Shown piece by piece: positions 1 to 64,000 of a DNA stretch of 64,000 nucleotides; position 1 is the stretch's first letter; every line of letters begins with the position of its first letter. A program made the translations under genes and the position numbers. Below the pieces are notes generated by a model that saw only the letters and a list, made by a program, of their open reading frames with translations, made no database searches and was not told where the DNA came from. This DNA comes from Opitutaceae bacterium EW11 (GTDB taxonomy: Bacteria; Verrucomicrobiota; Verrucomicrobiia; Opitutales; Opitutaceae). Where the stretch lies: positions 124,001 to 188,000 of the forward strand of contig QAYY01000009.1 in the NCBI GenBank assembly GCA_003054665.1, in the 5' to 3' direction.

Positions 1-601
1 CCGGATAGGTGTAGGTGTCTTTCAGACTGAGAAGATAAGTCACGAGCGACTCGGCGCGTTCGGTCGGAACGATTTCCCACCCGGCCTCCGGAGCGTAGGC
101 GGGCGGCAAGCGCAGCGCCTTGGGAGACGGCTCACCGACGATCTTCCGCTTCTCGAAGAGGAACGCGAACGGCGGCATGTTCGAGCCAGCCGAAGTCAGC
201 TGCGGATCGTAAAGGTGGAGGTAGTGCCATTCCGTCGAGGTCTGGCGCGCGCCGATGTTTCGGAGATCCGGGCCCGTGCGCATCGTGCCAAGCAGCACGC
301 GCTGCTCGCGGATGTAGTCGCGCGCCACGCTCTGGCGGTCGCCCCAGCCGCGCAGGTCGTCCGCACCGTAGCCGGGCCGGCGGACCTGCTGGGTGTGGCA
401 GTACATGCATCCAAGATCCTGGTACACGAGTTTGCCCTGCTGGGCCTGCCCGGAAATCGGCAGCGGGTATGCCTTGTTGTCGGACTGGTCGATGACCGGA
501 GTCAGCTTACCGTAGGCGATCTGGTTGCTCAGGATGATCCCGGTCCAGGAGAACGCCACGGCGAAAAATGCGCCGAGGAAGAGTAGCGGAGCGCGGTTCA
601 T
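1..601 (-). CDS. ccoO: cbb3-type cytochrome c oxidase subunit II (CcoO), 3' end cut by window edge
   Basis: The minus strand from an ATG at 601 reads open to the window edge, about 200 codons. The product starts with one hydrophobic anchor helix (residues about 5-25) and carries a single haem c motif CMYCH with the usual following QQVRRPG. CcoO is the membrane-anchored monohaem cytochrome c that passes electrons to the CcoN catalytic subunit. The start overlaps the ccoN stop in an ATGA arrangement (598-601), so the two are translationally coupled. The C-terminus, and any CcoP, lie outside the window. The family call is secure; only the 3' end is missing. Confidence 0.93.
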   Translation of the reverse strand, partial: MNRAPLLFLGAFFAVAFSWTGIILSNQIAYGKLTPVIDQSDNKAYPLPISGQAQQGKLVYQDLGCMYCHTQQVRRPGYGADDLRGWGDRQSVARDYIREQRVLLGTMRTGPDLRNIGARQTSTEWHYLHLYDPQLTSAGSNMPPFAFLFEKRKIVGEPSPKALRLPPAYAPEAGWEIVPTERAESLVTYLLSLKDTYTYP

Positions 602-2118
602 CGGGTAACAACCTCCATCTCGGGGGGATTGCGGAAGAGTGTGGGAGCCGTGACCTCAGCCGAGCGCGGCTTGAGCAGCATCCAGACGACGTTCACCGCG
701 AAGGCCAGGTGGCCGACGAAGATGAGGATTCCGGACAGGCTGCGGGACACGAGATACTTGTTCATCACTCGCACCACCTCCAGGAAAGGCACCGGATCGG
801 TGCCGGGTTGCAGGCCAAGGGTGTTGGCGAGCTTCGGCGTATTGAGCAGCAGGCCCTGATGGAAGCCGCCCACTGTGAGGACGAGCACCATGATCAGCGA
901 GCCGACCGCCGTCGCCCAGAAGTGAACTGAGATCAGCGCGGCCGAAGGCCATTCCTTGAGGAGCAGGCGCGGGAGGATGTAGTAGATCGCGCCGAACATC
1001 ACCATGGTGAAGAACGCGTACAAGCCGTGGTGCGCATGGGCGATGGTGTGCTGGGTGAAGTGGGTGATTTCGGCCCATCCGCGAAGCGACATGAACGAGC
1101 CGATCACGCTCACCAGCGTGTAGTTGACCGCGCCGAAAACGATGAAGCGGAGCGTCGGGCTGTAGCGCAGGGCGTTGAAGCTCCCGATCATCGTCATGTG
1201 GTGGTTGATACCGGTGACGACCACGGGAATCAGCATCATGATGCTGGCCGCGATGCCGGCTGTTTGAACCCATGCGGGCACCGGACCGCCGACCAAGTGA
1301 TGTACGCCGGCCCAGTTGTAGAAAATGGCCAGCGACCAGAAGCCGAGGACAGACAGGTAATAGCTGTGAATCGGCTTACCGAGCACCTTCGGGAGGAAGT
1401 AGTAAACGGAAGCAAGGCCGATGGGCGTGAACCAAAGACCGAGCACGTTGTGGGCGAACCACCAGTTGACGAGCGCCTGGACCGTGCCGCGCGCCGGCGC
1501 CCAGATCGTCATGATCTGAGCCACGGAGTAGATCCAGGGGAACCAGAACAGCGCCGCCAGAATGTACCACTGCGAGACGTAGATATGGGGCGACTTGCCG
1601 AACCGGAACATGATCACGGCCCAGACTCCCATGAGGGCGTACGCCACGAACAGCAGCGGTGTCGCGTACGGCGGGATCTCCAGCCACTCGATGGAGGTGC
1701 TGTCGCCGGTGAGAATCCCGTAGATGCCGATCGTGACGCCGACATTCCAGAAGACGCCGGCTGTGAGCAGAAGAATGGGATGGCGGAGCAGGGACCGCGA
1801 CAACCGGGCCATCAGCCAAATGATGACCAGGAACGAGGCATTGGATGCCCAGCCGTAGATCACGGCATTGAGGTGCGCGGTGCGCACACGCCCGAACGTG
1901 AGCCATTCGGCGTCGCCCAGGAACCCGGGGGTATGCATCTTGAACGACGCGATCAGCGCGAAGATCGTGCCGATCAGGATCCACCCCAGCGCGGAGCAGA
2001 GGAAGAACAACGCCGGGATCTTGGTGGACGCGTCGATTTCACTGAGCTCCGCGCGCTTCACCGCTTCGGATGAAGTCGCCGGGTTCAGAGACTCGGACAG
2101 GTTGGTACCAGAGGCCAT
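598..2118 (-). CDS. ccoN: cbb3-type cytochrome c oxidase subunit I (CcoN)
   Basis: 506 residues with about 12 membrane helices, the catalytic haem-copper subunit of a cbb3 oxidase. Visible ligand motifs are RTAHLNAVIYGW (low-spin haem histidine), WWFAHNVLGLW, a GVHHLVGGP pair (Cu-B histidines) and HTIAHAHHG (haem histidines). The length is typical of CcoN. It lies at the distal end of the alternative complex III operon, 21 bases after the CcoS-like gene, and runs into ccoO by a 4-base overlap. This layout suggests that quinol electrons pass from ACIII directly to this oxidase. The CcoN assignment is firm; a supercomplex with ACIII is inference. Confidence 0.95.
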   Translation of the reverse strand: MASGTNLSESLNPATSSEAVKRAELSEIDASTKIPALFFLCSALGWILIGTIFALIASFKMHTPGFLGDAEWLTFGRVRTAHLNAVIYGWASNASFLVIIWLMARLSRSLLRHPILLLTAGVFWNVGVTIGIYGILTGDSTSIEWLEIPPYATPLLFVAYALMGVWAVIMFRFGKSPHIYVSQWYILAALFWFPWIYSVAQIMTIWAPARGTVQALVNWWFAHNVLGLWFTPIGLASVYYFLPKVLGKPIHSYYLSVLGFWSLAIFYNWAGVHHLVGGPVPAWVQTAGIAASIMMLIPVVVTGINHHMTMIGSFNALRYSPTLRFIVFGAVNYTLVSVIGSFMSLRGWAEITHFTQHTIAHAHHGLYAFFTMVMFGAIYYILPRLLLKEWPSAALISVHFWATAVGSLIMVLVLTVGGFHQGLLLNTPKLANTLGLQPGTDPVPFLEVVRVMNKYLVSRSLSGILIFVGHLAFAVNVVWMLLKPRSAEVTAPTLFRNPPEMEVVTR

Positions 2119-2139
2119 GTAGATAGTTGGAGAGGAAGA

Positions 2140-2355
2140 TCAGCCGAGTTTCCGGGCGTCCTTCTTTTTCTTCGCCTTCTTCGGAAAGAAATCGGTCGGG
2201 ACACCCACAGGCTCGGTCTCATCGAAAATGGAGGCCGCGCCCTTCTCGAAATCGCGCAGCTGGCCGTGCTTCGACGACCAATACAGCCCGTACACCGCCG
2301 AGGCGGTGACCAGGAGGGCGAAAACGAAGGCAAAGGCGTAGAAGAACCACTCCAT
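2140..2355 (-). CDS. CcoS-like cbb3 oxidase maturation protein
   Basis: 71 residues: one N-terminal membrane helix (about 3-25), then a short segment with YWSSKHGQLRDFEKGAASIF, then a very basic tail with a KKAKKKK run. The helix followed by W-x(4)-GQ-x-D-x(5)-A-x-I-x-D resembles CcoS/FixS, a small protein needed for copper/haem insertion in cbb3 oxidases. CcoS is usually encoded downstream of ccoNOQP; here the gene lies just upstream of ccoN. The lysine-rich tail is unusual. An alternative is a small accessory subunit of the ACIII-oxidase unit. The match is by motif only. Confidence 0.6.
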   Translation of the reverse strand: MEWFFYAFAFVFALLVTASAVYGLYWSSKHGQLRDFEKGAASIFDETEPVGVPTDFFPKKAKKKKDARKLG

Positions 2356-2361
2356 ATTCAG

Positions 2362-2655
2362 TTATTTCTTCGCCTTCAGTTCCTCGATCGTGAGCTCCAT
2401 CGCGCGTTCGGTCGGCAGCTGCACGGTGCCCTTTTGCTGGTCGATCCAGGCGTAGCTCGTCGCGACCTTCTGCTCCTTGGCACGAAGCTCAGTCAGAGCC
2501 TGGAGGCGCTCGGCGGGAGTCTTGGTGCCCTGTGGAATCGGCTCAGCCTGGTTCGGCAGGTAGGCGACGGTGAGAATGAGCACGAAGATGACGAAACCGC
2601 CGATGATGGCGGCTGCCGTCACCCAAACACTCGTTCTAGTGGGCGTGTTGCTCAT
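2362..2655 (-). CDS. small single-helix membrane protein of the ACIII-cbb3 operon
   Basis: 97 residues with one strong membrane helix (about 11-32) and a soluble, charged C-terminal part ending in RAMELTIEELKAKK. The start overlaps the 3' end of actF by 20 bases and the stop lies 6 bases before the CcoS-like gene, so it belongs to the same operon. I do not recognise a named family. The single helix with a short exported or cytoplasmic tail suits a small accessory subunit linking ACIII and the oxidase, which is inference from position only. Confidence 0.6.
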   Translation of the reverse strand: MSNTPTRTSVWVTAAAIIGGFVIFVLILTVAYLPNQAEPIPQGTKTPAERLQALTELRAKEQKVATSYAWIDQQKGTVQLPTERAMELTIEELKAKK

Positions 2656-3925
2656 GGTGCGTCAGGCTTTCTTCGATACGCGGATCGCGGATCGGGATGA
2701 GTTTCTCCTTGGGCAGGCTGCGGAGGTAGGACCAGACGCAGATGCCGCCCACTCCCACCACCGCGCTGATGGTCCACAGCAGGTTGATGCCGAAGAGCGG
2801 CTCGGCATTGCCGAGATCGTCCTTCAACGCGGGAAGGATGTTGTAGCAGAGGTCGAAGAAGATCACGCAGAGCACCCAGCAGGCGATGAAGCGAATGCGC
2901 GGCTGCACGATCTTGTTGCGGTAGGAAAGCAGGTAGAGGAACGGCACCACGAAATGGCCGAAAAGGATGATTATGATGCCGACGTACTTCCATTGGTTCG
3001 GCGAGCCGTCCGCGTTGATCTCGCGGATGTTGTACCAGAACGTTTCCTCGGGGACGTTGGCGTTCCAGATCAGGAAGTACTGCGAGAACGTCACGTACGC
3101 CCAGAAGATCGTGAACGCCAGCATCAGCTGGCCGATGGAGTGGAAATGGTTCGTGTTGAGAACCCCGTTGTAATCACCGCGGCGATACAGCCAGACCATG
3201 ATCAGCACGGTCGAGCAGAGCGCGCCGCGGATGCAGTTGGCGAAGAACCAGACGCCGTACATGGTCGAGAACCAGTGGTACTCGAGGGACTTGATCCAGT
3301 AGATCGCCGCAAACGTCAGCGCGAGGGCGGTCAGAGGGATGCCGAGGGCGGAAGTCACCCGGTTCATCCGCGTCCAGCGAATATCGCCGTCGGTGTCCTG
3401 CGTGAACGACGCCTTGCGCAGCCGGGCGGAGAGCCAGATCCAGACTGCGAAGAACGCCAGCGTCATCCCGGTAAACATGTTCCGGTTCAGGAAGCCCGAC
3501 TTCTTGATGTAAAGGACGTCGGAGCCGACCGTGCCGTGCCCGTGCAGCTCGTGGGCCGGGTTCATCCAGGGCCAAACGATGTCACGCGTGCTGGGGAGCC
3601 AGGCGAGCACCACGAGAGGCGCGAAAAGAACGGCGAGCGGGATGAAGGCGCTGATCCCATGTTCCCACTGGCGGCGGACGACGACCGACCAGGATGCGTC
3701 GAAGATGTGATGAATCATCACCATCAGGAGCATGCCGATGGCGAGGGCCGTCCAGTAGGACACGCCGACGAGCCAGGAGAACGCGATCACGTGGCCGCTC
3801 GAAAAGAAGAGGCCGATGAGCGTGACGACTATTCCGGCCACACCGACAAGCAGCGCCTTGTTGGCGGCCGTGGCGTGGGAGTCGGCGGTGAGGACCGCGG
3901 GAGCGGAAGCGGCGTGGGAGCTCAT
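2636..3925 (-). CDS. actF: alternative complex III membrane subunit ActF
   Basis: 429 residues with about 10 membrane helices. The protein resembles ActF of alternative complex III, one of the two non-NrfD polytopic subunits of this quinol:cytochrome c oxidoreductase. Features fitting the family are the IHHIFDASW stretch in the early helices and a VLNTNHFHSIGQLMLAF segment. It follows actE with a 4-base ATGA overlap (3922-3925). ACIII replaces the bc1 complex in Verrucomicrobiota and other phyla. Identity rests on the full act gene order as well as on sequence. Confidence 0.9.
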   Translation of the reverse strand: MSSHAASAPAVLTADSHATAANKALLVGVAGIVVTLIGLFFSSGHVIAFSWLVGVSYWTALAIGMLLMVMIHHIFDASWSVVVRRQWEHGISAFIPLAVLFAPLVVLAWLPSTRDIVWPWMNPAHELHGHGTVGSDVLYIKKSGFLNRNMFTGMTLAFFAVWIWLSARLRKASFTQDTDGDIRWTRMNRVTSALGIPLTALALTFAAIYWIKSLEYHWFSTMYGVWFFANCIRGALCSTVLIMVWLYRRGDYNGVLNTNHFHSIGQLMLAFTIFWAYVTFSQYFLIWNANVPEETFWYNIREINADGSPNQWKYVGIIIILFGHFVVPFLYLLSYRNKIVQPRIRFIACWVLCVIFFDLCYNILPALKDDLGNAEPLFGINLLWTISAVVGVGGICVWSYLRSLPKEKLIPIRDPRIEESLTHHEQHAH

Positions 3926-4542
3926 TGAAGACCGAGTTCGGATTTATGCGACGGCGGCACGTCCTTGACCGTGCCGAGTTGGGCCCGCTGCAAGGCGCGC
4001 ACATAGGCCACCACGGCCCAGCGATCCTCCGGCACCAGCTTGTCGCCGTACGGCAGCATCGTGTTTCTGCCGTTCGTGATCGTGTTGAAGATTTCGCCGT
4101 CCGTCAGGTTGACGATACGGTCGATGTGGTAGCTGGGCGTCACGCCCATGCCGTACTGCTTCGTGATGCCGTTGCCGTCGCCGACTGCGCCGTGGCAGGG
4201 CTGGCAATAGATCGTGAAGCGTTCACGCCCACGCTCCATGAGGCGGGCATCAATTTTCACCGCCGCGGGGAAGTGGTTGATCCACTGGCCGGCCGCGTTT
4301 TTACCGCGGAACAGCTCGCTATCGTCGCGGAGTTCTCCGCGAGCCACAACCCCGGGCGGTAGCGGACGGTCAGCGCGTCCGTCCGCAAAAAATACACTGG
4401 CGCTCTGCGGCTTGTATTTCGCCTGACGATCCATGTCAGGAAACACTTCCAGCGGAGGCTTCACGCTCCGCGATCCACGGAAGCCCATGACGGACACCGT
4501 CAGCACGCAGACAAAGAGAAGAACGTAATAGGCGTAGCGCAT
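3922..4542 (-). CDS. actE: alternative complex III monohaem cytochrome c subunit ActE
   Basis: 206 residues with an N-terminal signal or anchor helix (about 4-22) and one haem c motif CQPCHGAVGDGNG at residues 113-117, followed by a likely Met ligand in the TMLPYG segment. It is a periplasmic monohaem cytochrome c, the electron exit of ACIII toward the terminal oxidase. The gene begins two bases past the actD stop and overlaps actF by ATGA. Domain and context agree. Confidence 0.92.
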   Translation of the reverse strand: MRYAYYVLLFVCVLTVSVMGFRGSRSVKPPLEVFPDMDRQAKYKPQSASVFFADGRADRPLPPGVVARGELRDDSELFRGKNAAGQWINHFPAAVKIDARLMERGRERFTIYCQPCHGAVGDGNGITKQYGMGVTPSYHIDRIVNLTDGEIFNTITNGRNTMLPYGDKLVPEDRWAVVAYVRALQRAQLGTVKDVPPSHKSELGLQ

Positions 4543-4544
4543 GG

Positions 4545-5078
4545 TCAGGCTTCCAGCTCGGTGATCTCCTTGCCGCCGATCTTCTCGAGCAGCGATTTCG
4601 TCCCGGCCGAATTGAAGCGCGGGTCGCGGGACTCGATCACGATGAAAAAGAGGTCGTCGAGGCCGCGGTGAATCTTGTCGTACTTCAGCACCGGGTGGTA
4701 GTGCATCGGCAGGCGATTCATGATGAACATGCCGCCGATCGTCGCGAAAGCGGTGAAGAGAATCGTCAGCTCGTACGAGACGGGAAACGCGAACATCGGA
4801 CTGAAGTACGGCTTGCCGCCGACCACCAGCGGGTAGTCAAACGCGTTCATGAACCAGATCATCGACATGCCGGTGCAGAAGCCCGTGATGCCGCCGGCCA
4901 GCGAGAACCGCGGCACGTGCGAGCGTTTCACGCCCATCGCCCGGTCGAGGCCGTGGACCGGGAACGGCGTGATGCAGTCCCAGAACTTGTAGCCGGCATC
5001 ACGCACCTTCTCGGCGGCATGCATGAGGTCGCTGACGTTTTCGAAGGTGGCGATCAGACCATGAGGTTGTGCAGCCAT
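4545..5078 (-). CDS. actD: alternative complex III subunit ActD (DUF3341)
   Basis: 177 residues. The N-terminal cytoplasmic part carries the family hallmark HAAEKVRDAGYKFWDCITPFPVHGLD split around residues 21-46, followed by two membrane helices (about 60-85 and 100-120). ActD is the small two-helix subunit of ACIII that packs against the polytopic core. The gene sits 12 bases downstream of actC and two bases upstream of actE. Length and order are normal for the cluster. Confidence 0.92.
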   Translation of the reverse strand: MAAQPHGLIATFENVSDLMHAAEKVRDAGYKFWDCITPFPVHGLDRAMGVKRSHVPRFSLAGGITGFCTGMSMIWFMNAFDYPLVVGGKPYFSPMFAFPVSYELTILFTAFATIGGMFIMNRLPMHYHPVLKYDKIHRGLDDLFFIVIESRDPRFNSAGTKSLLEKIGGKEITELEA

Positions 5079-5090
5079 GGTGTGGAAGGG

Positions 5091-6563
5091 TTAGGCGTGT
5101 CCGCGCTCGACGACAGGGTCGCCGTGTCCGGTGAACTCCTCGTGATTGGCGTGCGGGTCGGCCTGCGGCGTAACCGCCTTGAGCTCCGCCATCGGCATGA
5201 CCGGGAGGAAGCGGATGAAGAGGAGGAACAGCACCGAAAAGACGCCGAACGTTCCGAAGAACGTGAAGATCTCGACGATCGACGGTGAGTAGTAGCCCCA
5301 GCTCGACGGGAGGAAGTCGCGGGCGAGCGACGTCACGATGATGACAAAGCGCTCAAACCACATGCCGACGTTGACGAAGATCGACAGAACCCAGACCAGC
5401 GTCGTGTTCTGGCGCACTTTCTTGAACCAGAAGAACTGCGGCGTGATCACGTTGCAGGTGATCATGATCCAGTAAGCCCAGGCGTACGGACCGAACGCGC
5501 GGTTGATGAACGTGAAACCCTCGTAGGGATTGGAGCCATACCACGCGATGAAGAACTCCATCGCGTACGCGTACCCGACCATCGTGCCGGTGGCCAAGGT
5601 GATCTTGCACATGCAGTCGATGTGGTACTGCGTGATCAGATCCTCGAGTTTGTAGATCGACCGGAGCGGCAGCATCAGCGTCAGCACCATGCCGAAGCCG
5701 GAGAAGATGGCGCCCGCGACGAAGTACGGCGGGAAGATTGTCGTGTGCCACCCAGGGATGAGCGACACGGCGAAGTCGAAAGACACGATCGTATGCACCG
5801 AAAGCACGAGCGGCGTTGAGACGCCGGCCAGGATCAGGTAGGCCATCTCGTAGTTGCTCCAGTGGCGGTTCGAACCGCGCCAGCCCATCGCGAAAAGGCC
5901 GTAGAGAAACGCCTTCACCCGGTTGCCCGCGACGGTGAAACGGTCGCGCAGCACCGCGAGGTCGGGAATCAGACCGACGTACCAGAAGAGAACCGAGACG
6001 GTGCCGTAGGTCGAAACGGCGAACACGTCCCACTCGAGCGGAGAACGGAAGTTCTGCCACACGCCGTTGGCCGTCGGGATCGGGAAGAGGTACCAGGCGA
6101 ACCAGACGCGACCGACGTGGAAGACCGGGAAGATGCCGGCGCAAACCACCGCGAAAATCGTCATCGCCTCGGCCGCGCGGTTGATCGACGTGCGCCACTT
6201 CTGGCGCAGGAGGCACAAGATGGCGGAGATCAGCGTACCCGCGTGGCCGATACCGATCCAGAACACGAAGTTGACGATGTCCCAGGCCCAGTTGACCGGA
6301 TTCGCGTGGCCCCAGACACCGACGCCCGTGGCGACCAGGTAGGTGATGCCCGCGACGGTGAACGACGCGACGAACAGCGCCACGCAGAACGCCACCCACC
6401 ACCAGGCGGGAGTGCGTCCTTCGATGATTCCGCAGATCTTTTCCGTGATCCACGAGAAGCTGCGGTTGTTCGACACGAGGACGGCGCGCGGCAGCACCGC
6501 GGGCTTCACCTCGTCGAGGATGGCCGGAGCCGTGCCGGCTCCGGATTGAGCAACGTGCGCCAT
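5091..6563 (-). CDS. actC: alternative complex III NrfD/PsrC-type quinol-binding subunit ActC
   Basis: 490 residues with about 10 membrane helices of the NrfD/PsrC family. Conserved stretches include the [19 protein letters not shown] region and the [19 protein letters not shown] region, which in related structures line the quinol site. In ACIII, ActC is one of two core membrane subunits where menaquinol is oxidised and electrons enter the ActB iron-sulfur clusters. The start overlaps the actB stop by one base (TAATG), implying coupled translation. Confidence is high. Confidence 0.95.
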
Positions 6564-9500
6564 TAGCTGAGTCCTCCGGTCTTCTTGATCAGTTCGGGCA
6601 CAGAGAGGCCGTGCGTACCCTGCTTTTCACCTTGGTGCTCTCCGTGAGCCGGAGGCGTGTCATTGCTTCCTTCGCCACCGTGCGCGCCGCCTTCGGCGCC
6701 CGGGTGGTTCTTCCTTTCGTATTCCTGCCGGCTCAACGGAAGGACCGCGTAATCCGGCATCTTGGGATTCGGATTGCGGATCTTTCCGAGGTAAGTCGTG
6801 CGGGGACGCGTGTTCAAGTAGCCGAGAACCGCGTAATCCTGCTCGCGCGCCTTCGCCTTCGACACCGCCGAGTTCGGGTCGGAAATGTCGCCGAAGACAA
6901 TCGCTTCCGCGGGGCAGACCTGCTGGCAGGCCGTCTTGATCACGCCATCCGGGACCTTCACGTTGCCGGAGTCGCGGGCGATCGTCAGCTGATGGATCTT
7001 CGCATTCTGAATGCGCTGAATGCAGTACGTGCATTTTTCCATCACGCCGCGCATGCGCACCGTGACCTCGGGGTTCTTCACCATTCTCACCAGCTCCGGC
7101 GGGCCCTTGGGACCGAGCGGTCCCATGTACAGGCTGTCGAGCTGGCGCTTGTTCCAATCGAAGAAATTAAAGCGGCGGACCTTGTACGGGCAGTTGTTCG
7201 CGCAGTAGCGGGTGCCGATGCAGCGATTGTAGGCCATCGCGTTGATGCCTTCATCGTCGTGCACGGTCGCGTTGACCGGGCAAACCGTCTCGCAAGGAGC
7301 CGTTTCGCAGTGCACGCACATCATCGGCTGCACCGAAACCTGGGGATCCTCCGGCAGGCCGCGATTGCCCTCGCCACCAAAGGCGGCGGCGTCGGCCTTG
7401 CCGTCGGAGTAATAGCGATCGATGCGCAGCCAGTGCATTTCGCGGCCGCGAAGCACCTGATCCTTGCCCACGATCGGAACGTTGTTCTCCGACTGGCAGG
7501 CCACCACGCAGGCGTTGCAGCCCACGCAGGTGTTCAGATCGATGCTCATTCCCCACTGGTGAACCCCGTTGTAGTTGGGGTGCTCGTAGAGCGACATTCC
7601 CCGCGGAGTGCCGCCGTGGATACGCTTGGCGTAGGCCTCGTCCGTCTCGCCCGGAAGGCGCTGTCCAGCCGCGCCGAGGACGGGAGGCGTGTGGGACTCC
7701 ATGCCCATCGCGCGAACGTAAGCGGGATTCTCCCGGTAGCTCTCCGGTCCCTCGAAGTTGGCCTCGCGAATGATGTCGCGGCCTTCCATCGACCAGTGCT
7801 CCTGGACGTTCGCGACCGGATAGATTTCCGAGCTGACGACCAGCTTGGCGCCCGTCGCGTAGTGCATTCCGGCCCGCGTGCGGATCGGGTAGAAGTCGTG
7901 CCCGACATCCTTGCCCACGTGCCCCGTCGCCGTGCGGCCGTAGCCGAGGGTGACGACGATGGTGTAATTGGAGAGTCCCGGCTGGATGTGAACCGGCCCG
8001 CGCACGGTGCGACCGTTCAGCGTGATCTCGCCGATGCGGGCCTGTTCCTTGCCCTGCTTGAATTCGGCTTCCTCGACGCGCGCCACCTGAAGCTTGGCGC
8101 CCTTCGGGAACACACCGAGCTCGTGAGCGAGCCGCGGGCTGATCTGGATGAGGCTGTCCCACGAGATCTTCGTGATCGGCTCCGGGCACTCCTGGAGCCA
8201 GCCGTTGTTGGCAAAACGTCCGTCGTCGACCTTCGGGTCGGCGAGAAAACGGATTTCTAGATTCTCCGCCGAGAGCACGGCCGTTTTCGCGTCGGCAGAG
8301 GAGATCGCATTCCGATTCGCGCTGACGCGGACCGTGCGGTAGGCGGTGCCTTCGAGCAGGCCGTCGTGGAGGAACTTGCGGAAGACTTCCTCGGGCGTCC
8401 CCTTCCCCATCGGCGTGAGCGTCTGGTAGACCAGCGTGTACGGATCCGTGGTAGTCTCGCCAGCGATACGGGCCAGGACTTCGAGCTCGGTCAGGCCGCC
8501 GAACAACGGAAGAATCATCGGCTGGATCGGTACGATCGTGCCGTCGGCCGTGCGAGCGTCGCCCCAGGATTCCAGATAATGCGTCGCGGCGACATGGGTG
8601 TTCGCCAAAAGCGACGTCTCGTCGGAGTAGTAGCCGTAACGCACGACGTCAGGCACGCTCTTCTGCAACTCGGTCCAGCCGAGTTCGGCGGGAGCGTTGT
8701 AGGCGGGATTCCCGCCCAGGATCACGAGCGTCTTGACGCTGCCGTTCTTGATGGCGGCGGCGAGGTCTTCGATCGAGGCGGCATTCGAGGCCGGGACTTC
8801 GACGTACTCAAGCGTCGCACCGACCGCGCCGAGGCTCTCGTTGATCAGAGCGACGTAAGCGTGGACTGCGGCGGGGAGATGATTGCCCGCGACAACCAGC
8901 GAGACTCCGCGGTTGGACTGAAGGTCGGCCGCACAGGCGTCGAGCCACGCAGGGTTGAGATCGACCCCTTTGGCAGCAGAGCTGAGGGAGGCGTCGCCCG
9001 TGACCTTTGCAGCCAAGGCGGCGGCAAACGCGAGCATGTGGCTGGTGGCCAGCCGCAGCCGGTGATCCGACATCATGCCGGTCAGCGAAAGCCCGCTCTC
9101 CACCGCGTAGAGGCGGTTCATCTCGTCGTTCTTCGACGTGACCCGGCGGCTCTTCGCGAATTCGCGGGTGTAGTGGAGGCTGTGGGAATCGCTGCTGAGA
9201 AAATCCGCGTCGATCGAGACGATGCGCTTGGCGCGTCCAAAACGATAGAGCGGCTTCACGCTCGCTCCGTACGCCGCCTGCGCGACCGAGGGAGGAAGAT
9301 CGTCGGCAACCGGCTCGTACTCCGCCCAAATCGCCTGCGGAAATTTCGCGCGGAGGCGCGCAACGAGCGTCGCACGGGTCGGAGAACTCGATTCGTCGGC
9401 GAGAAACGCCAGTCCAGCGCCCTTGCTGCCCAGGTAGGAGCTACCGACTGACGTCAGTTTGTCCTGCACCGCGCCGATGGTGATCGCAGCGCCTTTCGAG

Positions 9501-9976
9501 GTATGAACCGTCGCGCGGTCGGGGTCGTAGAGATCGAGCACCGAAGCCTGTGCGATCAACGAAGTCGCGCCGCCGTATGGCGCGTACGTCGGATTGCCCT
9601 CGAGTTTCGTCGGACGGCCCTGGTGAGTCTCGGCCAACAATGGGATTGCGCCTTTGCGCAAAGGCATGGCGGTCGCGAAATAAAGCGGCAGGCCAGGGAT
9701 GACGCCTTCGACGGATTTACCGTACGGGAGGATGTACGCCTCGGGACGCCGGCAACCGGACGCAAGGCCCAGGCCCCCCAGCGCAAAGGATGCGGCCATC
9801 AGCTTGAAGAACTGACGGCGGTCGACGCCGTTCAGCGTCGACGCTTCCTCGGGAAACTCGCGCTCCAGCTGCTCGCGAAATCCGGGCGTCGCCGCCAACT
9901 CATCGAGGCTGCGCCAATACTTCGGGCCCTTCAGCTCGGCTTCGGTGGGTTCGGGATGTTGAGCTTTGCGTTTCAT
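6563..9976 (-). CDS. actB: alternative complex III molybdopterin-like/iron-sulfur subunit ActB
   Basis: 1137 residues. A Tat-type segment [18 protein letters not shown] (residues 51-68) is followed by a lipobox-like LASGC (Cys75), so the protein is probably exported folded and lipid-anchored. The middle, about residues 85-750, is the molybdopterin-oxidoreductase-like domain, which carries no Mo cofactor in known ACIII. The C-terminal third is a ferredoxin-like domain with cysteine groups [35 protein letters not shown] and a later CTYC, fitting three [4Fe-4S] and one [3Fe-4S] clusters. The start overlaps the actA stop by ATGA. Confidence 0.95.
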
Positions 9977-10626
9977 CGATGGCAGCCGGTGCAGCTAGTC
10001 GGAGGGATGACCTTGTTGTTCTTCACGAAGTCCGCGGCCCATTTTGCATGGTCGGGCATCTGCGCGGGAGTCCACGCGAGGTTCGTGACCTGATCCAGCG
10101 GACGCAGCTGCGGCGCGGGATTGCGGTGACAGTTCAAACAGAAACTCATGCTCAGAGGCTGCGCGTGCTGCACGACCTCCATCTGATCGATACGCCCGTG
10201 GCACTCGAAGCAGGAGACGCCGCGGTCAACGTGAGCCGAGTGGTTGAAATAGACATAGTCCGGCAGTTGGTGAACGCGCTTCCACGGCACGGGATCACCG
10301 GATTCGTAGCTTGCGCGAATCGGCGCCAGCAGCGGGCTATCCGGGCGCACGTGCAGATGGCAGTTCATGCACGTCTGCGCCGTCGGAAGGTTCGCCACAC
10401 CGGACTTCTCGACATTGCTGTGGCAGTAGCGGCAATCCATGCCGAGTTGCCCAACGTGAAGGGCATGGCTATACGGCACGGGCTGAACCGGCGCGTATCC
10501 GACACGCGTGTACTTCGGCGTGGCGTAGTAGGTCGTCGCCGCCGTGACGACTCCCGCCAGGATGAAGACAAAAAGGATGATTTGGAGCGGCAGCTTGTTC
10601 GCCGATTTCGGGAAAATCTTCGACAT
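9973..10626 (-). CDS. actA: alternative complex III pentahaem cytochrome c subunit ActA
   Basis: I chose the ATG at 10626 (MSKIFPKS), giving 217 residues; the frame stays open further upstream, but that part is arginine-rich and overlaps the small Tat-like ORF. One membrane helix (about 12-33) anchors the protein. Five haem c motifs follow: CRYCH, CMNCH, CFECH, CLNCH and CTGCH, matching the pentahaem ActA of ACIII. It faces the periplasm and relays electrons from ActB. It opens the canonical actABCDEF order, and its stop overlaps actB. Confidence 0.93.
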   Translation of the reverse strand: MSKIFPKSANKLPLQIILFVFILAGVVTAATTYYATPKYTRVGYAPVQPVPYSHALHVGQLGMDCRYCHSNVEKSGVANLPTAQTCMNCHLHVRPDSPLLAPIRASYESGDPVPWKRVHQLPDYVYFNHSAHVDRGVSCFECHGRIDQMEVVQHAQPLSMSFCLNCHRNPAPQLRPLDQVTNLAWTPAQMPDHAKWAADFVKNNKVIPPTSCTGCHR

Positions 10627-10651
10627 ATTCGGAGAAAACCAGTCGGGGCGG

Positions 10652-10852
10652 TTAGAGGGACTCGCTGGTGCGCGCGACCGCGCGTGGCTCAGCGCGCACG
10701 ACCACCGTGGATTCCGGCGTGGCAGCCTTCTCCGACAAGGCTGCCAACGGCTTTGCCAGCAGCTTCGGGCCAAACCCCACTGCTGCGATCAAACCGGCTA
10801 GCTTTGCAAAGAACGTCTTGCGCGTGTGTCGTGGGCTCACAGTTGGTTTCAA
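10652..10852 (-). CDS. short Tat-signal-like protein preceding actA
   Basis: 66 residues, ending 25 bases before the actA start. The N-terminus has a twin-arginine-like segment (RHTRKTFFAKL; RK rather than RR) followed by a hydrophobic stretch LAGLIAAVGFG, then about 35 residues rich in Ala, Glu, Val and Arg with no domain. It reads as an export signal carrying almost no cargo. Position makes it the probable first gene of the ACIII operon. Small Tat-signal proteins with no known role occur in other genomes, so I treat it as likely real but of unknown function. Confidence 0.5.
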   Translation of the reverse strand: MKPTVSPRHTRKTFFAKLAGLIAAVGFGPKLLAKPLAALSEKAATPESTVVVRAEPRAVARTSESL

Positions 10853-11529
10853 GTGGTTTTGAAAGCGGGCGTGCAGCGAAGGCAGCAGCTAATTGAATGT
10901 AAACTAAATTTTCTTCCCAACCTGTGTCGCAATCCGCATCGCCTTTCAGAGAGTTTACCCCTCGTTTGTCTTTGCGCTCCAAAAGCATGCGAATCCATGG
11001 AAGGCACCCTAATAATAGCCTCTTTATTAGCATTCCTTCCTTCGCACTGTTACAGAGCAAGATCACGGCGATACCCCCTCTAATCGGGCACTTTGGGCGG
11101 CTAATTCCTTGTGCGCAGAATCTGCCAATCTCCGGTCGCGGGTTGGCCTCAGAAACGAGGGCGAGGTCAGGGTTTTTCAACATACACAAGCAGCCAGGAG
11201 CAATCTGCTCGCACGACGCCAGAGGCGTCTCACACCTGTTCTTGGATGCGTCGCCGACCAAGCACTACAGCGTCCGGCAGCCATCGAGCCTCCCAAAAGG
11301 GTGAATCGGCGAGATCGCAAGCGTCTTCGTTGGGCAGTAGCCGATCACTACGGTCGGCTGGACGATTCCGGAGCCCGACCGGAATCGCTACGGGCGGCCT
11401 CGTTCGCGCCAGCGCATTCCGCCGCCGTCTATCCAAGTGGGATGAGATCGGCTCCCAATCGCCAGTTCTGCTCGGGCAATCGCCGTCGCGGCGACGCGCG
11501 CCCCTTCGGGACATGTCCTGCCCAAAGCA
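10853..11529. other. intergenic region upstream of the ACIII operon
   Basis: No convincing gene. The part at 10890-11080 is clearly AT-richer than its surroundings and should hold the promoter of the minus-strand operon; I cannot define -35/-10 boxes with confidence. It contains a perfect 7-bp inverted repeat, CTAATAA/TTATTAG, at 11009-11015 and 11024-11030 with an 8-base spacer, which could be an operator or a weak hairpin. The part at 11100-11529 is GC-rich; its short open frames have no protein-like composition. Confidence 0.6.
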
Positions 11530-12219
11530 CTACACGAACAAGCCGTCCCGCATCGGGCGCACGCTGTCGCAGCGCCCCGCTATCTCTGGATTGTGCGTGA
11601 CGAGGATGATCGCCTGGCCGCTTTCCTTCGCGAGCCTCGTCATCAAATCGAAAACGAGCGCGGAGTTCTTCACGTCCAGATTTCCCGTCGGCTCGTCGGC
11701 CAAGATGATGGAAGGCTGGTTCGCAAGGGCGCGCGCGATCGCTACGCGCTGCTGTTCACCACCTGAGAGCTGGGTTGCCAAACGATGCGTCTTTTCGCCA
11801 AGGCCGACGTCGTTGAGCAGCATCTTGGCCCGGTCCACCATCTGCGCCGGCGTGAGTTTGCCGAGTTTGCGCATGGGCATCATCACGTTTTCCAGCGCGG
11901 TGAACTCGAGCATCAGAAAGTGAAACTGAAAAACGAATCCGATGTGTTCGCCGCGGGCCGCGGTGCGCGCCTCGTCGACGCTATTGGACATCAGGTGGCC
12001 GTTGATCCAGATCTCGCCCGAATCAGGCCGGTCCAGCAGCCCCAGAAGATAAAGCAGCGTGCTTTTGCCGCACCCGGAGGGCCCGACGATCGCATAGACT
12101 TCGCCCCGCTTGGCTTCGAAAGATACGCCGCGAAGCACATGGACCCTACCCTCGCCTTGCCCCAGGTAACGGTGGATGTCGGTGCAGCGAAGCGCGATGT
12201 TGTCGGAGATCTCAGGCAT
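11530..12219 (-). CDS. ABC exporter ATPase, LolD/MacB-type
   Basis: 229 residues, a complete nucleotide-binding domain. Walker A is GPSGCGKST, the signature is LSGGEQQRVAIARAL, Walker B is IILADEPTGNLD, and the switch histidine lies in LVTHNPE. This belongs to the LolD/MacB/DevA group, which powers mechanotransmission exporters. It starts 9 bases after the permease stop and is the last gene of a four-gene unit TolC-adaptor-permease-ATPase. It could serve lipoprotein sorting, but the HlyD adaptor and TolC neighbours favour tripartite export across the outer membrane. The substrate is unknown. Confidence 0.9.
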   Translation of the reverse strand: MPEISDNIALRCTDIHRYLGQGEGRVHVLRGVSFEAKRGEVYAIVGPSGCGKSTLLYLLGLLDRPDSGEIWINGHLMSNSVDEARTAARGEHIGFVFQFHFLMLEFTALENVMMPMRKLGKLTPAQMVDRAKMLLNDVGLGEKTHRLATQLSGGEQQRVAIARALANQPSIILADEPTGNLDVKNSALVFDLMTRLAKESGQAIILVTHNPEIAGRCDSVRPMRDGLFV

Positions 12220-12228
12220 GGTTCGAAC

Positions 12229-13491
12229 TCACTGGGCCGTGCCGCGAATGACGTCGCCGGGCTCGAGACGTGCCGCCCGGCGGGAAGGCACTAGACTCGC
12301 CACCATGACCATGATCACGGCCGTGAGCACCGCCGCGACGTAGTGCCAGAGGGACCAGGCGACGATGAATGTATCGGTCGCAAAAATACCCCGAATGCTG
12401 ATGCGGACCTGCGACACGGAATACGTCACGAGCGCGCCGAGCGCCATTCCCACGACGGTGCCGATCACCAGTACGATCGCCGCCTGCCACAGAAAAACGC
12501 GCGAAATATCCTGGCGCGTGTAACCCATAGACCGAAGGATCGCGATGTCCTTCGTCTTCTCCATGACCATCATGGCCAAGGTGTTGAACATCGCCAAACC
12601 CGCGATGAGGATAAAAACGGACACGGTGATCGCGGTGGAAAACCGGAGGGCGCGAAAGACCTCGAGCCAGCTCTTCTCGCGCTCCTGCCAGCTGCGGGCG
12701 CTGTAGTGGATCACATCCTCGATCCGAAGCGCGTCCTGCGGAGCGCGATCCTTCTCGAAAAGGCTCACCTGGATGAATGAGGCGCCAGTCGGCTTGCGCA
12801 ACAGCGAGCGGCACTCGCTCATGTTGAGGTACACCCGGCTGCGATCGATGTCGGCCACACCGGTCTCATAGATCGCGCTCACACGATAGCGGCGGGATTG
12901 GCGGCCTGTCTTGTCGGAGGCTTCCAGAATGAACCAATCCCCCACCGAAAGAAGAAGCCGCTCGGAAATGACTTTGCCGATGAGCGCTCCGGAGGGCGAT
13001 GACCGGAAATCTTCCAGCGAGCCTTCCACTATCTGTTGTCGAAGATCGGATACGCGAAGGTGGTCCTCCAAATTGATGCCGTAGGCGCGGACGGACTCTC
13101 CCTTGAACGAGCTGCGCATCATCGCCGGTCCGTGGAGGACCTCGGAAACCGCCGCAACGTTGTCGAACTCTTTCAGCGCCGAGATGACCTGCTTGGGTTC
13201 TTCGATGCCCTCGACGTATTTGCGCCCCTCACGCTGCGCGATCATGAATGAGGAATCGCCGGTAGCCCCCTTCGCCGCGAGCGTTCTCATCGTTTCCTGG
13301 ATTTTGTCCTCGATGCGAATCGCGCCGTTGGTGCCGAGGATCGTCTTGATGAAGTAGTCCTCGAAACCACTGGTCGTCGCCTGCGTGACGATGAACAGTC
13401 CCACGCCAAGGATGATGCACGAGAGGCTCATCAACATGGCGCGTTTTTTCGCAGTGAGAAAACGAAAGGCGATGCGGAGAGTGGGCGACAT
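12229..13491 (-). CDS. ABC exporter permease, LolC/E-MacB (FtsX) family
   Basis: I chose the ATG at 13491 (MSPTLRIAFRFL), giving 420 residues; the frame is open upstream but with non-protein-like composition. The layout is typical: one N-terminal helix (about 18-40), a periplasmic domain of about 240 residues, then three C-terminal helices with the FtsX-like stretch MEKTKDIAILRSMGYTR on the cytoplasmic side. It pairs with the ATPase downstream and the adaptor upstream. The first helix region looks more LolC/E-like than MacB-like, but a lipoprotein role is not supported by the neighbours. Confidence 0.88.
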   Translation of the reverse strand: MSPTLRIAFRFLTAKKRAMLMSLSCIILGVGLFIVTQATTSGFEDYFIKTILGTNGAIRIEDKIQETMRTLAAKGATGDSSFMIAQREGRKYVEGIEEPKQVISALKEFDNVAAVSEVLHGPAMMRSSFKGESVRAYGINLEDHLRVSDLRQQIVEGSLEDFRSSPSGALIGKVISERLLLSVGDWFILEASDKTGRQSRRYRVSAIYETGVADIDRSRVYLNMSECRSLLRKPTGASFIQVSLFEKDRAPQDALRIEDVIHYSARSWQEREKSWLEVFRALRFSTAITVSVFILIAGLAMFNTLAMMVMEKTKDIAILRSMGYTRQDISRVFLWQAAIVLVIGTVVGMALGALVTYSVSQVRISIRGIFATDTFIVAWSLWHYVAAVLTAVIMVMVASLVPSRRAARLEPGDVIRGTAQ

Positions 13492-13528
13492 TGCTGGGCG
13501 GAGCCGCGATGGCGGCTTGGGCGAACGA

Positions 13529-14647
13529 TCAGTTCGACAGTTTCGTGCGGACCCGATCGCCCGGACGGAATCGGTCGAGTTCCTCAACAATGACTTCGTC
13601 GCCTTGATTCAGGCCCTTCAGGATTTCGACTTGGTTCAGGCTCGTGAACCCGGTCTCGACGTGGCGTTGCTCCACTTTGCCATCCTTCACCACGTACACG
13701 AAATGCTGGAAGAGGGCGCGCCTCGGAATGATGGTCTGCGACTTCCGCTCGTTCACGACGATGTTGACCTCGCCGGTGATGCCCGGGACGAGCAGTTCGG
13801 GATCGATCTTCACATCGAGGTGAACGACGTAGCGTTGTGTGTCGGGATCCGCCGTCGGCAGAACCTTTGCCACCTTCGCTTCGTATTGCTGATCCCCATA
13901 CCCGAGAAATCGAACCGTGGCGTTTTGCCCGACTTTCACGCCGGAAAAGTTTTCCTCGCTGATGCGCGCCTCGACCGTGCGGCTCTTGGAAATGATCGTG
14001 GCGATCGGTGAGTTCGGGCTGATGAGATCCCCGAGGCGCGCGAACACCTCCGAAATCTTGCCGTCGAAGATCGCCAACATGCGCGTCTTCTCATGCTGGC
14101 GCTGTTTCGTTTTGAGTGCGTTCTCCAGCGTCTCCACCGCCTGCTGGTTAGCGACATTCTCCAGTTCCACGCGCTTTTCCAGCTGCTTCACGTTGCGCTG
14201 GGCTTTCTGCAGGTCGGCCTCGGAGATGCTGCCCAGTTTGAACTGGCGTTCGGCGTTCGCCAAATCGGCCTTGGCGCCTTCGAGATCCACTGCCGCGAGA
14301 GAACCGATTTCCAGACGCGCCTTGGCCGCCTTCAGGTCCGCCTGGATACGTTCGATCTCAAGTTCCAGATCGGCGGGATCGAGCTGCACGAGAAAGTCAC
14401 CTTTCTTCACTTCCTTGCCTTCGTCGAGTGCGCTTTCCATGACCCGACCATTCCCTTCGGTCCTCAGCTGCATCGCGTATTCGGCGCGGACCACCACGCT
14501 GCCGGGCACCGCGTCGACCGCGGTGCCAGGAGAAACCTTAGCGACAACCGCTTGGGGGCGGATCGCGAAACTGACCAGATAGCCGATCACGGCCAGCGCA
14601 ACGACGCCGATCGCGATCCGGATTCCAATTCGTGGGCTACTTGCCAT
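13529..14647 (-). CDS. HlyD/MacA-type periplasmic adaptor protein
   Basis: The start ATG at 14647 (MASSPRIG) gives 372 residues and overlaps the tolC-like stop by 11 bases. One membrane anchor (about 5-27) is followed by a split biotinyl-lipoyl domain, a long alpha-helical hairpin (about 90-200, rich in Glu, Lys and Ala, with the KAQRNVKQLEKRVELE stretch), a beta-barrel and a membrane-proximal domain ending in LNQGDEVIVEE. Such adaptors bridge the inner-membrane ABC permease and TolC. Order and overlaps show one operon with the exporter genes. Confidence 0.9.
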   Translation of the reverse strand: MASSPRIGIRIAIGVVALAVIGYLVSFAIRPQAVVAKVSPGTAVDAVPGSVVVRAEYAMQLRTEGNGRVMESALDEGKEVKKGDFLVQLDPADLELEIERIQADLKAAKARLEIGSLAAVDLEGAKADLANAERQFKLGSISEADLQKAQRNVKQLEKRVELENVANQQAVETLENALKTKQRQHEKTRMLAIFDGKISEVFARLGDLISPNSPIATIISKSRTVEARISEENFSGVKVGQNATVRFLGYGDQQYEAKVAKVLPTADPDTQRYVVHLDVKIDPELLVPGITGEVNIVVNERKSQTIIPRRALFQHFVYVVKDGKVEQRHVETGFTSLNQVEILKGLNQGDEVIVEELDRFRPGDRVRTKLSN

Positions 14648-16049
14648 TGCGGAAATAACGGGCGGGAAGGTTTTGCAGGGCGGGATCCACGCCGAGAGTG
14701 GAAACGTAGTCGGACCATCGGCTGAGGAAATCTGCTCGAGCCACAACGCTGTCGAGTTCGGCCTTGTTGGCCATCTGGGTGAAACTATCCAGCGTACTCT
14801 GCGGAGTGACACCGTTGTTCACGTCTCCCGCAACCTTCTTCACACCGTCTTGCGCAAGGGCGAGCCGGATCTCAGTCAGATCCATCAGTCGTCCAGAGAA
14901 TCCGATCTGTTTCTCCAACCCTCGCACTTGCTCTGACAGTGTCTTCTTGTAGCTCTCGAGATTTTGTTCAGCCAGCCGCTTGGCGGCGAGAGCCGAGAGC
15001 TTGGCGCCGCGCGTCGCCAAGCCGTCGAAGAGTGTCCAATATCCGTAAACTCCGTAGTATTTGCTGGTCGTCGCCGACTGAACAATCGTCAGCTTGCCGG
15101 TGCCATCCTGGGCCAGATTCGACTGGTTGCCATAGTTGTAGCTGGCAGAAAGGTTAATCTTCGGAAGCAGGCGGGCGCGTGCCACGCGATAGCGCAGCTC
15201 GCCCTGGCGTATTGTATCTCTGTATACACCAGCCATGAGTGTGTTTTCGAAATCATCAGCACGGAACGAATCGAAATAGGCAGCCAAGGTTTGGGCCGCG
15301 TACACTGGCTTGGGGATGCTCGACGGGACCATTTCGTCGGTAATTTCTCCAACCCCTGCGCTCAACGCCAGCAGACGCCGGCTTTGATCATAATCCGCTT
15401 CGGCACGGTCGCTATAGATTCGTGCTTCGTCGACGGCCAATCGCGGGTTAATGATATCGCCTGAAGAGATCCGACCATCCCGGAGCCTCGCCTCCTGAAT
15501 CGCGAGATTCGACTCCGCCATTTGCTGCGCGAAACGCGTGTTCCGGAGTACGAGTTTCTTTTGGATCAACGCGAGGTACTGAGCCCGGATGTTCACCGCA
15601 AGCGTGCGGTAGACTTCTGCATACTGCTTCGCGGCTATCGCCACCTGCAATTTGCTGATGTCGCGCTGGTATTTCAACGCCCCCCACTGGAACACAGGCT
15701 GACTCGCAGAGAGACCGTAGGAAAACGAGTCACTTTTAGTGGGAAAACTACCAGGAGTGTCCAAGCGAGTTTCGCTTTTCGAGTACGAACCACTTCCCGC
15801 GATGCTGGGCAGCATTGGCGCACGATCCATGATGTAGTTCGCCTCCGCCTGCGCCACGTCGAGATTCCGGGCCAACATCGTTGGCGACTGTTTCACCGCC
15901 GCTTCGAGAATCCTTTTCAGGTCAGGAAGCAGATCCTCCGGCAGCGCTGCCGGCATCGGAGGATTGGATTCGGCAAAGGCCGCTCCCGCCAGGAGAGCCA
16001 TACCAAAGAATGTGCGTAAAGAGTTCTTTACCAGGTTCGTCAGGAACAT
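14637..16049 (-). CDS. TolC-family outer membrane efflux protein
   Basis: 470 residues with a cleavable signal peptide (about 8-26, ending AGAAFA). The rest shows the two internally repeated TolC halves, with helical segments such as AEANYIMDRAPMLPSIAGSG and the YGLSASQPVFQWG beta-strand signature, mirrored later by INLSASYNYGNQS and YGVYGYWTLFDG. It forms the outer-membrane channel of the exporter encoded by the next three genes. It is probably the first gene of the operon, because 130 bases without a gene lie upstream of it. Confidence 0.9.
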   Translation of the reverse strand: MFLTNLVKNSLRTFFGMALLAGAAFAESNPPMPAALPEDLLPDLKRILEAAVKQSPTMLARNLDVAQAEANYIMDRAPMLPSIAGSGSYSKSETRLDTPGSFPTKSDSFSYGLSASQPVFQWGALKYQRDISKLQVAIAAKQYAEVYRTLAVNIRAQYLALIQKKLVLRNTRFAQQMAESNLAIQEARLRDGRISSGDIINPRLAVDEARIYSDRAEADYDQSRRLLALSAGVGEITDEMVPSSIPKPVYAAQTLAAYFDSFRADDFENTLMAGVYRDTIRQGELRYRVARARLLPKINLSASYNYGNQSNLAQDGTGKLTIVQSATTSKYYGVYGYWTLFDGLATRGAKLSALAAKRLAEQNLESYKKTLSEQVRGLEKQIGFSGRLMDLTEIRLALAQDGVKKVAGDVNNGVTPQSTLDSFTQMANKAELDSVVARADFLSRWSDYVSTLGVDPALQNLPARYFRNGK

Positions 16050-16181
16050 TTTTTCGAATGCGAAGGCAGAGGGCTTAAATCGTGAGACCGTTCCAATTCA
16101 TGGCTGATTGCAACCCATAAATCCCAGCGGCGGATTGGCCGTGACCGCTAAAAGAAACACGGGTTGCCAGAATTTTCCGGC

Positions 16182-18755
16182 TTAATCGGAAGTGACCGTC
16201 GATCGACGCAAACCCGCCATCCACAACGCGAGAAAGACGACCCAACTCGCAAACGACACGAAGAACGCCAGCTGCAGCCGGCGAGATCCGACGAATGAGA
16301 GTTCGACGGAGTTGGGACCGGGTACCAGCGGCACCGATACGAGATTGTTGACGCTACGGAGGGGATCCACGTTGTGCCCATTGAGCGTAGCCCGGTATCC
16401 AGGGATCCACGTACGAGGGGTCTCAAGCACTGCCGGCCCCGTGACGTTGGCCTGCGCCTTGTATGTGGGGACCAACGATGACGTCCGCACCGGCAGCGTT
16501 TCCGCCGAAACGGCGCGCACTTCAACAGAAGCGAATACCTGCGGAGCCAAACCATTCGGCATCGCCGGCTCGGGACGAAAGCGGAATGTCAGCACCTGCG
16601 GCTCAGGGGCAGTCGACCAAATCACCAGGTCCTTCCCATTGCCCGGCGCGCACCCAAACGCCTTCGCCTCCCCGGAGGAGGGCAGTATGTATTCGCGATA
16701 AAAGTACTGCCCCTCGATCACGAGGATGCCCGCCCAGTCGGTGCGGCTGAATGCAAACGTAAGCAAGACACGTCCGCCCGGCGCCAACTGAACCTTGGGT
16801 CCGATACTTAGCCACCCTGGCAGCGCCGCGTCCGGCTCGGCTTTCAGAATGAGCGTTTCCCTCGGCTCAGGAGTCTTGTAGCCCAGTGCAAGGGCCGGGT
16901 TGGGTTCACCCGTACCCGGGTCGAGGAGACGGCTTTCGAAATGATAGTCGCGTACTCCGTGCGAGAAATACGGCGGTAGTCCGATAAAGTTACCGCTGTA
17001 AATCGTCAGCACCGAGTTTTCGGGCCGCATCACGTTTTTTGTCTGGGCAGGGCTGTGCAGAAGAGACTCGGAGAACCGCTGGATCTTCCGGGCCTCTCGC
17101 ACGGACCAGACCGCCAGCAGTGCCATCGCGCAGAATCCGATGCGGGAAGCCCAAGGACGCGTCTTTCCGAGCCAGACCAACGCGCCAAACCCTCCGAAGG
17201 CCATCGCCGCCGCCCACACAGGAGTGATCCGCAGATTCACCGCGCCGCTCGTGGACGCGATGAGCGAAACCGGAACAGAACTCCAAAACGCGGCCGCAAC
17301 AGGCGTGACCGGCAAGAGGCAGAGTGTCAGGAGGGCCCCCATGCCTGCCAACAGCTTCGTCGTGGCGTCCTCCACGAACCAAGACGCCATCAAGCCGAGT
17401 ACCCCGAGCAGCAACAGAGCCCAGCCCGGTTGCACATCCGACAACGGTCCTGCAGGTGCATGAACAGGCAGGAGAATCCCTGGCCAGAAATTCTTCGTGA
17501 ACGCGACGGTCGCATCCGCCACCGGAGAGGGGGCCGGCCAAAGCCAGCGCGCCGCAACCAGCACAAGCAATGCACACGGAATCGCCGCGAGCACGGCATT
17601 CGCTCGGACCGCAGCGACGGCTCCAGACCACGGGTGGAATGAGGTATCACTCCCAGCAGCGCCAGCGTCGATCGATTTGCCCTCCGCGCTCCGGCGGCGG
17701 CGCCGCGCCCAGAACCAAATCACGCCGCAAAAAACGAACCCTGCGGAAATGAGCGGCACGGCCGCCCGCCACGGCATTTCCAGCCCACCGACGGGACTTA
17801 TCTCCGAGATACCCTGAAACTGAAACGCGTTCAGCGCATAGAGAAACACCGCAGTCGCACCCGGCAGTGCGAAGGCCCTCCATCCAGTCCCGCGACAAGC
17901 CAAGAGAATAAACGCCACTCCAAACGAGACAATCGCGGTCCAAAGTCCCACCGGAGGGTGGCAGTTCAGGATGACTGCCAGAACCGCGGCCAGCTTCGCC
18001 GCGGCAAGAACGCTTCGGCTCTCCGCCATTCTTCGAGCCGCATGGAACGCAAGGGGAATCCAAGCCGCCGCGAGGAACGACATGTACATGTCGTGAATAC
18101 AAAGCAGCGCCAAAGCTGCGGGGCTCAGAACGAAGCAGACGCTGACGATCCAAGCCGTCCAACGGTGCCGTGGCGCCCAGGAGGAAAATGCAACATAGCA
18201 GCCCAAGCTCGAAAGCACCGAGGCCAAAACGACCGTAGCATGCTGCAGAACGATCATGGAAAACTGCCGCCCGGTGATAACATCAATCAACCCAGCGAAG
18301 TTCTGATAGAATGGAGCGAAGCGGAATGGATGAACTGCACCATTGAACTGATACGGTCCCTGCCCTACCAGCACTGGGAAGACACCCGCTCGCGACTGAT
18401 CGAGGTGGTCAGCCAAGACGCGCAGATACCACGTTGCATCGATTCCACCAACGAATCGTGTCGTGAGAAAGGGACACACAGCCCAGAGCCCGCCGGCCAC
18501 CAGAGTGAGCACCCGTAGCAGTTCTAGCCAGGCACTGGCCTCCGACTGTTTCACTCGCCCCAACAGCCATCGCAAGCCCCAGACCACGCCCACGAGCCCC
18601 AGCGCCAAAAACAGAGGATCACGTAGTTCAAACCCAAGCTGACGATGCGCCTCCCAGACCGCCACCACCACGAGAAGCCAGCCAGTCAGGTTCGGCGCGA
18701 GTAAACCGCGCGGCGTCTTAGGACATTTCTCGGGATCGGGATTGGCGCGGTTCAT
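16182..18755 (-). CDS. large GT-C-like/YfhO-like polytopic membrane protein, paralogue 1
   Basis: 857 residues, with about 13-15 membrane helices in the first 540 or so and a soluble C-terminal beta-rich part before one last helix. Asp106 lies in GGIDATWYLRVLADHLDQSR, the first external loop, where GT-C glycosyltransferases keep their catalytic acid; a second acidic motif is CIHDMYMSF. The soluble part includes YILPSSGEAKAFG and a WIPGYRATLNG segment as in YfhO-type proteins. It is clearly related to the 728-residue protein at 40701-42887, which shares both acidic motifs and both C-terminal segments. It probably transfers a lipid-linked sugar on the periplasmic side; donor and acceptor are unknown. 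Confidence 0.75.
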   Translation of the reverse strand: MNRANPDPEKCPKTPRGLLAPNLTGWLLVVVAVWEAHRQLGFELRDPLFLALGLVGVVWGLRWLLGRVKQSEASAWLELLRVLTLVAGGLWAVCPFLTTRFVGGIDATWYLRVLADHLDQSRAGVFPVLVGQGPYQFNGAVHPFRFAPFYQNFAGLIDVITGRQFSMIVLQHATVVLASVLSSLGCYVAFSSWAPRHRWTAWIVSVCFVLSPAALALLCIHDMYMSFLAAAWIPLAFHAARRMAESRSVLAAAKLAAVLAVILNCHPPVGLWTAIVSFGVAFILLACRGTGWRAFALPGATAVFLYALNAFQFQGISEISPVGGLEMPWRAAVPLISAGFVFCGVIWFWARRRRRSAEGKSIDAGAAGSDTSFHPWSGAVAAVRANAVLAAIPCALLVLVAARWLWPAPSPVADATVAFTKNFWPGILLPVHAPAGPLSDVQPGWALLLLGVLGLMASWFVEDATTKLLAGMGALLTLCLLPVTPVAAAFWSSVPVSLIASTSGAVNLRITPVWAAAMAFGGFGALVWLGKTRPWASRIGFCAMALLAVWSVREARKIQRFSESLLHSPAQTKNVMRPENSVLTIYSGNFIGLPPYFSHGVRDYHFESRLLDPGTGEPNPALALGYKTPEPRETLILKAEPDAALPGWLSIGPKVQLAPGGRVLLTFAFSRTDWAGILVIEGQYFYREYILPSSGEAKAFGCAPGNGKDLVIWSTAPEPQVLTFRFRPEPAMPNGLAPQVFASVEVRAVSAETLPVRTSSLVPTYKAQANVTGPAVLETPRTWIPGYRATLNGHNVDPLRSVNNLVSVPLVPGPNSVELSFVGSRRLQLAFFVSFASWVVFLALWMAGLRRSTVTSD

Positions 18756-18853
18756 TTCGAGCGGGATCCGCCGCCTGAATAACGACGAAAGGAGCAGAAA
18801 AGTCCAAGATCCGCTAAGCGCGCAACCCCGGAGTCGCGATCGTGGTTCCCTCT

Positions 18854-18879
18854 CCGTCAGGCCACCATCATCCTGACGG
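18854..18879. repeat. 8-bp perfect inverted repeat (hairpin)
   Basis: CCGTCAGG at 18854-18861 pairs with CCTGACGG at 18872-18879 across a 10-base loop. It lies in the gap between the methyltransferase stop (19025) and the start of the 857-residue gene (18755), both on the minus strand. There is no T-run, so it is not a typical intrinsic terminator. Confidence 0.5.
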
Positions 18880-19024
18880 GTCGCTCAGAATCGATTCCTC
18901 GCCAAGTCAGGCACTGCCCCCCAAGCCGGCGATCGTGCAAACCCGGACTGAACACGAAGGAGAGACGCCGGATGCCCTCACTCGAGGAAGCGCAGTTCAA
19001 ACGCTCGAGTATCAGCCGCGGCGA

Positions 19025-19633
19025 TTACTTCGTGGCGATCGCGAACAGATTTAGGCCGAGCTTGTGATAGCGAAGCCGAACTCGGCTCGGCAAGAAACCC
19101 GCCGTCACCAGCTTCGGCCAGAGATCCCGCTTATCGTAGTACATTTTGTGGTCGTCCATCTCGACCTTTGGACTCCAGCCCAGGCGGAAAGCCGAGAATT
19201 CAAGGAAGCCCTTGCCGCGCCAAGTGGGGACGTTAACGAGCAGCACGCCTCCCGGTCGCAACCGACCGTGGATTTCCCTCAGCACGTCATCCGGCTCCGG
19301 CAGATGCTCCAGAACCGAAATAAGCAGCACGACGTCAAACGCGCTCGCCGCCAGCTTTGCCAAGGCAACCTCGATCGGTGCCTCAATGAATGTGAAACCG
19401 GGAAGCTCCCGGCATTCCGGCGCAATCGAGAAATCGACCCCAGTGCCATGCGCCAGCCTATCCCGGATGCCTATCAGCTGCGTCGCGCGAAAACCGCAGC
19501 CAAGTTCAACGACATCGAGCCTGGACTTGGCCGGCAGATGCCTACGAATCGCACTGCCCGAGAGCCACACGCCGAGACGGTCGACCCAGCTTACCCCGCG
19601 CTGCCCATAGGATTCGTGTGACCTTCCCGCCAT
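19025..19633 (-). CDS. class I SAM-dependent methyltransferase
   Basis: About 202 residues from the ATG at 19633; a GTG at 19651 in the same frame is an alternative. The SAM-binding motif I is DVVELGCGFRATQL, followed by an acidic residue in GVDFSIAPE, then the post-motif LLISVLEHLPEPDDVLREI and RPGGVLLVNVP. This is a Methyltransf_11/23-type fold, common for small-molecule or sugar methylation in polysaccharide loci. It lies at the left end of the locus, divergent from the GT2 gene. The substrate cannot be told. Confidence 0.8.
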   Translation of the reverse strand: MAGRSHESYGQRGVSWVDRLGVWLSGSAIRRHLPAKSRLDVVELGCGFRATQLIGIRDRLAHGTGVDFSIAPECRELPGFTFIEAPIEVALAKLAASAFDVVLLISVLEHLPEPDDVLREIHGRLRPGGVLLVNVPTWRGKGFLEFSAFRLGWSPKVEMDDHKMYYDKRDLWPKLVTAGFLPSRVRLRYHKLGLNLFAIATK

Positions 19634-19651
19634 GCCATCACGTGCGCACAC

Positions 19652-20028
19652 TTACGCCGCTCGGTCAAATCGAAGATCTGCCTGTATCCAAAAAATCGAG
19701 CGGAGGCGTGATGTGGGAAAGCTTCCAACTTCGCGGCTGTCCGAATGCAAACTCGCGAACTAGGACCGAATTCGCTGGAACTCCTTCGGTCGAGGTCCTC
19801 TGCCCAAGTATCAGTCTGGACACATCATGTGCGTTGCCGTTTTCTTGGCTCTCCGGGTTCTGCAATCAAGCCACGGACGATATTGCGAGAACGAGGTGAA
19901 CCTGAGAACATGAAATCGCGTTGATTACTTCTCCCAAACGCTCCGATACCTACTCGCCACGCGAACACGTCCCGTACCCGCGTGAGCGCGCCGACGCGTC
20001 GCTCGGTCCGACGCGCGCCAGCCCCACC
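19652..20028. other. divergent intergenic region between methyltransferase and GT2
   Basis: No convincing gene in about 375 bases. It must hold the promoters for the minus-strand methyltransferase and the plus-strand GT2-asnB-GT4 unit. The last 108 bases are open in frame with the GT2 gene from a TTG at 19921, but that stretch is Pro/Arg-rich and looks non-coding. I see no strong hairpin. Confidence 0.5.
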
Positions 20029-20988
20029 ATGATCTCGATCGTCATTCCGATCTACAACGAAGAGGCCAATATACTCACCCTCGTGGACAAAGTGACTGCG
20101 GCACTTCGCTCGGTGGACACGCCGTACGAGTTGATCCTGGTCAACGATGGCAGCACGGACGATACGCACGCGAAGATCTGCGAATCAGCCAAGCACGACA
20201 GCCGGATCAAGGGTCTGCATTTGCGGCGCAACTACGGTCAAACGACTGCCCTGGTCGCAGGATTTCACCACTCTTCGGGCGACGTTATCATCACCCTGGA
20301 CGGCGACCTGCAAAACGACCCTGAAGACATTCCTGTGCTCTTGGCCAAGCTGGACGAAGGCTACGATGTAGTTTCCGGCTGGCGCGAGGACCGAAAAGAC
20401 GACGCCCTCCAGCGCAATTTTCCGAGCCTGCTCGCGAACAAGCTCATATCGCGCGCCACGGGGATCAAGCTGCACGACTTCGGCTGTTCCCTTAAAGCTT
20501 ACCGCCGAAGCATCATCCGCCACGTGAATCTCTACGGCGAAATGCACCGGTTTGTGCCGATCTACGCCGTGGTCAGCGGCGCGCGCCTCGCCGAAGTCCC
20601 GGTCCGGCACCATCCGAGGCTGCATGGGAAATCCAACTACGGGCTGGAGCGTGTGGTCAAAGTGCTCTTCGACTTGGTCGTCGTGGTATTCCTTCAGCGA
20701 TATTCTCAGAAACCGATGTACCTCTTCGGCACCTGCGGCCTGCTCAGTCTCTTTGGCAGCTTCGTCTGCGCCGCGGCGGCGTTCTACTACAAGTTTTTCG
20801 GCCACAAGACCCTGATCGAAACGCCCCTGCCGATCGCCAGCGGCTTCCTCTTCGTCACCGCCGTGCTTTGCATCCTGCTCGGGCTGGTGGCGGAGCTCAG
20901 CATCCGCATCTATCACGAGACGCAGGACAAGCCGACCTACCTCATCGGTGCGACGGACAACCTGAAGCCGCGCTCGGACGCGATCTGA
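20029..20988 (+). CDS. GT2 polyprenyl-phosphate glycosyltransferase (DPM1/GtrB/ArnC-like)
   Basis: 319 residues from the ATG at 20029 (MISIVIPIYNEE), which fits the family start; a TTG 36 codons upstream is possible. The GT-A domain has the DGSTDDT and DGDLQNDPED motifs, then RHHPRLHGKSNYG, and ends with two membrane helices (about 225-250 and 260-290). Members transfer a sugar from a nucleotide donor to undecaprenyl phosphate, supplying periplasmic GT-C enzymes. Such a product could feed the GtrII-like or GT-C-like proteins in this locus (inference). asnB follows after three bases. Confidence 0.88.
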   Translation: MISIVIPIYNEEANILTLVDKVTAALRSVDTPYELILVNDGSTDDTHAKICESAKHDSRIKGLHLRRNYGQTTALVAGFHHSSGDVIITLDGDLQNDPEDIPVLLAKLDEGYDVVSGWREDRKDDALQRNFPSLLANKLISRATGIKLHDFGCSLKAYRRSIIRHVNLYGEMHRFVPIYAVVSGARLAEVPVRHHPRLHGKSNYGLERVVKVLFDLVVVVFLQRYSQKPMYLFGTCGLLSLFGSFVCAAAAFYYKFFGHKTLIETPLPIASGFLFVTAVLCILLGLVAELSIRIYHETQDKPTYLIGATDNLKPRSDAI

Positions 20989-20991
20989 GCG

Positions 20992-22860
20992 ATGTGCGGG
21001 ATTTGCGGTTTTGTCGGCGGGGGCACGCCGGATGACCTGCAACGCATGATGGCCGCGATCGCGCATCGCGGCCCGGATGCCGCAGGCTCGTGGAGCGATC
21101 CCGCGCAGCGTGTGCATTTCGGACACCAGCGCCTCTCGATCGTTGACCTCTGTACCGGCGATCAGCCGATGCGCACGGCGGACGGCGACCTCACGATTGT
21201 CTTCAACGGCGAGATCTACAATCACGCCAAACTCCGCGCCGAACTCACCGCGCTCGGTCATCGCTTCATCACCGATCATTCCGACACCGAAGTCTTGCTT
21301 CACGGATACCGCGCGTGGGGCTTGGATCTGACGTCCCGGCTCAACGGCATGTGGGCGTTCGTGCTCCACGACGCTGCGCGGCGGCGTCTCTTCGCCAGCC
21401 GCGACCGATTTGGCAAAAAGCCGTTCTTCTATTCCACCCTCAACGGCGGGTTCGTCTTCGGCTCCGAACTGGAGGCGATCCGCGCACACCGGGAAATCGG
21501 ACCGCGACTCGCGCTCTCCCGCCTGGCGCTGAAGAAGTATTTTGGATACGGGTACATTCCGGCTCCGCACACGGTCTGGACCGGGGTAGCGAAGCTGCCT
21601 GCTGGGCATTCGCTGCTCCTCGACTTGGCGGAGCCAGCACATCCGAAGCTGCGCCGCCATTGGAGCTTCGTGATGGAGCCAGAGCCGATCACCAGCAAGC
21701 GCAGCGCCGATGCACGGGCAGAGGAACTCCGGGTGGCCCTGCAGCGCGCCGTCCAGCGCCGCCTCGTCGCGGACGTTCCCGTGGGAGTCTTTCTCAGCGG
21801 AGGCGTCGATTCCTCCGCCGTCACCGCGTTGGCGAGCGCGAGCCGCCCCGCGGCCGGCGTGAACACTTACTGCATCGGCTTCGAAGAACCGTCCTTCGAC
21901 GAGAGCGCCTTCGCTCGGCAGGTCGCCGCCCACTGCGGTACCAGCCATCACGAAGAGCGTCTCTCGATCGAGAAGGCACGCGTTCTCCTTCCCGAGATCG
22001 TTGGCAGGCTGGACGAGCCGATGGCCGATAGCTCGCTCCTACCGACGGCCCTGCTCTGCCGTTTTGCCCGGCAGCATGTGAAGGTCGCCCTCGGCGGCGA
22101 CGGCGGCGACGAGTTGTTTGCCGGATACGATCCATTCCGGGCGCTGGCCGCGGCCCGACGCTATCAGCAATGGGTCCCCAGGCCCGTGCACCAGGCGATC
22201 GCGCTCGTTGCCCATCGACTTCCCGTGTCGCACCGGAACATGAGCCTGGATTTCAAGGCGAAGCGTTTCCTGCGGGGCGTCAACCGCCGCGAGGCGCTCT
22301 GGCTGCCGACCTGGATGGCCCCGCTCACGGCAGTGGAGCTGGAGTCCATCTTTGACGAAACCATTGATCCGGAGGATCTCTATTCGGAGGCGATCGCCGC
22401 GTGGGAGTCCTGCGCGCAGCCCGATCCGGTGGACCGCACGATTCAGTTCTACGTCCAGCTCTACCTCCAAGACGACATCCTGGTGAAGGTCGACCGGGCC
22501 TCGATGCAGGTCGGCCTCGAGGCCCGCGCCCCGTTCCTGGATCTCGAGGTCGTCGACGTCGCGCGGCGGATTCCGTGGCAGTGGAAGTATCGGCGCGGTC
22601 AGACGAAGTACCTCCTGAAGCGCGCGCTGGAGCCCCTGCTTCCCCACGCGATCATTCACCGGAAAAAGAAAGGTTTCGGCATGCCGATCGGGGCCTGGCT
22701 GAAACAAGGGCGGCTGCCCCTGGAACGTCCGGCCCTCGCCCCCGAATTCACCCGCTCCGCGCTGGCCCAGCACCGCTCCGGCCGCGTGGACCACCGGGCC
22801 TTTCTTTGGGCCATGTGGCTGCTGACGGAATGGCAGACCTCCCGTCCCCCTCTCTCCTGA
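20992..22860 (+). CDS. asnB: glutamine-hydrolysing asparagine synthase family protein
   Basis: 622 residues. The N-terminal Ntn-type glutaminase starts MCGICGF with nucleophile Cys2 and contains RHGP-like HRGPDA, FNGEIYNH and the SDTEVLLHGY stretch. The synthetase half has the PP-loop SGGVDSS and GGDGGDELFAGYD. The family makes asparagine, but copies inside polysaccharide loci are often thought to amidate uronic acids or other sugar carboxylates; the position between two glycosyltransferases favours that here (inference). The gene starts three bases after the GT2 stop and ends one base before the GT4 start. Confidence 0.9.
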   Translation: MCGICGFVGGGTPDDLQRMMAAIAHRGPDAAGSWSDPAQRVHFGHQRLSIVDLCTGDQPMRTADGDLTIVFNGEIYNHAKLRAELTALGHRFITDHSDTEVLLHGYRAWGLDLTSRLNGMWAFVLHDAARRRLFASRDRFGKKPFFYSTLNGGFVFGSELEAIRAHREIGPRLALSRLALKKYFGYGYIPAPHTVWTGVAKLPAGHSLLLDLAEPAHPKLRRHWSFVMEPEPITSKRSADARAEELRVALQRAVQRRLVADVPVGVFLSGGVDSSAVTALASASRPAAGVNTYCIGFEEPSFDESAFARQVAAHCGTSHHEERLSIEKARVLLPEIVGRLDEPMADSSLLPTALLCRFARQHVKVALGGDGGDELFAGYDPFRALAAARRYQQWVPRPVHQAIALVAHRLPVSHRNMSLDFKAKRFLRGVNRREALWLPTWMAPLTAVELESIFDETIDPEDLYSEAIAAWESCAQPDPVDRTIQFYVQLYLQDDILVKVDRASMQVGLEARAPFLDLEVVDVARRIPWQWKYRRGQTKYLLKRALEPLLPHAIIHRKKKGFGMPIGAWLKQGRLPLERPALAPEFTRSALAQHRSGRVDHRAFLWAMWLLTEWQTSRPPLS

Positions 22861-22861
22861 G

Positions 22862-24010
22862 ATGCGCCTGCTCCTGATCAACTACGAATACCCGCCCGTC
22901 GGCGGCGGCGCTTCGAACGCCACCTGGGAGATTTCCCGCGCGCTCGTGAAGCTCGGCCACGAGCCCGTCGTGCTCACGGCCCGGTATCGCCACCGCGAAC
23001 CGGATACGGCCAACCCCGGCATCCGCGTGATCGAGGTCCCGGCGATCCGCCGCCGAAAGGACCGCTGCAACGTCTTCGAGATGGCGAGCTTCGTCCTCAG
23101 CGCGACTTGGCGTATCCGGCGTCTCCTGCGCGAAGAGCGGATCGAAGGCATGATCGCCTTCTTCTCCATGCCCTGCGGCCCGATCGCCTGGTGGGGCTGG
23201 CGTGGGACGAAAGTCCCCTACATCGTCTCGCTCCGCGGCGGCGACGTCCCCGGCAACGAACCCGGCCTGGCCTGGTTTCACCGCCTCCTGCGCCCCCTCC
23301 GCCACGCCGTCTTCCGTCATTCCCGCGCCGTGGTGGCAAATTCGCAAAGCCTGAAAGAAGCGTCCGAGCGCGCGGACCCGTTCCCGGTCTTGGTCATCCC
23401 CAATGGCGTGGACACCGATTTCTGGCACCCCCCCGAGCACCGCCCCGCCCCGCCGCCGTTTCGGTTTTTGTTCGTGGGACGCTTTCAGGAACAGAAGAAT
23501 CTCCCGTGGCTTATTCGGCAGTTGTCCGAATTGAAACGGCTTCCGCACTTTCCGGATTGGGAGATCCACTTCGTCGGCGATGGACCACAGTTTGGTCAAA
23601 TCAGAACCCTTTGCAACACACTCGGTATCGCTTCGCGCGCCCAGTGGCATCGCTGGCTTGAGCACTCTGAACTCCGCCAGATGTACCAACAATGCCATCT
23701 CTTAATCAATCCTGCTCTATATGAAGGAATGTCCAACGTGGTTCTTGAGGCTCTCGCTTGCGGCATGCACGTGGCAATCAGCCGCGCCGCTGCTGGAGGA
23801 GAGCCCGTCTTCAGCTCCCAAAATGTGCTGACGTTTGATCTCACCGACACGCGGAGTGTGTTCGCGCGCTTCATAATCACCCCCAAGCTAGCTGTTTCGC
23901 TAGAGTCCGACCTAACGTGGGAGCGCTGCGCATCAGAATACTCGACCCTTATGCTACAAAATGGCGACGAAACCACCGGTGAAGGGCGCTCGCAGCACGA
24001 AGCCATATAG
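22862..24010 (+). CDS. GT4 glycosyltransferase, compositionally hybrid
   Basis: 382 residues with a GT-B fold. The N-terminal half shows NYEYPPVGGGASNATWE, a typical acceptor-side start; the C-terminal donor half has FLFVGRFQEQKN and the EGMSNVVLEALACG motif with the E-x(7)-E pair. The first two thirds have the high GC of the flanking genes, while from about 23.5 kb the codons become visibly AT-richer and stay so to the end. The product looks intact, so recombination in frame with a homologous gene is the simplest explanation. Acceptor and sugar are unknown. Confidence 0.85.
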   Translation: MRLLLINYEYPPVGGGASNATWEISRALVKLGHEPVVLTARYRHREPDTANPGIRVIEVPAIRRRKDRCNVFEMASFVLSATWRIRRLLREERIEGMIAFFSMPCGPIAWWGWRGTKVPYIVSLRGGDVPGNEPGLAWFHRLLRPLRHAVFRHSRAVVANSQSLKEASERADPFPVLVIPNGVDTDFWHPPEHRPAPPPFRFLFVGRFQEQKNLPWLIRQLSELKRLPHFPDWEIHFVGDGPQFGQIRTLCNTLGIASRAQWHRWLEHSELRQMYQQCHLLINPALYEGMSNVVLEALACGMHVAISRAAAGGEPVFSSQNVLTFDLTDTRSVFARFIITPKLAVSLESDLTWERCASEYSTLMLQNGDETTGEGRSQHEAI

Positions 24011-24037
24011 CTGTTTACACCCGGCCTGAACCCAAGA

Positions 24038-25198
24038 GTGCGTATCGTTTTTGTTTGCGTGTCGACAAGAGAAGTTGATCCATCTTCGCACTTGAATATC
24101 CCTCTTCAGAATCTTTCCAGGCAGACAGCTGCGCTCCGCGGACAGATTATGGATGCACTGCAGCGCGTAACAGACAGCGGATGGTACATACTTGGGCAAG
24201 AAGTCGCAAAATTCGAACAAGAGTTCGCGGCATACCTAAGAACCGCACATTGCGTTAGCAATGCGAACGGAACTGATGCGATTGAACTCGCATTACGTGC
24301 TGTGGGGGTCGGAGCCGGCGACGAGGTCCTCCTCGCGGCGAATGCTGGAATGTACGGTACAGTAGCCACGTTCGCCGTCGCTGCCGCCCCCTGCTATTGC
24401 GATATCGGCGAAGGCACGTTCAGTCTTGGCGCAAATGCGGTGGAAGAAGCTCTTAATCCGCGCGTTAAGGCAGTGATTCTGACTCATCTGTATGGCGCGG
24501 CCGGTGAGGTCAAACAGCTTTCGGAGATTTGCAGAAACCGAAACATCGCATTGATCGAAGACTGCGCTGAGTGTCATGGCGCCAGAATCGACGGGAAGGC
24601 GTTAGGAACGTGGGGTGACATTGGATGCTTCAGTTTCTACCCGACAAAGAATCTCGGAGCATTGGGCGACGGTGGCGCATGTGTAACATCAAGTCCAGAA
24701 CTTGCTGCAAGGCTGAGACAGCTCAGGCAATATGGATGGCAGACAAGATACCACTCCTTATTGGAAGGAGGAAGAAACTCGCGCCTTGACGAAATGCAGG
24801 CTGCCATACTCCGAGTAAAGCTGGGGCATCTGGAAACGTGGAACGCGCGGCGACGTAGAATCGCCGAATACTACAACGCGGCGTTTGCGAAGACGAAGCT
24901 TCAAGTGCCCCGAATCCAAGACGAGGGCTACGTAGGGCATCTGTATGTTGTACGTACGAGAGACCGCGAACTGATCAGAGAGCGGTTGCGAAATGTAGGC
25001 GTGGCGACAGACGTCCATTTCCCGGTGCCCGACCACCGCCAAAAATCTGTGGTTTCAAGACTAAAGAACGAATTTGATCTACCCGAAACCGAGGCGAACT
25101 GTGCGACCGTAATGACGCTCCCGTGCTTTCCGGAGCTCAGCGATTCCGAAGTAGAGTACGTTGCTAATGCCGTCGTCCAAGCCGTCACGGATGTCTAG
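24038..25198 (+). CDS. DegT/DnrJ/EryC1-family sugar aminotransferase (FdtB/QdtB-like)
   Basis: 386 residues from GTG at 24038; the conserved part begins near residue 19 (NIPLQNLSRQ), so a TTG at 24092 is an alternative start. This is a PLP enzyme of the DegT family: DCAECHGARIDGKALGTWGD, then FSFYPTKNLGALGDGG with the PLP lysine. It converts a keto-sugar nucleotide to an amino sugar. The next gene encodes a 3,4-ketoisomerase fused to an acyltransferase, so the pair fits synthesis of dTDP-3-acylamino-3,6-dideoxyhexose (Fuc3NAc or Qui3NAc type). RmlA and RmlB, needed upstream, are not in the window. Confidence 0.88.
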   Translation: MRIVFVCVSTREVDPSSHLNIPLQNLSRQTAALRGQIMDALQRVTDSGWYILGQEVAKFEQEFAAYLRTAHCVSNANGTDAIELALRAVGVGAGDEVLLAANAGMYGTVATFAVAAAPCYCDIGEGTFSLGANAVEEALNPRVKAVILTHLYGAAGEVKQLSEICRNRNIALIEDCAECHGARIDGKALGTWGDIGCFSFYPTKNLGALGDGGACVTSSPELAARLRQLRQYGWQTRYHSLLEGGRNSRLDEMQAAILRVKLGHLETWNARRRRIAEYYNAAFAKTKLQVPRIQDEGYVGHLYVVRTRDRELIRERLRNVGVATDVHFPVPDHRQKSVVSRLKNEFDLPETEANCATVMTLPCFPELSDSEVEYVANAVVQAVTDV

Positions 25199-25276
25199 TA
25201 TACGTGATTCGCTGGACTGCGACTGCATACCCATTCTAAGTCGGAACTAGAAACCGTAGAGACGATTCATATCCCA

Positions 25277-26272
25277 ATGCCACACTACGCTCATCCTAAT
25301 GCCCTGATCGACAGCGGCGCCTGCATCGGCAATGGTTCAAAAGTATGGGCATTCGCTCACATCCTGACTGGAGCATCCATCGGGAACGACTGCAATATCT
25401 GTGACCATGTGTTTGTGGAAAACAACGTTGTCATTGGAGACCGAGTAACAGTCAAATGCGGCGTCCAGCTTTGGAGCGGCGTGCGAGTTGAGGATGACGT
25501 ATTCATCGGCCCAAATGCCACTTTCACGAATGACAACTTCCCTCGGAGCAAACGGCACTTGGATGCCTACCCCGAGACCGTTCTCGAAAAAGGTTGCTCG
25601 ATCGGAGCGAACGCGACGATCCTGCCGGGGCGACGGATTGGTCGCAACGCTATGGTCGGAGCAGGAGCAGTGGTAACACGCTCGGTGCCTGCAAATGCGG
25701 TCGTAGTGGGTAATCCGGCCCAAATAACCGGCTATATTAACGGCCCGGCTGGCGGCAAGGCCCGTATGCCGGTCACCGGGCTCTCAGGCATTCCGGAGGT
25801 GGGGCGCCGACAGGAGCAGCTCACGAACAAATCCTCTGTCTCAGGCGTCACTCTTCATGAGTTCCCAGTGATTCAGGACCTCCGCGGTGATCTCAGCGTT
25901 GGTGAGTTTCAACGCGCAGTTCCGTTCACACCTAAACGGTATTTCTTGGTCTTCAACGTGCAAAACGGTGAGATCAGGGGAGAACACGCACACCGTCGCT
26001 GCCACCAATTCCTCATTTGCGTCTCAGGATCATGTAATGCGGTGGTCGACGATGGAAGAAACCGGGAGGAATTCCTGCTGGATCGTCCAAATATCGGTTT
26101 ATATATTCCCCCAATGATCTGGGGAACTCAATACAAATATTCGTCAGGAAGCGTCCTACTCGTGTTTGCGTCAGACTATTACGATGCTACCGACTACATA
26201 AGAGACTATAGCGAGTTCTTGACGTGTCTTGAATCCGGCGCCTCTACCTTGCCGCGTGCAGATCCCATCTGA
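25277..26272 (+). CDS. FdtD/WxcM-like bifunctional sugar acyltransferase and 3,4-ketoisomerase
   Basis: 331 residues with two domains. Residues 1-160 form a left-handed beta-helix acyltransferase with repeated hexapeptides ([20 protein letters not shown]) and the [11 protein letters not shown] loop typical of WbpD/FdtC enzymes. Residues 190-320 form a cupin of the FdtA/QdtA type, with [26 protein letters not shown] and [10 protein letters not shown]. Similar fusions (FdtD) carry out the isomerase and N-acetyltransferase steps flanking the aminotransferase. The aminotransferase is encoded 78 bases upstream. A convergent gap of 224 bases with no visible gene follows. Confidence 0.88.
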
Positions 26273-26496
26273 CTACGCCCGCATCGAGAATACTTCTGCT
26301 GCCAAACGAACAATGTCGTTCTGGTTCCGAGAGGGACTGGGGCACGCAGGAACAAGCTCGAAGTGATCTGTTTGTATCTGGCTTGTGGCATTTGCAGATG
26401 GCAACTCGACGTCTCTCGAGTTTTCGGCGGAGACCGCGCATTGCTCCTCGGATCGACTGGGTTCTTCGCATGTGCTCGCTAATGCCTTAAGGTTGC

Positions 26497-28014
26497 TCAC
26501 TGAAGGGCAATCGTCGCGACCTCACCTTGTATGAGGATGCACCCTTCCGTGGGCCAGCCGGAGCGTCCTGCGGCCCATTGCTCCGCTCTCTGTTGCTCTT
26601 CCGGAGTGGCAGGTTGAAAAGACGATCCCGTAGCTTCATTGAGAAATGCGAGCCTGGACCAAGCGGGGTACCGAGCAGAGACATTCATGTCACCAACAAC
26701 GGTCCCGATTCGAGAATCATACCACCAGCGGCCACCGACGATCGACACCCGCTTAATCTGTGCGAATCCTGGATCCTGTTCCATCTTCGCTAGTATTCTG
26801 TTGGCCAACTGCGAATCCCAACGATTCAGCCGAATCTGGTCATTTAGGATTTTTGCATCGACCCCGCAAAACGAGAAACACACGACGGCCGCTATACTCA
26901 CGCAGGCTAGGCGGGAGAAGCAGCTGCCCACTGTCCACCAGATCGCAAACGTCGCAGACCATACTAGGGCCACCGCCACCAACACTCTCGGAACAGGCCA
27001 ATATACCTGTCCTACGGCAACAATGCCCACCGACATTACCACGCCCAGCGCAAGCACCAGATATATGACTGCGGTACGGCGCATGCCTTTTCGAAAACAC
27101 ACAGTGCATGCCAAACACAGCACTGAAGCTATGAAGAGCACGGACGCCGCCGGCGAAACCAATGCTTTATGGTCATCCGCAAGGCGGTACATTACTTTAA
27201 GGGTATGCAGCACTTCCCCAAAGCGGTTTCCAATATCGGAGACCCTGAGGAGCTGCCCACGTCCTTCAATTCTGTAATTCAACAACTTAGAAATCAGGAA
27301 GGTCAGCAAAGCATACGCGAACGTGCCCAAGACGATGGTATACAGCTCAGGCCAAGGCAATCGTACGGCCATATCGCGTGCTCTCGAACCCCGTTCATAA
27401 TGCGAAAGCCTGGCAGCGACCGTACATAGCCAGCCCACTACTGCTACATTCAGGACAATCTGATAGTCCGCGAGGGCCAGCGCGAAAAGCAGTGCCCCTG
27501 TCCATATTGATCTGCCGCCCCGTCGGCCAATAAGAATTCCGACCAAAGCAAGCCCATACCCACATACAACCAACCAGCCAACAGCGGTAAACGTAAATAT
27601 CTCAGTCTGGTACGGGTGCGCTACAAACAATAAGACGCAAAGCATTCCACCCAAGCTCCCTACCCGGAGTCCCCACGCGCGGACATATGCCGTCCCGACG
27701 GCCACAAGCGTGCAGCCCAGAATCGTGCTTGAAATCGCACCGGTTCCCACGCGATCGAACCCGAGTAGATCCAGACATGACACAAGAAAGGGTTGCAGCG
27801 GCCTGCCCTGCGAAAAACACAAATAGGCGAGAGAGTCGAACGACCAGGCGCCCTCCTGCGCATGCCTCCAATCATCAGGCGAGTAATGGGCTCCGGAGAG
27901 GCAAGCTGAGCGTACAATCAAGGATGCGAGGCAACAAAGACCAAACGCCACATTTGGGGTCACCTCAAGGGACGAAATTCTTTCCGCCAACCGCCGAATT
28001 GATGCAAGCACCAT
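26497..28014 (-). CDS. GtrII-like polytopic glucosyltransferase family protein
   Basis: 505 residues with about 11 membrane helices. The first external loop has HYSPDDWRHAQEGAW with paired aspartates (Asp47, Asp48), followed by SQGRPLQPFL; a later loop has YWPVPRVLV. These features match GtrII-type O-antigen glucosyltransferases, which use undecaprenyl-phosphate-linked glucose on the periplasmic face. It ends the low-GC minus-strand operon, 15 bases after the fused glycosyltransferase. No GtrA-like flippase is nearby, though a GtrB-like GT2 is encoded at 20029. The family match is by motif. Confidence 0.65.
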   Translation of the reverse strand: MVLASIRRLAERISSLEVTPNVAFGLCCLASLIVRSACLSGAHYSPDDWRHAQEGAWSFDSLAYLCFSQGRPLQPFLVSCLDLLGFDRVGTGAISSTILGCTLVAVGTAYVRAWGLRVGSLGGMLCVLLFVAHPYQTEIFTFTAVGWLVVCGYGLALVGILIGRRGGRSIWTGALLFALALADYQIVLNVAVVGWLCTVAARLSHYERGSRARDMAVRLPWPELYTIVLGTFAYALLTFLISKLLNYRIEGRGQLLRVSDIGNRFGEVLHTLKVMYRLADDHKALVSPAASVLFIASVLCLACTVCFRKGMRRTAVIYLVLALGVVMSVGIVAVGQVYWPVPRVLVAVALVWSATFAIWWTVGSCFSRLACVSIAAVVCFSFCGVDAKILNDQIRLNRWDSQLANRILAKMEQDPGFAQIKRVSIVGGRWWYDSRIGTVVGDMNVSARYPAWSRLAFLNEATGSSFQPATPEEQQRAEQWAAGRSGWPTEGCILIQGEVATIALQ

Positions 28015-28029
28015 AGAAAACGTAGTCCG

Positions 28030-30261
28030 TCAGGCGCGCCAACCGAGGCGAAGTTTCCTGCGAATCGTTTGGGTCCAGCGCCCCCCCACACCGAGGCGTT
28101 CAACTCGCTCAGTGGCTGCCACAGCCTTCTCTTTTACCACATTTAAGAATTCACTGCGTTGTGTCCACAACCATTCAGCCAATATCTCGAGGCGTACCTG
28201 CTCAATTGCCTCGAGAGCAATCGTGTCTCCAACCTTTCGCGACACGCCTGGGCGAACTAGAGCCTCCGACTCAGTAGCACGGGAAATGAGCTCATGCATC
28301 TGTTTCGGCAACACCTCTATGCCGTAACTCCGGACCATCTGCTCTCGGCCCCGACACGCCATCCGTCGTCGCTTCTCTGGATTCGCAGTAGCATCAAGTA
28401 CCGCTTCGACATATTGCGTCAGTTCGCCCTCACAAACCGGAATCAAATATCCCGTTTCCGCGTTAAGCAATTCTGACTGCCCGCCCACGTCAGCCATAAT
28501 TGGCACGACCTCCATACTCATCGCCTCGTACAGCACGAGTGCGATGCCTTCGTTTTTCGACGGGACTAGCAAAAGTTCGACGCTGGCAAACAGCTCGCGG
28601 ACCTCGCTGTTCGCAAGTGCACCGAGCATCACTACATTGCGGATTCTCTCTTCCGCGATGAACTTACGAAACATTTCCTCCTCTGGACCACTTCCCGCGA
28701 CCAGAATAGTACCGTTCCACTCTCGCCTCTGGAGTTCCAGTGCGATTTTCGCGAGCAGCTCGGGCCTTTTTTGTTCATGCAACCGCCCCACGAAAGCAAC
28801 GCGGCACGCCGTCGCACCGCCGATCCGCGAAAAGCGTCCTCCACCGACGGCTGATGTGCGGGACCAATACTTGGTATCCACACATGTATAAGCGACGCTG
28901 CATTTGGTTTCATCGTGGCCGCGTGCAATCATCCAATCGCGGAGGTGCCGCGAAGACGCGACCGTCGCTGTCAGGTCCGTGACATAATCAACAGACATTC
29001 TTGGATAACCTCCGGACTTCCATGATAATTCCTCAATGTGCACGTAGTCTATGAACGGTATAGAAGGATGCCGACTGCGCAGGAAAGGCAGCAACTGATA
29101 ACCGAGTGCGCTGTGAGTTATGAGTACCGCATCGCAGGATCGACTTTCAATGAGATAGGATAGAAAACGCGGATAATCGGGTACCCGCAAAAACGTATTA
29201 AGCGGGAAGACATCAGGAGTCAGGGCATAGAACTCGCTCATCCATGAATGTTTGGCGGAAGCCAACGTCGTAGCGACTGTTACTTCGTACGAATAGGCTG
29301 ACTGAAGAGAACGAATCAAATCGAGGTTGAATTTGTCAGAACCGCCCAACTCGAGGTGTGGGACGATAATCAGCAACCTCCGACTCGCCTTGCTCAGCCT
29401 ATTCGTCAACGGCAATTCCACAGGGGGAATCTCTCGAGGACAGTGCCAGATCTCGGGTAGACGTGGGAACGATACCTTCGTGAGGCGCGGAAATTTCTGA
29501 TGCAGTCCGTCCCGGAACCGTCGATAATTTGGGCCTGCGTCGAAATTGGCCCACTTGATGGAATGGTCTACCCGGCGGCGGTACCAATGCAGATAAAGAG
29601 GAACAGTTCGGCCCCAAAGTCCGTGATCAGCACAACGCAGCCAGAATTCCCAGTCCTCACACCCTCCACGAATCGTTTCGTCATAACCACCGACGGCCTG
29701 AAACACGGAACGGCGAACCATAGCGTTTGTTTGGACACAGTTCTCGTCGAGGAACTTCGACCCATCATCAAAGCCGCGCGGCCAGAGATAATTCTGCGCA
29801 CCAAAGCCGACTTCAAAGCCTTTTACGAAAGCGCAGTTTGGATGTGAAACGAGATACCACAGCAGTATTTCGAGCGCGACTGGCTCGATGAGATCGTCAC
29901 TATCAAGTTGAAAAACGTAGTCAGATTTGGCCTGTCCTATCCCATAATTCCTAGCCGCGCCTGGCCCCCCGTTTCTGGGCATGTGTACAATGCGTATACG
30001 CCGGTCGAGAGACGCGACTTGCGATAGAATTCGCACCGCTTCGACCTCAGTCGACGCGTCATCGACGACGATCCACTCCCAGCATCGTAGTGACTGCTGT
30101 AACACGGATTCGACTGTCTCGAGAAATATGGCTCCCGTATTGTGATAGGGGGTGACGATTGATACTCTAGGGTTCTCGTCTGCCTCACCGGAATAGCGAA
30201 AAGCGCGCGTTCGGTTCAGATTCGGGACATCAGAATAGTCGGGGCTGGAAGCGTTTATCAT
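28030..30261 (-). CDS. fused GT2-GT4 glycosyltransferase
   Basis: 743 residues with two catalytic domains. Residues about 30-280 are a GT-A domain: RVSIVTPYHNTG, WIVVDDAS, QLDSDDLIEP and the CEDWEFW catalytic acid. Residues about 295-650 are a GT-B domain: LLIIVPHLELGGSDKFN, VAFVGRLHEQKRPE and EGIALVLYEAMSM with the E-x(7)-E pair. About 90 residues follow, ending in the basic RRKLRLGWR, which may touch the membrane. One chain could add two sugars in succession. The gene overlaps the upstream methyltransferase gene by ATGA and is followed after 15 bases by the GtrII-like gene. Confidence 0.88.
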   Translation of the reverse strand: MINASSPDYSDVPNLNRTRAFRYSGEADENPRVSIVTPYHNTGAIFLETVESVLQQSLRCWEWIVVDDASTEVEAVRILSQVASLDRRIRIVHMPRNGGPGAARNYGIGQAKSDYVFQLDSDDLIEPVALEILLWYLVSHPNCAFVKGFEVGFGAQNYLWPRGFDDGSKFLDENCVQTNAMVRRSVFQAVGGYDETIRGGCEDWEFWLRCADHGLWGRTVPLYLHWYRRRVDHSIKWANFDAGPNYRRFRDGLHQKFPRLTKVSFPRLPEIWHCPREIPPVELPLTNRLSKASRRLLIIVPHLELGGSDKFNLDLIRSLQSAYSYEVTVATTLASAKHSWMSEFYALTPDVFPLNTFLRVPDYPRFLSYLIESRSCDAVLITHSALGYQLLPFLRSRHPSIPFIDYVHIEELSWKSGGYPRMSVDYVTDLTATVASSRHLRDWMIARGHDETKCSVAYTCVDTKYWSRTSAVGGGRFSRIGGATACRVAFVGRLHEQKRPELLAKIALELQRREWNGTILVAGSGPEEEMFRKFIAEERIRNVVMLGALANSEVRELFASVELLLVPSKNEGIALVLYEAMSMEVVPIMADVGGQSELLNAETGYLIPVCEGELTQYVEAVLDATANPEKRRRMACRGREQMVRSYGIEVLPKQMHELISRATESEALVRPGVSRKVGDTIALEAIEQVRLEILAEWLWTQRSEFLNVVKEKAVAATERVERLGVGGRWTQTIRRKLRLGWRA

Positions 30262-31175
30262 GGTCTGCGGAGGACGACAACGTCTTGGTAATCGTGACCC
30301 TGGTCCCGAACTTCAACAATGTCCAAAAAGCGCGCCCAATAGCTATTTAGGTATTCCACCGAGTGGAATACGGTGCAATTATAGTTCAGAGCACTCGGCC
30401 AGCTAAACACGACCTTCTCCTTCGGCATCGGTCCAGCAAATAGATCCGGTCCAACTTGGTAATCCGGGATGCTTTCAGCCAGCCTTACCAGTGAATCGTA
30501 CACGGGCATCCCCGCACGCATGCGAGACCACGTCGCGTCTGTGTGCACTGTCAAATACGCGATGCCTCCGGGTCTGAGAACCCGCCGAAGTTCCGCGAGC
30601 CATGCCGCTTCAAAATAGTCTATGTGCGTAAAGACCGAAAATGCGTATACAACGTCGAGATACGCATCAGGAAAGGGCAAGCTTGGGAGAATTGAAGAAT
30701 GGAAGACTTTGACCTGTCGTGGCAGGAACTTGCGCACCCATTCAACATGGCGAAGGTTCAAGTCCGCACCCCAAGATTCACATTCAGGGTTCTGGCAAGC
30801 GAAGTGACGCAGCACTCTTCCGGAGGCACAGCCTAGCTCAAAAGCGCGCCCAATGCTTCCGTGCGCCGCGTGGGCACAAAAGGCATTTTTAACGAGCAGG
30901 TAGTCACGCAGTCCGCTTAACCACCAGTCGAAATGGCGTTCACCATGATACCCTTCTCGATCGGCGGTTACGGGGATCGAAAAACTGTCACGACTCAAAT
31001 AGCGTTCTAGCTCCTCATCAGTCACAAGCCCCTCTAGACGCGTATATGTCGGCATGCGGGGGTGACTTTGAGCGGGACCGAGAACCGAGAAGGGCGCATT
31101 GTTGCCCAGCAAGGTGAGGTCAGCAATGTTCTGGGGTCGCGCTGAACCAATCAGGGGTAACATAGAGTTTTTCAT
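30258..31175 (-). CDS. SAM-dependent methyltransferase of the O-antigen operon (second)
   Basis: 305 residues. The SAM motif is RAFELGCASGRVLRHFA (about residues 110-126), then GADLNLRH, YAFSVFTHIDYFEA and RRVLRPGGIAYLTVH. About 105 residues precede the core, with TRLEGLVTDEELERYL and GYHGERHFDWWLSGLRDYL, a layout often seen in methyltransferases from glycan loci. It overlaps both neighbours by 4 bases, so it is translated with the kinase/coiled-coil protein and the fused glycosyltransferase. It may methylate a sugar in the repeat or at the chain end; the sequence does not decide. Confidence 0.82.
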   Translation of the reverse strand: MKNSMLPLIGSARPQNIADLTLLGNNAPFSVLGPAQSHPRMPTYTRLEGLVTDEELERYLSRDSFSIPVTADREGYHGERHFDWWLSGLRDYLLVKNAFCAHAAHGSIGRAFELGCASGRVLRHFACQNPECESWGADLNLRHVEWVRKFLPRQVKVFHSSILPSLPFPDAYLDVVYAFSVFTHIDYFEAAWLAELRRVLRPGGIAYLTVHTDATWSRMRAGMPVYDSLVRLAESIPDYQVGPDLFAGPMPKEKVVFSWPSALNYNCTVFHSVEYLNSYWARFLDIVEVRDQGHDYQDVVVLRRP

Positions 31176-32932
31176 GGTAGATTTTTGTTCGGCTCTTTAG
31201 CACGGGGAACGACCCTCGTCGCGGCAACACGAATCCTCCACCAAAGAGATGACTCGATACTAGCGAGCCGCTCAGCCAGCTGTCGACACTTGGATTCAGA
31301 AGCAGCGTAGGACTCGGACGTGGAAGCTAGCTTCTTGCTCGCCTCCGCGTATTTGTTCCCGCATGCCTTGATCGATTCCCTACACTGCTGCACCAACAGG
31401 CTCTCATGCCCTAGTCTCTCCTGCGTCGAATTCAGCGCATCCCTTAAGCGCGAGACCTCCTGTCGCTTAACTTCGTTGTCTCGGCTGAGGGCTTCGACTT
31501 TCTCGGCAAGAATGGAGTTCTCGGTAGTGAGTCGCTCCAACTCGTGACCTGTAGATTCCGCCTGATCCTCGGCGCGCTGCAACCGCGCCTCGATCGCGTG
31601 CTGTCCACTTCGCATTTCCTGAATTTCCGCCGCCTGCGTTTCGATTCCGCGCTGCTTCTCAGCGATATCCGCCAAGCTGCGGTCCAACTCTACCGATAGG
31701 CGAGCGGATTCTCGCTGTACGTATTCTAGCTGCTCCTTGTGCCATTGTATTCCTTCCTTCAGTTTCTCCGCCCAGCCACGAAGATCATCTATTACATGCT
31801 CCTGCTCCGCAGCTCTCTGCTCAAGTTTCTGCGATCGCCTTTCGTGCCAATCCTTTGCCTCCAATAAAGACTTTCCCCATTTTTCGAGTTCCAGAATGCG
31901 ATCCCTATCTCGATTCGTCCGGGCGTATTCGGCTTCAGCCAGGATGTGCCTTTTACGCTCCAATGCAAAATTATACTCCCAACTCCGCGACTGCCCCTCG
32001 TTCCAAAGATAAGCGATATAGGTACGGATGTGATCAAATACTACCCTAGCACTCCACCCGCATTCCCCAGACCACATTTCGAGCACCTGAGCATAGTTTT
32101 TCTGCAAAAGGCGGACCGCCACCGCGTCATAAGCTGAGTTCGCAGCAACGCGGGCTGCTGCTGCCTCGGCATGGCGCGCAAGTGCACGCAGAAGAACATC
32201 CGTCTTCTTTTCTGCGAATAGGTCTAGCGCATCGGCGAGTACCCCGTGCAGCGGCGGGTCCAGGCTCAACAACACGCCGGCGTATGTAAAATGGAAGAAA
32301 GCAAGAACATCTAGCTTTGCATTCAGATCATCGAGCGGCTCAGTGGAATTCAGATCAATCCAGACACACTCTCCTCCTGTAAGTGCAGCGTTGAACGGAA
32401 AAGGATCGCCGTGGGCTATCTGAAGCTCATGCAAATTCGATAATCCTCGGGCAAGCCCAGCCAAATACGTCAATGAGCTAACTCGATCACGCGCGTTTGC
32501 CGCATCAGCAAGTGCCTGCTGAGGGGCCAAAACGGAGACCCAGCCCGGAGTCCGTCCCGCACCTTTAAGTACCCCGCCTTCGGCAAAACGGACCTTCATC
32601 GCACACTTGCAGGACGCATCTACCTGGATCACTCCACTTGGGCGAACATCGCGAATCATCTCCAGTATCCGAGATCGTTGATCTGCCCCCGCGCGCATCC
32701 GATCCAAGCCCAAGATATGGTCAGGCTTATGAAGTTCACGACTTATGTTTAGCCAGACCCATCGTCCGTCTGACGCAGCGAGACCCTGAGGATCGGCACC
32801 ATTCTGCCCAAAAACTACACCATCAGGCAATACCCTGCAGGCACATTCCGCCCCACAGAGGTTTACAGTAATTTGCTCGCGAGGGACGAGCGCACCTACG
32901 CCGATTTGAATGCCCGGCTTAAGACAAATCAT
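31172..32932 (-). CDS. kinase-like protein with long coiled coil (WbdD-type chain-length ruler candidate)
   Basis: 586 residues. The middle has a kinase-type catalytic loop, AHGDPFPFN (His174, Asp176, Asn181), and a metal-loop WIDLN (Asp193), preceded by GLARGLSNLHEL and followed by VLAFFHFTY, which parallels the WHDDVRPWN, LIDFG and SFFVFVNELF segments of E. coli WbdD as I remember it. The N-lobe is hard to recognise, so activity is uncertain. From about residue 325 to 560 the chain is a charged Glu/Gln/Arg-rich coiled coil. It ends in SSLWWRIRVAATRVVPR, a basic aromatic helix suited to membrane contact, as at the WbdD C-terminus. Neighbours are Wzm, Wzt and two methyltransferases. Confidence 0.7.
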   Translation of the reverse strand: MICLKPGIQIGVGALVPREQITVNLCGAECACRVLPDGVVFGQNGADPQGLAASDGRWVWLNISRELHKPDHILGLDRMRAGADQRSRILEMIRDVRPSGVIQVDASCKCAMKVRFAEGGVLKGAGRTPGWVSVLAPQQALADAANARDRVSSLTYLAGLARGLSNLHELQIAHGDPFPFNAALTGGECVWIDLNSTEPLDDLNAKLDVLAFFHFTYAGVLLSLDPPLHGVLADALDLFAEKKTDVLLRALARHAEAAAARVAANSAYDAVAVRLLQKNYAQVLEMWSGECGWSARVVFDHIRTYIAYLWNEGQSRSWEYNFALERKRHILAEAEYARTNRDRDRILELEKWGKSLLEAKDWHERRSQKLEQRAAEQEHVIDDLRGWAEKLKEGIQWHKEQLEYVQRESARLSVELDRSLADIAEKQRGIETQAAEIQEMRSGQHAIEARLQRAEDQAESTGHELERLTTENSILAEKVEALSRDNEVKRQEVSRLRDALNSTQERLGHESLLVQQCRESIKACGNKYAEASKKLASTSESYAASESKCRQLAERLASIESSLWWRIRVAATRVVPRAKEPNKNLP

Positions 32933-33653
32933 CGCGTGTAGAAAGGAAATAAAGTGGTCGCAAATCTCCGTCAGCGGACGCGCTATTCACCAGAAGTTCG
33001 TAGGATTTCACGCAGGTGTGCTTCAGAAACCAATCGGGTGTAAACAGCTCTCCGAGCAACTGATTGACCGGCTCACTAGAGGGAGATTCAAAATAGATCC
33101 CGTGGGTAACGGACTGAGCCAGCTTCTGCAGTACTCGAACAAGCTCTTCAGGCTTCCGGCGACCAACAGCGGTCATAGCATAACCGGAATATACCTGATG
33201 AACGACGCTCAACAACAGACACGCCTCCCAAACTGCGGTCGACGATGCGATAAAATCGATGAAATCGGCCGCAACGAACTCGAGTTCTCCTGCACGGTGG
33301 CACGACGCCGACGCCGCGAGCAGTATTGAAGGTTGGACAGGGTATCGTTTTTGAACGTCTGCCGCCAAATTGTTTTCAATTGCCGTAACGCTGTATCCCC
33401 TATCGGCTAGCGCCTCTGCAAAAAGGCCTGTCGAAGCGCCAACATCGAGAATCCTGGCGGGCTTGTATATAGATCGCCTAAAGAGATCGATGGTTATGGC
33501 GATAAGCCTATCCAGTCCCACTCTCTCAAATGGGTAAATAGCTGCACTATCGACGACACTAACCGGGGAATCCGGGTGCATGCAAACTTCGCGATCAAGC
33601 GTGCCGCGGAACACCGGCAAGTACGTTCGTCCTTGTTTCAGCTCGGCAGACAT
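32919..33653 (-). CDS. SAM-dependent methyltransferase, probable detached WbdD methyltransferase domain
   Basis: 244 residues. The SAM motif is ARILDVGASTGLFAEAL (residues 67-83), followed by TAIENN and the CLLLSVVHQVYSG segment, which aligns by eye with the GLSVFHHIVH segment of WbdD. The N-terminal part and the C-terminal region (LGELFTPDWFLKHTCVKSYELL) complete a small class I fold. It overlaps the Wzt stop by 16 bases and the kinase/coiled-coil start by 14, so its stop and the next start are interleaved. Together with the next gene it rebuilds the methyltransferase-kinase-coiled coil order of WbdD. The specific function is inferred. Confidence 0.72.
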   Translation of the reverse strand: MSAELKQGRTYLPVFRGTLDREVCMHPDSPVSVVDSAAIYPFERVGLDRLIAITIDLFRRSIYKPARILDVGASTGLFAEALADRGYSVTAIENNLAADVQKRYPVQPSILLAASASCHRAGELEFVAADFIDFIASSTAVWEACLLLSVVHQVYSGYAMTAVGRRKPEELVRVLQKLAQSVTHGIYFESPSSEPVNQLLGELFTPDWFLKHTCVKSYELLVNSASADGDLRPLYFLSTRDDLS

Positions 33654-34951
33654 TGGAATGATACCTTCGAAGGAATACGCAAAAGGGCCGGTACAAAGGA
33701 CCCGTCTCGCGTCACCACCGAGAATGTGGCGGCCCCAAATACTTTGTCCATATACTCCCCCTGAACCGGCGATCTGAGGCCAAGAGCGATATTATAGTTT
33801 CCGGGAGCAAGACATACGTCAAACTCAAAGGTCACCCTGAGTATAGTTCCAGCATTCTGAGCCGGAATCTCCAACTGATGAAAGTAGCTGTTTACGGCGA
33901 ACAGATCGATACCTTCGGGCGTTCTGACCAGTATCCCCGCTTCGCTAGTGTCGTTCAGGTCAGTAAGTATTTTGAGATCGGCAACTACAGCAGCGCGGGA
34001 TCCATGTACAAGGCAGTCGGTCTCCCGACCGAATTGCGTCGTGATGCACTCAATGTAGCGCGCCTTGCCCGCCCCCGTCCGGCCTGTGCTCCTCTTGGCG
34101 AACGGCGGCTGAAGGTTAGATACTTGGGGGCTTGCGTCTCCATCAATACAGTCCGATTTAGCAGATCCGCTTGGATGGAGATTCCGCTCACAATACAAAT
34201 CGGTGACAACGTCAACCGGTCCATCCATCAGGCAACGGCCATCCTCAATGAGTAGCGCACGCGAGCAGATCGAGCGAACCGCAGATAACGAATGGGAGAC
34301 AAAGAGCAGCGTGACGCCGCGCGCTCGCAACTTCTCTAGATGCGCATAACACTTTGCCTGGAAAAACATATCTCCCACTGCAAGTGCCTCGTCAATAATT
34401 AGGATTTCGGGCTCGACGGCAACCTGCACTGCAAACGCAAGGCGAACCAACATGCCGCTGGAATATGTCTTTACCGGCTGGTCAAGGAATTCACCAATGT
34501 CCGCGAAGGCGACGATTTCTTCCATCCGGGCCTCGATCTGCGCATCACTCAAGCCGAGTATCGCTGCGTTTAGCCTCACGTTGTCTCGGCCGCTGAACTC
34601 AGGGTTGAATCCCGCTCCGAGTTCAAGCAACGCTGCGATTCGACCATTTACTTCCACGCACCCCGCGCTTGGCGAAAGGGTTCCGGCTAAAATCTGCAAT
34701 AAGGTTGATTTGCCGGACCCATTTCGGCCGATAATGCCAACGGACTCACCCCGGCTCACCTCGAACGAGATATCGCGAAGTGCGTAAAAGTCGTGAAAAC
34801 ACCGCTGTTGGGCTATCGTGCACCTTTCCCATAGGGCAGGAATGACACTCTTAGCGCAGTGGTGAACGATGGAGTTCAGCCGGGCTGACGGGCTATGCCA
34901 GATCCGATATGCCTTACTCACGCCGGACAGCTTGATCAGAGCGTCTGTCAT
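33638..34951 (-). CDS. wzt: O-antigen ABC exporter ATPase with C-terminal carbohydrate-binding domain (Wzt), system 1
   Basis: 437 residues. The nucleotide-binding domain (about 1-255) has GIIGRNGSGKST, the signature TYSSGMLVRLAFAV and IDEALAVGD. The Wzt-type N-terminal insert with AYRIWHSPSARL is present. After a linker, residues about 280-437 form a beta-sandwich of the Wzt C-terminal type (LFAVNSYFHQLEIP, APGNYNIALGL), which in E. coli O9a binds the modified non-reducing end of the glycan before export. That requirement fits the WbdD-like genes directly downstream. It overlaps wzm by ATGA. Confidence 0.93.
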   Translation of the reverse strand: MTDALIKLSGVSKAYRIWHSPSARLNSIVHHCAKSVIPALWERCTIAQQRCFHDFYALRDISFEVSRGESVGIIGRNGSGKSTLLQILAGTLSPSAGCVEVNGRIAALLELGAGFNPEFSGRDNVRLNAAILGLSDAQIEARMEEIVAFADIGEFLDQPVKTYSSGMLVRLAFAVQVAVEPEILIIDEALAVGDMFFQAKCYAHLEKLRARGVTLLFVSHSLSAVRSICSRALLIEDGRCLMDGPVDVVTDLYCERNLHPSGSAKSDCIDGDASPQVSNLQPPFAKRSTGRTGAGKARYIECITTQFGRETDCLVHGSRAAVVADLKILTDLNDTSEAGILVRTPEGIDLFAVNSYFHQLEIPAQNAGTILRVTFEFDVCLAPGNYNIALGLRSPVQGEYMDKVFGAATFSVVTRDGSFVPALLRIPSKVSFQCLPS

Positions 34952-35787
34952 AATACGTCAGCAAACGCGGGCTTGAGTCCGGAGAATGCAGCTTGACCCA
35001 ATACAAACGTGATCACTCCACACAAGAATAGGTACAAGACATCTGCCGCTATGGGTGCTTGATGCCAAAGGACAACATGTCGGCTTGTTTCCACCACGAT
35101 CAGCAGCGGATTGAACCGCAAGAACGAGAACGCAGGAGGGATGCTTGAAAAAGAATAAAACACTGCGCTGACGAACATGAGCAGTACCGAGAGGAATTGG
35201 ACGAATGGTGCAATATCGCGAAGAAACACGCCCACGGCTGAAAGCATCAGGGCGACGCCGACGGACAAGAGGCCAAGCGCGATCAGGATTGGAAACAGCC
35301 ACAGGACGGAGCCTGACAGACCGGGGCCCCATATTTCGACCGACGCCAGCACCAGAGCCAATCCGACAATGCAGCGGAACGCGGCGGCACCAACTGCCGC
35401 CGCAGGAAGCACTTCCAACGGGAAAACGACCTTCTTCACGAAATTTGGGTTCTGCACCACCAGAGATGGAGCCACCATCATGGATTCCTGGAACATCTGC
35501 AAAAGGCAAAGCCCGAGAAACAACCCAATCGCATAGTCCACCCGGGTTTCCGACTCAACTGTGCCGAAACGGCTGTTGAACACGGCAATGAAGACGAAGG
35601 CGTAAACAGCAAACAGAAGGAGCGGATTCAGGACTGTCCAGGCGATGCCCAGAAAGCTCCCCTTGTGCTGCAATTCGATGGAGCGACGGGTGAACTGCCA
35701 AAGCAGTCGGCGATGGGTAATGAAACTGCCGCAGATTGTGAGCGGATTCAGGAGGCGCCAGACACTCTGTTTTTGGTAAAGCCGCAT
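34948..35787 (-). CDS. wzm: O-antigen ABC exporter permease (Wzm), system 1
   Basis: 279 residues with six membrane helices of the ABC-2 type. Hallmarks are RSIELQHKGSFLGIAWTVLNPLL at the cytoplasmic coupling region (long motif, about residues 35-57), NPNFVKKVVFPLEVLP, and the C-terminal SGLKPAFADVL, which is shared with the second Wzm (KKTQPGFADVI). With Wzt it moves undecaprenyl-PP-linked polysaccharide across the inner membrane. It is the first gene of the tightly coupled minus-strand operon. Composition rises toward the host level within this gene. Confidence 0.93.
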   Translation of the reverse strand: MRLYQKQSVWRLLNPLTICGSFITHRRLLWQFTRRSIELQHKGSFLGIAWTVLNPLLLFAVYAFVFIAVFNSRFGTVESETRVDYAIGLFLGLCLLQMFQESMMVAPSLVVQNPNFVKKVVFPLEVLPAAAVGAAAFRCIVGLALVLASVEIWGPGLSGSVLWLFPILIALGLLSVGVALMLSAVGVFLRDIAPFVQFLSVLLMFVSAVFYSFSSIPPAFSFLRFNPLLIVVETSRHVVLWHQAPIAADVLYLFLCGVITFVLGQAAFSGLKPAFADVL

Positions 35788-35826
35788 GACGTGAGCCGCT
35801 GAACCTCTTCGGTCAGGGTCCGACGC

Positions 35827-36930
35827 TCAATGGTTTTTTTCGGCCGGCAAGGGGATCACTTGTGTGTACCGCGATGCGAGTGCCGAAACGCTGGTCCACG
35901 CGTTAGATGCCTCCTCGGCCTGAACCGCCCAACATTCGTTGCGCCGACCCGGCTGCTCCAGAGCGGCGGCCCAGCCCGGACAATCCTCGATCGGCACCAG
36001 CGAGAGTCCATCCACGCCCGCCAGTTCACTCGCGCCGTCCACCGCACTGGAGACCGCGGGCACTCCGGCCGCGAGGGCTTCCACGACCGCATTCGGAGTG
36101 CCTTCGAACCGTGAGGGCTGCACGTACAGATCGAACTTGGGTAGTAGCTCGGCTGCATCGGAGCGCTGACCGGGGAAGAAGACCATGCCATCCAGGCCGA
36201 GGGTGCGGCGTTGGTGCTCCAGGTTTCCCCGCTCCGGGCCTTCGCCGAAGACGACCACCGCGAGCGGGGCCCGCTCGTCAGGAGAAAGTAAGGCAAGCGC
36301 TTCCAGCAGGATGTCGTAGCCTTTCTGGCGATCCAAGCGTCCCAGCGAACCGATGACTCGCTTCCCTTCCAGTTGAGGCAGACCGAGTTCTGTCCAGGAG
36401 GGAATTCGGCCGGGGGGCTGCGGCGGATCCATCGCGTTCGGGATGAAGGCGCTGCGCGCGAGATCCACGCCTTCGTGCTGCGCCGCCCAGGGCAGCGCCG
36501 AACGGCTGTTCGACGCGGTGAAGGCTGTGAGAGGCGCCGTCGCGCGCAAGAGGAGTTTCTGCCAAGCCGCGTAGTTGATGTTGCGCGCCTGGAGGCAGGT
36601 CAGAACCGGCAGGCCGCCCGCGAGCTGTGCGGCGATGCGGCCGAAAATCGTGCTGACAAAAAGGACCGTCACCACGCAGTCGAAGTCGGCGGACAGGAGC
36701 TCCCAAACGGTTCGAATCAGCCCCACCCCACTCAGCACCCCGGTCCGTCCAACAGCTTTGACGGTCACCCCGGCGGTCGCCATCGGATCGCGGTACAACG
36801 GTTCCACGATTTCGTTCAGCGCAAAGACGGTAACGCGATGCCCTTCTGCGGCCAGACCACAGGCGAGCTGGCGCACGTGCTTCTGCGCGCCGCCGATCGC
36901 CAGGCTGTCGATGAAAATCGCGATTTTCAT
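35827..36930 (-). CDS. GT4 glycosyltransferase
   Basis: 367 residues from the ATG at 36930 (MKIAIFIDSLAIGGAQKH), which overlaps the preceding stop by ATGA; an ATG 9 bases upstream is possible. GT-B fold with IGGAQKHVRQLA near the N-terminus, GSLGRLDRQKGYD in the donor domain and EGTPNAVVEALAAG with the E-x(7)-E pair. It ends 40 bases upstream of wzm. High GC like the flanking genome. It probably adds one sugar of the exported polysaccharide; specificity is unknown. Confidence 0.88.
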   Translation of the reverse strand: MKIAIFIDSLAIGGAQKHVRQLACGLAAEGHRVTVFALNEIVEPLYRDPMATAGVTVKAVGRTGVLSGVGLIRTVWELLSADFDCVVTVLFVSTIFGRIAAQLAGGLPVLTCLQARNINYAAWQKLLLRATAPLTAFTASNSRSALPWAAQHEGVDLARSAFIPNAMDPPQPPGRIPSWTELGLPQLEGKRVIGSLGRLDRQKGYDILLEALALLSPDERAPLAVVVFGEGPERGNLEHQRRTLGLDGMVFFPGQRSDAAELLPKFDLYVQPSRFEGTPNAVVEALAAGVPAVSSAVDGASELAGVDGLSLVPIEDCPGWAAALEQPGRRNECWAVQAEEASNAWTSVSALASRYTQVIPLPAEKNH

Positions 36931-38027
36931 GACGTCCATTCGGCGAGCGCCCGGTCCCAGCCGGCCAGACCGCCGGTTTCCTTGAGTTCGGCCGAACGCT
37001 GCAGCGCGCTGTGGCGCAGCCGTTCGCGAATCGCCGTGTCGGCCACCAGTCGGTCCAGCGCTTGTGCCAGCAGGTCCGGCCGCTCAGAGGGCACGAGCAG
37101 GCCCGCCGGCGGATTTCCGAGAATCTCCCTCGGACCCGTCGGGCAGTCCGTCGCAATCACGGGACAGCCGGCAGACATCGCCTCGCAGAGCGCCATGGGG
37201 TACGCCTCGTGGCGCGACGCGAGCACAAACACCTCCGCACCTCCGTACCGCTCAGCCATCTCCGCGATCTGGCCGAGCAGGCGCACGCGTGACCCGAGGC
37301 CCAGTCGATCAATCTGGGCCCGGAGCGTCGATCGAAAGGGCCCCTCCCCTGCCACTTCCAGGGTCCACTCGGGTCGGCGCGACGCCACCTGAGCAAAGGC
37401 CTCGATCAACACGTCGAAACCTTTCTGCACATCGAGTCGGCCCACCGCGAGAATCACCTTCTGCCGCGCCGATGCCGGGCGCTCGGCGTAGCTTACGAAA
37501 GGATACGGAATGGTGGCGAATCGCCCCGGCATCCGTTCCGACAGCCAGGCGCTGATCTCGCGCGTGGGCGAGATGACGCTCCGAGCGCGGCGGTACGTCC
37601 GTCGCCTCAGCACTTCCCAGGGAAAACCCAGCGGATTCATCCAGGGCGCCAGGTGTTCGGTCGCGATCACCGGGACGCCCGTACCCACCAGTGAAAGCAG
37701 AACAGCCACGTTTAGCTTCTCCAGAAAGGAGATGACGAGGTCCGGCGTGAGGCGGACCAAACCGCGCCGCAAGCCGGCGAGCCGGACCAAGTTGGCCGGA
37801 TTCCACGGCGGATTGCGCTCGCCGATCAAGCCCAGACGCACGACGCGCACGTCTTGGTGCACCGGGTACTCGGCCGAAATGTCGCGTCGCAGCAGCACCA
37901 CGATCACTTCATGGCCGCAGGTCGCCCAGTGATTCGCAAGAATTGCCACGATCCGCTCGGCTCCGCCACCGCCAAGCCGCGAACTCACCAGGACGATCCG
38001 GCGTTTCAGCTGCGGTAAGGCCGTCAT
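36927..38027 (-). CDS. GT4 glycosyltransferase
   Basis: 366 residues with the GT-B layout: RIVLVSSRLGGGGAERIVAI at the N-terminus, ILAVGRLDVQKGFDVLIEAF in the donor half, and GGAEVFVLASRHEAYPMALCEAMSAG (the E-x(7)-E pair in its second half). It is coupled by 4-base overlaps to the GT2 gene upstream and the GT4 gene downstream, so the three glycosyltransferases form one unit. Composition is high GC, outside the low-GC segment. Confidence 0.88.
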   Translation of the reverse strand: MTALPQLKRRIVLVSSRLGGGGAERIVAILANHWATCGHEVIVVLLRRDISAEYPVHQDVRVVRLGLIGERNPPWNPANLVRLAGLRRGLVRLTPDLVISFLEKLNVAVLLSLVGTGVPVIATEHLAPWMNPLGFPWEVLRRRTYRRARSVISPTREISAWLSERMPGRFATIPYPFVSYAERPASARQKVILAVGRLDVQKGFDVLIEAFAQVASRRPEWTLEVAGEGPFRSTLRAQIDRLGLGSRVRLLGQIAEMAERYGGAEVFVLASRHEAYPMALCEAMSAGCPVIATDCPTGPREILGNPPAGLLVPSERPDLLAQALDRLVADTAIRERLRHSALQRSAELKETGGLAGWDRALAEWTS

Positions 38028-38932
38028 ATCCCCAGGACGGAAGCGTCCGCCCCTCGAGTCCGCCCAACCACCCGGTCCCGCCAGGCAAAAATCCCGGTTT
38101 GCTCCACCGCGCCTTCAGCCAGGATGCGGGCGGCGGCCCACCAGGAACGGAGCCGGCGACGCTCCCGCCGGCCGGCGCGCAGGCGAACGCCGGCGCTCGC
38201 CCGGATCATGGTCCAGCGCTGCACCGGCTTCGCCGTGTAAACCACTAGGGGCTCGGGGAGGTTGGCGTAACGAAAGCGTCCGTGAAAAAAACCGCGCATC
38301 CAGAGGTCGTAATCCTCACCGAGGCGGAGGCCGTCCTGATATCCGCCGGTAGACTCGAGAAATTCACGCCGCATCGTAACCGAGGGATGCACGAAGGGAC
38401 AGGCATACCAGCGGCGCCGCTCCAAGTCGGCATGAGTCGCCGGCAGGGTCACGGTGCGAAGGAATCGGCCCGCAGAGTCCACAAAGTGGGCGGCTCCGCC
38501 CAGCACAGACACTTCCGGGTTCGCGGCCAGTTTCTCCAGGGGCCGCGAAAACCGAGACGGCAACACCGCGTCATCGGCATCGACGATGGCGACAAACGGC
38601 GCATCGGAGCGGCGCCACGCCACGTTCATCGACGCTGCGGCCCCCAGGTTCTTCTCGTTCCGCAGCACCGTAATCCGGGAATCGCGGGCCGCGACTTCCG
38701 TGGCGCGTTCGCCGGTACCGTCGGTCGACGCGTCATCCACGACGATCAGCTGCCAATCGGGGAACGGCTGAGAGCGCACGCTCTCCAACGCACGAACGAT
38801 GGTTCGCGCGGCCTGGTATGCGGGCATGAGGATCGTAACCGAAGGCACGGAACCGTAGTCTCCACCAGAACGCTCCGTTTGTGGCAAGACCCACGGCAGG
38901 CCAGCCGTCGCACGGCGGCCAGAGCCGCTCAT
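38024..38932 (-). CDS. GT2 glycosyltransferase
   Basis: 302 residues with a single GT-A domain: VTILMPAYQAARTIVRALES, LIVVDDASTDGTGE, VAIVDADDAVLPSRF and GLRLGEDYDLWMRG, which holds the catalytic acid. No membrane helix is obvious. The first 29 residues lie ahead of the conserved domain, so the true start could be slightly downstream. It is the first gene of the three-glycosyltransferase unit and is divergent from the HAD-UbiA gene across a 238-base gap. Confidence 0.85.
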   Translation of the reverse strand: MSGSGRRATAGLPWVLPQTERSGGDYGSVPSVTILMPAYQAARTIVRALESVRSQPFPDWQLIVVDDASTDGTGERATEVAARDSRITVLRNEKNLGAAASMNVAWRRSDAPFVAIVDADDAVLPSRFSRPLEKLAANPEVSVLGGAAHFVDSAGRFLRTVTLPATHADLERRRWYACPFVHPSVTMRREFLESTGGYQDGLRLGEDYDLWMRGFFHGRFRYANLPEPLVVYTAKPVQRWTMIRASAGVRLRAGRRERRRLRSWWAAARILAEGAVEQTGIFAWRDRVVGRTRGADASVLGI

Positions 38933-39004
38933 AGGCAGGCGGTGGCGGGCCGGTTCACCCTGCGCGGAGGCGCCTTGGACCGAACGCGCTGGATACGCGG
39001 ATCA

Positions 39005-39057
39005 GGGCGGCCCTACAGCCGCCCGCCAAACAGGCGCTCAGCTTGACCGCCTGTTTG
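39005..39057. repeat. two tandem perfect hairpins in a divergent promoter region
   Basis: Hairpin 1 pairs GGGCGGC (39005-39011) with GCCGCCC (39018-39024) over a 6-base loop. Hairpin 2 pairs CAAACAGGCG (39027-39036) with CGCCTGTTTG (39048-39057) over 11 bases. They are two bases apart and lie between a minus-strand GT2 gene and the plus-strand HAD-UbiA gene, where terminators are not expected. No long T-run follows either one. They may be regulatory, part of an untranslated leader or small RNA, or a repeat-family member. Confidence 0.6.
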
Positions 39058-39170
39058 TGATTCGTCAGGAAGGGCTTCCCGTTGAACGTTTCAACTAAAC
39101 TCTCAGCAGGTCGGATCGCGCCTCACCCGGGGGCCAAGTCGGTCGCGAGGTGGGCGACCTGCCGCAGCGC

Positions 39171-40598
39171 ATGAGCGACGCCCCGCTGCAGATCGTCGTC
39201 GATCTCGACGGGACGCTTTCGCGGAGCGACACCCTGCACGAACAGATCGTGCGGGCAGCCCTGCGACATCCGTTTCGGCTATTGGCTGCCCTGCCGGCGC
39301 TCGCAACATCTCGCGCGGCGTTCAAGGCGCGGCTGGCCGCGATTCCGGCGAAAAACCTTTCCGCACCCTGGAATCGCGATGTGCTCAACGCACTCACCCA
39401 GAATGCAGACGCGCCGGTGGCGGTCTGCACTGCTAGCAACCGCGATTTCGCGGTCCGGCTCTGCGCCGGGCTGAGGCCGTTTACGGCAATCCACGGCTCG
39501 GATACAGAGGTCAACCTCAAGGCGGAGGCCAAGGCGGCGTTTCTTCGGGAGACCTATGGCCAAGGCCGCTTTCTCTATTTCGGGAACAGCCGCGAGGACG
39601 TGCCCGTTTGGCGCGAAGCCGCCGGCGGAGCGGTGGTCAGCGACGATGCGGCTCTCCTGGCGGAGGCGAGGCGCGTCTGCCCTGCCCTAGACCACCTCCC
39701 GCCGAGGAAACCGCCGGCCGTCCTCAGTCTCGTCAAGGCGCTCCGGCCGCACCAGTGGGTGAAGAACCTGCTCGTCTTCGTACCTCTGCTCACGTCGCAC
39801 CGCTTCGGCGAGCCCTCGCTGATCCGGGCATGCGCCGCGGCCTTCGGCGTGTTCTGCCTGCTCAGTTCGGCGATTTATCTCCTCAACGACGCGATCGACC
39901 TCGACGCCGATCGGCAGCACGCGTCGAAAGCGAGGCGACCGTTTGCGGCGGGCGACGTGAGTGTGCTTTGGGCGCTCCCGCTCTGCGCGACGCTCCTCGC
40001 GGCCGGCCTCACCGTCGCCGCCATGCTCGGCGCTCCGTTTTTCACCGCGGCTGCAGGGTACGTGCTGCTCTCTGTGGTCTATTCGACCGGCCTCAAGAAG
40101 ATCGCGCTGCTCGACGTCTATGCCCTGGCTTCGCTGTACACCTTGCGCTTGTTCGCGGGCGGAGCCGTCACCGGGATCGTCATCTCCGTCTGGCTGGCGG
40201 CGTTCTCGATCTTCATCTTTCTCAGCCTGGCTCTCTGCAAAAGGTACGTCGAATTGCGCGATGTAGGACTTCCTCCGGGCGTTCGCATCGGTCGCCGCGG
40301 CTACTTTCCCGAGGATGCCCGCTTCGTGCTGAACCAGGGGATTATCGCTATGGGCTGCGCCGCCCTGGTCCTCGCGATCTATCTCAGCAGCAGCGCGGTC
40401 ACGCTCCTGTATCACTCGCCATCAATCCTGTGGATCGCGGTGCTCGTGGTCTCGTACTGGGGTGGGCGCCTGTGGCTGCTCGCCTCGCGCGGGCAGATGC
40501 ACGACGACCCGGTGCTGTTTGCGCTCCGGGACATCGTAAGTTGGAGCTGCCTGGGTTTGTTGCTGACGGTGTTTTTCGCGGCCATGACGCTCGGGTGA
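39171..40598 (+). CDS. HAD hydrolase-UbiA prenyltransferase fusion
   Basis: 475 residues from ATG 39171; a GTG 21 bases upstream is possible. Residues 1-185 are a HAD phosphatase-like domain with the nucleophile motif VVDLDGTLS, TASNRD and FGNSREDVPV. The rest is a UbiA-type prenyltransferase with eight or so helices, RPHQWVKNLLVFVPL and the metal-binding LLNDAIDLDADRQHASKARR. The QWVKN start resembles decaprenyl-phosphate phosphoribosyltransferases, so it may load a pentose phosphate onto a polyprenyl phosphate and dephosphorylate it with the fused HAD domain. That reaction is inference; the domain fusion is clear. Confidence 0.88.
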   Translation: MSDAPLQIVVDLDGTLSRSDTLHEQIVRAALRHPFRLLAALPALATSRAAFKARLAAIPAKNLSAPWNRDVLNALTQNADAPVAVCTASNRDFAVRLCAGLRPFTAIHGSDTEVNLKAEAKAAFLRETYGQGRFLYFGNSREDVPVWREAAGGAVVSDDAALLAEARRVCPALDHLPPRKPPAVLSLVKALRPHQWVKNLLVFVPLLTSHRFGEPSLIRACAAAFGVFCLLSSAIYLLNDAIDLDADRQHASKARRPFAAGDVSVLWALPLCATLLAAGLTVAAMLGAPFFTAAAGYVLLSVVYSTGLKKIALLDVYALASLYTLRLFAGGAVTGIVISVWLAAFSIFIFLSLALCKRYVELRDVGLPPGVRIGRRGYFPEDARFVLNQGIIAMGCAALVLAIYLSSSAVTLLYHSPSILWIAVLVVSYWGGRLWLLASRGQMHDDPVLFALRDIVSWSCLGLLLTVFFAAMTLG

Positions 40599-40700
40599 GA
40601 GGCGCGGTGCAGCGGGGCACAATTCGCACAAAGGAGGCGAGGAACGCGGCTCGCCGTCGAAAGCGGTTTCGTGCCGCCGCACTGCAGAGACGGAGGCGTG

Positions 40701-42887
40701 CTACCAAGATGCGCGCCGCGTGCGCCAGGCGAGCGCGGGCAGCCCCAAGACAATCCCCGCTGCACTGACGAGATTGAGCCAGAAAGCAGATCGGAGCAGC
40801 ACGGAACCAACGTACTCAGCGACCACCTGTGACTCTCCCGCCGGCACCTCGATCGTAAGTAGTCCCTCGCCCGACCGCGATACTGGGACCGCCTGGCCGT
40901 TCACCCGGGCTCTCCATCCCGGCACGAAAACGCGGACTGTCTCGAGGCGTGACGGTGCCGGCGACCGCACGGTCATAGTCAACGGGGTGAGCGATTCCAC
41001 CTCCACCGGAAGGCGATGCGGATCGATGGCGGCGAGTCGCGCTCTGCCGAGCGAGCGCGGCGCTGGGCCCGCGCCGGCATCCGGGATGAATTCCATTTGC
41101 ACGGACTCCAGTTCGGCCAGGGAGGTCCAAAGGACGAGCGATTTCTCCTGATCCGGGCCCGCGCCGAACCCCTTCGCGTCGCCGGCCGACGGCAGCACGT
41201 ACACGCGCTGCATGCCCGGGCCGACGAACCGCAGGATGCCGCGGAGGTCGCTCCGAGAAAACTCGAACGTGACCAAATAGCGGATACCGGGATTCAGCTG
41301 AAGCAGTTGACCGAGGCGAAGCACTCCGGGATTCGCCGTGCGTACGGTCTGCAGGTCGAACCAGGGTTCGGTCGAGGCAGCCTCGGCAGCGCGTTTGTTC
41401 GAGGCGATCACGGCACCGGTTTCCGGAGACAGCAGCCGCATCTCCATCCGGGGATCGGCCACGCCATGGATGAAATAGGACGGGCGGTGCGGCAGCTGTT
41501 GGTAACAGTAGGCGGATACGTTGACGTTTTCCTCGCGGGCGACCTGCGCCACCGCCTCGGCGGGCTGCAGGCGCTGGCGCGCCAGCGTCCTAAGCGCATC
41601 CGCCTCATACAGCGTCCAAGCAACACCGGCGAAAAGCAGGACGCGTACGACTTCACGTCTTTTTGAGTCGCGTTCTCCGATATCGGAGAGGACCTGCTGC
41701 AAAGCCACGACCGACGCGCCCGCAATCACCACACAGAACCGCTGCATCGGCCAGAGGTTCGTCATCGCCACCCACATCGTCGGCAGATGCTGCCACAACC
41801 AGGCGGTGATGCCCGGCATGGGCAGGATGAGCACGAGATAAACAAGGCACACGGCAATCAGTGTCTGAATGATGCGACGCCGCTCCGGCGCCGCCCAGAA
41901 ACTCAAGGTCGCCGCGGCCAGGAGCACCACGAGGATCGTGTAGCCTGGCTGGATGAAGGTCAGCAACGGGGCATCAAGCTTGAGCGGCAGCAATGTGCCT
42001 GGAAACGCTCCCTGCACTTCGGCCAACAGCCGCTCACGAGGAAACAGCGTGGGCACGACCCGTTCGCCGGCTACACGGAGGGTCAGCACCGAAACAAACG
42101 GATAGCTCCCGACGGCAGCAAGGGCGGCCGCCGCGGTGGCGCCGGAGCCGGCGAACCGTCCCCACTCGCTCCTGACGCGGAGTGCCTGTAGGCCGCGAAC
42201 GCCGAGTACGGCAAACACCGCCAGAGTCGACCACAGCGCAATGGGCGAATGGGCCCACCACGTCGCGCCCACCGATGCGCCGAGGACAAGGGGCGCAACC
42301 CAGCCCGTCAGCCGGCATGTCTGCACGAGTGCGGCAAACACCACTGGCAACCACGGAACGGCCGTCGTGCTCATGTAGAGGTCCTGCGCATACGGGAGCC
42401 CGAGGACTCCAGGAGACGCTACGTATGCAACGGCCAGCGCCAGGGCGCGCCACCGATGGCGGGGTGAGAGCCACACCAGGGATAGGTATGCCGTGACCAG
42501 TCCAAATGTCAGGCTGACCCAGGCCGTAAGATTGAGGAGAACTTGAAACGACAGCCGATGCCCGGTGATCCAGTCGATTCCGACGGCGAGATACTGGCAC
42601 TCCGGGGCGGTGCGGATCGGATGGATCGCGCCGTTGAAGGCATACTGTGTTTGCCCGACGAATACCGGAAACACTCCCGATCTTGCTTGAGTCACCGCGT
42701 CGGCAACCTGGTGGTGGTACCAGACTGTGTCGCCACCACCGATTAGGCCGCTCGTCGCCAATGGGGAAGTCAGCCACCATCCAGCGACCAGCAACAGTGC
42801 CCAGCGCAGGGCCTCCAGAACCCCGCGCCGCCATGATGAAACCGATCGCGCCGGATCATTCACGGTGCGGCACTCCGTGGCTTCCAA
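40701..42887 (-). CDS. GT-C-like/YfhO-like polytopic membrane protein, paralogue 2
   Basis: 728 residues, about 11 membrane helices, then a soluble beta-rich part and a final helix. Asp53 lies in GGGDTVWYHHQVADAVTQAR and a second acidic motif is YAQDLYMST, both matching the 857-residue protein at 16182. The C-terminal part shares RVYVLPSAGDAKGFG and FVPGWRARVNG with it. No sugar-specific clue is present. The start overlaps the upstream 665-residue gene by 28 bases, so the two are likely cotranscribed. It probably transfers a lipid-linked sugar in the periplasm (inference from the GT-C layout). Confidence 0.75.
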   Translation of the reverse strand: MEATECRTVNDPARSVSSWRRGVLEALRWALLLVAGWWLTSPLATSGLIGGGDTVWYHHQVADAVTQARSGVFPVFVGQTQYAFNGAIHPIRTAPECQYLAVGIDWITGHRLSFQVLLNLTAWVSLTFGLVTAYLSLVWLSPRHRWRALALAVAYVASPGVLGLPYAQDLYMSTTAVPWLPVVFAALVQTCRLTGWVAPLVLGASVGATWWAHSPIALWSTLAVFAVLGVRGLQALRVRSEWGRFAGSGATAAAALAAVGSYPFVSVLTLRVAGERVVPTLFPRERLLAEVQGAFPGTLLPLKLDAPLLTFIQPGYTILVVLLAAATLSFWAAPERRRIIQTLIAVCLVYLVLILPMPGITAWLWQHLPTMWVAMTNLWPMQRFCVVIAGASVVALQQVLSDIGERDSKRREVVRVLLFAGVAWTLYEADALRTLARQRLQPAEAVAQVAREENVNVSAYCYQQLPHRPSYFIHGVADPRMEMRLLSPETGAVIASNKRAAEAASTEPWFDLQTVRTANPGVLRLGQLLQLNPGIRYLVTFEFSRSDLRGILRFVGPGMQRVYVLPSAGDAKGFGAGPDQEKSLVLWTSLAELESVQMEFIPDAGAGPAPRSLGRARLAAIDPHRLPVEVESLTPLTMTVRSPAPSRLETVRVFVPGWRARVNGQAVPVSRSGEGLLTIEVPAGESQVVAEYVGSVLLRSAFWLNLVSAAGIVLGLPALAWRTRRASW

Positions 42888-44857
42888 ATCTTCACCTCAA
42901 GATGAGACTGCGGATTCAGCATGGAGCCGATCTGCTCATACCCTTCGGGGAAATCGATTCCTCCTCGATGGAAATGATCACGAAACTGCGTCACCTCTGC
43001 TTGGGTAATGAGCCACGCGCGCCGTCGCCGCTCCGGCCCGGCGGCCTGCATCTGGGATTCCTCGACAGGATTTCCCACGTAGATTCGGCCAAAGTACCAC
43101 GGTGCCACCGGCGATCTTCCCCCCACGGCGTACACCAACCCGGGCACGTTGAAGAAGCAGAAGATGTCGTCGCCAGGCTTGAAGCCGTGCTCGTTGAGGG
43201 TGTTGCGCGTGTAATTGATGAAGGCGCTGCTTTCTGGATCGAGGAGTACGATGGAATGCTCGTTGCCGACGGCCGTCGGCACCGTGTTCGTCCAAAGCGG
43301 AGCCGTGGACATGTACGGCAGGTAAATCTGCCCGTGATAGAGTTGCGCCACCGCAAAGAGCGCAAGCGGGACGGTCACAAACGGGACAACCTTTCCCGTT
43401 CCCCATCGGGTCGCGATTTCCCCCAGGGCTAGCAATGTCGCCGCCAACCAGCAGACGGAATAGAGAGCTCCGTTGAGGTACATCGATGTGGTCGACCCGT
43501 ACGCCCCGGCAAATGGCAACACGACAAGCAGTACCCACAGGAGCAGCTTTGCCGTTGCCCTTCTTGCCGGGCGCCCTTCCGCCCCGCCGACCGTCGGGAT
43601 CGCAAATCGCGAGATCAACGCGGCGCCAGAGGCCAAGAGCAAGACCCCGACATAGAGTCGCGCCACGATGCCCTCAAAATAGAGCCCGTGAGAACCGCGC
43701 CAGAGTTTTCCCTCAACCGTGCTCGCGAGCCACAGCGCGAAAACCAAGCCTCCTAACCATACCGCGGCTCTGCGCTGCAGGATCGGTTTCCAACGCAACG
43801 CCAACAGTACGATCCCCGCAACAACGAGCGCCGGACTAGCAAAGCGAAGATCGTGCACCAGAAAGGATCCCAGCTCACGAAACTCGCGGAGAGTCCGGGT
43901 GTTGAGTTCCTGCATGAACGCCTGGTTTTCCAGAATCCCGGTGAGAGTCCTTGCGCGGACCAAGAAGGGGCCGACTCCACCAACAAAGGCGATCATTCCG
44001 CTCAAACCCACTGCTGCCGCCAATCCGCCAACAATCAACAGCCGTTTCTTTGCCTGCCACGGAATGAGCAGAGACGACATCGCGTACAGGACGACGAATC
44101 CAAGAACATACGCCGCTGTTGTCGGCTTGATCAACATGTCAACCAGCGCAACGCCCGCCGCGCTGGCAATCTCCACCACACCCGCCCATCGTCGAGCGCC
44201 ACCATCCCGCCTCAATCGGGCGCAACCTCCGAACAGGCCGCCGAGTGCGAGAGACATGGCGACGTAATTAAGCGAATTATAGGTGAGCGCTGCTGGCTTG
44301 ATCGTGTAATTCGCGCAGGCCACCAGTAGGAAGATCCCGAGCAAGGTTGCATAGGAAAAGACACGCCCCTGCGCTCCGTCTAGCACGTCGAGGTGCCTTT
44401 TCCAGCCGATGGCAAGGACGACCGTTGCGGCCCATACAAGCGCCCAGCTCACGTACCGAAAACCCACCACGCTCTCGCCAACCATCAGGAAAAACGGCCG
44501 GGCAAAGAGATGGTAGGTGGTGTGAGTGTCGGAAACGTCGTGCGGGAATTTGTATTCGAGAAAGTAGCACCCGGTATCGAGAAACTCAAAACCGCGCGGC
44601 GCGCTCCAGATCGCAATGGCAACGGCCCCCAGGAAAGCGGCCCAAATCACCCCCAGGGCGATGCGCTGAGGGAGATCCGAGAATGGCTCCGGTGCGGTGC
44701 GCTCCCTCGCTTCCGGTTGTGGGGTTGTCTCCGTGCGGTTCACAAAACTCGTGATGACGCCGTTCCCCGAATGGTGAGTCAATGCTCGGGTGCCGTCTTC
44801 CCGGGTAAACGACACCTCGCTCCGACTCACCGCTCTTGATTGGCAAGCCAGCTCCAT
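42860..44857 (-). CDS. polytopic membrane protein, possible GT-C glycosyltransferase
   Basis: 665 residues with about 11-12 membrane helices and a soluble C-terminal part of roughly 150 residues. The first external loop reads FEFLDTGCYFLEYKFPHDVS, with acidic residues where GT-C enzymes carry their catalytic acid. The soluble tail has SIVLLDPESSAFINYTRN and GDDIFCFFNVPGLVYAVGG. The first 65 residues are polar and Arg/Glu-rich, so the true start may be internal. I do not recognise a named family. It is divergent from the second Wzm gene (73 bases from its start). Confidence 0.6.
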   Translation of the reverse strand: MELACQSRAVSRSEVSFTREDGTRALTHHSGNGVITSFVNRTETTPQPEARERTAPEPFSDLPQRIALGVIWAAFLGAVAIAIWSAPRGFEFLDTGCYFLEYKFPHDVSDTHTTYHLFARPFFLMVGESVVGFRYVSWALVWAATVVLAIGWKRHLDVLDGAQGRVFSYATLLGIFLLVACANYTIKPAALTYNSLNYVAMSLALGGLFGGCARLRRDGGARRWAGVVEIASAAGVALVDMLIKPTTAAYVLGFVVLYAMSSLLIPWQAKKRLLIVGGLAAAVGLSGMIAFVGGVGPFLVRARTLTGILENQAFMQELNTRTLREFRELGSFLVHDLRFASPALVVAGIVLLALRWKPILQRRAAVWLGGLVFALWLASTVEGKLWRGSHGLYFEGIVARLYVGVLLLASGAALISRFAIPTVGGAEGRPARRATAKLLLWVLLVVLPFAGAYGSTTSMYLNGALYSVCWLAATLLALGEIATRWGTGKVVPFVTVPLALFAVAQLYHGQIYLPYMSTAPLWTNTVPTAVGNEHSIVLLDPESSAFINYTRNTLNEHGFKPGDDIFCFFNVPGLVYAVGGRSPVAPWYFGRIYVGNPVEESQMQAAGPERRRRAWLITQAEVTQFRDHFHRGGIDFPEGYEQIGSMLNPQSHLEVKIWKPRSAAP

Positions 44858-44930
44858 CCACCCTCAGGTGGAGCGTACACATATCGCGGCCCCCCGCTTT
44901 ACCTCGCTCCGTCTCTCCCTCGACCACCAC

Positions 44931-45752
44931 ATGTCCACTCCCTCGCGGCCATCTCAGCTCTCATTTGCGCAGAAGTTCGACGTTTGGTGGCAGTTCGCCG
45001 TGCGCGCCGTGGAGATGAAACATCGAGGCAGCTACCTTGGTGTCCTTTGGACGGTACTGAATCCACTGTTGATGCTCGGGCTGTATGTGACGGTGTTCGG
45101 CTTCATCTTCAAAAATCGGTTCCACGCGCTGCCAAACGAAACTCCGGTTGACTTCGCACTTGGAGTATTCGCTGGACTCATACTCTTCCACGTTTTCGCC
45201 GAGGCGCTCGCGGCGGCTCCGACCTATATCACCAGCAATCCCAACTTGGTGAAAAAGGTCGTGTTTCCCCTAGATCTCCTGCCTCTCGCAAACGTGACCG
45301 CCCTGTGGTTTCACGCCGCGGTAAGCTTCGTCCTGCTGCTTATTGCCGCGCTCGTTTTCGACCGAATCCCGACCGCCAGCGGTCTGCTCTGGCTTATCCC
45401 AATCCTCGTTCCGCACCTCTTGCTTTGCATTGGTGCGGGTTGGCTCTTCGCCGCCATCGGTGTGTTTTTTCGCGACGTTTCCCAGGTGATGGCCTTCGCG
45501 ACCCAAGTGATTCTCTATGCGAGCGCCGTCTTCTACTCGGTGGATAGCGTGCAGCGAGAGCCCGTCGTTTGGTTCTTTCTCCGCTGGAATCCCATGCTCC
45601 ACACGATCGACGCCACCCGGCGGGCCCTCCTCTGGGATATGCCTGTGGATTCAGGCGGCATCGCGTATACGTGGGCGGTCGGCCTCATCGCTTTCATCGT
45701 GGGACGCTGGTTCTTCAAAAAGACGCAGCCGGGTTTTGCCGACGTAATCTAG
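44931..45752 (+). CDS. wzm: O-antigen ABC exporter permease (Wzm), system 2
   Basis: 273 residues from ATG 44931 (MSTPSRPSQ); the open frame upstream overlaps the divergent gene and is not used. Six helices, VRAVEMKHRGSYLGVLWTVL, NPNLVKKVVFPLDLLP, and a C-terminal KKTQPGFADVI as in the first Wzm. A gap of 165 bases, with no gene or clear hairpin, precedes its partner ATPase, unlike the 4-base overlap of system 1. It exports a second lipid-linked polysaccharide, or is an alternative exporter for the same one. Confidence 0.92.
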   Translation: MSTPSRPSQLSFAQKFDVWWQFAVRAVEMKHRGSYLGVLWTVLNPLLMLGLYVTVFGFIFKNRFHALPNETPVDFALGVFAGLILFHVFAEALAAAPTYITSNPNLVKKVVFPLDLLPLANVTALWFHAAVSFVLLLIAALVFDRIPTASGLLWLIPILVPHLLLCIGAGWLFAAIGVFFRDVSQVMAFATQVILYASAVFYSVDSVQREPVVWFFLRWNPMLHTIDATRRALLWDMPVDSGGIAYTWAVGLIAFIVGRWFFKKTQPGFADVI

Positions 45753-45917
45753 GCCCGAATTTCGGCCTTAGAAATCGTTTCGCCTGATCGCACCCACAAG
45801 CTGTCTCCACAGCAGGGCCTCATCTGCAGGTTCGCGAGATGGTCCGCTCTGTCTCGTGTCCGTTTCTTCTCTTGCGACAGCTGGCGCCACGCGGTTTTGT
45901 GCGGCTTCGCGTTTTTC

Positions 45918-47267
45918 ATGTCGGAGACTCCCATCATTCAGGTCGAAAACCTCTCGAAAGCCTACCGCATTTGGGGAAGCCCCTCGGCCCGCTTGATCAG
46001 CCCCGTCCTGGAAAGTGCATCGTCGTTCTTCCCGAAGAACTCCGCGCCTTGTCGTTCCCTGTCCCGGAGGGCGACACGAGGATACCGGGACTTTTACGCT
46101 CTTCAGAACATCTCGTTTTCGATCAAACGGGGCGAGGCAACCGGTATCATCGGGCGCAACGGATCAGGCAAAAGCACGCTGCTGCAGCTGATTGCCGGCA
46201 CGCTCACGCCCACGGCCGGACGTGTCAGGGTGAACGGGCGCGTTTCTGCGCTGCTTGAACTCGGCTCCGGCTTCAATCCGGACTTCACGGGGCGTGAAAA
46301 CGTCTACCTCAACGGCTCGATCTACGGCCTGACGCGAAGTGAGATGCACGGCTTGTTCGCCGATATCGCCGCGTTTGCCGATATCGGCGACTTTATCGAT
46401 CAGCCGGTGAAAACCTACTCGTCCGGCATGATGATGCGCCTGGCGTTCGCTGTCGCGATCAGCGTCCAACCCGACATCCTGATCGTCGATGAAGCACTCA
46501 GTGTCGGCGACGTGTTTTTCACCCAGAAGTGTTTCCAGCGTATCCGTGAGATACTACACCGCGGCGCCACGTTGATCTTCGTTTCACACGACATGGGCTC
46601 CGTCCAGAGCCTCTGCCAGCGCGGGCTGCTGCTCCACCAAGGCACCCTGGTCCACGACGGGACACCGGAAGTCTGTGTCAGCCGCTATTTCAATCTGCAT
46701 CAGCCAAAACGCGGTCGGGTGACTAACGACGCGAATCACGGCAGTACGCCCACCATCGATCCCCAGACCCGCTCTTCGCTGCTCGAGACAAACGTCCTGC
46801 CAGCGGCGAAGTCACGACATGGGGATCGCGCGCTCGAGTTCGTCGCCGCTGCAGTTCTCGACGGTCAAGGAACCGCAACGTGGGATTTCGAAATGATGCA
46901 TCGCGCCTGCATCCGCGTTCTCCTCCGGGCGAATCGCGACGTTGCCCTGCCGTCCGCGGGCATCCAAGTGCACGATCGAATGGGAAACCTCGTCTTTGCC
47001 GCCGGGACTCCTCAGCTGCGGTTTCCACTTCCAGCGATCAGTGCCGGGACGGAGATGATGTTGGACTTTCAGCTCACCCTCTCCATCCCTCCCGGCGTCT
47101 ACACGCTGTCATTGGACGCAGCGGAGTGCGATGAGGAGGACCCCAATGTCGGGACTTTTTTCGACCGGGTCGGAGCTCTGGGTCCCCTCACCGTTTCCCA
47201 TCACTCTCCAGGGGCGATGCCGTTCTACGGAATGGCGCAGCTACCTCTGGAAATCACCTACACATGA
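45918..47267 (+). CDS. wzt: O-antigen ABC exporter ATPase with C-terminal carbohydrate-binding domain (Wzt), system 2
   Basis: 449 residues from ATG 45918. The ATPase domain has GIIGRNGSGKST, TYSSGMMMRLAFAV and VDEALSVGD, and the Wzt insert AYRIWGSPSARL. Residues about 290-449 form the C-terminal carbohydrate-binding sandwich (SIPPGVYTLSLDAAE). The ATPase half is close to that of the Wzt at 33638, while the C-terminal halves differ, as expected for different glycan ends. The methyltransferase gene follows with a 4-base overlap, so a methylated chain end is a reasonable guess. Confidence 0.92.
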   Translation: MSETPIIQVENLSKAYRIWGSPSARLISPVLESASSFFPKNSAPCRSLSRRATRGYRDFYALQNISFSIKRGEATGIIGRNGSGKSTLLQLIAGTLTPTAGRVRVNGRVSALLELGSGFNPDFTGRENVYLNGSIYGLTRSEMHGLFADIAAFADIGDFIDQPVKTYSSGMMMRLAFAVAISVQPDILIVDEALSVGDVFFTQKCFQRIREILHRGATLIFVSHDMGSVQSLCQRGLLLHQGTLVHDGTPEVCVSRYFNLHQPKRGRVTNDANHGSTPTIDPQTRSSLLETNVLPAAKSRHGDRALEFVAAAVLDGQGTATWDFEMMHRACIRVLLRANRDVALPSAGIQVHDRMGNLVFAAGTPQLRFPLPAISAGTEMMLDFQLTLSIPPGVYTLSLDAAECDEEDPNVGTFFDRVGALGPLTVSHHSPGAMPFYGMAQLPLEITYT

Positions 47268-48196
47268 CGAATCCGACGCCAGAGCGGTCATGCTGGTGTG
47301 GATACCAGACGCTGTTCCCGTACTCCGACGACTATCGCGTCTGCAAGGCATGCGGCACCCTTGTCAGTCGGGCGCCGGTCGCGAACACGGCCGACCAGGC
47401 AAGCCACGAAACGGGTCTTTACAGCCACGACTACTGGCATCGTCGGCAACGCGAACACCATGGGCTGCCTGATATCGAGGCTCGGGCCCGACTCGATCTC
47501 CCGGAGCGTTGCACATACTGGCTTCAGCATCTCTTGCAGGCCAAGCTCCCCCCTGCCCGTGTCCTCGAACTGGGGTGCGCGCATGGCGGCTATCTTTCAC
47601 TTCTCGGCTGGGCGGGTTTCTCCTCGATCGGCACGGAAATGAGCCCGCAGGTGGTGGAGTTCGCTCGCAAGACCTTCTGCGTCGACGTGCGTTTGGGGAC
47701 CGTGGAAGCGCAGGGATTTAAGACCGAATCGTTCGACGTCATCGTCCTAAACGACGTGCTAGAGCACCTGGAGGAGCCATTGTCCACCATCCAGCACTGC
47801 GCGTCATTGCTAAAACCGGACGGGCTGTTCGTCGTGCAAACCCCTGAATACAAGGAGCACCTGACGTACACAGATCTCTCCGCGGCTCAGGATCTGTTCT
47901 TGAGGCACATGGTGAACAATAATGAGGAGCATCTCTATCTGTTCAGTCGCCGAAGTGTTGGAGAACTATTCCGCCGCCTTGGCTTCGCGTCGGTCGCCTT
48001 CGGCAATCCGGTCTACAGTTACGACATGTTCTTCACCGCCAGTCGTACGCCCCTGAGGCAGAACTCTCCCGAAGCAATCTGGAATTCTCTTTCGAAACGC
48101 CCGGAAGGCCGGCTCATTCAAGCCCTGCTCGACAAGGCCTACGAATCGAATGACCGCTGGTGGGCAATTCAGCGGTTTCAGAAAGACCGCCCGTAG
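47264..48196 (+). CDS. zinc-ribbon SAM methyltransferase
   Basis: 310 residues. The first 30 residues hold a probable zinc site, Cys10-x-Cys12 with Cys27-x2-Cys30, a common start for glycan-locus methyltransferases. The SAM motif is ARVLELGCAHGGYLSLL, with IGTEMSPQ, VIVLNDVLEHLEEP and KPDGLFVVQTP following. ATGA overlap with wzt 2 implies coupling. By analogy with exporters whose Wzt domain reads a modified chain end, it could cap or mark the second polysaccharide (inference). It is the last gene of the polysaccharide locus. Confidence 0.82.
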   Translation: MTNPTPERSCWCGYQTLFPYSDDYRVCKACGTLVSRAPVANTADQASHETGLYSHDYWHRRQREHHGLPDIEARARLDLPERCTYWLQHLLQAKLPPARVLELGCAHGGYLSLLGWAGFSSIGTEMSPQVVEFARKTFCVDVRLGTVEAQGFKTESFDVIVLNDVLEHLEEPLSTIQHCASLLKPDGLFVVQTPEYKEHLTYTDLSAAQDLFLRHMVNNNEEHLYLFSRRSVGELFRRLGFASVAFGNPVYSYDMFFTASRTPLRQNSPEAIWNSLSKRPEGRLIQALLDKAYESNDRWWAIQRFQKDRP

Positions 48197-48270
48197 CCTG
48201 CGCTTTCGGGTTAGCCGGTTGCGGTCGCTTCCTTGGCCGATTCCACAGACGATGTCCACGCCGGCGCACG

Positions 48271-48588
48271 TCAGCTAAAGCTCTTCCCGCAGCCGCAGGT
48301 GCTCTGGGCGTTGGGGTTCTTGATTTCGAAGCCCTTGCCGTGGAGGCCGTCGTCGAAATCGATCGAGCAGCCCTTGAGGTACGCTAAACTCGTCGGATCC
48401 ACCAGCATCGCCACGCCTTCGCTCTCGAACGTCTGGTCGTCGGGTTTGGGCTCATCAAACGACATCCCGTACTGAAAGCCCGAACAGCCTCCGGTCTCCA
48501 CAAAGACCCGAAGCTTCTTCTCCGGGGCATGGAGTTCGCCCTGCATCGAGCGGACCTGGTTGGCAGCACGTGGACTCAGCGTGATCAT
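48271..48588 (-). CDS. A-type iron-sulfur cluster carrier (IscA/ErpA family)
   Basis: 105 residues. The three conserved cysteines are present: Cys35 in ETGGCSGFQYG and Cys98/Cys100 in STCGCGKSFS. The length is normal. These proteins carry or insert Fe-S clusters in targets; the sequence does not separate IscA, ErpA and SufA. It stands alone, convergent with the methyltransferase gene and divergent from the kinase gene (about 270 bases to its start). Confidence 0.9.
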   Translation of the reverse strand: MITLSPRAANQVRSMQGELHAPEKKLRVFVETGGCSGFQYGMSFDEPKPDDQTFESEGVAMLVDPTSLAYLKGCSIDFDDGLHGKGFEIKNPNAQSTCGCGKSFS

Positions 48589-48857
48589 GCCAGCAAGCTA
48601 GGTGCGTGCATTTTGCTGTCAAACGACGGACCCGACGGCGCGAAATGCACGGCAAAGCGCCTAGTCCCCCCAGAACGAGCGAGGAAACGACGCGTTCCAC
48701 AAACGCTGAAAACGAGACGAGGCCGCCCCAGACCAAGCGCACTGTGCTTACCACTGCGGCAAGGTCTCGGGAAGCCCCGTCAAGTCCGAAGCAATTTTCA
48801 TGCTAGCTTACAACTGGACTCTTGCCTCCTCTGCGTGGCTGTCGTTGTTTGGCACCC

Positions 48858-49844
48858 GTGGCTACCCTCAAGCACATCTTCAACGAGCTCCACTACGAGC
48901 TGACGCGTAAGATTGCAGAGGGCGGCATGGGACTCGTCTACGAAGCGGTCCAACGAGGAGCCGGAAATTTCCGCAAAAACGTAGCGGTTAAGCTGATCCG
49001 CGAGGAGTACTCCACGATCGCCGAGTTTCAGAAAAACTTCATCGGCGAAGCACGGCTGGTCGCCGACCTCATTCACACCAACATCGTCCAGACTTACCAT
49101 CTCGGGCAAGTGGGTGGTCAGTATTTCATGGTGATGGAATTTGTCCGGGGCGTGAATCTCGAGCAGCTTCTGGAGCGCCACCGCCAACTGAAGCGCGCGA
49201 TACCGGTCGACATTGCAGCGTTCATTATTTCACGCGTCGCGCGCGGCCTCGCCTACGCTCACCAAAAACGCGACGCGGAAGGCCGGCATCTCAACATCGT
49301 CCACCGCGACATCGGACCGAAGAACGTGCTGATCGCCTACGAAGGCGACGTGAAGCTGACGGACTTCGGCATCGCGAAGGCCCTCGACCTCATGTACAAC
49401 GAGGAGGGAAAGGTGATCGCAGGGAAAGATGAATACCTTTCGCCGGAACAGGCGAGTTACGCGGTCACGGACGCACGCGCGGACCTGTTTCCCCTCGGAA
49501 TCGTGCTCACCGAGTTGCTGCTCGGGCGAAACATCTTTCGCTCCGCGGACCGCCTGGAGTCCCGCCGCAACATTCTCACGATGCCGATCCCCAGATTCGG
49601 CACCCTCCGACCCGAGATCGACGCGCGACTCGAGGCCATCATCCAGAAAGCTCTCCAACGCGACCGCGATAAACGGTACCAGACTGCAGCAGAATTGCTC
49701 ACCGACCTCGAACTCTACCTCTACAGCGATCGTTACGGACCGACCAATGAGAAGCTGGGAGTGTATTTGAAGGAAGTGATGGACTACCGCGAACCCGGAG
49801 TCTCTCCCCAGCTTTCCCGTTCCCCTGCCCCGACGACAGCGTGA
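48858..49844 (+). CDS. soluble serine/threonine protein kinase
   Basis: 328 residues from the GTG at 48858 ([15 protein letters not shown]); the frame is open 12 codons upstream. Complete Hanks-type kinase: [13 protein letters not shown] (P-loop), VAVKLI (Lys), [10 protein letters not shown] (catalytic loop), TDFGIAKAL (metal loop) and YLSPEQA. There is no membrane helix or sensor domain after the kinase, only a Pro/Ser-rich tail. rpoN starts 33 bases after the stop on the same strand, so the two are likely cotranscribed. Whether it phosphorylates sigma-54 or anything related is unknown. Confidence 0.9.
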
Positions 49845-49877
49845 AACCGATGAAACCTGTGTACGCCGAAGCAGACC

Positions 49878-51359
49878 ATGAGCGGACCGAGCTTTAGCCA
49901 AGACCTCCGGCAGCGACAAACCCAGTCACTGGTTCTTGCGCCGCAGCTGCGTCAGTCCCTGAAAATCCTTCAGGTGGCGGCGCTCGATCTGCGCTCCGTC
50001 ATTCAGGAAGAGCTCCAGGCCAATCCCACCCTGGAGGAGCTTCCGATGGAAGGCGTCAGCCTCGACCGCCAGAAGGACGAGGCCGCCGAAGCATCCACCG
50101 GGACGGAAACCGCCTCGGCGCCGGAAGATGGCGAGCGACGCGAGGAGATGGATTTCTCCAAGGAATTCGAGATCCTCAACAAGCTCGACGAAGACTGGCG
50201 CGACTACATGTCGCAGGCCGGCGGCGTGCAGCCGTACACGTCGGAAGACGCCGAACGACGCCAGCATTTTTTCGACTCGCTTGTATCCGAAACTTCACTT
50301 CAGGAGCACCTCATGGGACAGGCCGAGATGGCCGATCTCGCTCCCGAGGCTCGCGAGGCGATGAAATACCTCGTTGGAAGCCTCGACGATCGCGGCTTCC
50401 TCACCCAGACGCCGAACGACATCGCCCTGCAATCGGGGCTGCCGCTCGAAGCGGTCCAGCAGGCGGCCAAGCTGCTGAAGACATTCGATCCCCCCGGCAT
50501 CGGCGCGCAGAGCATCGAGGAATGCCTGCTCCTGCAGCTCACTGCCAAAGGCCGCTCCGATTCCCTGGCTGCTCGCATCATTCGCGATTATTTCCAGCTC
50601 CTCACGCGCCGGCGCATCCCGGAAATTGCGCGGAAGATCGGGGCGCACATGGACGACGTCCAGATCGCGATCGAGGAGATCGGCACGCTGGATCCGGCTC
50701 CGGGACGACGCTTCGCCGACGACAGCAATCGCGTGGTCGTCCCGGACGTGACGGTCGAAAAGGACGGCGACAAGTGGAACGTCATCCTCAACAGCGACTA
50801 CATCCCGCGTCTCCGGATCTCCAATACCTACAAGGAAATGATCGCCAAGGGCACCCTGTCCAAGGCCGAGCGCGATTACCTCCGCGAGCGGATGCGCTCC
50901 GGCAAGTTCCTGATCAACTCCATCGAACAACGGCAACAGACGATCGAGCGCATCACGCGCGAGATTCTCAAGGTGCAGAACGAGTTTTTCGAGGAGGGCG
51001 TTTCGAAGCTGAAACCCCTCACGATGACGCAGATCGCCGACGCGGTCGGGGTGCACGAGACCACGGTGAGCCGCGCGATCGCCAACAAGTTCATTCAGAC
51101 GCCGCACGGCGTTTTCGATTTCAAGTTCTTCTTCACGCCCGGCTACCAGGCCGACAGCGGCGCCGCGGTGTCGAACACCAGCGTGAAAGAGATGATCAAC
51201 GACCTCATCGCCGGCGAAGACCGCAGCCACCCGCTTAGCGACCAGGAGATCGTGGCCAAGCTCCAGGAGAAGGGCATCAACATCGCCCGCCGGACCGTCG
51301 CAAAATACCGCGAGGAGCTAGGCATCCTGCCGAGCAATTTGCGGCGGGATTACACCTGA
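49878..51359 (+). CDS. rpoN: RNA polymerase sigma-54 factor
   Basis: 493 residues. Region I is [19 protein letters not shown] with the Gln/Leu-rich pattern; an acidic region II follows (about 60-110). The core-binding and helix-turn-helix regions include [20 protein letters not shown], and the RpoN box [10 protein letters not shown] sits at 470-479, 14 residues from the end. It directs transcription from -24/-12 promoters with enhancer-binding activators, none of which is encoded in the window. A GC-rich hairpin begins at the last base of the stop codon. Confidence 0.96.
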
Positions 51360-51607
51360 CGTCGCGCCGTCCGGCGCGACGTAGAAGTTGGAGGCTCGCA
51401 ATCGGCAGTTGGCGCGACCACTCGTCGCCCGCGGGAGGTTCGGTGCACCGGGCAAACGCACTGGAACACGCGGAGTTCGCCCGTATTCAGGATTGGAACT
51501 CGAGCGGCGATTGGTTCAACGTGGAGCCGAAGTTGCCCTGGCTCGGCCTCGCGCCGAGAGGCAGCTTCAACTCTCGAAAACCAAACTTCCCCGCGGCGTT
51601 GCCGCGG
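51359..51607. repeat. hairpin-bounded repeat element between rpoN and trpB2
   Basis: The left end is an 11-bp perfect palindrome arm pair, ACGTCGCGCCG/CGGCGCGACGT (51359-51369, 51372-51382), followed by AGAAGTTGG. The right end is the mirror arrangement: CCAAACTTCC (51581-51590) followed by hairpin CCGCGGC/GCCGCGG (51591-51597, 51601-51607). An inner hairpin is CTCGGC/GCCGAG (51542-51547, 51553-51558). The trpB2 ATG lies 7 bases beyond. The frame of trpB2 is open through part of the element, but the composition is not protein-like. Confidence 0.5.
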
Positions 51608-51613
51608 CCCTTT

Positions 51614-52954
51614 ATGTCCTCGGAAATCGTCAATCTGCCCCTCAGCGATATTCCTTCCGCTTGGTACAACGTACTCGCGGATATTCCCGGCCCGCTCGCG
51701 GCCCCGCTTCATCCCGGGACCGGCAAGCCTCTTCAGGCCAGCGATCTCGCGCCGCTTTTCCCAATGTCGCTCATCGAACAAGAGATGAGCGGCGAGCGCT
51801 GGATCGGCATTCCGGCCGAGGTCCGCGAACTCTACAAGATCTGGCGCCCCACCCCGCTCGTGCGCGCGGTCCGGCTCGAGAAAGCGCTGAAGACGAACTG
51901 CCGGATCTACTTCAAGAACGAGAGCGTCAGCCCGGCTGGTAGCCACAAGCTGAATACCGCCCTCGCCCAGGCTTACTACAACAAGAAGGAAGGCGTTCGG
52001 CGGATCACCACCGAAACCGGCGCCGGCCAGTGGGGTTCCTCGATGGCCTTCGCCTGCCAGCTCTTCGGGCTGGATTGCGAAATCTACATGGTGAAATCGA
52101 GCTATCACCAGAAGCCCTACCGGCGGTCGCTCATGCACATTTGGGGAGGGAAGGTCCACCCGTCGCCTTCGAAACACACCCACGCCGGCCGCGAAATCCT
52201 GGCCAAGGATCCGGAAACCCCGGGTAGCCTCGGCATAGCCATTTCGGAAGCGGTCGAGGACGCCGCCACCCACGACGACACAAAATACACGCTCGGAAGC
52301 GTGCTTAACCACGTCCTGCTTCACCAGACCGTCATCGGCCTCGAAACCAAACGGCAGCTGGAGATTGCCGGCGAAAAGCCTGACGTCCTGATCGGCTGCG
52401 TGGGCGGTGGCAGCAACTTCGGCGGATTCTGCCTGCCATTCATTCCCGAGAAGAAAGCACGGCCTGAGCTTCGCCTCGTGGCGGTCGAGCCCTCCGCCTG
52501 CCCCTCGCTCACGAAGGGCGTCTTCGCTTACGACTACGGCGACACCGCCAAACTGACGCCGCTCGTGAAGATGTTCACCCTCGGGCACGGTTTTGTCCCG
52601 GCAGGGATTCACGCCGGCGGCCTCCGCTACCATGGCACGGCCCCGATCGTGGCTCACCTCGCCAACCTCGGCGTCATCGAGGCCCAGGCCTACACCCAAA
52701 ACGCGGTGTTCGAAGGCGCTCTTCAGTTCTCACGCAGCGAAGGGTTTGTCCCCGCCCCCGAAACCTCTCACGCCATCCGTGCCGCGATCGAGGAAGCGAA
52801 GAAGAACGACGGCAAGTGCATCGTTTTCTGCTACAGCGGACACGGCCACTTCGACATGTCGGCCTACGACGCCTACCTCGCGGGCAAACTCGAAGACTAC
52901 GAGCATCCCGAGGAGAAGATCAAGGAAGCGCTGCACGAGCTTCCGAAGGTCTGA
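51614..52954 (+). CDS. tryptophan synthase beta chain-like PLP enzyme (TrpB2 type)
   Basis: 446 residues from ATG 51614. The PLP lysine is Lys112 in [11 protein letters not shown]; the phosphate-binding loop is [10 protein letters not shown], and [13 protein letters not shown] is the conserved catalytic stretch. The long N-terminal region ([19 protein letters not shown]) and the length mark the TrpB2 group rather than canonical TrpB1. TrpB2 makes tryptophan from indole and serine and often stands alone, as here with no trpA nearby. Hairpin-bounded repeats lie on both sides. Confidence 0.9.
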
Positions 52955-52960
52955 ACGTGG

Positions 52961-53110
52961 CCGCGCGCCGCAGAGGCGCGCGGGGAAGTTGGAATTTGGA
53001 CGTTCGAAGTTGGTCCGTGGTCGCCGTAGCGGCGGCACGAAGGCTTCAAACTTTCGCGAGACACGTCGGTCCGAAGCCTCGCGAAGGGCGCCTGCGGCGA
53101 TCGTCGCACG
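52961..53110. repeat. second hairpin-led repeat, downstream of trpB2
   Basis: Six bases after the trpB2 stop, CCGCGCGCC (52961-52969) pairs with GGCGCGCGG (52975-52983) over a 5-base loop and is followed at once by GGAAGTTGGAATTTGG and CGAAGTTGG. Further on, TTCAAACTT is the inverted form of the same word. This copies the hairpin-then-GAAGTTGG pattern seen after rpoN. The right boundary is uncertain. The first hairpin may also end trpB2 transcription. Confidence 0.5.
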
Positions 53111-53155
53111 GTCCCGGCTATCCCCGGTGCACCGCGGATGCAGCGGAGCGACGCC

Positions 53156-54193
53156 TCACACGGCGCCCAGCTCGAGACTCGGATCGATCCGCAAGTCGCC
53201 GCTGGTCACGCAAGCCACGGCTGGATCAGCCCAGGCAGCAAATGCGACCATGCCGGCGTTGTCGCCGGTGTGAATCGGTTTGGCGGCAAAGAAGCTCACC
53301 CGCGCCCGCTGCGCCGTGCGTTCCAGCGCCGCGCGCAGCGTACGATTGTTCGCCACGCCCCCCGAGAGCCCAACGCTTCGGAAGCCCCCCTGCTCGAGAG
53401 CGAGTGACGTCTTGCGTACCAGCGCATCCACTACTGCTTGCTGATAGCTCGCACAGAGGTCGGGCATCGCGGCTGCAATCTGTTCCGGCGTCATCTTCTC
53501 CAAGAGGTAGCGAAGGCTGGTCTTCAGACCCGAGAAGCTGAAATCCAGTTCGCTGCGCGGGCCGATGCCGCGCGGAAAGTCGAACGCATCGATGCGCCCC
53601 TTCGCCGCCAACCGCTCGATCAGCGGCCCGCCGGGGTAGCCGAGCCCGAGCAGCTTTGCCCCTTTGTCGAGCGCCTCGCCGGCCGCGTCGTCGCGCGTCG
53701 TGGACAAAACGCGAATCCGGCGATCCTCGCCGAGGGAGAACAGGAGCGTGTTTCCCCCTGAAACGATCAAGCCGAGGTGTGGAAGACACGCAGCGAATCG
53801 CTCGGCAAACTCATTCGGCATCTCTGCATGGAGCGCGATGAAGGGAGAAAATGCGTGCCCACGCAGATGGTTGACCCCGACAAGCGGCACGCCGAGTGAA
53901 AGCGCCAGGGCTTTTGCCGACGCGGTGCCGATCGCGAGACATCCGGCAAGTCCGGGGCCCTTCGTCACGGCGACCCGGGTAATCCCTTGAAATGCCGAGC
54001 TCCTCTCCCGCGCCCTCTCGAGCAACGGCACCACGTTTCTCAAATGCTCCCGAGTCGCGAGGTCGGGAACAACGCCGCCGTAGCGACCGTGGAGCGCGAT
54101 TTGGCTGTGTATCCACTCCTCGACGATTCCACGCGAGGGATCGAACAGCGCGACCGCTGTTTCATCGCAGGAGGTTTCGAGGGCGAGAAGCAT
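53156..54193 (-). CDS. tsaD: tRNA N6-adenosine threonylcarbamoyltransferase TsaD
   Basis: 345 residues from the ATG at 54193 (MLLALETSCDETAVALFD), which is the universal family start; the open frame upstream is repeat sequence. The ASKHA-fold enzyme has the metal-binding HLRGHAFSP, GLIVSGGNT, AGEALDKGAKLLGLGYPGGP and VGLSGGVANN motifs. TsaD transfers the threonylcarbamoyl group to A37 of ANN-decoding tRNAs with TsaB and TsaE, which are not in the window. Its start abuts a 34-bp inverted repeat. Confidence 0.95.
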   Translation of the reverse strand: MLLALETSCDETAVALFDPSRGIVEEWIHSQIALHGRYGGVVPDLATREHLRNVVPLLERARERSSAFQGITRVAVTKGPGLAGCLAIGTASAKALALSLGVPLVGVNHLRGHAFSPFIALHAEMPNEFAERFAACLPHLGLIVSGGNTLLFSLGEDRRIRVLSTTRDDAAGEALDKGAKLLGLGYPGGPLIERLAAKGRIDAFDFPRGIGPRSELDFSFSGLKTSLRYLLEKMTPEQIAAAMPDLCASYQQAVVDALVRKTSLALEQGGFRSVGLSGGVANNRTLRAALERTAQRARVSFFAAKPIHTGDNAGMVAFAAWADPAVACVTSGDLRIDPSLELGAV

Positions 54194-54205
54194 GGGATAA
54201 CCGAA

Positions 54206-54411
54206 GGGCTGAAAGGCTGAAGGGCTGGAAGGCTGAAGGGAATTCGGAAACTCCGGCAATAGGAGGCCAGGTGGAATCCGACATACGGGCCCGGGATGCC
54301 GGGACAGAGCCCCTTCGCACGCCCCCCCGGGTTTTCGAGGGTAGGCCACCGGCACGCGGTTCCACCGGTTCCCGCCGCCTTCAGCCTTTCAGCCCTTCAG
54401 TCTTTCAGCCT
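54206..54411. repeat. 34-bp imperfect inverted repeat flanking a 138-base spacer
   Basis: The arm at 54206-54239 and the reverse complement of 54378-54411 agree at 31 of 34 positions by hand alignment. Each arm is itself made of GGCTGAAGG/GGCTGAAAG units. The left arm starts 12 bases from the tsaD start codon; the right arm covers the ctpA stop. Folded RNA would form a long stem. The spacer (54240-54377) has no gene. Confidence 0.65.
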
Positions 54412-55694
54412 TTCTTTTGCGGAGCCGGCTCGCGTTCCGACAGGAGACGCTCGGCCTTGAGCACGTCGAGCGCAGCCTGGAGCTGCCTGTCGGCGACGGG
54501 AGCGACGCCGAACCGATCCTTGAACTCGGTGGGATCGACCACGTCGCGTCGCGTACGCTGGAGGCGAATGTTCTGATCCTCCTCCGGCGACATGATCACT
54601 TCCACGTTGGGCTCGACGCCTTTTTCATGAAGCGTCCGTCCACTCGGCGTGTAATAGCGTGCCGTCGTGAGCCGCATGCCTTCGCCGTTGTTGAGCTTGA
54701 AGACGGACTGGACCGAGCCCTTGCCGAACGAACGCTCGCCGACAATCACCGCCTTCCCGGTGTCCTTCAGCGCGCCGGCGACAATTTCCGCCGCGCTGGC
54801 GCTCCCGGAGTTGATCAGCACCACCATCGGCAGCTTCAGGGCGGGCTCATCCGCCTCCGCACGATATTCGTCCCGGTCTTTCGGATTTCTTCCCTGGGTG
54901 TAGACGATCAGTTCGCCTTTATCGAAGAAGGGCTCCGCGACGTCGACCGCCGCGTCCAGCACGCCGCCGGGATTATTGCGAAGGTCGAGGACCAGGCTGT
55001 CCAAGCCCTGCTCGCCGAGCTTGTTCAACGCCTTGATGAATTCTTCGCCCGTGCGCTCGGTGAATTGCGTGATCTGGATGTATCCAACGTGGTCCGACAG
55101 CATTTCCGGAGGACGAACGCTCTCCACTTTGATCGTCTCGCGGACCAGGGTGACTTCGAACTCCTTGCCCGTGCTGGGGCGGAGAAAGCCGACGGTGACA
55201 GGCGTCTTCGGCTTGCCCCGCAGTTTTCCGACGATCGCATCCATCGATGACGATTTTTCCACCCGCTCGCCGTTGATCTTCACCAACTCGTCGCCGCGCC
55301 GGATCCCGGCCCGCTCGCTCGGCGTGTCGGCGATGGGCGCGATCACCACCACGCGGTCGTTGCGGACCTCAAGCTGCACGCCGATGCCTCCGAACTCGCT
55401 GCTCATGTCCTCCTCGAGCTGCTGATAGTCGGCCGCCTCGAGAAACTCCGAGTGGGGATCAAGCGACTCCACCATCCCATGCAGCGCCGCGTGGGTGAGA
55501 GCCGGATACTCGGCGCTCTTGGCGTCGACGTAGTTCTCATTCACGAGCTGCAGCACCTGGCGAACGTAGTTGCCCGACCGGTCGAGTTCGCGATTCGGCC
55601 AAAGACTCCAGCCGAGCGCCAGACGCGCTCCGCCCATCGCCACCAAGCTGCCGAGCGCTGCACCCGTTGCGACCGTGAGGATTCTTTTGACCAT
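54405..55694 (-). CDS. S41-family C-terminal processing peptidase (CtpA/Prc)
   Basis: 429 residues. An N-terminal membrane anchor or signal (about 5-28) precedes the conserved ESLDPHSEFL segment, a PDZ domain (about 100-175, with FGGIGVQLEV and ERAGIRRGDELVKING) and the protease core. Catalytic residues by family pattern are Ser300 in NSGSASAAE and Lys325 in RSFGKGSVQ, 25 apart as in related enzymes. It acts in the periplasm on C-terminal tails. It is transcribed toward tsaD and is divergent from the MidA-like gene. Confidence 0.93.
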   Translation of the reverse strand: MVKRILTVATGAALGSLVAMGGARLALGWSLWPNRELDRSGNYVRQVLQLVNENYVDAKSAEYPALTHAALHGMVESLDPHSEFLEAADYQQLEEDMSSEFGGIGVQLEVRNDRVVVIAPIADTPSERAGIRRGDELVKINGERVEKSSSMDAIVGKLRGKPKTPVTVGFLRPSTGKEFEVTLVRETIKVESVRPPEMLSDHVGYIQITQFTERTGEEFIKALNKLGEQGLDSLVLDLRNNPGGVLDAAVDVAEPFFDKGELIVYTQGRNPKDRDEYRAEADEPALKLPMVVLINSGSASAAEIVAGALKDTGKAVIVGERSFGKGSVQSVFKLNNGEGMRLTTARYYTPSGRTLHEKGVEPNVEVIMSPEEDQNIRLQRTRRDVVDPTEFKDRFGVAPVADRQLQAALDVLKAERLLSEREPAPQKKG

Positions 55695-55826
55695 TCGCGG
55701 CTCACTGTGCCGATGCGGGGGCGCTTGTAAATCGGTTCGTGGGCCCCGTCGTTTGCCAAAGACGTCGTCCTGCCCGCGCCACTCTGGAGCTGGCGGTAAA
55801 TCTGGTCATCCCAGCGCAGTTCCTGC

Positions 55827-56849
55827 ATGCCCGTTCGGATGCCTGCCGCCGAACCCTCAGACGACTCCGCTTCCCCGGCTTTTCTCGAGCATTTCCGTGC
55901 GGCGGCAGGCGATCGTGGAGTCCTGCGATTTGACCGATTCGTGGAGCTGGCGCTGTATCAGCCCGAGGTGGGCTATTATCGCCGCAACAAGCCACGGGTC
56001 GGTTATGGGCCAGGAACGGACTTCTACACATCAAGCACATCGGGTCCCCTGTTCGGCGAACTGATTGTCGCCGCCTGCAAGTCGCTTCTAGAGTCGGAGC
56101 GCATCGACTCGTTCGCATTTGCAGAAATTGGCGCGGAGCCTGGCGGAGGCGTGCTCGAAGGCGTCGCTCATCCGTTCACTCGAGTCGAGACGGTCAGGCT
56201 GGGTGCTCCACTCACGCTGTCCGGTCCGTGTGTCGTTTTTTCCAACGAACTCCTGGACGCCCAGCCATTCCGGCGCTTCGTCCGGACGGAGCAAAGATGG
56301 GAGGAACGCGGCGTGGCGATCCGAGGGACGGAGCTGCAAGAAGTCGCCATGCCGCACGGTTCAGCCGACCTGCCCGATGTGCTCCCCCCGTCCGCACCCG
56401 ATGGCTACCGTCTGGATCTTTCTTTCGCCGCCTCGCAGTTGGTGGACCGAATCGCGGCGGAACCCTGGCATGGACTGTTCCTCGCCCTGGATTACGGCAA
56501 GACCTGGAAAGAACTCGCGGAGTCAACGCCCGGAGGAACGGCGCGAGCCTACTTTCGGCACCGGCAACGGAACGATCTTCTGGCCCGTCCCGGCGAGCAG
56601 GACCTCACCTGCCACGTTTGTTGGGATTGGATCGAGGATGCGCTTCGGATCCGAGGATTCAAAGCGCCGCGCCTGGAGTTTCAGGAATCGTTTCTCGTGC
56701 ACCACGCCGGTGAGGCGATTGCGTCGACGATGGCCGCCGAGGCCACGCGAATGAGTCAGCGGAAGCTCTCGCTGATGCAGCTTCTGCATCCGGCCCATCT
56801 CGGCCAAAAGTTTCAGGCGATGTACGCGCTGCGCGGTGGCGGCACCTAA
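55827..56849 (+). CDS. MidA/NDUFAF7-like SAM-dependent methyltransferase (COG1565)
   Basis: 340 residues. The start region matches the family: FDRFVELALYQPEVGYY, then GPGTDFYTSSTSGPLFGELI, AFAEIGAEPGGGVL (SAM loop) and VVFSNELLDAQPFRRF. The mitochondrial member NDUFAF7 dimethylates an arginine of the complex I subunit NDUFS2; bacterial targets are largely unknown. Its stop overlaps the stop of the convergent acyltransferase by three bases at 56847-56848, so the genes meet end to end with no terminator space. Confidence 0.85.
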   Translation: MPVRMPAAEPSDDSASPAFLEHFRAAAGDRGVLRFDRFVELALYQPEVGYYRRNKPRVGYGPGTDFYTSSTSGPLFGELIVAACKSLLESERIDSFAFAEIGAEPGGGVLEGVAHPFTRVETVRLGAPLTLSGPCVVFSNELLDAQPFRRFVRTEQRWEERGVAIRGTELQEVAMPHGSADLPDVLPPSAPDGYRLDLSFAASQLVDRIAAEPWHGLFLALDYGKTWKELAESTPGGTARAYFRHRQRNDLLARPGEQDLTCHVCWDWIEDALRIRGFKAPRLEFQESFLVHHAGEAIASTMAAEATRMSQRKLSLMQLLHPAHLGQKFQAMYALRGGGT

Positions 56850-58036
56850 AGGACTGCCTTTACGCCCGGGATTCGACGCACCAAATCAGCCACGAGGTAG
56901 CTGGCAGCGATTGCGAGAGTCGAAAGCGCGACCGCGAAAACGAACGGGTTCCCGTAGTACCGGTTGAGCAGCATCGTCAGCCCGATGAGCACGGGTGCAT
57001 GCAGGACGTACACGGCAAAGGAACGATCCGAGAGCCATGTCCAAACCTTCGTGGGCCGGTTCGCCCGCGCCCGCAGGAGCGCCATCAGTCCAAGTGAAAG
57101 AAAGACGCCCGCACACTGTTCCCAAAGTGCATAGGCCATCGCGGCAAGATTCCAGCCACCGGCAAACGCCGGCTCAGCACCCGGCGCAATCGGCAAGGAC
57201 AGCCAAACGGCGCCCAACTGCAAAATCGGCCCCATGAGAACGGCCACCAGCGCAACAGGCACTGCCCAAGGAATGGACGCAAGGGCATCGAGATCCCAAC
57301 GACGAGCGACGCGCACGCCCAACGCAAACGCAGCTACGTATTGGGTGAAAAAGCACAACTGCAGATTCGCGATGCTGGTCCCGAACGGCTGGACCAAACG
57401 GACGGCGAAGGTGATCACTGCGAGACTCGCGCCCAGTCCCAGCGCATGCCACCCGGTGAATCGGATCGGTCGGCCGGGATCGCCGACGGGCCTTGCAGCC
57501 CGCCAGGCCGCGAAAGCCAGCGAGAACAGCAAGAGCGTCTCCACGAACCAGAGCGGACCTGTACCGCCGACAAATTGTCCCGACGTAAAATACCGGAGCC
57601 AAGCAGCGCCCAAATCGTCGGGACCGGTCGCACTCCACGGATGCAGGACGAAAAGGATGAACGGCTGGACCACGCAGACAAAGAATGCCAGCGGGATCCC
57701 CAGTCTGAAAAGGCGCTCGCGCACGAACCCGCCAGGTCCCCTGCGCTGAAGCGAGAAGTGGGCGAAGTATCCTGAAAGGAAGAAAAACAGCCCCATGAAG
57801 AAGGACTGCAGGTGTCCTTCCCAAACCAGGAACCCGATCTTCGTCGGCAGTCCCGGCTCCACAGGATGCATGAAGTACCAACTGCCCACGTGACTGTAGA
57901 CAATCGTCGCGTGGATGCTGACGACCAGAAACGTCAGCACCGTCCGCGCTTGGTCCACCCAGGGAAGGCGCGCCACGTGAGCAGGAGCACCACCCTTCGC
58001 GAGCGCCGATTTCGGGTCCGTCGTGGCGAGCGTCAT
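56846..58036 (-). CDS. acyltransferase 3 family membrane protein
   Basis: 396 residues with about ten helices. The family start is present: LPWVDQARTVLTFLVVSIHATIVYSH (His in SIHAT is the putative catalytic one), then FFMGLFFFLSGYFAH and RLFRLGIPLAFF. Acyltransferase-3 proteins O-acetylate or O-acylate exopolysaccharide, peptidoglycan or glycans. No target is suggested by its neighbours; the polysaccharide locus lies 8 kb away. It is divergent from rpmB. Confidence 0.88.
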   Translation of the reverse strand: MTLATTDPKSALAKGGAPAHVARLPWVDQARTVLTFLVVSIHATIVYSHVGSWYFMHPVEPGLPTKIGFLVWEGHLQSFFMGLFFFLSGYFAHFSLQRRGPGGFVRERLFRLGIPLAFFVCVVQPFILFVLHPWSATGPDDLGAAWLRYFTSGQFVGGTGPLWFVETLLLFSLAFAAWRAARPVGDPGRPIRFTGWHALGLGASLAVITFAVRLVQPFGTSIANLQLCFFTQYVAAFALGVRVARRWDLDALASIPWAVPVALVAVLMGPILQLGAVWLSLPIAPGAEPAFAGGWNLAAMAYALWEQCAGVFLSLGLMALLRARANRPTKVWTWLSDRSFAVYVLHAPVLIGLTMLLNRYYGNPFVFAVALSTLAIAASYLVADLVRRIPGVKAVL

Positions 58037-58153
58037 AAAAGAACAATTGCCAGCGGTGCAGGTGGTTGGGGAGAATATTCGGCTGCCCAGAGAATCCCCT
58101 TGCTTCGCCCTCCGGGCGCCCTTTACTCACGACCCTTTAACCAATTCAAAACC

Positions 58154-58384
58154 ATGGCCAGAGTTTGCGCTATTACCGGTAAACGCCCCGTCAAAGGCAG
58201 CAGCATTCACCGCAAGGGACAGAGCAAAAAGAGCGGCGGCATCGGCACGCACGTGACCACGATCACGCCGCGCAAATTCCGTCCCAATCTGCAGCGTATC
58301 CGTATCAAGCTGGCGAACGGCGGCACGAAGCGAGTTCTCGTCTCCGTGAAGGCCATCAAGGCCGGTCTCGTCGAAAAGGCCTAA
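58154..58384 (+). CDS. rpmB: 50S ribosomal protein L28
   Basis: 76 residues starting MARVCAITGKRPVKGSSI with the KSGGIGTHV and FRPNLQRIRIKLANGG segments of bacterial L28. The ATG is preceded by TTCAAAACC with no Shine-Dalgarno sequence. It is usually paired with rpmG, which is not adjacent here. Three hairpins follow, ending in a clear intrinsic terminator. The gap of 117 bases to the divergent acyltransferase should hold its promoter. Confidence 0.95.
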   Translation: MARVCAITGKRPVKGSSIHRKGQSKKSGGIGTHVTTITPRKFRPNLQRIRIKLANGGTKRVLVSVKAIKAGLVEKA

Positions 58385-58400
58385 GTCCGCAGGAACGACC

Positions 58401-58507
58401 GACCGAGCTTCGGCGTTCGCCAAAACTCGGTCCGGCAAGCCCCGTTCGCCGTTCGAAAAGAACGGCCCCCTTTTAGCCCGCGGCTTTTCGCCGCGGGTTT
58501 TTCTTTC
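58401..58507 (+). terminator. tandem rpmB terminator hairpins
   Basis: Three stems lie in tandem after the rpmB stop: GACCGAG/CTCGGTC (58401-58407, 58426-58432), CCGTTC/GAACGG (58449-58454, 58460-58465) followed by CCCCCTTTT, and CCCGCGGC/GCCGCGGG (58477-58484, 58490-58497) with a TTTTC loop and a T-rich tail from 58498. The last is a textbook intrinsic terminator on the plus strand. On the minus strand it encodes the final PRRKAAG of the convergent response regulator. Confidence 0.9.
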
Positions 58508-59141
58508 TCTCCACCACAAGCGGCATCTCCGGAATCGGAGGACGCGTGCCGTAAAACTTCGCTTCGCACTCGGGGCAAAAACCGTGGGTGAACTCCACGT
58601 TGGCGTGCTCCTTGAGGTAGTCCTCCAGCTTGGCCCAGTAGCCGTCTTCCTCGCGGATCTTTTTGCAGCCGGAGCAAAGCGGGAGGAGGCCGTGCAGCTT
58701 GCGCAGATTCTCGTGCGCGACCTCCAGCTCCTCGCGCAGTTGGCTGCGCTCGACTTCGAGTTGCCAGCGGTACAGCGCCATTTCGAGCTGCACCATCAGA
58801 TCGCGTTGCGAGAAAGGCTTCAGAATGAAGCCGTACGGTTCGGTCTCTTTTGCCCGGCGGAGGACCTCGGGTTCGAAATGCCCGGTAAGAAATACGACCG
58901 GCAACGCACAGGTGACCTTGATCTGCCGGGCGGCCTCGATGCCGTCCATCGCCCCCTTCAGCTGGATGTCCATCAGCACGAGGTCGGGATGGAGCGCAAA
59001 CGCCTGCCGCACCGCCTCGTCGCCTGCGTCGACGGTGCCAGCGATCGAGTAACCCAGCTGCCGAAGCTGCTGCTGGATGTCTTCTGCGACGAGGGCCTCA
59101 TCCTCGACGATCAGAACTCGACGGATACGTTCGGAAGCCAT
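58473..59141 (-). CDS. response regulator with C-terminal two-CxxC domain
   Basis: 222 residues. The receiver domain (1-125) has EDE acidic residues at 13-15, the phosphoacceptor Asp58 in LVLMDIQ, Thr86 and Lys108 in ILKPF. After a short coiled coil (125-150) comes GLLPLCSGCKKIREEDGYW with Cys156/Cys159 and FCPEC with Cys189/Cys192, a probable metal site that is usually seen at the end of PAS or histidine kinase proteins. There is no DNA-binding domain. It begins one base after the histidine kinase stop. Its C-terminus lies in the rpmB terminator. Confidence 0.85.
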   Translation of the reverse strand: MASERIRRVLIVEDEALVAEDIQQQLRQLGYSIAGTVDAGDEAVRQAFALHPDLVLMDIQLKGAMDGIEAARQIKVTCALPVVFLTGHFEPEVLRRAKETEPYGFILKPFSQRDLMVQLEMALYRWQLEVERSQLREELEVAHENLRKLHGLLPLCSGCKKIREEDGYWAKLEDYLKEHANVEFTHGFCPECEAKFYGTRPPIPEMPLVVERKKNPRRKAAG

Positions 59142-59142
59142 C

Positions 59143-59787
59143 TCAGAGAGAAACGGGAAAACGCACGGCGAGCCGTGTGCCGGACACGCTCTCGAGCGTA
59201 AGCCGGCCCTTCAGTTGTCGGATCAAGACATCGACGATTTTCGCTCTCAGGCCTTCGCCGCCCGTCGCGGAAAGAGGCGTGCGCGGCACACCGTCGTCCG
59301 CAATCGTCAGCAGGCATTCGGTCGGAGTCGTTGGGACTCGGAGCGACACTTCGATTCGTCCCGCCGCGCGGCCCGCGAAGGCGTGGGCCACCGCGTCGGA
59401 AAGAAGCTCGTACGCGATCAGGGCCAGCGGGATGCCGGTATCGAGGTCCACTTGTAGGGAATCCGCAAATACCTGAGACGTGACGACGGGCGTCGGCTGC
59501 GAACGCACCACCATCCCAACCAGTTCCCTGAGCGCATCGGCAAAATCCAACCGACCGGTCGCCCCGCTGCGGGAAAGCCGCTCGTAGACTACCGCGATGA
59601 TCCGTACGCGTTCACCCGCAGCCACAAACAGACTGCGCGTTGCCGGATCCGTGACCTCGCGCGACTGCAGCGAAAGCAGGCTGGCAACCACTTGGAGCGT
59701 GTTTTTCGCCCGGTGTCGCTCGGCACTGATCAGCACGGAAAACGGCTCGCCTTCGGGTATCGGCGGACTGAACGGATTGTTGGTCAT
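59143..59787 (-). CDS. short soluble histidine kinase (HisKA_2 type)
   Basis: 214 residues with no sensor domain or membrane helix. The phosphoacceptor box is AERHRAKNTLQVVASLL with His25, the HisKA_2 form. The ATPase domain follows: ALIAYELLSDAVAHAF (N-box), TIADDGVP and TGGEGLRAKIVDVLI. It is transcribed with the response regulator directly downstream, one base apart, and is the likely partner. With no input domain it presumably senses through another protein or through the regulator. Confidence 0.85.
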   Translation of the reverse strand: MTNNPFSPPIPEGEPFSVLISAERHRAKNTLQVVASLLSLQSREVTDPATRSLFVAAGERVRIIAVVYERLSRSGATGRLDFADALRELVGMVVRSQPTPVVTSQVFADSLQVDLDTGIPLALIAYELLSDAVAHAFAGRAAGRIEVSLRVPTTPTECLLTIADDGVPRTPLSATGGEGLRAKIVDVLIRQLKGRLTLESVSGTRLAVRFPVSL

Positions 59788-59944
59788 CCGGGGGAGTGTG
59801 TGAACAACTTACGACGATGGGCGCGCCCGGCCAGCAGATTCCCGTGAGGCGATGCCCTCAAGCGCACACGGTCCAAAACAGGAGCCTCGCGAAACCGAGC
59901 AGAAAACCAGAGATGTAAGTGCGTGGCGGTTACACGGCCGGCAT

Positions 59945-59965
59945 CCCGGGGATAGTGCCCCGGGG
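59945..59965. repeat. GC hairpin downstream of fabF
   Basis: CCCGGGG (59945-59951) pairs with CCCCGGG (59958-59964) over a 6-base loop, 48 bases past the fabF stop. It has no T-run on the minus strand, so termination is possible but not shown. The rest of the 59788-60012 gap has no gene. Confidence 0.5.
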
Positions 59966-60012
59966 CGCCCGACACGAACAAGCCGCGTTCAGGCCACCGG
60001 ATCTCCGTCGCT

Positions 60013-61266
60013 TCAGAGCTTCTTGAACACCATGGAGGCGTTCTGACCGCCGAAACCGAGATTATTGCTCAGCACGACCTTCACTTCCGCGTTGCGCTTT
60101 GCGTTCGGCACGTAGTCCAGGTCGCACTCGGGATCAGGCTCGGAAAGGTTGATCGTCGGAGCGATCTGCGCCGTCTGGATCGTCTTCACGCAGACAACGG
60201 ACTCGATGCCGCCAGCGGCGCCCAGGAGGTGGCCCGTCATCGACTTTGTGGAGCTGATCGCGAGTTGCCGCGCGTGATCGCCGAAGACCTTCTTGATCGC
60301 GAGCGTCTCGAACTTGTCGTTATACGGAGTCGAAGTGCCGTGGGCGTTGATATAGTCGACGTTCTCTGGGGCGACACCGGCCGATTGAAGGGCTCGACGC
60401 ATCGCGAGAGAGAGCCCTTTGCCTTCCGGATCGGGCATGGTGATGTGATGCGCATCACAGCTCGCGGCATAGCCTGCGAGTTCGCAATAAATCCGAGCGC
60501 CGCGCGCTTGAGCGTGCGCCAGCGATTCGAGCACGAGAATTCCAGCGCCTTCACCCATCACAAAACCGTCGCGACCGAGGTCAAACGGACGGCTGGCGTG
60601 TTGCGGGTCATCGTTGCGCGTGCTCATCGCCTTCATCGAGCAGAAGCTCGCGTAGGCAAAAGGCGTGATCGTCGCTTCTGCACCGCCAGCGATCATGACA
60701 TCCGCGTCACCCCGGCGGATCATGTGCATCGCTTCGCCCAACGCGTGGGTCGCCGTCGCGCAGGCAGAGACAATTCCGAAGTTCGGACCGCGCGCGCCGA
60801 GGTCGATTGCGACCAAACCGCTGCACATATTACCGATCAGCGACGGAATCGTGAAGGGCGAGACCTTGCGCGGACCGCGCTCGAAAAGATTCTTCAACTG
60901 CGACTCATACGTCCACATGCCCCCGATACCGGAGCCAATCAGCACGCCGACGCGGTCGCCGTCTTCCTTCGCCATCTCGAGGCCCGAGTCCTTGATCGCC
61001 TGCTTGGCAGTGACAAAGCCGAGCTGGGTGTAGCGGTCGTTGCGACGGGCTTCCTTCGGATCCATGTGCTGCTCCGGCTGCCAATCGCGCACCTCTGCGC
61101 CAATCTGACAGGCAAAGTCAGTCGGATCAAAATGCGTGACCCGCTCGATCCCGCATTTCCCGGCCAGCAGGCTGGACCAGAACGTGTCGACATCGTGACC
61201 GAGGGAGGCCACGGCGCCGAGCCCAGTTACCACGACTCGCTGCGAAGGAGGAAGCTGTGAATCCAT
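60013..61266 (-). CDS. fabF: beta-ketoacyl-ACP synthase II (FabF)
   Basis: 417 residues. The catalytic triad is clear: Cys169 in GIVSACATATHALGEA, His in INAHGTSTPYND and His in STKSMTGHLLGAAGG. It elongates acyl-ACP in type II fatty acid synthesis. Family members often follow acpP directly; here about 200 bases with a hairpin terminator separate them, so fabF may have its own promoter or depend on read-through. Start ATG at 61266 fits the family. Confidence 0.95.
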   Translation of the reverse strand: MDSQLPPSQRVVVTGLGAVASLGHDVDTFWSSLLAGKCGIERVTHFDPTDFACQIGAEVRDWQPEQHMDPKEARRNDRYTQLGFVTAKQAIKDSGLEMAKEDGDRVGVLIGSGIGGMWTYESQLKNLFERGPRKVSPFTIPSLIGNMCSGLVAIDLGARGPNFGIVSACATATHALGEAMHMIRRGDADVMIAGGAEATITPFAYASFCSMKAMSTRNDDPQHASRPFDLGRDGFVMGEGAGILVLESLAHAQARGARIYCELAGYAASCDAHHITMPDPEGKGLSLAMRRALQSAGVAPENVDYINAHGTSTPYNDKFETLAIKKVFGDHARQLAISSTKSMTGHLLGAAGGIESVVCVKTIQTAQIAPTINLSEPDPECDLDYVPNAKRNAEVKVVLSNNLGFGGQNASMVFKKL

Positions 61267-61403
61267 GAAGACCGAAGGGCTAATCAGTTTTCCTGGTCGA
61301 AGCGAAGCGCAGAATTCGAGTCTCCCACGTTAGCAGAATTTCACCCACGCCAAGCGCGGCACCCGAATGCGAAATGAACACAACTGACCAGAAATCTAGA
61401 AAC

Positions 61404-61451
61404 AAAAAAGGCGTCCTACCTGCAGTCTCGGGAGAGGCTCGGTAGAACGCC
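61404..61451 (-). terminator. intrinsic terminator between acpP and fabF
   Basis: On the minus strand GGCGTTCTACC (61451-61441) pairs with GGTAGGACGCC (61420-61410) with one G-U pair, followed by a T-run (A-run at 61404-61409 on the plus strand). It starts 16 bases after the acpP stop. It should stop most transcripts after acpP, letting acpP be made in excess over fabF. Confidence 0.85.
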
Positions 61452-61466
61452 AAAGTGAAAGGAGAC

Positions 61467-61730
61467 TTATTTAGCGGCAGCCTTGCCTTTGATGTAATCG
61501 ATCACCTGGCCAACGGTCTGCAGTTTCTCCGCGTCCGCTTCAGGAATCTCACCTTTAATCTCATCCTTAAACTCCTCTTCGAACGCCATGATCAACTCGA
61601 CAGTGTCGAGGGAATCTGCGCCGAGATCATCCAAGAAAGACGCCTGCGGGGTGATCTGTTCCTCGTTAACGTTCAGCTGATTAACGATGATCTCTTTGAC
61701 GCGTTGTTCGATGGTTTTTTGGTCAGCCAT
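61467..61730 (-). CDS. acpP: acyl carrier protein
   Basis: 87 residues. The phosphopantetheine serine is Ser40 in [20 protein letters not shown]. The family is very strongly conserved and the acidic helix II is present. It carries acyl chains in fatty acid and lipid A synthesis. It is a little longer than usual owing to a Lys/Ala tail (IKGKAAAK). It starts 30 bases after fabG and ends at a terminator. Confidence 0.96.
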
Positions 61731-61760
61731 GTTGGGTGAAATTCTGAGGTTTGAAGCGGG

Positions 61761-62501
61761 TCACATCGCCATGCCGCCGTCAACGGTAAAAACTTGGCCT
61801 GTGATATAGTTCGATTCCTCACTACAGAGGAAGGCCGTCATGTTGGCAATATCTGCGGGGTCGCCAAAACGCTGCATCGGAATCATGCCTATCGCAGCTT
61901 TCTGGACCTCCTCATTCAATACGGCCGTCATGTCGGTTTTGATAAAACCGGGAGCGACCACGTTTGCCGTGACATTGCGGCGGGCGAACTCCTTGGCGAT
62001 CGATTTGGTGAACGCGATCATGCCGCCTTTGGCCGCCGCGTAGTTCGCCTGCCCTGCATTTCCGACCAAGCCCACGACGGATGCGATGTTGACGATCCGT
62101 CCATACCGAGCCCGGCACATCGGCCAGCCAATCGCCTTGGTCCAGTGAAAGGCGCTGGTGAGGTTCGTCTGAATCACGGCATTCCAGTCCTCCTCCGACA
62201 TGCGGGCGACCAGGCCGTCACGGGTGATCCCTGCGTTGTTCACGAGGATATCGATCTTGCCGAACTCGGCCAGTAGGGCCTCGGCCGCCTTGGTGACTTC
62301 GGCGCCGTTGGCAACGTCGACCGGGACCGCCTTCGCCTTGCCGCCCGCCGCCGTGATGGCCGCGGCAACGCCGCCGCAACTATCCGGAGACTTCGAAACG
62401 CAGATGACGGTGACGCCGTTCTTGGCGAGCACTTCGGCAATAGCCTTACCGATGCCGCGTCCGGCGCCGGTGACGAGAGCAGTTCTTTGGTTGAACGTCA
62501 T
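61761..62501 (-). CDS. fabG: 3-oxoacyl-ACP reductase (FabG)
   Basis: 246 residues, a short-chain dehydrogenase. TGAGRGIGKAIAEVL binds NADPH, NNAGITRD is the structural motif, and the catalytic Ser141, Tyr154 and Lys158 lie in NIASVVGLVGNAGQANYAAAK. The C-terminus GQVFTVDGGMAM is typical of FabG. It heads the fabG-acpP unit; a gene-free gap of 97 bases lies upstream. Confidence 0.94.
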   Translation of the reverse strand: MTFNQRTALVTGAGRGIGKAIAEVLAKNGVTVICVSKSPDSCGGVAAAITAAGGKAKAVPVDVANGAEVTKAAEALLAEFGKIDILVNNAGITRDGLVARMSEEDWNAVIQTNLTSAFHWTKAIGWPMCRARYGRIVNIASVVGLVGNAGQANYAAAKGGMIAFTKSIAKEFARRNVTANVVAPGFIKTDMTAVLNEEVQKAAIGMIPMQRFGDPADIANMTAFLCSEESNYITGQVFTVDGGMAM

Positions 62502-62598
62502 AAAGGGGCAAGTAGCGACGAGCCGGGGTCGGCTAGCGAGGAGAAAAAACGGGGAGGGATCGACGCGGCGGGCGGGTATGCAACCCGTGAACCTACGG

Positions 62599-63774
62599 TC
62601 AGTACACGTCTCGCTGATAGCGCTTCTCCTTCTTCAGTGCCTTGACGTACTCGGCGGCTGCAGACGCCTCCAGGCCGCCTTGTGTGGCGACAATCTCGTG
62701 GAGCACAGCGTCAACGTCCTTCGCCATCCGCTTCGCGTCGCCGCAAACAAAGAAATACGCGCCGTTCTTGATCCAGGCCCAGAGTTCGGCCGCATGTTCG
62801 CGCATCTTGTCCTGAACGTAGATCTTGTGGGCCTGATCGCGCGACCACGCGAGGTCGAGCCGGCTGAGTTGTCCGTCCTCCAGGTATTCCTGCCACTCAT
62901 CCTCGTACAGGAAGTCGGTCGCGCGTTTCTGGTCGCCGAAGAAGATCCAGTTCCGCCCCGTCGCGCGATCGGCGACACGGTCCTGGAGAAAGGCGCGGAA
63001 CGGCGCAATGCCTGTTCCGGGGCCGACCATGATGACATCGCGGCTGGTATCCGCCGGAGGGCCAAAGTGAGAACTGGATACAAAGACGGGTGTCGGCGTA
63101 GCGCCGACTTCCACCCGATCGGCGAGAAAGGTCGAACAGACGCCCACGCGGTCGCGGTTGTTGGTGCGGTAGCGCACGATCGCGACGGTCAGGTGAATCT
63201 CGTTGGGATAGAGCTTCGGAGAGGAGGCAATCGAATACAGGCGTGGGACCAGCTTGCGCAAGTGGTCGACGAATTCCTGAGGCGTCAGGCGCGCGCTGCG
63301 GAACTCCCAAAGAACGTCGACGTATTCCCGCTCCGACAAAAACGAAGCCAACGCCTCCTTCGCATCGGGAGCGAGCAGCGACGCCAAACGCGCCTGTTCC
63401 GCGGGGTTGGTCGCCTTTCCCAGGAGGGTCGTAAGGATGCGCGAGGTAGGCCCCGCCAACGCCAGCTTCGAAGTCAGCGCGTCGCGGAGACGGCAGGGTT
63501 CTGCGGCTTTCGGCAGGACCACCGGCTCGTCTCCCGTGGCTTGGAGGAGGCCCAGGACCTCGTCGACTTCGCTGACACGATTGACTGGATACACGCCCAG
63601 CGAATCGCCAGCCGTATAGGTCAAACCGCTGCCGGAAATGTCCACCACGATGTGGCGCGTTTCTTTGGCCGAACCCGGTTTGCTCAGAAGCCGGTTGGCC
63701 GTAACCCTTGCCGGGAACGGGTTGTCTTTTCCGAATGCTGAAACGGGTGCGGAAGCGACGCCTGAATCGGACAT
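62599..63774 (-). CDS. CysJ/cytochrome P450-reductase-like FAD/NADPH oxidoreductase
   Basis: About 391 residues from the ATG at 63774 (MSDSGVAS); in-frame ATGs at 63801 and 63840 are alternatives. FAD motifs are RLYSIASSP and GVCSTFLAD; NADPH motifs are VGPGTGIAPFRAFLQDR and FVCGDAKRMAKDVDAVL. It has the connecting domain of the sulfite reductase flavoprotein group but no flavodoxin domain. It may pass electrons to a partner hemoprotein, perhaps a sulfite reductase, that is not seen here. The gap upstream to the right-edge ORF is about 190 bases. Confidence 0.88.
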   Translation of the reverse strand: MSDSGVASAPVSAFGKDNPFPARVTANRLLSKPGSAKETRHIVVDISGSGLTYTAGDSLGVYPVNRVSEVDEVLGLLQATGDEPVVLPKAAEPCRLRDALTSKLALAGPTSRILTTLLGKATNPAEQARLASLLAPDAKEALASFLSEREYVDVLWEFRSARLTPQEFVDHLRKLVPRLYSIASSPKLYPNEIHLTVAIVRYRTNNRDRVGVCSTFLADRVEVGATPTPVFVSSSHFGPPADTSRDVIMVGPGTGIAPFRAFLQDRVADRATGRNWIFFGDQKRATDFLYEDEWQEYLEDGQLSRLDLAWSRDQAHKIYVQDKMREHAAELWAWIKNGAYFFVCGDAKRMAKDVDAVLHEIVATQGGLEASAAAEYVKALKKEKRYQRDVY

Positions 63775-63967
63775 GATCGGGTGCGTTCTGGGCGGGGCCA
63801 TTGGCGCGCGCAAGCCTTGTTTCTGCAGCGGAAAACCCACCAGTTCGATACCGAGCGGGCAACCGAGACTCCGTCAGAACGGGCATCTCCGGCGCCCAGA
63901 GCGCCCAGACGTCCCAGCTCATTTACCTCGCCACGCCGCGTGTTGGTATTTCAAGACTCTCGGCAGA

Positions 63968-64000
63968 ATGACGCCCGAACCCATTCGCATTCAGAAGTAC
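63968..64000 (+). CDS. possible start of a pseudouridine synthase (S4 domain), cut by window edge
   Basis: Eleven codons are visible: MTPEPIRIQKY. The RIQKY start resembles the S4 RNA-binding domain of RsuA/RluB-type pseudouridine synthases. No ribosome binding site is visible. This is far too short for certainty. Confidence 0.3.
   Translation, partial: MTPEPIRIQKY

Follow-up and report, generated by a model that had tools for sequence, protein, structure and literature searches.

Two adjacent genes of Opitutaceae bacterium EW11 very probably serve the synthesis of a cell-surface amino sugar that carries an acetyl group and is most likely Fuc3NAc. They lie in a stretch of 64,000 nucleotides (the window) on contig QAYY01000009.1, called C1 here, and encode a DegT family aminotransferase and a fused FdtD-type protein. 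Their sequences make it very likely that they supply the last three steps to dTDP-Fuc3NAc, a sugar for a polysaccharide exported by Wzm/Wzt. RmlA and RmlB, encoded on contig C3, would provide dTDP-4-keto-6-deoxyglucose. In FdtD, the C-terminal cupin would then move the keto group from carbon 4 to carbon 3 with inversion at carbon 4 (galacto), DegT would aminate carbon 3, and the N-terminal beta-helix of FdtD would acetylate the amine. Fuc3NAc would finally go into or onto the polysaccharide exported by the Wzm/Wzt proteins of the same low-GC3 block. The fused type of enzyme is already known from other bacteria and the kind of pathway is well understood. Beyond an earlier note on this DNA, the present analysis identifies where the precursor would come from, which product is likely and what surrounds the pair. 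A specific surface sugar, Fuc3NAc, is predicted, and the precursor enzymes are shown to be present in the genome. Coordinates of the features are collected in the table.

Table. Features of the amino sugar region and related membrane-protein places (window coordinates unless another contig or locus is named)
Feature	Position	Strand	Basis or remark
DegT/DnrJ/EryC1 aminotransferase, putative FdtB/WxcK-type dTDP-3-keto-6-deoxyhexose 3-aminotransferase	24038..25198	+	Pfam PF01041, E 6.9e-97
Fused left-handed beta-helix N-acetyltransferase and cupin 3,4-ketoisomerase, FdtD/WxcM type	25277..26272	+	Pfam hexapeptide and PF05523
505-aa protein, putative membrane glycosyltransferase in the GtrC slot	26497..28014	-	About 10 hydrophobic segments; convergent with FdtD
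GT2-GT4 two-domain glycosyltransferase	28030..30261	-	Pfam; GC3 0.57; low-GC3 block
Methyltransferase	30258..31175	-	Pfam Methyltransf_11; GC3 0.562; low-GC3 block
586-aa protein, C-terminal part coiled-coil-like	31172..32932	-	SMC-type and weak Bud32-kinase matches, far below cut-offs
Methyltransferase-like protein	32919..33653	-	Sub-threshold Methyltransf_23; GC3 0.531; low-GC3 block
Wzt, polysaccharide ABC exporter ATPase with Wzt_C domain	33638..34951	-	Pfam ABC_tran and Wzt_C
Wzm, ABC-2 membrane subunit	34948..35787	-	Pfam ABC2_membrane
Paralogous membrane-protein places	16182-18755, 40701-42887; L023 5888-8821; C3:344957-347320, 350061-352391, 355077-357113 (own genome)

The enzyme pair and its precursor

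The earlier note described a DegT gene followed by a gene for a fused acyltransferase-FdtA protein, and both frames were recovered with domain matches far above chance. The intergenic gap is 78 bases. The second gene is a single continuous frame with hexapeptide repeats in the N-terminal part and an FdtA domain (PF05523, E 3.8e-56, residues 190-317) in the C-terminal part, so that one chain holds the beta-helix acyltransferase and the FdtA cupin of FdtD/WxcM proteins. It matches the solved structure 4mzu over residues 15-315, nearly its whole length, with 401.6 bits. Further solved matches are 4zu4, the 4mzu cupin alone (205 bits), FdtA 2pa7 (115.8 bits) and the QdtA entries (86-93 bits). Arg203, His237 and His239 are kept in 82/82 fused proteins, namely the window protein, a second copy on contig C7 and those of 80 loci described below. 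His237 and His239 are the HAH histidines of the cupin, which we take to be functional.

In DegT, the FYPTKNLGALGDGG stretch aligns with the same stretch in solved aminotransferases, and its lysine presumably binds PLP. Two starts are conceivable. GTG at 24038 may be too early, with TTG at 24092 as the alternative, because the N-terminus then resembles that of a relative in locus L117 ('MTPIPLNDL' there, 'NIPLQNL' in the window).

The DegT protein has the FYPTKN lysine and is nearer to solved C3-type aminotransferases (3frk, named QdtB, 255 bits; 5u1z, 238; 3nyu, 220) than to those of the C4 type (3bn1, 138 bits; 4ztc, 96; 4piw, 83), as expected of an FdtB/WxcK-type enzyme, with two reservations. 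Its top solved match, at 307 bits, is 7b0d, named glutamine--scyllo-inositol transaminase. Its best three NCBIfam matches, far below the cut-offs, are the C4-type models PseC, ArnB-type and DesI; DesI is a C4 enzyme. No NCBIfam equivalog is over cut-off, nor is any of its 9 NCBIfam matches, so no curated family names this DegT. As for the reference enzymes, PMC7725333 gives WlaRG (5U1Z) and WbpE (3NYU) as C3-aminotransferases and PerA (3BN1), PglE (4ZTC) and WecE (4PIW) as C4-aminotransferases.

A midpoint-rooted DegT tree of 73 rows was built from 71 of the 80 FdtD loci and the window and C3 copies; the other 9 loci had no match of at least 300 residues, and row L044 is very long. The window protein falls inside a 54-row group (support 100/96) that includes all 45 rows labelled DegT-GT2-FdtD, and its position within the group is not firm (98/78). 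The copy on contig C3 is the neighbour branch of this group (99/92). With rows only from FdtD loci or the own genome, the tree shows which FdtD-linked DegT resembles that of the window, and other families are possible.

RmlA and RmlB had been said to be missing from the window, leaving the precursor to come from elsewhere. The whole genome (6.4 Mb, 45 contigs) was searched, and both predictions hold. The over-cut-off places of rmlA (C3:727833-728690, 495.2 bits) and rmlB (C3:728807-729814, 494.9 bits) lie side by side on contig C3, and the window is on C1. The genome thus contains the two genes, RmlA and RmlB, that a dTDP-Fuc3NAc pathway calls for. The predicted ketoisomerase, aminotransferase and N-acyltransferase functions of the pair, as first proposed, are supported by the domains, the solved relatives, the conserved residues and this genome-wide supply of dTDP-4-keto-6-deoxyglucose. 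No rmlC match was found in the genome by a search that finds rmlC in 11/14 control genomes, and none of 16 rmlD matches is over cut-off (the best, beside rmlB, has 72 bits against a cut-off of 224). The usual dTDP-L-rhamnose route is therefore not evident, and a divergent route may exist.

The genome holds further copies of both genes. Near rmlA/rmlB on contig C3 a DegT gene of the cassette type, 43% identical in product to the window DegT, is followed by a GT2 gene. A second fused FdtD on contig C7 is 63% identical to the window protein in one alignment and 60% by local alignment; it is flanked by a GT2 gene and a gene for a 977-aa membrane protein, and the genome-wide DegT search gave no match on C7. 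In a quick tree of 89 rows with one support value, the two FdtD copies group with each other (SH-aLRT 95), each on a long branch. Together, the DegT of C3 and the FdtD of C7 could make up another Fuc3NAc set, divided between two contigs. Ten places in the genome carry further DegT genes, 6 of them above 240 bits, which could serve the pathway equally.

Large membrane-protein frames (731-978 aa, open) occur at six paralogous places, one of which directly follows the C7 FdtD. Three of the six were scanned; none reaches the cut-off of a Pfam family, and their C-terminal parts have weak YfhO-like matches. An 879-aa protein near the C7 FdtD was tried as kin of the window's 857-aa protein and failed; the kin is the 977-aa frame. 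Structure prediction of a 728-aa protein (with the 857-aa protein) was too poor to use (mean pLDDT 40.1).

Neighbouring genes

On its left side, a block of nine low-GC3 genes that includes Wzm/Wzt and spans 24.0-35.8 kb begins with the DegT-FdtD pair. At 24.0 kb GC content drops from 0.61 to 0.54, and from 36 kb it is again 0.66. Across the block, from DegT through Wzm, GC3 ranges over 0.531-0.646; the 20 other genes measured (up to 48.2 kb) lie at 0.662-0.892.

An alternative is that the pair works with the co-directional genes upstream, GT2, AsnB and GT4 (19921-24010), and not with the convergent Wzm/Wzt genes. The upstream genes are on the same strand, only 27 bases separate the end of GT4 from the GTG start of DegT, and the upstream GT2 (19921) has an ArnC-type model as its best match, with a score under the cut-off of that model. 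Composition argues the other way. GC3 shifts between GT4 (0.749) and DegT (0.55) and then stays low through Wzm, so the pair is more like the convergent block, and service to the upstream genes is possible but rather unlikely.

Taken alone, the GC3 difference shows a distinct composition and not transfer. Together with the distribution of the 505-aa protein, which has one homologue among the 80 loci, in L117, and no match in the 386 other phylum genomes searched, it suggests that the block was acquired from elsewhere. A search of 22800-37000 (14.2 kb) for repeats of at least 22 bases found none, and the window has no tRNA.

The 505-aa protein has no Pfam or NCBIfam match. Among 387 genomes of the phylum it was found in 1, its own, and in none of the 386 others. 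An iterative profile search that covered the window, two stretches of its own genome and the 80 loci found only the protein itself and the L117 homologue (24% identity, E 5.6e-19). In L117 this homologue comes directly after DegT-GT2-FdtD-GtrA, a position that suggests a GtrC-like role for the 505-aa protein. Structure prediction with the one homologue gave a mean pLDDT of 40.0, too poor to use.

The 586-aa protein has no solved relative at E 0.1. It adjoins a methyltransferase and Wzt/Wzm, a layout that recalls the chain terminators of the WbdD type, and is possibly a chain-length or terminator protein. Elsewhere in the window, one frame (39150-40598) combines HAD-like and UbiA prenyltransferase domains, and a second Wzt-type ATPase with a Wzt_C domain (45897-47267) is encoded outside the low-GC3 block.

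The sugar and its acyl group

Two positions of the cupin, equivalent to residues 203 and 283 of the window protein, bear on sugar stereochemistry. They are Arg and His in FdtA 2pa7, Arg and Gly in 4mzu, and Tyr and Arg in QdtA. Swapping these residues reportedly changes the product. The window protein has Gly283, which agrees with 4mzu but is neither the His of 2pa7 nor the Arg of QdtA; among the 82 fused proteins, 63 have Gly and 15 have Ala at this position. Arg203 aligns with the Arg of both 2pa7 and 4mzu. By itself Arg203 is weak evidence, because Arg is also found there in most unfused domains examined.

The fit of Arg203 with 2pa7 and 4mzu, the residue rule and the inversion at carbon 4 that accompanies isomerisation by FdtD together favour, short of showing it, Fuc3NAc (galacto) over Qui3NAc (gluco) as the product. 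A dTDP-Qui3NAc product might be argued for on the grounds that PF05523 covers both kinds of enzyme, that QdtA also matches at 86-93 bits and that QdtB is the fourth-best solved match of DegT (255 bits). By far the closest solved relative of the fused protein is 4mzu, an FdtD-type enzyme that inverts carbon 4, and at the position of Arg203 QdtA has Tyr, making Qui3NAc improbable. Least probable is an acyl group other than acetyl, such as formyl or a longer chain: a hexapeptide-repeat protein gives no certain reading of the acyl donor and no NCBIfam acyltransferase model is over cut-off among the 25 of 46 matches listed, but the N-terminal domain aligns with the 4mzu beta-helix and with 7s43 and 7s3u, solved proteins named N-acetyltransferase.

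Occurrence and known counterparts

The earlier note regarded the fused form as much less common than separate enzymes. In the phylum sample it is indeed the rarer form, since 61/387 genomes have an over-cut-off FdtA match and a fused frame is present in only 8 (strict) to 11 of the 61, where the higher count includes three genomes with weak or partial acyltransferase matches and only matches in long open frames were taken, the remaining ones being too short for both domains. Elsewhere the fused form is widespread. A scan of genome contigs found at least 542 stretches that encode a relative of the fused query, and the best 80 of these all match across both domains. Loci L029 (genome G203) and L039 (G146) have tandem FdtA domains in one open frame, a fusion unlike FdtD.

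Gene order was examined in these 80 loci, a sample biased by having been chosen for likeness to the query. Counts were made from tblastn places; a naive gene caller lost FdtD in 11/80 loci. DegT-GT2-FdtD occurs in at least 47/80 loci by rule, a lower bound because the rule misfiled L052 and L082, and in 49 with these two read by hand. Other orders by rule are FdtD-DegT (11), GT2-FdtD-DegT (3), DegT-FdtD as in the window (3), GT2-FdtD without adjacent DegT (5), DegT elsewhere (7) and no DegT (4). Two of the five GT2-FdtD loci are near a contig end, and L052 and L082, which belong to these five, do carry DegT before GT2. A GtrA-like gene follows FdtD in 48/80 loci, including 41/47 DegT-GT2-FdtD loci, as found with a profile made from 8 of the same 80 loci (3/3 checked match Pfam GtrA). 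The pair had been presented as a compact and unusual route. It is better seen as a shorter version of the common DegT-GT2-FdtD(-GtrA) cassette, of which the two-gene fused route is the core.

The window pair has no GT2 between DegT and FdtD and no GtrA-like gene after FdtD. The only GtrA match in the genome at E 0.001 (C3:341311-341652) is not adjacent to the window pair, the C7 FdtD or the rmlA/rmlB cluster. We tentatively suggest, as a speculative reading, that an O-antigen branch module has been rearranged to give this block, and that the 505-aa protein would add Fuc3NAc at the periplasmic face from a lipid-linked donor. To make the donor, GtrB-like GT2 and GtrA parts encoded at other places in the genome would be shared; the genome would also keep the second Fuc3NAc set on contigs C3 and C7.

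Separate FdtA/FdtB/FdtC or QdtA/QdtB/QdtC enzymes run the same reactions, and their domains are homologous to those of the window pair. In those systems isomerase and acetyltransferase are two proteins; in the window they are one. The FdtD-type 4mzu shares both domains and their order with the window protein, differing in a linker that alignment gaps show to be slightly shorter. Its database title is 'WxcM-like protein', and we take it to be FdtD of Shewanella denitrificans, the protein of Chantigian, Thoden and Holden (2013).

By annotation, the pair also resembles a transaminase and a bifunctional enzyme of Xanthomonas. In X. hortorum, PMC12573098 gives as neighbours wxcK (transaminase), wxcL (glycosyltransferase), wxcM (bifunctional acetyl transferase/isomerase), wxcN (sugar transferase) and wxcO (sugar translocase). 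The order wxcK-wxcL-wxcM-wxcN resembles that of at least 47/80 loci, a likeness of gene order and annotation, not of wxc sequences. According to the abstract of PMC4878081, insertion mutants of X. campestris wxcK and wxcN have no FucNAc in the LPS, and the main text reports traces in the wxcN mutant. That paper describes wxcN as a small membrane protein, identifies the lost FucNAc as O-antigen branches and allows for polar effects behind both phenotypes. Unlike the Xanthomonas region, the window lacks a GT2 gene within the pair and a GtrA-like gene, and has, convergent with FdtD, the gene for the 505-aa membrane protein, a candidate transferase beside the sugar pair.
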